Shown in pieces: positions 1 to 44,933 of a stretch of DNA of 44,933 nucleotides; position 1 is the stretch's first letter; each line of letters starts with the position of its first letter. The DNA is from Utricularia gibba. Lineage: Eukaryota; Streptophyta; Magnoliopsida; Lamiales; Lentibulariaceae. The notes under the pieces are model-generated. The model worked only from the letters and a program-made list of their open reading frames with translations, ran no database searches and had not been told where the DNA came from. The stretch is from assembly GCA_002189035.1 (NCBI GenBank), contig NEEC01000250.1, positions 1 to 44,933 of the forward strand, written 5' to 3'. A program made the position numbers and the translations under genes.

Positions 1-39
1 CGCGCTCTGGCCCATAGTCATTTGTAGCCGGCCAAAAAA
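1..39 (+). repeat. Partial C2 subunit at the left edge
   Basis: These bases match the last 39-40 bases of every C2 subunit, including the CATAGTCATTTGTAGCC segment just before the A anchor. The array therefore continues to the left of the window. Confidence 0.9.
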
Positions 40-1909
40 GTGATGCATTTATTAACGTTGGGTTTTCGCGGCTGCCTACATGCTTTTTCAAGGAAAAGTT
101 GTCGTTTTTTGGCGGGTGCTGTTGTTGGGAACTTCGTCCGGACCCAAGGTTCGGTCTGACTTCACAGCACAATAAGGTCCATTCGACGAAAATCGTGATA
201 CCTTTATTGAAGTGAGGATCTCATGACCACCCAAATGCTTTTTTCAACAGCATGCTTTAAACTTGAGAAGGCGCTTTTGTGGGTCACCAGATCGGCCGGA
301 ATTCGGGTCGGGCTTGGGGGACAAAGTCAGCTGTAGCCGTCAAAAGAAGTGATGCATTTATTAACGTTGGTTGTCGGGCTGCCACATGGTTTTTCAAGCA
401 ACAGCTTGCCGTTTTAAGGTGGGTGCTGTCGTTGGCAGCTTTGTAAGGGCCCAAGGTTTGGTCTGGCTCCTTAGCCCAATCGGGTCCTACTCGATGAAAA
501 TCGTGATGCATTTAATGAAGTTAGGATGTCATGAGCGCCCCAAATGGTTTTCTCAACAACCTGATTTATATTTGACGAGGTGCTCTAGGCTGGCACTAGT
601 ATCGAGCAAATGGTCGAGTCGCGCTCTGGCCCATAGTCATTTGTAGCCCGGCCAAAAAGTGATGCATTTATTAACGTTGGGTTTTCGGCGGCTGCCTACA
701 TGCTTTTTCAAGGAAAAGTTGTCGTTTTTTGGCGGGTGCTGTTGTTGGGAACTTCGTCCGGACCCAAGGTTCGGTCTGACTTCACAGCACAATAAGGTCC
801 ATTCGACGAAAATCGTGATACCTTTATTGAAGTGAGGATCTCATGACCACCCCAAATGCTTTTTTCAACAGCATGCTATAACTTGAGAAGGCGCTTTTGT
901 GGGTCACGAGATCGGGCCGGAATTCGGGTCGGGCTTGGGGGACAAAGTCAGCTGTAGCCCGTCAAAAGAAGTGATGCATTTATTAACGTTGGGTTGTCGG
1001 CGGCTGCCCACATGGTTTTTCAAGCAACAGCTTGCCGTTTTAAGGTGGGTGCTGTCGTTGGCAGCTTTGTAAGGGCCCAAGGTTTGGTCTGGCTCCTTAG
1101 CCCAATCGGGTCCTACTCGATGAAAATCGTGATGCATTTAATGAAGTTATGATGTCATGAGCGCCCCAAATGGTTTTCTCAACAACCTGATTTATATTTG
1201 ACGAGGTGCTCTAGGCTGGCACTAGTATCGAGCAAATGGTCGAGTCGCGCTCTGGCCCATAGTCATTTGTAGCCCGGCCAAAAAAGTGATGCATTTATTA
1301 ACGTTGGGTTTTCGGCGGCTGCCTACATGCTTTTTCAAGGAAAAGTTGTCGTTTTTTGGCGGGTGCTGTTGGGAACTTCGTCCGGACCAAGGTTCGGTCT
1401 GACTTCACAGCACAATAAGGTCCCATTCGACGAAAATCGTGATACCTTTATTGAAGTGAGGATCTCATGACCACCCCAAATGCTTTTTTCAACAGCATGC
1501 TATAAACTTGAGAAGGCGCTTTTGTGGGTCACCCAGATCGGGCCGGAATTCGGGTCGGGCTTGGGGACAAAGTCAGCTGTAGCCCGTCAAAAGAAGTGAT
1601 GCATTTATTAACGTTGGGTTGTCGGCGGCTGCCCACATGGTTTTTCAAGCAACAGCTTGCCGTTTTAAGGCGGGTGCTGTCGTTGGCAGCTTTGTAAGGG
1701 CCCAAGGTTTGGTCTGGCTCCTTAGCCCAATCGGGTCCTACTCGATGAAAATCGTGATGCATTTAATGAAGTTATGATGTCATGAGCGCCCAAATGGTTT
1801 TCTCAACAACCTGATTTATATTTGACGAGGTGCTCTAGGCTGGCACTAGTATCGAGCAAATGGTCGAGTCGCGCTCTGGCCCATAGTCATTTGTAGCCCG
1901 GCCAAAAAA

Positions 1910-2537
1910 GTGATGCATTTATTAACGTTGGGTTTTCGGCGGCTGCCTACATGCTTTTTCAAGGAAAAGTTGTCGTTTTTTGGCGGGTGCTGTTGTTGGG
2001 AACTTCGTCCGGACCCAAGGTTCGGTCTGACTTCACAGCACAATAAGGTCCCATTCGACGAAAATCGTGATACCTTTATTGAAGTGAGGATCTCAAGACC
2101 ACCCCAAATGCTTTTTTCAACAGCATGCTTTACACTTGAGAAGGCGCTTTTGTGGGTCACCGAGATCGGGCCGGAATTCGGGTCGGGCTTGGGGGACAAA
2201 GTCAGCTGTAGCCCGTCAAAAGAAGTGATGCATTTATTAACGTTGGGTTGTCGGCGGCTGCCCACATGGTTTTTCAAGCAACAGCTTGCCGTTTTAAGGT
2301 GGGTGCTGTCGTTGGCAGCTTTGTAAGGGCCCAAGGTTTGGTCTGGCTCTTAGCCCAATCGGGTCCTACTCGATGAAAATCGTGATGCATTTAATGAAGT
2401 TAGATGTCATGAGCGCCCCAAATGGTTTTCTCAACAACCTGATTTATATTTGACGAGGTGCTCTAGGCTGGCACTAGTATCGAGCAAATGGTCGAGTCGC
2501 GCTCTGGCCCATAGTCATTTGTAGCCCGGCCAAAAAA
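1910..2537 (+). repeat. Representative block-I dimer HOR unit (unit 4)
   Basis: This 628-bp unit shows the dimer layout. A1 is 1910-2066, A2 2067-2224, B1 2225-2381 and C2 2382-2537 (157, 158, 157 and 156 bp). All four subunits begin with GTGAT. The second monomer begins with B1 diagnostics (GGTTGTCGGCGG, GCCCACATGG) and ends with C1 and C2 diagnostics (AAGGTTTGGTCTGG, GGCACTAGTATCGAG). The B-to-C switch falls between about 2270 and 2338, where B1 and C1 are nearly identical. Confidence 0.92.
2067..2224 (+). repeat. A2 subunit: diverged 157-bp half of monomer A
   Basis: A2 aligns to A1 along its whole length: GTGATACCTTTATTGAAG against GTGATGCATTTATTAACG, a shared ATGCTTTTTTCAA or ATGCTTTTTCAA tract at the same offset, then GGCGCTTTTGTGGG against GGCGGGTGCTGTTG. 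This shows that the 314-bp monomer arose by duplication of a 157-bp ancestor. A2 carries the single EcoRI site (GAATTC) of most HOR units and a GCATGC motif. Confidence 0.85.
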
Positions 2538-5500
2538 GTGATGCATTTATTAACGTTGGGTTTTCGGCGGCTGCCTACATGCTTTTTCAAGGAAAAGTTG
2601 TCGTTTTTTGGCGGGTGCTGTTGTTGGGAACTTCGTCCGGACCCAAGGTTCGGTCTGACTTCACAGCACAATAAGGTCCCATTCGACGAAAATCGTGATA
2701 CCTTTATTGAAGTGAGGATCTCATGACCACCCCAAATGCTTTTTTCAACAGCATGCTATACACTTGAGAAGGCGCTTTTGTGGGTCACCGAGATCGGGCC
2801 GGAATTCGGGTCGGGCTTGGGGACAAAGTCAGCTGTAGCCCGTCAAAAGAAGTGATGCATTTATTAACGTTGGGTTGTCGGCGGCTGCCCACATGGTTTT
2901 TCAAGCAACAGCTTGCCGTTTTAAGGTGGGTGCTGTCGTTGGCAGCTTTGTAAGGGCCCAAGGTTTGGTCTGGCTCCTTAGCCCAATCGGGTCCTACTCG
3001 ATGAAAATCGTGATGCATTTAATGAAGTTATGATGTCATGAGCGCCCCAAATGGTTTTCTCAACAACCTGATTTATATTTGACGAGGTGCTCTAGGCTGG
3101 CACTAGTATCGAGCAAATGGTCGAGTCGCGCTCTGGCCCATAGTCATTTGTAGCCCGGCCAAAAAAGTGATGCATTTATTAACGTTGGGTTTTCGGCGGC
3201 TGCCTACATGCTTTTTCAAGGAAAAGTTGTCGTTTTTTGGCGGGTGCTGTTGTTGGGAACTTCGTCCGGACCCAAGGTTCGGTCTGACTTCACAGCACAA
3301 TAAGGTCCCATTCGACGAAAATCGTGATACCTTTATTGAAGTGAGGATCTCATGACCACCCCAAATGCTTTTTTCAACAGCATGCTTTAAACTTGAGAAG
3401 GCGCTTTTGTGGGTCACCCAGATCGGGCCGGAATTCGGGTCGGGCTTGGGGGACAAAGTCAGCTGTAGCCCGTCAAAAGAAGTGATGCATTTATTAACGT
3501 TGGGTTGTCGGCGGCTGCCCACATGGTTTTTCAAGCAACAGCTTGCCGTTTTAAGGGGTGCTGTCGTTGGCAGCTTTGTAAGGGCCCAAGGTTTGGTCTG
3601 GCTCCTTAGCCCAATCGGGTCCTACTCGATGAAAATCGTGATGCATTTAATGAAGTTATGATGTCATGAGCGCCAAATGGTTTTCTCAACAACCTGATTT
3701 ATATTTGACGAGGTGCTCTAGGCTGGCACTAGTATCGAGCAAATGGTCGAGTCGCGCTCTGGCCCATAGTCATTTGTAGCCCGGCCAAAAAAGTGATGCA
3801 TTTATTAACGTTGGGTTTTCGGCGGCTGCCTACATGCTTTTTCAAGGAAAAGTTGTCGTTTTTTGCGGGTGCTGTTGTTGGGAACTTCGTCCGGACCCAA
3901 GGTTCGGTCTGACTTCACAGCACAATAAGGTCCCATTCGACGAAAATCGTGATACCTTTATTGAAGTGAGGATCTCAAGACCACCCAAATGCTTTTTTCA
4001 ACAGCATGCTATACACTTGAGAAGGCGCTTTTGTGGGTCACCCAGATCGGGCCGGAATTCGGGTCGGGCTTGGGGGACAAAGTCAGCTGTAGCCCGTCAA
4101 AAGAAGTGATGCATTTATTAACGTTGGGTTGTCGGCGGCTGCCCACATGGTTTTTCAAGCAACAGCTTGCCGTTTTAAGGTGGGTGCTGTCGTTGGCAGC
4201 TTTGTAAGGGCCCAAGGTTTGGTCTGGCTCCTTAGCCAATCGGGTCCTACTCGATGAAAATCGTGATGCATTTAATGAAGTTATGATGTCATGAGCGCCC
4301 CAAATGGTTTTTCTCAACAACCTGATTTATATTTGACGAGGTGCTCTAGGCTGGCACTAGTATCGAGCAAATGGTCGAGTCGCGCTCTGGCCCATAGTCA
4401 TTTGTAGCCCGGCCAAAAAAGTGATGCATTTATTAACGTTGGGTTTTCGGCGGCTGCCTACATGCTTTTTCAAGGAAAGTTGTCGTTTTTTGGCGGGTGC
4501 TGTTGTTGGGAACTTCGTCCGGACCCAAGGTTCGGTCTGACTTCACAGCACAATAAGGTCCCATTCGACGAAAATCGTGATACCTTTATTGAAGTGAGGA
4601 TCTCAAGACACCCCAAATGCTTTTTTCAACAGCATGCTATACACTTGAGAAGGCGCTTTTGTGGGTCACCGAGATCGGGCCGGAATTCGGGTCGGGCTTG
4701 GGGACAAAGTCAGCTGTAGCCGTCAAAAGAAGTGATGCATTTATTAACGTTGGGTTGTCGGCGGCTGCCCACATGGTTTTTCAAGCAACAGCTTGCCGTT
4801 TTAAGGTGGGTGCTGTCGTTGGCAGCTTTGTAAGGGCCCAAGGTTTGGTCTGGCTCCTTAGCCCAATCGGGTCCTACTCGATGAAAATCGTGATGCATTT
4901 AATGAAGTTATGATGTCATGAGCGCCCCAAATGGTTTTCTCAACAACCTGATTTATATTTGACGAGGTGCTCTAGGCTGGCACTAGTATCGAGCAAATGG
5001 TCGAGTCGCGCTCTGGCCCATAGTCATTTGTAGCCCGGCCAAAAAAGTGATGCATTTATTAACGTTGGGTTTTCGGCGGCTGCCTACATGCTTTTTCAAG
5101 GAAAAGTTGTCGTTTTTTGGCGGGTGCTGTTTTGGGAACTTCGTCCGGACCCAAGGTTCGGTCTGACTTCACAGCACAATAAGGTCCCATTCGACGAAAA
5201 TCGTGATACCTTTATTGAAGTGAGGATCTCAAGACCACCCCAAATGCTTTTTTCAACAGCATGCTATACACTTGAGAAGGCGCTTTTGTGGGTCACCGAG
5301 ATCGGGCCGGAATTCGGGTCGGGCTTGGGGGACAAAGTCAGCTGTAGCCCGTCAAAAGAAGTGATGCATTTATTAACGTTGGGTTGTCGGCGGCTGCCCA
5401 CATGGTTTTTCAAGCAACAGCTTGCCGTTTTAAGGTGGGTGCTGTCGTTGGCAGCTTTGTAAGGGCCCAAGGTTTGGTCTGGCTCCTTAGCCCAATCGGG

Positions 5501-8500
5501 TCCTACTCGATGAAAATCGTGATGCATTTAATGAAGTTATGATGTCATGAGCGCCCCAAATGGTTTTCTCAACAACCTGATTTATATTTGACGAGGTGCT
5601 CTAGGCTGGCACTAGTATCGAGCAAATGGTCGAGTCGCGCTCTGGCCCATAGTCATTTGTAGCCCGGCCAAAAAAGTGATGCATTTATTAACGTTGGGTT
5701 TTCGGCGGCTGCCTACATGCTTTTTCAAGGAAAAGTTGTCGTTTTTTGGCGGGTGCTGTTGTTGGGAACTTCGTCCGGACCCAAGGTTCGGTCTGACTTC
5801 ACAGCACAATAAGGTCCCATTCGACGAAAATCGTGATACCTTTATTGAAGTGAGGATCTCATGACCACCCCAAATGCTTTTTTCAACAGCATGCTTTAAC
5901 TTGAGAAGGCGCTTTTGTGGGTCACCCATCGGGCCGGAATTCGGGTCGGGCTTGGGGGACAAAGTCAGCTGTAGCCCGTCAAAAGAAGTGATGCATTTAT
6001 TAACGTTGGGTTGTCGGCGGCTGCCCACATGGTTTTTCAAGCAACAGCTTGCCGTTTTAAGGTGGGTGCTGTCGTTGGCAGCTTTGTAAGGGCCCAAGGT
6101 TTGGTCTGGCTCCTTAGCCCAATCGGGTCCTACTCGATGAAAATCGTGATGCATTTAATGAAGTTATGATGTCATGAGCGCCCCAAATGGTTTTCTCAAC
6201 AACCTGATTTATATTTGACGAGGTGCTCTAGGCTGGCACTAGTATCGAGCAAATGGTCGAGTCGCGCTCTGGCCCATAGTCATTTGTAGCCCGGCCAAAA
6301 AAGTGATGCATTTATTAACGTTGGGTTTTCGGCGGCTGCCTACATGCTTTTTCAAGGAAAAGTTGTCGTTTTTTGGCGGGTGCTGTTGTTGGAACTTCGT
6401 CCGGACCCAAGGTTCGGTCTGACTTCACAGCACAATAAGGTCCCATTCGACGAAAATCGTGATACCTTTATTGAAGTTAGGATCTCATGACCACCCCAAA
6501 TGCTTTTTTCAACAGCATGCTTTACACTTGAGAAGGCGCTTTTGTGGGTCACCCAGATCGGGCCGGAATTCGGTCGGGCTTGGGGGACAAAGTCAGCTGT
6601 AGCCCGTCAAAAGAAGTGATGCATTTATTAACGTTGGGTTGTCGGCGGCTGCCCACATGGTTTTTCAAGCAACAGCTTGCCGTTTTAAGGCGGGTGCTGT
6701 CGTTGGCAGCTTTGTAAGGGCCCAAGGTTTGGTCTGGCTCCTTAGCCCAATCGGGTCCTACTCGATGAAAATCGTGATGCATTTAATGGAGTTATGATGT
6801 CATGAGCGCCCCAAATGGTTTTCTCAACAACCTGATTTATATTTGACGAGGTGCTCTAGGCTGGCACTAGTATCGAGCAAATGGTCGAGTCGCGCTCTGG
6901 CCCATAGTCATTTGTAGCCCGGCCAAAAAAGTGATGCATTTATTAACGTTGGGTTTTCGGCGGCTGCCTACATGCTTTTTCAAGGAAAAGTTGTCGTTTT
7001 TTGGCGGGTGCTGTTGTTGGGAACTTCGTCCGGACCCAAGGTTCGGTCTGACTTCACAGCACAATAAGGTCCCATTCGACGAAAATCGTGATACCTTTAT
7101 TGAAGTGAGGATCTCAAGACCACCCAAATGCTTTTTTCAACAGCATGCTTTAAACTTGAGAAGGCGCTTTTGTGGGTCACCGAATCGGGCCGGAATTCGG
7201 GTCGGGCTTGGGGGACAAAGTCAGCTGTAGCCCGTCAAAAGAAGTGATGCATTTATTAACGTTGGGTTGTCGGCGGCTGCCCACATGGTTTTTCAAGCAA
7301 CAGCTTGCCGTTTTAAGGTGGGTGCTGTCGTTGGCAGCTTTGTAAGGGCCCAAGGTTTGGTCTGGCTCCTTAGCCCAATCGGGTCCTACTCGATGAAAAT
7401 CGTGATGCATTTAATGAAGTTATGATGTCATGAGCGCCCCAAATGGTTTTCTCAACAACCTGATTTATATTTGACGAGGTGCTCTAGGCTGGCACTAGTA
7501 TCGAGCAAATGGTCGAGTCGCGCTCTGTTAGTCATTTGTAGCCCGGCCAAAAAAGTGATGCATTTATTAACGTTGGGTTTTCGGCGGCTGCCTACATGCT
7601 TTTTCAAGGAAAAGTTGTCGTTTTTTGGCGGGTGCTGTTGTTGGAACTTCGTCCGGACCCAAGGTTCGGTCTGACTTCACAGCACAATAAGGTCCCATTC
7701 GACGAAAATCGTGATACCTTTATTGAAGTTAGGATCTCATGACCACCCCAAATGCTTTTTTCAACAGCATGCTTTAAACTTGAGAAGGCGCTTTTGTGGG
7801 TCACCCAGATCGGGCCGGAATTCGGTCGGCTTGGGGGACAAAGTCAGCTGTAGCCCGTCAAAAGAAGTGATGCATTTATTAACGTTGGGTTGTCGGCGGC
7901 TGCCCACATGGTTTTTCAAGCAACAGCTTGCCGTTTTAAGGCGGGTGCTGTCGTTGGCAGCTTTGTAAGGGCCCAAGGTTTGGTCTGGCTCCTTAGCCCA
8001 ATCGGGTCCTACTCGATGAAAATCGTGATGCATTTAATGAAGTTATGATGTCATGAGCGCCCCAAATGGTTTTCTCAACAACCTGATTTATATTTGACGA
8101 GGTGCTCTAGGCTGGCACTAGTATCGAGCAAATGGTCGAGTCGCGCTCTGGCCCATAGTCATTTGTAGCCCGGCCAAAAAAGTGATGCATTTATTAACGT
8201 TGGGTTTTCGGCGGCTGCCTACATGCTTTTTCAAGGAAAAGTTGTCGTTTTTTGGCGGTGCTGTTGTTGGGAACTTCGTCCGGACCCAAGGTTCGGTCTG
8301 ACTTCACAGCACAATAAGGTCCCATTCGACGAAAATCGTGATACCTTTATTGAAGTGAGGATCTCAAGACCACCCCAAATGCTTTTTTCAACAGCATGCT
8401 TTAAACTTGAGAAGGCGCTTTTGTGGGTCACCCAGATCGGGCCGGAATTCGGGTCGGGCTTGGGGGACAAAGTCAGCTGTAGCCCGTCAAAAGAAGTGAT

Positions 8501-9440
8501 GCATTTATTAACGTTGGGTTGTCGGCGGCTGCCCACATGGTTTTTCAAGCAACAGCTTGCCGTTTTAAGGTGGGTGCTGTCGTTGGCAGCTTTGTAAGGG
8601 CCCAAGGTTTGGTCTGGCTCCTTAGCCCAATCGGGTCCTACTCGATGAAAATCGTGATGCATTTAATGAAGTTATGATGTCATGAGCGCCCCAAATGGTT
8701 TTCTCAACAACCTGATTTATATTTGACGAGGTGCTCTAGGCTGGCACTAGTATCGAGCAAATGGTCGAGTCGCGCTCTGGCCCATAGTCATTTGTAGCCC
8801 GGCCAAAAAAGTGATGCATTTATTAACGTTGGGTTTTCGGCGGCTGCCTACATGCTTTTTCAAGGAAAAGTTGTCGTTTTTTGCGGGTGCTGTTGTTGGG
8901 AACTTCGTCCGGACCCAAGGTTCGGTCTGACTTCACAGCACAATAAGGTCCCATTCGACGAAAATCGTGATACCTTTATTGAAGTGAGGATCTCATGACC
9001 ACCCCAAATGCTTTTTTCAACAGCATGCTTTAAACTTGAGAAGGCGCTTTTGTGGGTCACCCAGATCGGGCCGGAATTCGGGTCGGGCTTGGGGGACAAA
9101 GTCAGCTGTAGCCCGTCAAAAGAAGTGATGCATTTATTAACGTTGGGTTGTCGGCGGCTGCCCACATGGTTTTTCAAAGCAACAGCTTGCCGTTTTAAGG
9201 TGGGTGCTGTCGTTGGCAGCTTTGTAAGGGCCCAAGGTTTGGTCTGGCTCCTTAGCCCAATCGGGTCCTACTCGATGAAAATCGTGATGCATTTAATGAA
9301 GTTATGATGTCATGAGCGCCCCAAATGGTTTTCTCAACAACCTGATTTATATTTGACGAGGTGCTCTAGGCTGGCACTAGTATCGAGCAAATGGTCGAGT
9401 CGCGCTCTGGCCCATAGTCATTTGTAGCCCGGCCAAAAAA

Positions 9441-10057
9441 GTGATGCATTTATTAACGTTGGGTTTTCGGCGGCTGCCTACATGCTTTTTCAAGGAAAAG
9501 TTGTCGTTTTTTGCGGCTGGGAACTTCGTCCGGACCCAAGGTTCGGTCTGACTTCACAGCACAATAAGGTCCCATTCGACGAAAATCGTGATACCTTTAT
9601 TGAAGTTAGGATCTCATGACCCCCCAAATGCTTTTTTCAACAGCATGCTTTAAACTTGAGAAGGCGCTTTTGTGGGTCACCCAGATCGGGCCGGAATTCG
9701 GTCGGCTTGGGGGACAAAGTCAGCTGTAGCCCGTCAAAAGAAGTGATGCATTTATTAACGTTGGGTTGTCGGCGGCTGCCCACATGGTTTTTCAAGCAAC
9801 AGCTTGCCGTTTTAAGGCGGGTGCTGTCGTTGGCAGCTTTGTAAGGGCCCAAGGTTTGGTCTGGCTCCTTAGCCCAATCGGGTCCTACTCGATGAAAATC
9901 GTGATGCATTTAATGAAGTTATGATGTCATGAGCGCCCCAAATGGTTTTCTCAACAACCTGATTTATATTTGACGAGGTGCTCTAGGCTGGCACTAGTAT
10001 CGAGCAAATGGTCGAGTCGCGCTCTGGCCCATAGTCATTTGTAGCCCGGCCAAAAAA
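9441..10057 (+). repeat. Dimer unit 16 with an internal deletion in A1
   Basis: This unit is 617 bp, the shortest complete dimer in block I. A1 reads TTTTTTGCGGCTGGGAAC near 9510-9525, so most of the usual GGGTGCTGTTGTTG tract is missing. It also carries GAAGTTAGGATC, AAGGCGGGTG and TTCGGTCGGCTTGG, a combination shared with unit 13 three units upstream and resembling block II in part. Confidence 0.85.
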
Positions 10058-13000
10058 GTGATGCATTTATTAACGTTGGGTTTTCGGCGGCTGCCTACAT
10101 GCTTTTTCAAGGAAAAGTTGTCGTTTTTTGGCGGGTGCTGTTGTTGGGAACTTCGTCCGGACCAAGGTTCGGTCTGACTTCACAGCACAATAAGGTCCCA
10201 TTCGACGAAAATCGTGATACCTTTATTGAAGTGAGGATCTCAAGACCACCCCAAATGCTTTTTTCAACAGCATGCTATACACTTGAGAAGGCGCTTTTGT
10301 GGGTCACCGAGATCGGGCCGGAATTCGGGTCGGGCTTGGGGGACAAAGTCAGCTGTAGCCCGTCAAAAGAAGTGATGCATTTATTAACGTTGGGTTGTCG
10401 GCGGCTGCCCACATGGTTTTTCAAGCAACAGCTTGCCGTTTTAAGGTGGGTGCTGTCGTTGGCAGCTTTGTAAGGGCCCAAGGTTTGGTCTGGCTCCTTA
10501 GCCCAATCGGGTCCTACTCGATGAAAATCGTGATGCATTTAATGAAGTTATGATGTCATGAGCGCCCCAAATGGTTTTCTCAACAACCTGATTTATATTT
10601 GACGAGGTGCTCTAGGCTGGCACTAGTATCGAGCAAATGGTCGAGTCGCGCTCTGGCCCATAGTCATTTGTAGCCCGGCCAAAAAAGTGATGCATTTATT
10701 AACGTTGGGTTTTCGGCGGCTGCCTACATGCTTTTTCAAGGAAAAGTTGTCGTTTTTTGGCGGGTGCTGTTGTTGGGAACTTCGTCCGGACCCAAGGTTC
10801 GGTCTGACTTCACAGCACATAAGGTCCCATTCGACGAAAATCGTGATACCTTTATTGAAGTGAGGATCTCAAGACCACCCCAAATGCTTTTTTCAACAGC
10901 ATGCTATACACTTGAGAAGGCGCTTTTGTGGGTCACCGAGATCGGGCCGGAATTCGGGTCGGGCTTGGGGGACAAAGTCAGCTGTAGCCCGTCAAAAAAG
11001 TGATGCATTTATTAACGTTGGGTTGTCGGCGGCTGCCCACATGGTTTTTCAAGCAACAGCTTGCCGTTTTAAGGTGGGTGCTGTCGTTGGCAGCTTTGTA
11101 AGGGCCCAAGGTTTGGTCTGGCTCCTTAGCCCAATCGGGTCCTACTCGATGAAAATCGTGATGCATTTAATGAAGTTATGATGTCATGAGCGCCCCAAAT
11201 GGTTTTCTCAACAACCTGATTTATTTTGACGAGGTGCTCTAGGCTGGCACTAGTATCGAGCAAATGGTCGAGTCGCGCTCTGGCCCATAGTCATTTGTAG
11301 CCCGGCCAAAAAAGTGATGCATTTATTAACGTTGGGTTTTCGGCGGCTGCCTACATGCTTTTTCAAGGAAAAGTTGTCGTTTTTTGGCGGGTGCTGTTGT
11401 TGGGAACTTCGTCCGGACCCAAGGTTCGGTCTGACTTCACAGCACAATAAGGTCCCATTCGACGAAAATCGTGATACCTTTATTGAAGTGAGGATCTCAT
11501 GACCACCCCAAATGCTTTTTTCAACAGCATGCTTTAAACTTGAGAAGGCGCTTTTGTGGGTCACCCAGATCGGGCCGGAATTCGGTCGGGCTTGGGGGAC
11601 AAAGTCAGCTGTAGCCCGTCAAAAGAAGTGATGCATTTATTAACGTTGGGTTGTCGGCGGCTGCCCACATGGTTTTTCAAGCAACAGCTTGCCGTTTTAA
11701 GGCGGGTGCTGTCGTTGGCAGCTTTGTAAGGGCCCAAGGTTTGGTCTGGCTCCTTAGCCCAATCGGGTCCTACTCGATGAAAATCGTGATGCATTTAATG
11801 AAGTTAGGATGTCATGAGCGCCCCAAATGGTTTTCTCAACAACCTGATTTATATTTGACGAGGTGCTCTAGGCTGGCACTAGTATCGAGCAAATGGTCGA
11901 GTCGCGCTCTGGCCCATAGTCATTTGTAGCCCGGCCAAAAAAGTGATGCATTTATTAACGTTGGGTTTTCGGCGGCTGCCTACATGCTTTTCAAGGAAAA
12001 GTTGTCGTTTTTTGGCGGGTGCTGTTGTTGGGAACTTCGTCCGGACCCAAGGTTCGGTCTGACTTCACAGCACAATAAGGTCCCATTCGACGAAAATCGT
12101 GATACCTTTATTGAAGTGAGGATCTCAAGACCACCCCAAATGCTTTTTTCAACAGCATGCTTTAAACTTGAGAAGGCGCTTTTGTGGGTCACCGAGATCG
12201 GGCCGGAATTCGGGTCGGGCTTGGGGACAAAGTCAGCTGTAGCCCGTCAAAAGAAGTGATGCATTTATTAACGTTGGGTTGTCGGCGGCTGCCCACATGG
12301 TTTTTCAAGCAACAGCTTGCCGTTTTAAGGTGGGTGCTGTCGTTGGCAGCTTTGTAAGGGCCCAAGGTTTGGTCTGGCTCCTTAGCCCAATCGGGTCCTA
12401 CTCGATGAAAATCGTGATGCATTTAATGAAGTTATGATGTCATGAGCGCCCCAAATGGTTTTCTCAACAACCTGATTTATATTTGACGAGGTGCTCTAGG
12501 CTGGCACTAGTATCGAGCAAATGGTCGAGTCGCGCTCTGGCCCATAGTCATTTGTAGCCCGGCCAAAAAAGTGATGCATTTATTAACGTTGGGTTTTCGG
12601 CGGCTGCCTACATGCTTTTTCAAGGAAAAGTTGTCGTTTTTTGGCGGGTGCTGTTGTTGGGAACTTCGTCCGGACCCAAGGTTCGGTCTGACTTCACAGC
12701 ACAATAAGGTCCCATTCGACGAAAATCGTGATACCTTTATTGAAGTGAGGATCTCAAGACCACCCCAAATGCTTTTTTCAACAGCATGCTATACACTTGA
12801 GAAGGCGCTTTTGTGGGTCACCGAGATCGGGCCGGAATTCGGTCGGGCTTGGGGGACAAAGTCAGCTGTAGCCCGTCAAAAGAAGTGATGCATTTATTAA
12901 CGTTGGGTTGTCGGCGGCTGCCCACATGGTTTTTCAAGCAACAGCTTGCCGTTTTAAGGTGGGTGCTGTCGTTGGCAGCTTTGTAAGGGCCCAAGGTTTG

Positions 13001-15079
13001 GTCTGGCTCCTTAGCCCAATCGGGTCCTACTCGATGAAAATCGTGATGCATTTAATGAGTTATGATGTCATGAGCGCCCCAAATGGTTTTCTCAACAACC
13101 TGATTTATATTTGACGAGGTGCTCTAGGCTGGCACTAGTATCGAGCAAATGGTCGAGTCGCGCTCTGGCCCATAGTCATTTGTAGCCCGGCCAAAAAAGT
13201 GATGCATTTATTAACGTTGGGTTTTCGGCGGCTGCCTACATGCTTTTTCAAGGAAAAGTTGTCGTTTTTTGGCGGGTGCTGTTGTTGGGAACTTCGTCCG
13301 GACCCAAGGTTCGGTCTGACTTCACAGCACAATAAGGTCCCATTCGACGAAAATCGTGATACCTTTATTGAAGTGAGGATCTCAAGACCACCCCAAATGC
13401 TTTTTTCAACAGCATGCTTTACACTTGAGAAGGCGCTTTTGTGGGTCACCGAGATCGGGCCGGAATTCGGGTCGGGCTTGGGGGACAAAGTCAGCTGTAG
13501 CCCGTCAAAAGAAGTGATGCATTTATTAACGTTGGGTTGTCGGGGCTGCCCACATGGTTTTTCAAGCAACAGCTTGCCGTTTTAAGGTGGGTGCTGTCGT
13601 TGGCAGCTTTGTAAGGGCCCAAGGTTTGGTCTGGCTCCTTAGCCCAATCGGGTCCTACTCGATGAAAATCGTGATGCATTTAATGAAGTTATGATGTCAT
13701 GAGCGCCCCAAATGGTTTTCTCAACAACCTGATTTATATTTGACGAGGTGCTCTAGGCTGGCACTAGTATCGAGCAAATGGTCGAGTCGCGCTCTGGCCC
13801 ATAGTCATTTGTAGCCCGGCCAAAAAAGTGATGCATTTATTAACGTTGGGTTTTCGGCGGCTGCCTACATGCTTTTTCAAGGAAAAGTTGTCGTTTTTTG
13901 GCGGGTGCTGTTGTTGGAACTTCGTCCGGACCCAAGGTTCGGTCTGACTTCACAGCACAATAAGGTCCCATTCGACGAAAATCGTGATACCTTTATTGAA
14001 GTGAGGATCTCATGACCACCCCAAATGCTTTTTTCAACAGCATGCTATACACTTGAGAAGGCGCTTTTGTGGTCACCGAGATCGGGCCGGAATTCGGGTC
14101 GGGCTTGGGGGACAAAGTCAGCTGTAGCCCGTCAAAAGAAGTGATGCATTTATTAACGTTGGGTTGTCGGCGGCTGCCCACATGGTTTTTCAAGCAACAG
14201 CTTGCCGTTTTAAGGTGGGTGCTGTCGTTGGCAGCTTTGTAAGGGCCCAAGGTTTGGTCTGGCTCCTTAGCCCAATCGGGTCCTACTCGATGAAAATCGT
14301 GATGCATTTAATGAGTTATGATGTCATGAGCGCCCCAAATGGTTTTCTCAACAACCTGATTTATATTTGACGAGGTGCTCTAGGCTGGCACTAGTATCGA
14401 GCAAATGGTCGAGTCGCGCTCTGGCCCATAGTCATTTGTAGCCCGGCCAAAAAAGTGATGCATTTATTAACGTTGGGTTTTCGGCGGCTGCCTACATGCT
14501 TTTCAAGGAAAAGTTGTCGTTTTTTGGCGGGTGCTGTTGTTGGGAACTTCGTCCGGACCCAAGGTTCGGTCTGACTTCACAGCACAATAAGGTCCCATTC
14601 GACGAAAATCGTGATACCTTTATTGAAGTGAGGATCTCAAGACCACCCCAAATGCTTTTTTCAACAGCATGCTATACACTTGAGAAGGCGCTTTTGTGGG
14701 TCACCCAGATCGGGCCGGAATTCGGGTCGGGCTTGGGGACAAAGTCAGCTGTAGCCCGTCAAAAAAGTGATGCATTTATTAACGTTGGGTTGTCGGCGGC
14801 TGCCCACATGGTTTTTCAAGCAAAGCTTGCCGTTTTAAGGTGGGTGCTGTCGTTGGCAGCTTTGTAAGGGCCCAAGGTTTGGTCTGGCTCCTTAGCCCAA
14901 TCGGGTCCTACTCGATGAAAATCGTGATGCATTTAATGAAGTTATGATGTCATGAGCGCCCCAAATGGTTTCTCAACAACCTGATTTATATTTGACGAGG
15001 TGCTCTAGGCTGGCACTAGTATCGAGCAAATGGTCGAGTCGCGCTCTGGCCCATAGTCATTTGTAGCCCGGCCAAAAAA

Positions 15080-15999
15080 GTGATGCATTTATTAACGTTG
15101 GGTTTTCGGCGGCTGCCTACATGCTTTTCAAGGAAAAGTTGTCGTTTTTTGGCGGGTGCTGTTGTTGGGAACTTCGTCCGGACCCAAGGTTCGGTCTGAC
15201 TTCACAGCACAATAAGGTCCCATTCGACGAAAATCGTGATACCTTTATTGAAGTGAGGATCTCAAGACCACCCCAAATGCTTTTTTCAACAGCATGCTTT
15301 AAACTGAGAAGGCGCTTTTGTGGGTCACCGAAATCGGGCCGGAATTCGGGTCGGGCTTGGGGGACAAAGTCAGCTGTAGCCCGTCAAAAGAAGTGATGCA
15401 TTTATTAACGTTGGGTTGTCGGCGGCTGCCACATGGTTTTTCAAGCAACAGCTTGCCGTTTTAAGGCGGGTGCTGTCGTTGGCAGCTTTGTAAGGTCCCA
15501 AGGTTCGGTCAGGCTCCTGAGCCCAAATCGGGTCCTACTCGATGAAAATCGTGATGCATTTGCTTTTGTTAGGATGTCATGAGAACCCCAAATGGGTTTT
15601 CTCCACACTCTACTTTATATTTGAGAAGGCGCTCTCGGGGGGTTTTGGGATTGGGCCAGAGGTCGGGTCGGGCTCACGCCCATAGTCAGTTGTAGCCCGG
15701 AAAATAAGTGATGCATTTATCAACGTTGGGTTTTCGGCGGCTGCCTAAATGGTTTTTCAAGCAACAGCTTGCCGTTTTAAGGCGGGTGCTGTCGTTGGCA
15801 GCTTTGTAAGGGCCCAAGGTTTGGTCTGGCTCCTGAGCCCAATCGGGTCCTACTCGATGAAAATCGTGATGCATTTAATGAAGTTAGGATGTCATGATGA
15901 CGCCAAAATGGTCGACGAGGTGCTCTAGGCTGGCACTAGTATCGAGCAAATGGTCGAGTCGCGCTCTGGCCCATAGTCATTTGTAGCCCGGCCAAAAAA
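15080..15999 (+). repeat. Junction unit 25: block-I A monomer joined to block-II B and C
   Basis: A25 (15080-15392) has block-I bases (GAAGTGAGG, CTCAAGACC). B25 (15393-15707) changes to block-II type at about 15496, where GTAAGGTCCC replaces GTAAGGGCCC, followed by GTCAGGCTCCTGAG and the first B2 half in the window. C25 (15708-15999) is the first full C monomer and lacks about 27 bases in C2 where the TCTCAACAACCTGATTTATA tract normally lies. The switch from dimer to trimer is therefore abrupt and inside one monomer. Confidence 0.88.
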
Positions 16000-17225
16000 G
16001 TGATGCATTTATTAACGTTGGGTTTTCGGCGGCTGCCTACATGCTTTTTCAAGGAAAAGTTGTCGTTTTTTGGCGGGTGCTGTTGTTGGGAACTTCGTCC
16101 GGACCCAAGGTTCGGTCTGACTTCACAGCACAATAAGGTCCATTCGACGAAAATCGTGATACCTTTATTGAAGTTAGGATCTCATGACCACCCCAAATGC
16201 TTTTTTCAACAGCATGCTTTAAACTGAGAAGGCGCTTTTGTGGGTCACCGATCGGGCCGGAATTCGGGTCGGGCTTGGGGACAAAGTCAGCTGTAGCCCG
16301 TCAAAAGAAGTGATGCATTTATTAACGTTGGGTTGTCGGCGGCTGCCCACATGGTTTTTCAAGCAACAGCTTGCCGTTTTAAGGCGGGTGCTGTCGTTGG
16401 CAGCTTTGTAAGGTCCCAAGGTTCGGTCAGGCTCCTGAGCCCAATCGGGTCCTACTCGATGAAAATCGTGATGCATTTGCTTTTGTTAGGATGTCATGAG
16501 AACCCCAATGGGTTTTCTCAACACTCTACTTTATATTTGAGAAGGCGCTCTCGGGGGGTTTTGGGATGGGCCAGAGGTCGGGTCGGGCTCACGCCCATAG
16601 TCAGTTGTAGCCCGGAAAATAAGTGATGCATTTATCAACGTGGGTTTTCGGCGGCTGCCAAATGGTTTTTCAAGCAACAGCTTGCCGTTTTAAGGCGGGT
16701 GCTGTCGTTGGCAGCTTTGTAAGGGCCCAAGGTTCGGTCTGGCTCCTGAGCCAATCGGGTCCTACTCGATGAAAATCGTGATGCATTTGCTTTTGTTAGG
16801 ATGTCATGAGAACCCCAATGGTTTTCTCCACACTCTACTTTATATTTGAGAAGGCGCTCATTGGGCCAGAGTCGGGTCGGGCTCACGCCATAGTCAGTTG
16901 TAGCCCGGAAAATAAGTGATGCATTTATCAACGTTGGGTTTTCGGCGGCTGCCTAAATGGTTTTTCAAGAACAGCTTGCCGTTTTAAGGCGGGTGTGTCG
17001 TTGGCAGCTTTGTAAGGGCCCAAGGTTTGGTCTGGCTCCTGAGCCCAATCGGGTCCTACTCGATGAAAATCGTGATGCATTTAATGATTAGGATGTCATG
17101 AGCGCCCAAATGGTTTTCTCAACAACCTGATTTATATTTGACGAGGTGCTCTAGGCTGGCACTAGTATCGAGCAAATGGTCGAGTCGCGCTCTGGCCCAT
17201 AGTCATTTGTAGCCCGGCCAAAAAA
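16000..17225 (+). repeat. Tetrameric HOR unit 26 (A-B-X-C)
   Basis: The 1226-bp unit has monomers at 16000 (A), 16310 (B), 16623 (X) and 16916 (C). X starts like C1 (TTATCAACG, then CTGCCAAATGG) and ends like B2 (TGCATTTGCTTTTGTTAGG, CTCCACACTCTAC), so it is a C1::B2 chimera. B2 of this unit has CTCAACACTCTAC rather than CTCCACACTCTAC, shared with units 30 and 34. Confidence 0.9.
16623..16915 (+). repeat. Extra chimeric monomer X26 (C1::B2), 293 bp
   Basis: The first half is C1-like but lacks one T in CTGCC(T)AAATGG, a private variant shared with X30 and X34. The second half is B2-like and has lost part of the GGGGGGTTTTGGG tract (GGCGCTCATTGGGCC). Its structure is the reciprocal of the B1::C2 chimera that defines the dimers. 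Confidence 0.87.
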
Positions 17226-20043
17226 GTGATGCATTTATTAACGTTGGGTTTTCGGCGGCTGCCTACATGCTTTTTCAAGGAAAAGTTGTCGTTTTTTGGC
17301 GGGTGCTGTTGTTGGGAACTTCGTCCGGACCCAAGGTTCGGTCTGACTTCACAGCACAATAAGGTCCCATTCGACGAAAATCGTGATACCTTTATTGAAG
17401 TTAGGATCTCGTGACCACCCCAAATGCTTTTTTCAACAGCATGCTATACACTCGAGAGGGCGCTTTTGTGGGTCACCGAGATCGGGCCGGAATTCGGGTC
17501 GAGCTCGGGCCCAAAGTCAGTTGTAGCCCGTCAAAAGAAGTGATGCATTTATTAACGTTGGGTTCGGCGGCTGCCCACATGTTTTTCAAGCAACAGCTTG
17601 CCGTTTTAAGGCGGGTGCTGTCGTTGGCAGCTTTGTAAGGGCCCAAGGTTCGGTCAGGCTGAGCCTAATCGGGTCCTACTCGATGAAAATCGTGATGCAT
17701 TTGCTTTTGTTAGGATGTCATGAGAACCCCAATGGGTTTTCTCCACACTCTACTTTATATTTGAGAAGGCGCTCTCGGGGGGTTTTGGGATTGGGCCTGA
17801 GGTCGGGTCGGGCTCACCCATAGTCAGTTGTAGCCCGGAAAATAAGTGATGCATTTATCAACGTTGGGTTTTCGGCGGCTGCCTAAATGGTTTTTCAAGC
17901 AACAGCTTGCCGTTTTAAGGCGGGTGCTGTCGTTGGCAGCTTTGTAAGGGCCCAAGGTTTGGTCTGGCTCCTGAGCCCAATCGGGTCCTACTCGATGAAA
18001 ATCGTGATGCATTTAATGATGTTAGGATGTCATGAGCGCCCCAAATGGTTTTCTCAACAACTTGATTTATATTTGACGAGGTGCTCTAGGCTGGCACTAG
18101 TATCGAGCAAATGGTCGAGTCGCGCTCTGGCCCATAGTCATTTGTAGCCCGGCCAAAAAAGTGATGCATTTATTAACGTTGGGTTTTCGGCGGCTGCCTA
18201 CATGCTTTTTCAAGGAAAAGTTGTCGTTTTTTGGCGGGTGCTGTTGTTGGGAACTTCGTCCGGACCCAAGGTTCGGTCTGACTTCACAGCACAATAAGGT
18301 CCCATTCGACGAAAATCGTGATACCTTTATTGAAGTTAGGATCTCATGACCACCCCAAATGCTTTTTTCAACAGCATGCTTTAAACTTGAGAAGGCGCTT
18401 TTGTGGGTCACCCAGATCGGGCCGGAATTCGGGTCGGGCTTGGGGGACAAAGTCAACTGTAGCCCGTCAAAAGAAGTGATGCATTTATTAACGTTGGGTT
18501 GTCGGCGGCTGCCCACATGGTTTTTCAAGCAACAGCTTGCCGTTTTAAGGCGGGTGCTGTCGTTGGCAGCTTTGTAAGGTCCCAAGGTTCGGTCAGGCTC
18601 CTGAGCCCAATCGGGTCCTACTCGATGAAAATCGTGATGCATTTGCTTTTGTTAGGATGTCATGAGAACCCCAATGGGTTTTCTCCACACTCTACTTTAT
18701 ATTTGAGAAGGCGCTCTCGGGGGGTTTTGGGATTGGGCCAGAGGTCGGGTCGGGCTCACGCCCATAGTCAGTTGTAGCCCGGAAAATAAGTGATGCATTT
18801 ATCAACGTTGGGTTTTCGGCGGCTGCCTAAATGGTTTTTCAAGCAACAGCTTGCCGTTTTAAGGCGGGTGCTGTCGTTGGCAGCTTTGTAAGGGCCCAAG
18901 GTTTGGTCTGGCTCCTGAGCCCAATCGGGTCCTACTCGATGAAAATCGTGATGCATTTAATGAAGTTAGGATGTCATGAGCGCCCCAAATGGTTTTCTCA
19001 ACAACCTGATTTATATTTGACGAGGTGCTCTAGGCTGGCACTAGTATCGAGCAAATGGTCGAGTCGCGCTCTGGCCCATAGTCATTTGTAGCCCGGCCAA
19101 AAAAAGTGATGCATTTATTAACGTTGGGTTTTCGGCGGCTGCCTACATGCTTTTTCAAGGAAAAGTTGTCGTTTTTTGGCGGGTGCTGTTGTTGGGAACT
19201 TCGTCCGGACCCAAGGTTCGGTCTGACTTCACAGCACAATAAGGTCCCATTCGACGAAAATCGTGATACCTTTATTGAAGTTAGGATCTCATGACCACCC
19301 AAATGCTTTTTTCAACAGCATGCTTTAAACTTGAGAAGGCGCTTTTGTGGGTCACCCAGATCGGGCCGGAATTCGGGTCGGGCTCTGGGGACAAAGTCAG
19401 CTGTAGCCCGTCAAAAGAAGTGATGCATTTATTAACGTTGGGTTGTCGGCGGCTGCCCACATGGTTTTTCAAGCAACAGCTTGCCGTTTTAAGGCGGGTG
19501 CTGTCGTTGCTTTGTAAGGGCCCAAGGTTCGGTCAGGCTCCTGAGCCAATCGGGTCCTACTCGATGAAAATCGTGATGCATTTGCTTTTGTTAGGATGTC
19601 ATGAGAACCCCAATGGGTTTTCTCCACACTCTACTTTATATTTGAGAAGGCGCTCTCGGGGGGTTTTGGGATTGGGCCAGAGGTCGGGTCGGGCTCACGC
19701 CCATAGTCAGTTGTAGCCCGGAAAATAAGTGATGCATTTATCAACGTTGGGTTTTCGGCGGCTGCCTAAATGGTTTTTCAAGCAACAGCTTGCCGTTTTA
19801 AGGCGGGTGCTGTCGTTGGCAGCTTTGTAAGGGCCCAAGGTTTGGTCTGGCTCCTGAGCCCAATCGGGTCCTACTCGATGAAAATCGTGATGCATTTAAT
19901 GAAGTTAGGATGTCATGAGCGCCCCAAATGGTTTTCTCAACAACCTGATTTATATTTGACGAGGTGCTCTAGGCTGGCACTAGTATCGAGCAAATGGTCG
20001 AGTCGCGCTCTGGCCCATAGTCATTTGTAGCCCGGCCAAAAAA

Positions 20044-21205
20044 GTGATGCATTTATTAACGTTGGGTTTTCGGCGGCTGCCTACATGCTTTTTCAAGGAA
20101 AAGTTGTCGTTTTTGGCGGGTGCTGTTGTTGGGAACTTCGTCCGGACCCAAGGTTCGGTCTGACTTCACAGCACAATAAGGTCCCATTCGACGAAAATCG
20201 TGATACCTTTATTGAAGTTAGGATCTCGTGACCACCCAAATGCTTTTTTCAACAGCATGCTATACACTCGAGAGGGCGCTTTTGTGGGTCACCGAGATCG
20301 GGCCGGAATTCGGGTCGAGCTCGGGCCCAAAGTCAGTGTAGCCCGTCAAAAGAAGTGATGCATTTATTAACGTTGGGTTGTCGGCGGCTGCCCACATGGT
20401 TTTTCAAGCAACAGCTTGCCGTTTTAAGGCGGGTGCTGTCGTTGGCAGCTTTGTAAGGTCCCAAGGTTCGGTCAGGCTCCTGAGCCCAATCGGGTCCTAC
20501 TCGATGAAAATCGTGATGCATTGCTTTTGTTAGGATGTCATGAGAACCCCAATGGGTTTTCTCAACACTACTTTATATTTGAGAAGGCGCTCTCGGGGGG
20601 TTGGGATGGGGCCAGAGGTCGGGTCGGGCTCACGCCCATAGTCAGTTGTAGCCCGGAAAATAAGTGATGCATTTATCAACGTTGGGTTTTCGGCGGCTGC
20701 CAAATGGTTTTTCAAGCAACAGCTTGCCGTTTTAAGGCGGGTGTGTCGTTGGCAGTTTTGTAAGGGCCCAGGTTCGGTCTGGCTCCTGAGCCCAATCGGG
20801 TCCTACTCGATGAAAATCGTGATGCATTTGCTCCCCAATGGGTTTTTCCACACTCTACTCTCGGCTCGGGTCGGGCTCATGCCCATAGTCAGCCCGGGAA
20901 CATTTATCAACGTTGGGTTTTCGGCGGCTGCCTAAATGGTTTTTCAAGCACAGCTTGCCGTTTTAAGGCGGGTGCTGTCGTTGGCAGCTTTGTAAGGGCC
21001 AAGGTTTGGTCTGGCTCCTGAGCCCAATCGGCCTACTCGATGAAAATCGTGATGCATTTAATGATGTTAGGATGTCATGAGCGCCCCAAATGGTTTTCTC
21101 AACAACCTGATTTATATTTGACGAGGTGCTCTAGGCTGGCACTAGTATCGAGCAAATGGTCGAGTCGCGCTCTGGCCCATAGTCATTTGTAGCCCGGCCA
21201 AAAAA
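20044..21205 (+). repeat. Tetrameric HOR unit 30 with shortened fourth monomer
   Basis: Monomers start at 20044 (A), 20355 (B), 20664 (X) and about 20901 (C, whose GTGATG anchor is deleted). The unit begins 4,044 bp after unit 26. A2 carries CTCGTGACC and CTCGAGAGGG, shared with units 27 and 34 (and, with a local indel, 33). Confidence 0.88.
20664..20900 (+). repeat. Extra chimeric monomer X30, internally deleted, about 237 bp
   Basis: It has the same CTGCCAAATGG signature as X26. The B2-like half has lost segments: GATGCATTTGCTCCCCAATG joins sequence normally about 25 bases apart, and CTCTACTCTCGGCTCGGG lacks the TTTATATTTGAGAAGG segment. The right border is approximate because the next anchor is missing. 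Confidence 0.82.
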
Positions 21206-24014
21206 GTGATGCATTTATTAACGTTGGGTTTTCGGCGGCTGCCTACATGCTTTTTCAAGGAAAAGTTGTCGTTTTTTGGCGGGTGCTGTTGTTGGGAACT
21301 TCGTCCGGACCCAAGGTTCGGTCTGACTTCACAGCACAATAAGGTCCCATTCGACGAAAATCGTGATACCTTTATTGAAGTTAGGATCTCATGACCACCC
21401 CAAATGCTTTTTTCAACAGCATGCTATAAACTTGAGAAGGCGCTTTTGTGGGTCACCGAGATCGGGCCGGAATTCGGGTCGGCTCGGGCCAAAGTCAGTT
21501 GTAGCCCGTCAAAAGAAGTGATGCATTTATTAACGTTGGGTTGTCGGCGGCTGCCCACATGGTTTTTCAAGCAACAGCTTGCCGTTTTAAGGCGGGTGCT
21601 GTCGTTGGCAGCTTTGTAAGGGCCCAAGGTTCGGTCAGGCTCCTGAGCCTAATCGGGTCCTACTCGATGAAAATCGTGATGCATTTGCTTTTGTTAGGAT
21701 GTCATGAGAACCCCAATGGGTTTTCTCCACACTCTACTTTATATTTGAGAAGGCGCTCTCGGGGGGTTTGGGATTGGGCCTGAGGTCGGGTCGGGCTCAC
21801 GCCCATAGTCAGTTGTAGCCCGGAAAATAAGTGATGCATTTATCAACGTTGGGTTTTCGGCGGCTGCCTAAATGGTTTTTCAAGCAACAGCTTGCCGTTT
21901 TAAGGCGGGTGCTGTCGTTGGCAGCTTTGTAAGGGCCCAAGGTTTGGTCTGGCTCCTGAGCCCAATCGGGTCCTACTCGATGAAAATCGTGATGCATTTA
22001 ATGATGTTAGGATGTCATGAGCGCCCCAAATGGTTTTCTCAACAACCTGATTTATATTTGACGAGGTGCTCTAGGCTGGCACTAGTATCGAGCAAATGGT
22101 CGAGTCGCGCTCTGGCCCATAGTCATTTGTAGCCCGGCCAAAAAAGTGATGCATTTATTAACGTTGGGTTTTCGGCGGCTGCCTACATGCTTTTTCAAGA
22201 AAAGTTGTCGTTTTTTGGCGGGTGCTGTTGTTGGGAACTTCGTCGGACCCAAGGTTCGGTCTGACTTCACAGCACAATAAGGTCCCATTCGACGAAAATC
22301 GTGATACCTTTATTGAAGTTAGGATCTCATGACCACCCCAAATGCTTTTTTCAACAGCATGCTTTAAACTTGAGAAGGCGCTTTTGTGGGTCACCCAGAT
22401 CGGGCCGGAATTCGGGTCGGGCTGGGGACAAAGTCAGCTGTAGCCCGTCAAAAGAAGTGATGCATTTATTAACGTTGGGTTGTCGGCGGCTGCCCATGGT
22501 TTTTCAAGCAACAGCTTGCCGTTTTAAGGCGGGTGCTGTCGTTGGCAGCTTTGTAAGGGCCCAAGGTTCGGTCAGGCTCCTGAGCCTAATCGGGTCCTAC
22601 TCGATGAAAATCGTGATGCATTTGCTTTTGTTAGGATGTCATGAGAACCCCAATGGTTTTTCTCCACACTCTACTTTATATTTGAGAAGGCGCTCTCGGG
22701 GGGTTTGGGATTGGGCCAGAGGTCGGGTCGGGCTCACGCCCATAGTCAGTTGTAGCCGGAAAATAAGTGATGCATTTATCAACGTTGGGTTTCGGCGGCT
22801 GCCTAAATGGTTTTTCAAGCAACAGCTTGCCGTTTTAAGGCGGGTGCTGTCGTTGGCAGCTTTGTAAGGGCCCAAGGTTTGGTCTGGCTCCTGAGCCAAT
22901 CGGGTCCTACTCGATGAAAATCGTGATGCATTTAATGAAGTTAGGATGTCATGAGCGCCCCAAATGGTTTTCTCAACAACCTGATTTATATTTGACGAGG
23001 TGCTCTAGGCTGGCACTAGTATCGAGCAAATGGTCGAGTCGCGCTCTGGCCCATAGTCATTTGTAGCCCGGCCAAAAAAGTGATGCATTTATTAACGTTG
23101 GGTTTTCGGCGGCTGCCTACATGCTTTTTCAAGGAAAAGTTGTCGTTTTTTGGCGGGTGCTGTTGTGGGAACTTCGTCCGGACCCAAGGTTCGGTCTGAC
23201 TTCACAGCACAATAAGGTCCCATTCGACGAAAATCGTGATACCTTTATTGAAGTTAGGATCTCGTGACCACCCCAAATGCTTTTTTCAACAGCATGCTAA
23301 CACTCGAGAGGGCGCTTTTGTGGGTCACCGAGATCGGGCCGGAATTCGGGTCGGGCTCGGGACAAAGTCAGCTGTCCCGTCAAAAGAAGTGATGCATTTA
23401 TTAACGTTGGGTTGTCGGCGCCTGCCCACATGGTTTTTCAAGCAACAGCTTGCCGTTTTAAGGCGGGTGCTGTCGTTGGCAGCTTTGTAAGGTCCCAAGT
23501 TCGGTCAGGCTCCTGAGCCTAATCGGGTCCTACTCGATGAAAATCGTGATGCATTTGCTTTTGTTAGGATGTCATGAGAACCCCAATGGGTTTTCTCCAC
23601 ACTCTACTTTATATTTGAGAAGGCGCTCTCGGGGGGTGGGATTGGGCCAGAGGTCGGGTCGGGCTCACGCCCATAGTCAGTTGTAGCCCGGAAAATAAGT
23701 GATGCATTTATCAACGTTGGGTTTTCGGCGGCTGCCTAAATGGTTTTTCAAGCAACAGCTTGCCGTTTTAAGGCGGGTGCTGTCGTTGGCAGCTTTGTAA
23801 GGGCCCAAGGTTTGGTCTGGCTCCTGAGCCCAATCGGGTCCTACTCGATGAAAATCGTGATGCATTTAATGAAGTTAGGATGTCATGAGCGCCCCAAATG
23901 GTTTTCTCAACAACCTGATTTATATTTGACGAGGTGCTCTAGGCTGGCACTAGTATCGAGCAAATGGTCGAGTCGCGCTCTGGCCCATAGTCATTTGTAG
24001 CCCGGCCAAAAAAA

Positions 24015-25116
24015 GTGATGCATTTATTAACGTTGGGTTTTCGGCGGCTGCCTACATGCTTTTTCAAGGAAAAGTTGTCGTTTTTTGGCGGGTGCTGTTG
24101 TTGGGAACTTCGTCCGACCCAAGGTTCGGTCTGACTTCACAGCAATAAGGTCCCATTCGACGAAAATCGTGATACCTTTATTGAAGTTAGGATCTCGTGA
24201 CCACCCCAAATGCTTTTTTCAACAGCATGCTATACACTCGAGAGGGCGCTTTTGTGGGTCACCGAGATCGGGCCGGAATTCGGGTCGAGCTCGGGCCCAA
24301 AGTCAGCTGTAGCCGACAAAAGAAGTGATGCATTTATTAACGTTGGGTTGTCGGCGGCTGCCCACATGGTTTTTCAAGCAACAGCTTGCCGTTTTAAGGC
24401 GGGTGCTGTCGTTGGCAGCTTTGTAAGGGCCCAAGGTTCGGTCAGGCTCCTGAGCCCAATCGGGTCCTACTCGATGAAAATCGTGATGCATTTGCTTTTG
24501 TTAGGATGTCATGAGAACCCCAATGGGTTTTCTCAACACTCTACTTTATATTTGAGAAGGCGCTCTCGGGGGTTTGGGATGGGCCTCGGGTCGGGCTGCC
24601 CATAGTCAGTTGTAGCCCGGAAAATAAGTGATGCATTTATCAACGTTGGGTTTTCGGCGGCTGCCAAATGGTTTTTCAAGCAACAGCTTGCCGTTTTAAG
24701 GCGGGTGCTGTCGTTGGCAGCTTTGTAAGGGCCCAAGGTTCGGTCTGGCTCCTGAGCAATCGGGTCCTACTCGATGAAAATCGTGATGCATTTAGGATGC
24801 CCGAGAAGAAAAAAGTCAGTTGTAGCCTAAGTGATGCATTTATAACGTTGGGTTTTCGGCGGCTGCAAATGGTTTTTCAAGGCTTGCCGTTTTAAGAGCT
24901 TTGTAAGGGCCCAAGGTTTGGTCTGGCTCTGAGCCCAATCGGGTCCTACTCGATGAAAATCGTGATGCATTTAATGAAGTTAGGATGTCATGAGCGCCCA
25001 AATGGTTTTCTCAACAACCTGATTTATATTTGACGAGGTGCTCTAGGCTGGCACTAGTATCGAGCAAATGGTCGAGTCGCGCTCTGGCCCATAGTCATTT
25101 GTAGCCCGGCAAAAAA
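24015..25116 (+). repeat. Tetrameric HOR unit 34 with strongly shortened fourth monomer
   Basis: Monomers start at 24015 (A), 24325 (B), 24628 (X) and 24831 (C). The unit begins 3,971 bp after unit 30, again four units on. A2 carries GGGTCGAGCTCGGGCCC and the A/B border reads GACAAAAG, the pattern that later defines block-III alpha dimers. The C monomer is also eroded: CTGCAAATGG, and TTTTAAGAGCTTTG lacking the GCGGGTGCTGTCGTTGG tract. Confidence 0.87.
24628..24830 (+). repeat. Extra chimeric monomer X34, about 203 bp
   Basis: It keeps the CTGCCAAATGG signature and an almost full C1-like half, but its B2-like half is reduced to a few short pieces (GATGCATTTAGGATGCCCG, then AAAAAAGTCAGTTGTAGCC). 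It is the shortest of the three X monomers. Confidence 0.82.
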
Positions 25117-28100
25117 GTGATGCATTTATTAACGTTGGGTTTTCGGCGGCTGCCTACATGCTTTTTCAAGGAAAAGTTGTCGTTTTTTGGCGGGTGCTGT
25201 TGTTGGGAACTTCGTCCGGACCCAAGGTTCGGTCTGACTTCACAGCACAATAAGGTCCCATTCGACGAAAATCGTGATACCTTTATTGAAGTTAGGATCT
25301 CATGACCACCCCAAATGCTTTTTTCAAACAGCATGCTGAGAAGGCGCTTTTGTGGGTCACCGAGATCGGGCCGGAATTCGGGTCGGCTCGGGCCCAAAGT
25401 CAGCTGTAGCCCGTCAAAAGAAGTGATGCATTTATTAACGTTGGGTTGTCGGCGGCTGCCCACATGGTTTTTCAAGCAACAGCTTGCCGTTTTAAGGCGG
25501 GTGCTGTCGTTGGCAGCTTTGTAAGGGCCCAAGGTTCGGTCAGGCTCCTGAGCCAATCGGGTCCTACTCGATGAAAATCGTGATGCATTTGCTTTTGTTA
25601 GGATGTCATGAGAACCCCAATGGGTTTTCTCCACACTCTACTTTATATTTGAGAAGGCGCTCTCGGGGGTTTTGGGATTGGGCCGAGGTCGGGTCGGGCT
25701 CACGCCCATAGTCAGTTGTAGCCCGGAAAATAAGTGATGCATTTATCAACGTTGGGTTTTCGGCGGCTGCCTAAATGGTTTTTCAAGCAACAGCTTGCCG
25801 TTTTAAGGCGGGTGCTGTCGTTGGCAGCTTTGTAAGGGCCCAAGGTTTGGTCTGGCTCCTGAGCCCAATCGGGTCCTACTCGATGAAAATCGTGATGCAT
25901 TTAATGAAGTTAGGATGTCATGAGCGCCCAAATGGTTTTCTCAACAACCTGATTTATATTTGACGAGGTGCTCTAGGCTGGCACTAGTATCGAGCAAATG
26001 GTCGAGTCGCGCTCTGGCCATAGTCATTTGTAGCCCGGCCAAAAAAGTGATGCATTTATTAACGTTGGGTTTTCGGCGGCTGCCTACATGCTTTTTCAAG
26101 GAAAAGTTGTCGTTTTTTGGCGGGTGCTGTTGTTGGGAACTTCGTCCGGACCCAAGGTTCGGTCTGACTTCACAGCACAATAAGGTCCCATTCGACGAAA
26201 ATCGTGATACCTTTATTGAAGTTAGGATCTCATGACCACCCCAAATGCTTTTTTCAACAGCATGCTTTAAACTTGAGAAGGCGCTTTTGTGGGTCACCAG
26301 ATCGGGCCGGAATTCGGGTCGGGCTTGGGGACAAAGTCAGCTGTAGCCCGTCAAAAGAAGTGATGCATTTATTAACGTTGGGTTGTCGGCGGCTGCCCAC
26401 ATGGTTTTTCAAGCAACAGCTTGCCGTTTTAAGGCGGGTGCTGTCGTTGGCAGCTTTGTAAGGGCCCAAGGTTCGGTCTGGCTCCTGAGCCCAATCGGGT
26501 CCTACTCGATGAAAATCGTGATGCATTTGCTTTTGTTAGGATGTCATGAGAACCCCAATGGGTTTTTCTCACACTCTACTTTATATTTGAGAAGGCGCTC
26601 TCGGGGGGTTTTGGGATTGGGCCAGAGGTCGGGTCGGGCCCATAGTCAGTTGTAGCCCGGAAAAAGTGATGCATTTATCAACGTTGGGTTTTCGGCGGCT
26701 GCCTAAATGGTTTTTCAAGCAACAGCTTGCCGTTTTAAGGCGGGTGCTGTCGTTGGCAGCTTTGTAAGGGCCCAAGGTTTGGTCTGGCTCCTGAGCCCAA
26801 TCGGGTCCTACTCGATGAAAATCGTGATGCATTTAATGAAGTTAGGATGTCATGAGCGCCCCAAATGGTTTTCTCAACAACCTGATTTATATTTGACGAG
26901 GTGCTCTAGGCTGGCACTAGTATCGAGCAAATGGTCGAGTCGCGCTCTGGCCCATAGTCATTTGTAGCCCGGCCAAAAAAGTGATGCATTTATTAACGTT
27001 GGGTTTTCGGCGGCTGCCTACATGCTTTTTCAAGGAAAAGTTGTCGTTTTTTGGCGGGTGCTGTTGTTGGGAACTTCGTCCGGACCCAAGGTTCGGTCTG
27101 ACTTCACAGCACAATAAGGTCCCATTCGACGAAAATCGTGATACCTTTATTGAAGTTAGGATCTCATGACCACCCAAATGCTTTTTTCAACAGCATGCTA
27201 TACACTTGAGAAGGCGCTTTTGTGGGTCACCGAGATCGGGCCGGAATTCGGGTCGGGCTCGGGGACAAAGTCAGCTGTAGCCCGTCAAAAGAAGTGATGC
27301 ATTTATTAACGTTGGGTTGTCGGCGGCTGCCCACATGGTTTTTCAAGCAACAGCTTGCCGTTTTAAGGCGGGTGCTGTCGTTGGCAGCTTTGTAAGGGCC
27401 CAAGGTTCGGTCAGGCTCCTGAGCCCAATCGGGTCCTACTCGATGAAAATCGTGATGCATTTGCTTTTGTTAGGATGTCATGAGAACCCCAATGGGTTTT
27501 CTCCACACTCTACTTTATATTTGAGAAGGCGCTCTCGGGGGGTTGGGATTGGGCCAGAGGTCGGGTCGGGCTCACGCCCATAGTCAGTTGTAGCCCGGAA
27601 AATAAGTGATGCATTTATCAACGTTGGGTTTTCGGCGGCTGCCTAAATGGTTTTTCAAGCAACAGCTTGCCGTTTTAAGGCGGGTGCTGTCGTTGGCAGC
27701 TTTGTAAGGGCCAAGGTTTGGTCTGGCTCCTGAGCCCAATCGGGTCCTACTCGATGAAAATCGTGATGCATTTAATGAAGTTAGGATGTCATGAGCGCCC
27801 CAAATGGTTTTCTCAACAACCTGATTTATATTTGACGAGGTGCTCTAGGCTGGCACTAGTATCGAGCAAATGGTCGAGTCGCGCTCTGGCCCATAGTCAT
27901 TTGTAGCCCGGCCAAAAAAGTGATGCATTTATTAACGTTGGGTTTTCGGCGGCTGCCTACATGCTTTTTCAAGGAAAAGTTGTCGTTTTTTGGCGGGTGC
28001 TGTTGTTGGGAACTTCGTCCGGACCCAAGGTTCGGTCTGACTTCACAGCACAATAAGGTCCCATTCGACGAAAATCGTGATACCTTTATTGAAGTTAGGA

Positions 28101-29171
28101 TCTCATGACCACCCAAATGCTTTTTTCAACAGCATGCTATAACTTGAGAAGGCGCTTTTGTGGGTCACCGAGATCGGGCCGGAATTCGGGTCGAGCTCGG
28201 GCCAAAGTCAGCTGTAGCCCGACAAAAGAAGTGATGCATTTATTAACGTTGGGTTGTCGGCGGCTGCCCACATGGTTTTTCAAGCAACAGCTTGCCGTTT
28301 TAAGGCGGGTGCTGTCGTTGGCAGCTTTGTAAGGGCCCAAGGTTCGGTCAGGCTCCTGAGCCAATCGGGTCCTACTCGATGAAAATCGTGATGCATTTGC
28401 TTTTGTTAGGATGTCATGAGAACCCCAATGGGTTTTCTCCACACTCTACTTTATATTTGAGAAGGCGCTCTCGGGGGGTTTTGGGATTGGGCCAGAGGTC
28501 GGGTCGGGCTCACGCCCATAGTCAGTTGTAGCCCGGAAAATAAGTGATGCATTTATCAACGTTGGGTTTTCGGCGGCTGCCTAAATGGTTTTTCAAGCAA
28601 CAGCTTGCCGTTTTAAGGCGGGTGCTGTCGTTGGCAGCTTTGTAAGGGCCCAAGGTTTGGTCTGGCTCCTGAGCCCAATCGGGTCCTACTCGATGAAAAT
28701 CGTGATGCATTTAATGAAGTTAGGATGTCATGAGCGCCCCAAATGGTTTTCTCAACAACCTGATTTATATTTGACGAGGTGCTCTAGGCTGGCACTAGTA
28801 TCGAGCAAATGGTCGAGTCGCGCTCTGGCCCATAGTCATTTGTAGCCCGGCCAAAAAAGTGATGCATTTATTAACGTTGGGTTTTCGGCGGCTGCCTACA
28901 TGCTTTTTCAAGGAAAAGTTGTCGTTTTTTGGCGGGTGCTGTTGTTGGGAACTTCGTCCGGACCCAAGGTTCGGTCTGACTTCACAGCACAATAAGGTCC
29001 CATTCGACGAAAATCGTGATACCTTTATTGAAGTTAGGATCTCATGACCACCCAAATGCTTTTTTCAACAGCATGCTTTAAACTTGAGAAGGCGCTTTTG
29101 TGGGTCACCGAGATCGGGCCGGAATTCGGGTCGGGCTTGGGGACAAAGTCAGCTGTAGCCCGTCAAAAGAA

Positions 29172-29329
29172 GTGATGCATTTATTAACGTTGGGTTGTCG
29201 GCGGCTGCCCACATGGTTTTTCAAGCAACAGCTTGCCGTTTTAAGGCGGGTGCTGTCGTTGGCAGCTTTGTAAGGGCCCAAGGTTCGGTCAGGCTCCTGA
29301 GCCCAATCGGGTCCTACTCGATGAAAATC
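29172..29329 (+). repeat. B1 subunit (representative)
   Basis: Diagnostics are GGTTGTCGGCGGCTGCCCAC early and GTTCGGTCAGGCTCCTGAG late. The middle (CAAGCAACAGCTTGCCG and AAGGCGGGTGCTGTCG) is shared with C1, and recombination between B and C appears to have occurred inside it. Confidence 0.88.
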
Positions 29330-29484
29330 GTGATGCATTTGCTTTTGTTAGGATGTCATGAGAACCCCAATGGGTTTTCTCCACACTCTACTTTATATTT
29401 GAGAAGGCGCTCTCGGGGGGTTTGGGATTGGGCCAGAGGTCGGGTCGGGCTCACGCCCATAGTCAGTTGTAGCCCGGAAAATAA
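29330..29484 (+). repeat. B2 subunit (representative)
   Basis: Starts TGATGCATTTGCTTTTG and contains CATGAGAACCCCAATGGG, the CTCCACACTCTAC tract, GGCGCTCTCGGGGGG and a CATAGTCAGTTGTAGCCC end. B2 is absent from all block-I units and from the alpha dimers of block III. Confidence 0.88.
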
Positions 29485-29642
29485 GTGATGCATTTATCAA
29501 CGTTGGGTTTTCGGCGGCTGCCTAAATGGTTTTTCAAGCAACAGCTTGCCGTTTTAAGGCGGGTGCTGTCGTTGGCAGCTTTGTAAGGGCCCAAGGTTTG
29601 GTCTGGCTCCTGAGCCCAATCGGGTCCTACTCGATGAAAATC
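29485..29642 (+). repeat. C1 subunit (representative)
   Basis: Diagnostics are ATTTATCAACG (A1 and B1 have ATTTATTAACG), CTGCCTAAATGG, and late AAGGTTTGGTCTGGCTCC. Otherwise it is very close to B1. Confidence 0.88.
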
Positions 29643-29798
29643 GTGATGCATTTAATGAAGTTAGGATGTCATGAGCGCCCCAAATGGTTTTCTCAACAAC
29701 CTGATTTATATTTGACGAGGTGCTCTAGGCTGGCACTAGTATCGAGCAAATGGTCGAGTCGCGCTCTGGCCCATAGTCATTTGTAGCCCGGCCAAAAA
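29643..29798 (+). repeat. C2 subunit (representative)
   Basis: Diagnostics are TTTAATGAAGTTAGG, CATGAGCGCCCCAAATGG, GGCACTAGTATCGAG and the terminal TAGCCCGGCCAAAAAA run before the next A anchor. The length of the terminal A-run varies between copies. Confidence 0.88.
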
Positions 29799-32592
29799 GT
29801 GATGCATTTATTAACGTTGGGTTTTCGGCGGCTGCCTACATGCTTTTTCAAGGAAAAGTTGTCGTTTTTTGGCGGTGCTGTTTGTTGGGAACTTCGTCCG
29901 GACCCAAGGTTCGGTCTGACTTCACAGCACAATAAGGTCCCATTCGACGAAAATCGTGATACCTTTATTGAAGTTAGGATCTCATGACCACCCCAAATGC
30001 TTTTTTCAACAGCATGCTTTAAACTTGAGAAGGCGCTTTTGTGGGTCACCGATCGGGCCGGAATTCGGGTCGGGCTTGGGGGCAAAGTCAGCTGTAGCCC
30101 GTCAAAAGAAGTGATGCATTTATTAACGTTGGGTTGTCGGCGGCTGCCCACATGGTTTTTCAAGCAACAGCTTGCCGTTTTAAGGCGGGTGCTGTCGTTG
30201 GCAGCTTTGTAAGGGCCCAAGGTTCGGTCAGGCTCCTGAGCCCAATCGGGTCCTACTCGATGAAAATCGTGATGCATTTGCTTTTGTTAGGATGTCATGA
30301 GAACCCCAATGGTTTTTCTCCACACTCTACTTTATATTTGAGAAGGCGCTCTCGGGGGATGGGATTGGCCAGAGGTCGGGTCGGGCTCATGCCCATAGTC
30401 AGTTGTAGCCCGGAAAATAAGTGATGCATTTATCAACGTTGGGTTTTCGGCGGCTGCCTAAATGGTTTTTCAAGCAACAGCTTGCCGTTTTAAGGCGGGT
30501 GCTGTCGTTGGCAGCTTTGTAAGGGCCCAAGGTTTGGTCTGGCTCCTGAGCCCAATCGGGTCCTACTCGATGAAAATCGTGATGCATTTAATGAAGTTAG
30601 GATGTCATGAGCGCCCCAAATGGTTTTCTCAACAACCTGATTTATATTTGACGAGGTGCTCTAGGCTGGCACTAGTATCGAGCAAATGGTCGAGTCGCGC
30701 TCTGGCCCATAGTCATTTGTAGCCCGGCCAAAAAAGTGATGCATTTATTAACGTTGGGTTTTCGGCGGCTGCCTACATGCTTTTTCAAGAAAAGTTGTCG
30801 TTTTTTGGCGGGTGCTGTTGTTGGGAACTTCGTCCGGACCCAAGGTTCGGTCTGACTTCACAGCACAATAAGGTCCCATTCGACGAAAATCGTGATACCT
30901 TTATTGAAGTTAGGATCTCATGACCCCCAAATGCTTTTTTCAACAGCATGCTTAACTTGAGAAGGCGCTTTTGTGGGTCACCGAGATCGGGCCGGAATTC
31001 GGTCGGCTCGGGCCCAAAGTCAGCTGTAGCCCGTCAAAAGAAGTGATGCATTTATTAACGTTGGGTTGTCGGCGGCTGCCCACATGGTTTTTCAAGCAAC
31101 AGCTTGCCGTTTTAAGGCGGGTGCTGTCGTTGGCAGCTTTGTAAGGGCCCAAGGTTCGGTCAGGCTCCTGAGCCCAATCGGGTCCTACTCGATGAAAATC
31201 GTGATGCATTTGCTTTTGTTAGGATGTCATGAGAACCCCAATGGGTTTTCTCCACTCTACTTTATATTTGAGAAGGCGCTCTCGGGGGGTTTTGGGATTG
31301 GGCCAGAGGTCGGGTCGGGCTCACGCCCATAGTCAGTTGTAGCCCGGAAAATAAGTGATGCATTTATCAACGTTGGGTTTTCGGCGGCTGCCTAAATGGT
31401 TTTTCAAGCAACAGCTTGCCGTTTTAAGGCGGGTGCTGTCGTTGGCAGCTTTGTAAGGGCCCAAGGTTTGGTCTGGCTCCTGAGCCCAATCGGGTCCTAC
31501 TCGATGAAAATCGTGATGCATTTAATGAAGTTAGGATGTCATGAGCGCCCCAAATGGTTTTCTCAACAACCTGATTTATATTTGACGAGGTGCTCTAGGC
31601 TGGCACTAGTATCGAGCAAATGGTCGAGTCGCGCTCTGGCCCATAGTCATTTGTAGCCCGGCCAAAAAAGTGATGCATTTATTAACGTTGGGTTTTCGGC
31701 GGCTGCCTACATGCTTTTTCAAGGAAAAGTTGTCGTTTTTTGGCGGGTGCTGTTGTTGGGAACTTCGTCCGGACCCAAGGTTCGGTCTGACTTCACAGCA
31801 CAATAAGGTCCCATTCGACGAAAATCGTGATACCTTTATTGAAGTTAGGATCTCATGACCACCCAAATGCTTTTTTCAACAGCATGCTTTAACTTGAGAA
31901 GGCGCTTTTGTGGGTCACCGAGATCGGGCCGGAATTCGGGTCGGGCTGGGGACAAAGTCAGCTGTAGCCCGTCAAAAGAAGTGATGCATTTATTAACGTT
32001 GGGTTGTCGGCGGCTGCCCACATGGTTTTTCAAGCAACAGCTTGCCGTTTTAAGGCGGGTGCTGTCGTTGGCAGCTTTGTAAGGCCCAAGGTTCGGTCAG
32101 GCTCCTGAGCCAATCGGGTCCTACTCGATGAAAATCGTGATGCATTTGCTTTTGTTAGGATGTCATGAGATCCCCAATGGTTTTTCTCCACACTCTACTT
32201 TATATTTGAGAAGGCGCTCTCGATTGGGCAGAGGTCGGGTCGGGCTCACGCCCATAGTCAGTTGTAGCCCGGAAAATAAGTGATGCATTTATCAACGTTG
32301 GGTTTTCGGCGGCTGCCTAAATGGTTTTTCAAGCAACAGCTTGCCGTTTTAAGGCGGGTGCTGTCGTTGGGCTTTGTAAGGGCCCAAGGTTTGGTCTGGC
32401 TCCTGAGCCCAATCGGGTCCTACTCGATGAAAATCGTGATGCATTTAATGAAGTTAGGATGTCATGAGCGCCCCAAATGGTTTTCTCAACAACCTGATTT
32501 ATATTTGACGAGGTGCTCTAGGCTGGCACTAGTATCGAGCAAATGGTCGAGTCGCGCTCTGGCCCATAGTCATTTGTAGCCCGGCCAAAAAA

Positions 32593-33207
32593 GTGATGCA
32601 TTTATTAACGTTGGGTTTTCGGCGGCTGCCTACATGCTTTTTCAAGGAAAAGTTGTCGTTTTTTGGCGGGTGCTGTTGTTGGGAACTTCGTCCGGACCCA
32701 AGGTTCGGTCTGACTTCACAGCACAATAAGGTCCCATTCGACGAAAATCGTGATACCTTTATTGAAGTTAGGATCTCATGACCACCAAATGCTTTTTTCA
32801 ACAGCATGCTATACACTTGAGAAGGCTTTTGTGGGTCACCGAGATCGGGCCGGAATTCGGGTCGAGCTCGGCCCAAAGTCAGCTGTAGCCCGACAAAAGA
32901 AGTGATGCATTTATTAACGTTGGGTTGTCGGCGGCTGCCCACATGGTTTTTCAAGCAACAGCTTGCCGTTTTAAGGCGGGTGCTGTCGTTGGCTTTTGTA
33001 AGGGCCCAAGGTTTGGTCTGGCTCCTGAGCCCAATCGGGTCCTACTCGATGAAAATCGTGATGCATTTAATGAAGTTAGGATGTCATGAGCGCCCCAAAT
33101 GGTTTTCTCAACAACCTGATTTTATTGACGAGGTGCTTTAGCTGGCTTAGTATCGAGCAAATGGTCGAGTCGCGCTCTGGCCCAGTCATTTTAGCCCGGC
33201 CAAAAAA
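32593..33207 (+). repeat. First block-III alpha dimer (unit 43)
   Basis: A43 carries GGGTCGAGCTCGG and CCCGACAAAAG. The second monomer starts as B1 (32902, GCCCACATGG) and ends as C2 (TTTAATGAAGTTAGG), so B2 and C1 are lost between about 32945 and 33013. C2 has the variant GATTTTATTGACGAGG with GCTTTAGCTGGC, a form that recurs at units 47, 48, 49, 55 and 59. Confidence 0.87.
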
Positions 33208-33813
33208 GTGATGCATTTATTAACGTTGGGTTTTCGGCGGCTGCCTACATGCTTTTTCAAGGAAAAGTTGTCGTTTTTTGGCGGGTGCTGTTGTTGGGAA
33301 CTTCGTCCGGACCCAAGGTTCGGTCTGACTTCACAGCACAATAAGGTCCCATTCGACGAAAATCGTGATACCTTTATTGAAGTTAGGATCTCATGACCAC
33401 CCAAATGCTTTTTTCAACAGCATGCTATACACTTGAGAAGCGCTTTTTGGGTCACCGAGATCGGGCCGGGTCGGGCTCGCCCATAGTCAGTTGTAGCCCG
33501 GAAAATAAGTCATGCATTTATCAACGTTGGGTTTCGGCGGCTGCCTAAATGGTTTTTCAAGCTTGCCGTTTAAGGCGGGTGCTGTCGTTGGCAGCTTTGT
33601 AAGGGCCCAAGGTTTGGTCTGGCTCCTGAGCCCAATCGGTCCTACTCGATGAAAATCGTGATGCATTTAATGAAGTTAGGATGTCATGAGCGCCCCAAAT
33701 GGTTTTCTCAACAACCTGATTTATATTTGACGAGGTGCTCTAGGCTGGCACTAGTATCGAGCAAATGGTCGAGTCGCGCTCTGGCCCATAGTCATTTGTA
33801 GCCCGGCCAAAAA
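33208..33813 (+). repeat. Type-beta dimer, unit 44 (A1-[A2::B2]-C1-C2)
   Basis: A2 runs to GAGATCGGGCCGGGTCGGG and then continues as the end of B2 (CCCATAGTCAGTTGTAGCCC, GGAAAATAAG). The next monomer (33509) is a true C1 with TTATCAACGTTGG and an altered anchor GTCATGCAT. The B1 half and most of B2 are missing, and the A2 GAATTC site is lost. Confidence 0.87.
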
Positions 33814-34439
33814 GTGATGCATTTATTAACGTTGGGTTTTCGGCGGCTGCCTACATGCTTTTTCAAGGAAAAGTTGTCGTTTTTTGGCGGGTGCTGTTGT
33901 TGGGAACTTCGTCCGGACCCAAGGTTCGGTCTGACTTCACAGCACAATAAGGTCCCATTCGACGAAAATCGTGATACCTTTATTGAAGTTAGGATCTCAT
34001 GACCACCCCAAATGCTTTTTTCAACAGCATGCTATACACTTGAGAAGGCGCTTTTGTGGGTCACCGAGATCGGCCGGAATTCGGGTCGAGCTCGGGCCCA
34101 AAGTCAGCTGTAGCCCGACAAAGAAGTGATGCATTTATTAACGTTGGTTGTCGGCGGCTGCCCACATGGTTTTTCAAGCAACAGCTTGCCGTTTTAAGGC
34201 GGGTGCTGTCGTTGGCAGCTTTGTAAGGGCCCAAGGTTTGGTCTGGCTCCTGAGCCCAATCGGGTCCTACTCGATGAAAATCGTGATGCATTTAATGAAG
34301 TTAGGATGTCATGAGCGCCCCAAATGGTTTTCTCAACAACCTGATTTATATTTGACGAGGTGCTCTAGGCTGGCACTAGTATCGAGCAAATGGTCGAGTC
34401 GCGCTCTGGCCCATAGTCATTTGTAGCCCGGCCAAAAAA

Positions 34440-35376
34440 GTGATGCATTTATTAACGTTGGGTTTTCGGCGGCTGCCTACATGCTTTTTCAAGGAAAAGT
34501 TGTCGTTTTTTGGCGGGTGCTGTTGTTGGGAACTTCGTCCGGACCCAAGGTTCGGTCTGACTTCACAGCACAATAAGGTCCCATTCGACGAAAATCGTGA
34601 TACCTTTATTGAAGTTAGGATCTCATGACCCCCAAATGCTTTTTTCAACAGCATGCTTTAAACTTGAGAAGGCGCTTTTGTGGGTCACCGAGATCGGGCC
34701 GGAATTCGGGTCGGGCTTGGGGACAAAGTCAGCTGTAGCCCGTCAAAAGAAGTGATGCATTTATTAACGTTGGTTGTCGGCGGCTGCCCACATGGTTTTT
34801 CAAGCAACAGCTTGCCGTTTTAAGGCGGGTGCTGTCGTGGCAGCTTTGTAAGGCCCAAGGTTCGGTCTGGCTCCTGAGCCCAATCGGGTCCTACTCGATG
34901 AAAATCGTGATGCATTTGCTTTTGTTAGGATGTCATGAGAACCCCAATGGGTTTTCTCCACACTCTACTTTATATTTGAGAAGGCGCTCTCGGGGGTTTT
35001 TGGGATTGGGCCAGAGGTCGGGTCGGGCTCACGCCCATAGTCAGTTGTAGCCCGGAAAATAAGTGATGCATTTATCAACGTTGGGTTTTCGGCGGCTGCC
35101 TAAATGGTTTTTCAAGCAACAGCTTGCCGTTTTAAGGCGGGTGCTGTCGTTGGCAGCTTTGTAAGGGCCCAAGGTTTGGTCTGGCTCCTGAGCCCAATCG
35201 GTCCTACTCGATGAAAATCGTGATGCATTTAATGAAGTTAGGATGTCATGAGCGCCCCAAATGGTTTTCTCAACAACCTGATTTATATTTGACGAGGTGC
35301 TCTAGGCTGGCACTAGTATCGAGCAAATGGTCGAGTCGCGCTCTGGCCCATAGTCATTTGTAGCCCGGCCAAAAAA
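34440..35376 (+). repeat. Trimer island in block III (unit 46)
   Basis: Monomers start at 34440 (A), 34752 (B) and 35063 (C); the unit is 937 bp. Its A/B border is CCCGTCAAAAG with GGGCTTGGGGAC in A2, the block-II pattern and not that of its block-III neighbours. Confidence 0.88.
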
Positions 35377-36001
35377 GTGATGCATTTATTAACGTTGGGT
35401 TTTCGGCGGCTGCCTACATGCTTTTTCAAGGAAAAGTTGTCGTTTTTTGGCGGGTGCTGTTGTTGGGAACTTCGTCCGGACCCAAGGTTCGGTCTGACTT
35501 CACAGCACAATAAGGTCCCATTCGACGAAAATCGTGATACCTTTATTGAAGTTAGGATCTCATGACCACCCCAAATGCTTTTTTCAACAGCATGCTATAC
35601 ACTTGAGAAGGCGCTTTTGTGGGTCACCGAGATCGGGCCGGAATTCGGGTCGAGCTCGGGCCCAAAGTCAGCTGTAGCCCGACAAAAGAAGTGATGCATT
35701 TATTAACGTTGGGTTGTCGGCGGCTGCCCACATGGTTTTTCAAGCAACAGCTTGCCGTTTTAAGGCGGGTGCTGTCGTTGGCAGCTTTGTAAGGGCCCAA
35801 GGTTTGGTCTGGCTCCTGAGCCCAATCGGGTCCTACTCGATGAAAATCGTGATGCATTTAATGAAGTTAGGATGTCATGAGCGCCCCAAATGGTTTTCTC
35901 AACAACCTGATTTTTATTTGACGAGGTGCTTTAGCTGGCTCTAGTATCGAGCAAATGGTCGAGTCGCGCTCTGGCCCATAGTCATTCTAGCCCGGCAAAA
36001 A

Positions 36002-36622
36002 GTGATGCATTTATTAACGTTGGGTTTTCGGCGGCTGCCTACATGCTTTTTCAAGGAAAAGTTGTCGTTTTTTGGCGGGTGCTGTTGTTGGGAACTTCGT
36101 CCGGACCAAGGTTCGGTCTGACTTCACAGCACAATAAGGTCCCATTCGACGAAAATCGTGATACCTTTATTGAAGTTAGGATCTCATGACCACCCCAAAT
36201 GCTTTTTTCAATAGCATGCTATACACTTGAGAAAGCGCTTTTCTGGGTCACCGAGATCGGGCCAGAGGTCGGGTCGGCTCTTGCCCATAGTCAGTTGTAG
36301 CCCGGAAAATAAGTCATGCATTTATCAACGTTGGTTTCCGGCGGCTGCCTAAATGGTTTTTCAAGCAAAGCTTGCCGTTTAAGGCGGGTGCTGTCGTTGG
36401 CAGCTTTGTAAGGGCCCAAGGTTTGGTCTGGCTCCTGAGCCCAAATCGGGTCCTACTCGATGAAAATCGTGATGCATTTAATGAAGTTAGGATGTCATGA
36501 GCGCCCCAAATGGTTTTCTCAACAACCTGATTTTTATTCGACGAGGTGCTTTAGCTGGCACTAGTATCGAGCAAATGGTCGAGTCGCGCTCTGGCCCATA
36601 GTCATTTTGGCCCGGCCAAAAA
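36002..36622 (+). repeat. Type-beta dimer, unit 48
   Basis: A2 has the private variants TTCAATAGCATGC and GAGAAAGCGC, then switches to B2 (GGGCCAGAGGTCGGG, CATAGTCAGTTG). C1 starts at 36313 with GTCATGCAT. C2 has TTTTTATTCGACGAGG with GCTTTAGCTGGC. Confidence 0.86.
36605..36621. repeat. 17-nt perfect palindrome at the C2/A1 border
   Basis: TTTTGGCCCGGCCAAAA is an inverted repeat with 8-bp arms and one central base. The usual border here is TTTGTAGCCCGGCCAAAA, with an imperfect left arm. The palindrome is found only at a few block-III borders. Confidence 0.85.
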
Positions 36623-37237
36623 GTGATGCATTTATTAACGTTGGGTTTTTCGGCGGCTGCCTACATGCTTTTTCAAGGAAAAGTTGTCGTTTTTGGCGGG
36701 TGCTGTTGTTGGGAACTTCGTCCGGACCCAAGGTTCGGTCTGACTTCACAGCACAAGGTCCCATTCGACGAAAATCGTGATACCTTTATTGAAGTTAGGA
36801 TCTCATGACCACCCCAAATGCTTTTTCAATAGCATGCTATACACTTGAGAAAGCGCTTTTGGGTCACCGAGATCGGGCCAGAATTCGGGTCGGGCTCTTG
36901 CCCATAGTCAGTGTAGCCCGGAAAAAGTGATGCATTTATCAACGTTGGGTTTCGGCGGCTGCCTAAATGGTTTTTCAAGCAACAGCTTGCCGTTTTAAGG
37001 CGGGTGCTGTCGTTGGCAGCTTTGTAAGGGCCCAAGGTTTGGTCTGGCTCCTGAGCCCAATCGGTCCTACTCGATGAAAATCGTGATGCATTTAATGAAG
37101 TTAGGATGTCATGAGCGCCCCAAATGGTTTTCTCAACAACCTGATTTTTATTCGACGAGGTGCTTTAGCTGGCTCTAGTATCGAGCAAATGGTCGAGTCG
37201 CGCTCTGGCCCATAGTCATTTTGGCCCGGCCAAAAAA
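36623..37237 (+). repeat. Type-beta dimer, unit 49
   Basis: It is the same construction as unit 48, but the switch lies further right: GGGCCAGAATTCGGG keeps the EcoRI site and CTCTTGCCCATAG follows. C1 starts at 36927 and keeps the normal GTGATGCAT anchor. Confidence 0.84.
37219..37235. repeat. 17-nt palindrome, second copy
   Basis: This is the same TTTTGGCC-C-GGCCAAAA inverted repeat, here at the border between units 49 and 50. Confidence 0.85.
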
Positions 37238-37856
37238 GTGATGCATTTATTAACGTTGGGTTTTCGGCGGCTGCCTACATGCTTTTTCAAGGAAAAGTTG
37301 TCGTTTTTTGGCGGGTGCTGTTGTTGGGAACTTCGTCCGGACCCAAGGTTCGGTCTGACTTCACAGCACAATAAGGTCCCATTCGACGAAAATCGTGATA
37401 CCTTTATTGAAGTTAGGATCTCATGACCACCCCAAATGCTTTTTCAATAGCATGCTATACACTTGAGAAGGCGCTTTTTTGGGTCACCGAGATCGGGCCA
37501 GAGGTCGGGTCGGGCTCGCCCAAGTCAGTTGTAGCCCGGAAAATAAGTCATGCATTTTTCAATGTTGGGTTTCGGCGGCTGCCTAAATGGTTTTTCAAGC
37601 AACAGCTTGCCGTTTAAGGCGGGTGCTGTCGTTGGCAGCTTTGTAAGGGCCCAAGGTTTGGTCTGGCTCCTGAGCCCAATCGGTCCTACTCGATGAAAAT
37701 CGTGATGCATTTAATGAAGTTAGGATGTCATGAGCGCCCCAAATGGTTTTCTCAACAACCTGATTTATATTTGACGAGGTGCTCTAGGTGGCACTAGTAT
37801 CGAGCAATGGTCGAGTCGCGCTCTGGCCCATAGTCATTTGTAGCCCGGCCAAAAAA
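37238..37856 (+). repeat. Type-beta dimer, unit 50
   Basis: A2 carries TTCAATAGCATGC and switches to GGGCCAGAGGTCGGG. C1 starts at 37547 with GTCATGCATTTTTCAATG, an anchor altered at several bases. Confidence 0.85.
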
Positions 37857-39735
37857 GTTATGCATTTATTAACGTTGGGTTTTCGGCGGCTGCCTACATG
37901 CTTTTTCAAGGAAAAGTTGTCGTTTTTTTGGCGGGTGCTGTTGTTGGGAACTTCGTCCGGACCCAAGGTTCGGTCTGACTTCACAGCACAATAAGGTCCC
38001 ATTCGACGAAAATCGTGATACCTTTATTGAAGTTAGGATCTCATGACCACCCCAAATGCTTTTTTCAACAGCATGCTATACACTTGAGAAGGCACTTTTG
38101 TGGGTCACCGAGATCGGGCCGGAATTCGGGTCGAGCTCGGGCCCAAAGTCAGCTGTAGCCCGACAAAAGAAGTGATGCATTTATTAACGTTGGGTTGTCG
38201 GCGGCTGCCCACATGGTTTTTCAAGCAACAGCTTGCCGTTTTAAGGCGGGTGCTGTCGTTGGCAGCTTTGTAAGGGCCCAAGGTTTTGGTCTGGCTCCTG
38301 AGCCCAATCGGGTCCTACTCGATGAAAATCGTGATGCATTTAATGAAGTTAGGATGTCATGAGCGCCCCAAATGGTTTTCTCAACAACCTGATTTATATT
38401 TGACGAGGTGCTCTAGGCTGGCACTAGTATCGAACAAATGGTCGAGTCGCGCTCTGGCCCATAGTCATTTGTAGCCCGGCCAAAAAGTGATGCATTTATT
38501 AACGTTGGGTTTTCGGCGGCTGCCTACATGCTTTTTCAAGGAAAAGTTGTCGTTTTTTGGCGGGTGCTGTTGTTGGAACTTCGTCCGGACCCAGGTTTGG
38601 TCTGACTTCACAGCACAATAAGGTCCCATTCGACGAAAATCGTGATACCTTTATTGAAGTTAGGATCTCATGACCACCCCAAATGCTTTTTTCAACAGCA
38701 TGCTATACACTTGAGAAGGCGCTTTTGTGGGTCACGAGATCGGGCCGGAATTCGGGTCGAGCTCGGGCCCAAAGTCAGCTGTAGCCCGACAAAAGAAGTG
38801 ATGCATTTATTAACGTTGGGTTGTCGGCGGCTGCCCACATGGTTTTTCAAGCAACAGCTTGCCGTTTTAAGGCGGGTGCTGTCGTTGGCAGCTTTGTAAG
38901 GGCCCAAGGTTTGGTCTGGCTCCTGAGCCCAATCGGGTCCTACTCGATGAAAATCGTGATGCATTTAATGAAGTTAGGATGTCATGAGCGCCCCAAATGG
39001 TTTTCTCAACAACCTGATTTATATTTGACGAGGTGCTCTAGGCTGGCACTAGTATCGAACAAATGGTCGAGTCGCGCTCTGGCCATAGTCATTTGTAGCC
39101 CGGCCAAAAAAGTGATGCATTTATTAACGTTGGGTTTTCGGCGGCTGCCTACATGCTTTTTCAAGGAAAAGTTGTCGTTTTTTGGCGGGTGCTGTTGTTG
39201 GGAACTTCGTCCGGACCCAAGGTTCGGTCTGACTTCACAGCACAATAAGGTCCCATTCGACGAAAATCGTGATACCTTTATTGAAGTTAGGATCTCATGA
39301 CCACCCAAATGCTTTTTTCAACAGCATGCTTTAACTTGAGAAGGCGCTTTTGTGGGTCACGATCGGGCCGGAATTCGGGTCGAGCTCGGGCCCAAAGTCA
39401 GCTGTAGCCCGACAAAAGAAGTGATGCATTTATTAACGTTGGGTTGTCGGCGGCTGCCCACATGGTTTTTCAAGCAACAGCTTGCCGTTTTAAGGCGGGT
39501 GCTGTCGTTGGCAGCTTTGTAAGGGCCCAAGGTTTCGTCTGGCTCCTTAGCCCAATCGGGTCCTACTCGATGAAAATCGTGATGCATTTAATGAAGTTAG
39601 GATGTCATGAGCGCCCCAAATGGTTTTCTCAACAACCTGATTTATATTTGACGAGGTGCTCTAGGCTGGCACTAGTATCGAGCAAATGGTCGAGTCGCGC
39701 TCTGGCCCATAGTCATTTGTAGCCCGGCCAAAAAA

Positions 39736-40352
39736 GTGATGCATTTATTAACGTTGGGTTTTCGGCGGCTGCCTACATGCTTTTTCAAGGAAAAGTTGTC
39801 GTTTTTTTGGCGGGTGCTGTTGTTGGGAACTTCGTCCGGACCCAAGGTTCGGTCTGACTTCACAGCACAATAAGGTCCCATTCGACGAAAATCGTGATAC
39901 CTTTATTGAAGTTAGGATCTCATGACCACCCCAAATGCTTTTTTCAATAGCATGCTATACACTTGAGAAAGCGCTTTTGTGGGTCACCGAGATCGGGGTC
40001 GGGTCGGGCTCTTGCCCAAGTCAGTTGTAGCCCGGAAAATAAGTCATGCATTTATAATGTTGGGTTTCGGCGGCTGCCAAATGGTTTTTCAAGCAACAGC
40101 TTGCCGTTTTAAGGCGGGTGCTGTCGTTGGCAGCTTTGTAAGGGCCCAAGGTTTGGTCTGGCTCCTGAGCCCAATCGGTCCTACTCGATGAAAATCGTGA
40201 TGCATTTAATGAAGTTAGGATGTCATGAGCGCCCCAAATGGTTTTCTCAACAACCTGATTTATATTTGACGAGGTGCTCTAGGCTGGCACTAGTATCGAA
40301 CAAATGGTCGAGTCGCGCTCTGGCCCATAGTCATTTGTAGCCCGGCCAAAAA
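39736..40352 (+). repeat. Type-beta dimer, unit 54
   Basis: A2 has TTCAATAGCATGC and GAGAAAGCGC, then ATCGGGGTCGGGTCGGGCTC, with GAATTC lost. C1 starts at 40043 with GTCATGCATTTATAATG. It lies alone among alpha dimers, four units after unit 50. Confidence 0.85.
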
Positions 40353-40980
40353 GTGATGCATTTATTAACGTTGGGTTTTCGGCGGCTGCCTACATGCTTT
40401 TTCAAGGAAAAGTTGTCGTTTTTTGGCGGGTGCTGTTGTTGGGAACTTCGTCCGGACCCAAGGTTCGGTCTGACTTCACAGCACAATAAGGTCCCATTCG
40501 ACGAAAATCGTGATACCTTTATTGAAGTTAGGATCTCATGACCACCCCAAATGCCTTTTTCAACAGCATGCTATACACTTGAGAAGGCGCTTTTGTGGGT
40601 CACCGAGATCGGGCCGGAATTCGGGTCGAGCTCGGGCCCAAAGTCAGCTGTAGCCCGAAAAAGAAGTGATGCATTTATTAACGTTGGGTTGTCGGCGGCT
40701 GCCCACATGGTTTTTCAAGCAACAGCTTGCCGTTTTAAGGCGGGTGCTGTCGTTGGCAGCTTTGTAAGGGCCCAAGGTTTGGTCTGGCTCCTGAGCCCAA
40801 TCGGGTCCTACTCGATGAAAATCGTGATGCATTTAATGAAGTTAGGATGTCATGAGCGCCCCAAATGGTTTTCTCAACAACCTGATTTTTATTCGACGAG
40901 GTGCTTTAAGCTGGCTCTAGTATCGAGCAAATGGTCGAGTCGCGCTCTGGCCCATAGTCATTTGTAGCCCGGCCAAAAAA

Positions 40981-41894
40981 GTGATGCATTTATTAACGTT
41001 GGGTTTTCGGCGGCTGCCTACATGCTTTTTGAAGAAAAGTTGTCGTTTTTTGGCGGGTGCTGTTGTTGGGAACTTCGTCCGGACCAAGGTTCGGTCTGAC
41101 TTCACAGCACAATAAGGTCCCATTCGACGAAAATCGTGATACCTTTATTGAAGTTAGGATCTCATGACCACCCCAAATGCTTTTTTCAACAGCATGCTAT
41201 ACACTTGAGAAGGCGCTTTGTGGGTCACCGAGATCGGGCCGGAATTCGGGTCGAGCTCGGGCCCAAAGTCAACTGTAACCCGACAAAGAAGTGATGCATT
41301 TATTAACGTTGGGTTGTCGGCGGCTGCCCACATGGTTTTTCAAGCAACAGCTTGCCGTTTTAAGGCGGGTGCTGTCGTTGGCAGCTTTGTAAGGGCCCAG
41401 GTTCGGTCTGGTTCCTAAGCCCAATCGGGTCCTAGTCGATGAAAATCGTGATGCATTTGCTTTTGTTAGGATGTCATGAGAACCCAATGGGTTTTCTCCA
41501 CACTCTACTTTATAATTGAGAAGGCGCTCTCGGGGGTTTTGGGAAAGGGTCGGTCGGGGGTCAGTGTAGCCCGACAAAAGAAGTGATGCATTTATTAACG
41601 TTGGGTTTCGGCGGCTGCCTAAATGGTTTTTCAAGCAACAGCTTGCCGTTTTAAGGCGGGTGCTGTCGTTGGCAGCTTTGTAAGGGCCCAAGGTTTGGTC
41701 TGGCTCCTGAGCCCAATCGGGTCCTACGATGAAAATCGTGATGCATTTAATGAAGTTAGGATGTCATGAGCGCCCCAAATGGTTTTCTCAACAACCTGAT
41801 TTATATTTGACGAGGTGCTCTAGGCTGGCACTAGTATCGAGCAAATGGTCGAGTCGCGCTCTGGCCCATAGTCATTTGTAGCCCGGCCAAAAAA
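40981..41894 (+). repeat. Trimer island in block III (unit 56) with hybrid C start
   Basis: Monomers start at 40981 (A), 41291 (B) and 41583 (C-like); the unit is 914 bp. B keeps a true B2 half, but its end reads CAGTGTAGCCCGACAAAAG, the A2-type border, and the next monomer starts with the A/B form TTATTAACG before continuing as C1 (CTGCCTAAATGG). The B2/C1 border has therefore been replaced by an A2/B1 border. Confidence 0.84.
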
Positions 41895-42521
41895 GTGATG
41901 CATTTATTAACGTTGGGTTTTCGGCGGCTGCCTACATGCTTTTTCAAGGAAAAGTTGTCGTTTTTTGGCGGGTGCTGTTGTTGGGAACTTCGTCCGGACC
42001 CAAGGTTCGGTCTGACTTCACAGCACAATAAGGTCCCATTCGACGAAAATCGTGATACCTTTATTGAAGTTAGGATCTCATGACCACCCCAAATGCTTTT
42101 TTCAACAGCATGCTATACACTTGAGAAGGCGCTTTTGTGGTCACCGAGATCGGGCCGGAATTCGGGTCGAGCTCGGGCCCAAAGTCAGCTGTAGCCCGAC
42201 AAAAGAAGTGATGCATTTATTAACGTTGGTTGTCGGCGGCTGCCCACATGGTTTTTCAAGCAACAGCTTGCCGTTTTAAGGCGGGTGCTGTCGTTGGCAG
42301 CTTTGTAAGGGCCCAAGGTTTGGTCTGGCTCCTGAGCCCAATCGGGTCCTACTCGATGAAAATCGTGATGCATTTAATGAAGTTAGGATGTCATGAGCGC
42401 CCCAAATGGTTTTCTCAACAACCTGATTTATATTTGACGAGGTGCTCTAGGCTGGCACTAGTATCGAGCAAATGGTCGAGTCGCGCTCTGGCCCATAGTC
42501 ATTTGTAGCCCGGCCAAAAAA
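41895..42521 (+). repeat. Representative block-III alpha dimer (unit 57)
   Basis: A starts at 41895 and the B1::C2 chimera at 42208; total 627 bp. A2 contains both GAATTC and GAGCTC (GGGTCGAGCTCGGGCCC). The chimera has AAGGCGGGTG, GTTTGGTCTGG and CTCCTGAGCCC. This form differs from block-I dimers at many fixed sites. Confidence 0.9.
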
Positions 42522-43751
42522 GTGATGCATTTATTAACGTTGGTTTTCGGCGGCTGCCTACATGCTTTTTCAAGGAAAAGTTGTCGTTTTTTGGCGGGTG
42601 CTGTTGTTGGGAACTTCGTCCGGACCCAAGGTTCGGTCTGACTTCACAGCACAATAAGGTCCCATTCGACGAAAATCGTGATACCTTTATTGAAGTTAGG
42701 ATCTCATGACCACCCAAATGCTTTTTTCAACAGCATGCTATACACTTGAGAAGGCGCTTTTGTGGGTCACCGAGATCGGCCGGAATTCGGGTCGAGCTCG
42801 GGCCCAAAGTCAGCTGTAGCCCGACAAAAGAAGTGATGCATTTATTAACGTTGGGTTGTCGGCGGCTGCCCACATGGTTTTTCAAGCAACAGCTTGCCGT
42901 TTTAAGGCGGGTGCTGTCGTTGGCAGCTTTGTAAGGGCCCAAGGTTTGGTCTGGCTCCTGAGCCCAATCGGGTCCTACTCGATGAAAATCGTGATGCATT
43001 TAATGAAGTTAGGATGTCATGAGCGCCCCAAATGGTTTCTCAACAACCTGATTTATATTTGACGAGGTGCTCTAGGCTGGCACTAGTATCGAGCAAATGG
43101 TCGAGTCGCGCTCTGGCCCATAGTCATTGTAGCCCGGCCAAAAAAGTGATGCATTTATTAACGTTGGGTTTTCGGCGCTGCCTACATGCTTTTTCAAGGA
43201 AAGTTGTCGTTTTTTTTGGGGTGCTGTTGTTGGGAACTTCGTCCGGACCCAAGGTTCGGTCTGACTTCACAGCACAATAAGGTCCCATTCGACGAAAATC
43301 GTGATACCTTTATTGAAGTTAGGATCTCATGACCACCCCAAATGCTTTTTTCAACAGCATGCTATACACTTGAGAAGGCGCTTTTGTGGGTCACCGAGAT
43401 CGGGCCGGAATTCGGGTCGAGCTCGGCCCAAAGTCAGCTGTAGCCCGACAAAAGAAGTGATGCATTTATTAACGTTGCGTTGTCGGCGGCTGCCCACATG
43501 GTTTTTCAAGCAACAGCTTGCCGTTTTAAGGCGGGTGCTGTCGTTGGCAGCTTTGTAAGGGCCCAAGGTTTGGTCTGGCTCCTGAGCCCAATCGGGTCCT
43601 ACTCGATGAAAATCGTGATGCATTTAATGAAGTTAGGATGTCATGAGCGCCCCAAATGGTTTTCTCAACAACCTGATTTTTATTCGACGAGGTGCTTTAA
43701 GCTGGCTCTAGTATCGAGCAAATGGTCGAGTCGCGCTCTGGCCCATAGTCA

Positions 43752-43768
43752 TTTTGGCCCGGCCAAAA
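43752..43768. repeat. 17-nt palindrome, third copy
   Basis: The same inverted repeat at the border between units 59 and 60, about 6.5 kb away from the second copy. Confidence 0.85.
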
Positions 43769-44396
43769 AAGTGATGCATTTATTAACGTTGGTTTTCGGC
43801 GGCTGCCTACATGCTTTTTCAAGGAAAAGTTGTCGTTTTTTGGCGGGTGCTGTTGTTGGGAACTTCGTTCGGACCCAAGGTTCGTCTGACTTCACAGCAC
43901 AATAAGGTCCCATTCGACGAAAATCGTGATACCTTTATTGAAGTTAGGATCTCATGACCACCCCAAATGCTTTTTTTCAACAGCATGCTATACACTTGAG
44001 AAGGCGCTTTTGTGGGTCACCGAGATCGGGCCGGAATTCGGGTCGAGCTCGGGCCCAAAGTCAGCTGTAGCCCGACAAAAGAAGTGATGCATTTATTAAC
44101 GTTGGGTTGTCGGCGGCTGCCCACATGGTTTTTCAAGCAACAGCTTGCCGTTTTAAGGCGGGTGCTGTCGTTGGCAGCTTTGTAAGGGCCCAAGGTTTGG
44201 TCTGGCTCCTGAGCCCAATCGGGTCCTACTCGATGAAAATCGTGATGCATTTAATGAAGTTAGGATTCATGAGCGCCCCAAATGGTTTTCTCAACAACCT
44301 GATTTATATTTGACGAGGTGCTCTAGGCTGGCACTAGTATCGAGCAAATGTCGAGTCGCGCTCTGGCCCATAGTCATTTGTAGCCCGGCCAAAAAA

Positions 44397-44933
44397 GTGA
44401 TGCATTTATTAACGTTGGGTTTTCGGCGGCTGCCTACATGCTTTTTCAAGGAAAAGTTGTCGTTTTTGGCGGGTGCTTGTTGGAACTTCGTCCGGACCCA
44501 AGGTTCGGTCTGACTTCACAGCACAATAAGGTCCCATTCGACGAAAATCGTGATACCTTTATTGAAGTTAGGATCTCATGACCACCCAAATGCTTTTTTC
44601 AACAGCATGCTATACACTTGAGAAGGCGCTTTTGTGGGTCACCGAGATCGGGCCGGAATTCGGGTCGAGCTCGGGCCCAAAGTCAGCTGTAGCCCGACAA
44701 AAGAAGTGATGCATTTATTAACGTTGGTTGTCGGCGGCTGCCCACATGGTTTTTCAAGCAACAGCTTGCCGTTTTTAAGGCGGGTGCTGTCGTTGGCAGC
44801 TTTGTAAGGGCCCAAGGTTTGGTCTGGCTCCTGAGCCCAATCGGGTCCTACTCGATGAAAATCGTGATGCATTTAATGAAGTTAGGATGTCATGAGCGCC
44901 CCAAATGGTTTTCTCAACAACCTGATTTTTATT
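44397..44933 (+). repeat. Partial alpha dimer at the right edge (unit 61)
   Basis: A starts at 44397 and the B1::C2 chimera at 44706, cut off by the window in C2 at CCTGATTTTTATT, the variant form seen at units 48, 49, 55 and 59. The array continues to the right. Confidence 0.9.

What the first reader, a model, noticed from the sequence alone, without database searches (positions are those of the whole stretch)
16623..24830. Both reciprocal products of the same exchange are present: X monomers are C1::B2
The extra monomer in units 26, 30 and 34 starts as C1 and ends as B2, the exact reciprocal of the B1::C2 dimers. Its C-to-B switch maps to the same B1/C1-identical interval. Unequal crossing-over predicts one deletion (dimer) and one duplication (tetramer) product, and seeing both in one array is unusual.
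Basis: partly seen in the sequence, partly recalled or inferred. Interest (0 to 1): 0.7.

Follow-up and report, generated by a model that had tools for sequence, protein, structure and literature searches.

The report
Hybrid satellite monomers from unequal exchange
A plant satellite DNA array holds both the shortened and the lengthened repeat units that out-of-step recombination between two of its repeats should produce; this fits ordinary satellite evolution, and whether both came from one single event cannot be shown.

Summary
The window is one satellite array (A, B, C monomers, ~314 bp each) in a plant genome. Three units have the order A-B-X-C. X is C-like at columns 1-47 and B-like from 121 on; the second half of X26 is 1.3% from local B and 22.5% from C. 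The X switch and the dimer (B1::C2) switch both fall in the 73 bp (columns 48-120) where B and C are identical. One apparent misfit, T126 in X, is explained because about half of the B monomers examined carry T126.

"Products of the same exchange" is not shown. The X copies look like one event, copied with a ~4 kb four-unit block that a second contig also has. Dimers are far commoner (182 against 5 X). The 73-bp tract is the longest B/C identity, so independent exchanges would often land there. Some other dimers have other junctions.

New context: related arrays often have A-B-D-C units whose D is also C-like at the start and B-like later, but X is not descended from D. In the window family, B carries a C-like tract (about 96-175), absent from sister B, that makes B and C nearly identical there. 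This is recurrent unequal exchange in a higher-order-repeat satellite, a known kind.

The parts
16617..16909 (+). X26, hybrid monomer C1::B2 in tetramer unit 15994-17219
   Evidence: C states at columns 4, 20, 32, 47; C121/T126; B2 second half (1.3% from local B); about 15 bp missing in the G-run.
20658..20897 (+). X30, hybrid monomer C1::B2 with ~70 bp of B2 missing, in tetramer unit 20038-21199
24622..24826 (+). X34, C1-type start with the X states at 45, 121 and 126; B2 almost wholly lost or replaced, last dozen bases B-like
15994..20037 (+). Four-unit block (A-B-X-C plus three A-B-C), copy 1
20038..24008 (+). Four-unit block, copy 2
24009..27913 (+). Four-unit block, copy 3
34..15073 (+). 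24 dimers A-(B1::C2)
   Evidence: T134, a state not seen in the C or B monomers tabulated, is in 24 of the 35 C99 dimers (35 includes dimers outside this stretch).
16304..16616 (+). B monomer before X26, with A217; the B before X30 (20349) and before X34 (24319) share it
16662..16734 (+). X26 counterpart of B/C columns 48-120, the identical tract in which the C-to-B switch lies
   Evidence: placed from the match at 16660.
33503..33808 (+). C monomer directly after A (A-C dimer), a second kind of contraction; others in the window start at 36307, 36922, 37541, 40037

Best explanation
The array is a higher-order-repeat satellite with unit A-B-C. The B monomer of this family at some time acquired a C-like stretch (about columns 96-175), probably by gene conversion. 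That left B and C identical over 73 bp (48-120). Out-of-register homologous recombination between B of one unit and C of another within this tract produced shortened units A-(B1::C2), which amplified into long dimer runs. In a separate, or at least not demonstrably identical, event it produced a lengthened unit A-B-(C1::B2)-C. The lengthened unit most likely arose once, using a B of the T126 type, and was copied as part of a four-unit block of about 4 kb, giving X26, X30 and X34. Shown: the hybrid architecture, the shared interval and the repeated block. Inferred: the single origin of X, the recombination mechanism, the conversion step and the order of events.
For: Order A-B-X-C. Switch interval from diagnostic columns; T126 in about half of B. 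X26 is 0.3-1.9% from local B and C over 48-175 and 1.3% from local B over 176-315, against 5.4-9.6% from sister D there (80 chosen local and 83 sister monomers). A 25-mer with T45 lost has 12 exact genome hits: the three C99 X, the first C456 X, C99:40070 and C435:1031 (A-C dimers), and six on sister contigs C68, C109, C438, C443. A217 occurs in 4 of 86 B, each directly before an X (three in C99, the second in C456). Trimers at the same place in the block differ by 3.6 substitutions on average (30 pairs), others between blocks by 6.9 (60 pairs); 2 of 36 phase arrangements for C99 and 4 of 1296 for all five blocks do as well or better, the observed one included. Local B against sister C at columns 96-120, 121-150, 151-175: 1/25, 1/30, 0/25; against sister B: 5/24, 4/30, 3/25.
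Against: The B before the first C456 X does not show A217: it has a gap there, and it carries a C-like patch (T121, T126, AATGAAG) before returning to B, so it is itself a mosaic. The five-block phase test is not optimal (observed 108, best 98), and the C456 blocks alone give 2 of 6. The assembly looks noisy, and X30, X34 and the second C456 X have different internal deletions, so details may be consensus error. X columns 1-47 are slightly closer to sister D (0.2%) than to local C (1.8%). Non-reciprocal copying (break-induced replication, slippage) would give the same lengthened unit. C99 and C456 disagree on the number of X blocks (3 against 2).
Confidence: 0.78

Rival explanations
1. Same-event reading: the dimers and X descend from the two reciprocal products of one exchange, kept in one array.
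For: Complementary architecture and the same 73-bp switch interval. Both kinds lie in C99 and in C456.
Against: The interval is where 33-77% of random B/C exchanges would fall. Dimers number 182 on all six contigs examined; X 5 on two contigs that share unit order. Sister-chromatid exchange sends the two products to different chromatids (general knowledge). At the diagnostic columns 4-47, B hardly varies, so the parents cannot be linked.
Confidence: 0.1
2. Loop-out and reinsertion: exchange within one chromatid between B and C of one trimer leaves a dimer and releases a one-monomer circle, which is C1::B2, that is X. The circle reinserts into another unit.
For: It gives both products in one array without needing two chromatids. 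Circles of plant satellite repeats are reported (PMC2543021, seen only in a search listing with the start of its abstract).
Against: No direct evidence here. It needs two steps where one unequal exchange suffices.
Confidence: 0.1
3. X is a surviving copy of an ancestral fourth monomer (D of the sister arrays), and the trimers lost it.
For: Sister arrays have A-B-D-C units with the same C-like start and B-like end. X26 columns 1-47 are closer to sister D (0.2%) than to local C (1.8%), and X shares C121/T126 with sister monomers.
Against: Over 48-175 X26 is 0.3-1.9% from local B and C but 8.4-9.6% from sister D; over 176-315 it is 1.3% from local B but 5.4% from sister D. X has the local CTCC and GCTTTTG states.
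Confidence: 0.07
4. Assembly artefact: the extra monomer was made by misassembly of noisy reads.
For: Many indels; X30, X34 and the second C456 X are damaged differently. C99 and C456 share the region and differ in copy number. The B before the first C456 X is an odd mosaic.
Against: Two near-complete X (X26 and the first C456 X, both 293 bp) on two contigs share T45 loss, C121/T126 and a deletion in the same G-run.
Confidence: 0.07

Closest known systems
Hybrid monomers of human alpha satellite (CentromereArchitect, PMC8336445; passages read)
   Same: A monomer formed of the prefix of one frequent monomer and the suffix of another, in a higher-order-repeat array; the paper explains its cenX examples by deletion in the repeat unit.
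   Different: Plant satellite of 314-bp monomers; here the hybrid marks a lengthened unit, and the opposite hybrid marks shortened units in the same array.
S4-S5-S3 alpha-satellite trimers of Chiropotes and Pithecia, as described in PMC4585704 (passage read)
   Same: A chimeric third monomer (S5) attributed to unequal crossover between the two monomers of a dimer, and then part of the unit. The logic resembles X and sister D.
   Different: There a 25-bp shift left a duplication; here the switch is in register within an identical tract.
Crossover-driven domains in human D1Z5 and related arrays (PMC2853522; passages read)
   Same: Unequal crossover between neighbouring repeats plus conversion, followed by local amplification.
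   Different: No matched pair of contraction and expansion hybrids in the passages seen; 'reciprocal' does not occur in its main text.
Sister arrays of this genome with A-B-D-C units (stretches of contigs C47, C109, C443, C511; D-C units mostly in C68, C438)
   Same: Same order, and D is C-like at 1-47 and B-like later.
   Different: D is built from sister-family sequence, 5-10% from X26 beyond column 47.

Membership tests
Higher-order-repeat satellite DNA | Long head-to-tail array of monomers arranged in a multi-monomer unit, units more alike than the monomers within them | tested here: met
   Whole window is one array. Full-length monomers are mostly within about 0-15 edits of their own type's seed (up to about 30) and about 40-85 from other types.
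Hybrid monomer | Prefix of one frequent monomer joined to the suffix of another | tested here: met
   X26: C1 prefix, B suffix. X30 met in part; X34 only by its last dozen bases.
Hybrid monomer | Divergence from the best hybrid of two frequent monomers at or below 1% (default of CentromereArchitect, PMC8336445) | tested here: inconclusive
   By segment X26 is 0.3-1.8% from its parents in substitutions, with indels on top that may be sequencing error.
Reciprocal pair from one unequal crossing-over | Complementary junctions in the same interval | tested here: met
   Both between columns 47 and 121.
Reciprocal pair from one unequal crossing-over | Both products from the same two parental monomers | tested here: inconclusive
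   B hardly varies at the diagnostic columns 4-47, so dimers cannot be tied to a B type; X uses B of T126 type.
Centromeric satellite | Occupies functional centromeres (CENH3) | not testable with these tools
   No ChIP data. The contig-ordered listing of exact 20-mer hits begins at C34, so none on C1-C33, including the 5.3-Mb-plus contig C3 that has telomere repeats at its start and near 5.347 Mb.

The most novel reading that the evidence does not exclude
One short tract near columns 48-120, identical between B and C because B received a C-like stretch, is a recurrent exchange site. The array classes of this genome (A-BC dimers, A-B-C trimers with A-B-X-C, and the older A-B-D-C units) would be contraction or expansion products of exchange at about this point, so that a conversion event sets where later length changes of the repeat unit occur.
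Probability: 0.3. Interest if true: 0.5.

Novelty: new member of a known kind. Interest (0 to 1): 0.33.

Why it matters
The array gives matched contraction and expansion hybrids with nucleotide-level limits on the exchange tract, together with sister arrays in the same genome where a like expansion became common. That makes it a compact natural test of whether conversion-made identity directs later unequal exchange in satellites. By itself it fits the standard model.

Tried and rejected
X as a relic of sister monomer D: disfavoured by segment distances, although columns 1-47 alone do not exclude it. X switch in a different interval because of T126: dropped after the B survey. Three independent X events: disfavoured by T45 loss and block phase. 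A possible further X in C133 (L033, about 5370-6577): the letters show a rearranged stretch whose B2 is preceded by a first half that has lost its start, so it cannot be called. rDNA search (RF01960) gave no usable answer twice, so a link to ribosomal spacer repeats was not tested. Lan et al. 2017 is not held. Three paper searches touching Utricularia or Lentibulariaceae (one search matched 1,980 papers and listed 12) showed no title or abstract start describing this satellite; of the Utricularia papers only passages of PMC8333044 and PMC10663240 were read.

Species: plant (rbcL on C516), 100.09 Mb in 516 contigs. From memory this resembles the Utricularia gibba PacBio assembly. Not verified, and PMC5793159 gives 581 contigs (passage).

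The sister units are mixed, not purely A-B-D-C.
Full report
What is there. The whole window is a satellite array with a ~314-bp period and is given as G000:C99:1-44933 of a 100.09-Mb, 516-contig genome. rbcL on C516 marks it as a plant. The species is not verified. A dynamic-programming decomposition with three seed monomers gives 146 segments; a second one with half-monomers gives the unit order: A-(B1::C2) dimers to 15073, A-B-C trimers from 15074 to 32586, then a mixture. The extra monomer X lies between B and C at 16617-16909, 20658-20897 and 24622-24826. The finding's coordinates are right to within a few bases.

X is C1::B2. B1 and C1 differ at columns 4, 20, 32, 45, 47, 121 and 126 only. 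X has the C state at 4, 20, 32 and 47, has lost T45, and has C121 and T126. At first T126 looked like a misfit, since the seed B has A126. But 27 of 65 B, and 46 of 86 B, have the B haplotype with C121+T126. X is thus C to column 47 and B (T126 type) from 121. Substitution distances by segment agree (X26 against 80 chosen local and 83 sister monomers): columns 1-47, 1.8% from local C and 9.6% from local B; 121-175, 0.8% from B and 1.9% from C; 176-315, 1.3% from B and 22.5% from C. The first C456 X gives 1.2% from B over 176-315. The damaged copies are weaker: X30 16.1% and the second C456 X 13.9% from B over 176-315 (still less than the 28.0% and 27.1% from C), and X34 keeps only a B-like last dozen bases.

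The dimers switch in the same interval. 151 of 162 B1C2 first halves read GTGCCTT at the seven columns, that is B to 47 and C from 121. The seed B and C have identical runs of 73 bp (from 48), 49 bp (from 127) and eight shorter ones of 9 to 16 bp. If an exchange needs 1 to 40 bp of identity, 33 to 77% of exchanges would fall in the 73-bp run. Coincidence of the interval is therefore expected.

One X event, then block copying. Window and contig C456 share the order [ABXC, ABC, ABC, ABC], three times in C99 and twice in C456; the last block runs on into more trimers (eight in all after the last X), then dimer, A-C dimer, dimer, in both. The in-register alignment of C99 25111-32586 with C456 41055-48542 shows 15 substitutions in 7.5 kb; shifted by one trimer it is 30 in 6.5 kb. 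So the two contigs may be alleles, duplicates or overlapping assemblies, and their X are not independent. Trimers at the same place in the block differ by 3.6 substitutions on average (30 pairs), others between blocks by 6.9 (60 pairs). Exact phase permutations: 2 of 36 arrangements do as well as the observed one for C99, none better; 4 of 1296 for all five blocks do as well or better (observed 108, best 98); C456 alone 2 of 6. A 25-mer with T45 lost has 12 exact hits in the genome, four of them X; the second C456 X has a larger deletion there. A217 is in 4 of 86 B, each directly before an X. The fifth, before the first C456 X, has a gap at 217 and a C-like patch at about 121-186 inside a B monomer: T121, T126 and AATGAAG, then back to B. 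This counts against a fully clean single-origin story and may be a further conversion patch.

How far X reaches. An exact pattern for AAATGG followed by CATTTGCT has 440 hits, of which only the first 100 or so are listed; the listed ones lie on C47, C68, C99 and C109. So monomers with a C-like start and a GCT second half are common in sister arrays. The narrower pattern AAATGG to AAGGTTCGGTC has 89 hits, all listed; by eye only C99:16660, C99:24666 and C456:36570 have the local-family sequence in between. Copies with indels (X30, the second C456 X) escape this pattern, so others may too. I decomposed C99, C456 (all but 499 bases) and C113 in full, 20 kb of the 27 kb of C435, about 27.5 of 118 kb of C452 and 13.4 of 61 kb of C133. 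Monomers of 256-344 bp there: 182 B1C2, 111 C1C2, 86 B1B2, 2 C1B2, to which X30, X34 and the second C456 X are added by hand, making 5 X. Some sequence is probably counted twice where C99 and C456 overlap. Contigs C92, C106, C174 and C436 also carry the A monomer and were searched by pattern only.

Other exchanges. Thirteen C monomers follow A directly. Several have C-type first halves and share private changes (GTCATG); C435a_18912, and less clearly C435a_14298, are B-like at columns 4 and 20 but C-like at 47, a different junction; a few are B1::C2 with noise. Dimers fall in at least two groups: T134 in 24 of 35 in C99 and 19 of 93 in C456 (8 dimers have a gap there), 0 of 54 in the other contigs. 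The fetched parts of C452 at 30-40 and 43.5-53.5 kb alternate trimer and dimer.

Sister arrays. Stretches of 4-5 kb of six contigs were read. Monomer strings: C47 DDCBDDCABDCABDCA, C109 ABDCBDCABDCBD, C443 CBCABCABDCBCABDC, C511 ABDDCABCABDCBC, C68 ABDCDCDCDDCDCDCD, C438 CDCDDCDCDCDCABD. A-B-D-C is thus common but mixed with B-D-C, A-B-C and D-C. On C47 many one search hits are about 1,250 bp apart, as a four-monomer unit would give. Consensus D (tetramer contigs) against sister B: 6 differences in 1-47, then 1/28, 3/20, 1/24, 1/30, 1/24, 2/40, 1/44, 1/54 by bins to 315. Against sister C: 1 in 1-47, 1/28, 2/20, then 4/25, 4/30, 2/24, 5/40, 11/45, 12/54. D is also C-like at the start and B-like later, with its switch between 47 and about 108. 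The opposite polarity, B being the hybrid, is not excluded. X is not descended from D by columns 48-315.

Where the identical tract came from. Sister B and C consensus differ at 16 of 127 positions over 48-175; the window-family consensus B and C differ at 1 of 128. Over 96-175 local B matches sister C (2 differences in 80) and not sister B (12 in 79), while columns 1-47 equal sister B and 176-315 are nearer sister B or D (9/137, 8/138) than sister C (30/138). The simplest reading is a conversion tract from C into B (inferred).

Mechanism. Unequal homologous exchange between B and C in the identical tract explains both kinds of unit. Break-induced replication or circle reinsertion would also give X; PMC8122249 (passage) mentions expansions by break-induced replication with deletions by unequal exchange as a possibility. 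Nothing here separates these.

Known kind. Hybrid monomers are described in human alpha satellite (PMC8336445, passages), and a chimeric monomer from unequal crossover in New World monkey trimers is cited in PMC4585704 (passage). I saw no paper with this plant satellite in the listings; that is not proof of absence.

Abundance and place. The 20-mer AAGTGATGCATTTATYAACG has 3,904 exact hits, which at one per 314-bp monomer means roughly 1.2 Mb or more (inferred). The listing is in contig order and begins at C34, so C1-C33 have no exact hit; C3 has telomere repeats at its start and, in the other orientation, near 5.347 Mb, probably its other end (contig length not seen). If the genome is U. gibba, this agrees with the statement in PMC8333044 (passage) that its putative centromeres lack satellite repeats.

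Noticed in passing
G000 contigs C47, C109, C443, C511 (L023, L027, L026, L028): Sister arrays in which A-B-D-C units are common (mixed with B-D-C and A-B-C), D being C-like at the start and B-like later.
   Followed up: partly
C68, C438 (L024, L025): Stretches of mostly D-C two-monomer units, a third array class.
   Followed up: partly
C452 30001-40000 and 43501-53500 (L031, L032); C456 about 25.6-35 kb: Regular alternation of trimer and dimer, a five-monomer unit of about 1.57 kb.
   Followed up: no
window 33503, 36307, 36922, 37541, 40037; C435, C456, C133: A-C dimers with C directly after A, one or two in C435 with another junction (B-like at 4 and 20, C-like at 47).
   Followed up: partly
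C456 36215-36525 (within L003): B monomer before the first C456 X carries a C-like patch (about columns 121-186), a B-C-B mosaic.
   Followed up: partly
L033 (C133:17001-27000) about 5370-6577: Rearranged stretch with A2-like sequence inside a B1 and some sequence unlike A, B or C.
   Followed up: partly
G000 C1-C33 against C34 onward: About 1.2 Mb or more of this satellite by exact 20-mer count, but no exact hit listed on C1-C33, including C3, which has telomere repeats at its start and near 5.347 Mb.
   Followed up: partly
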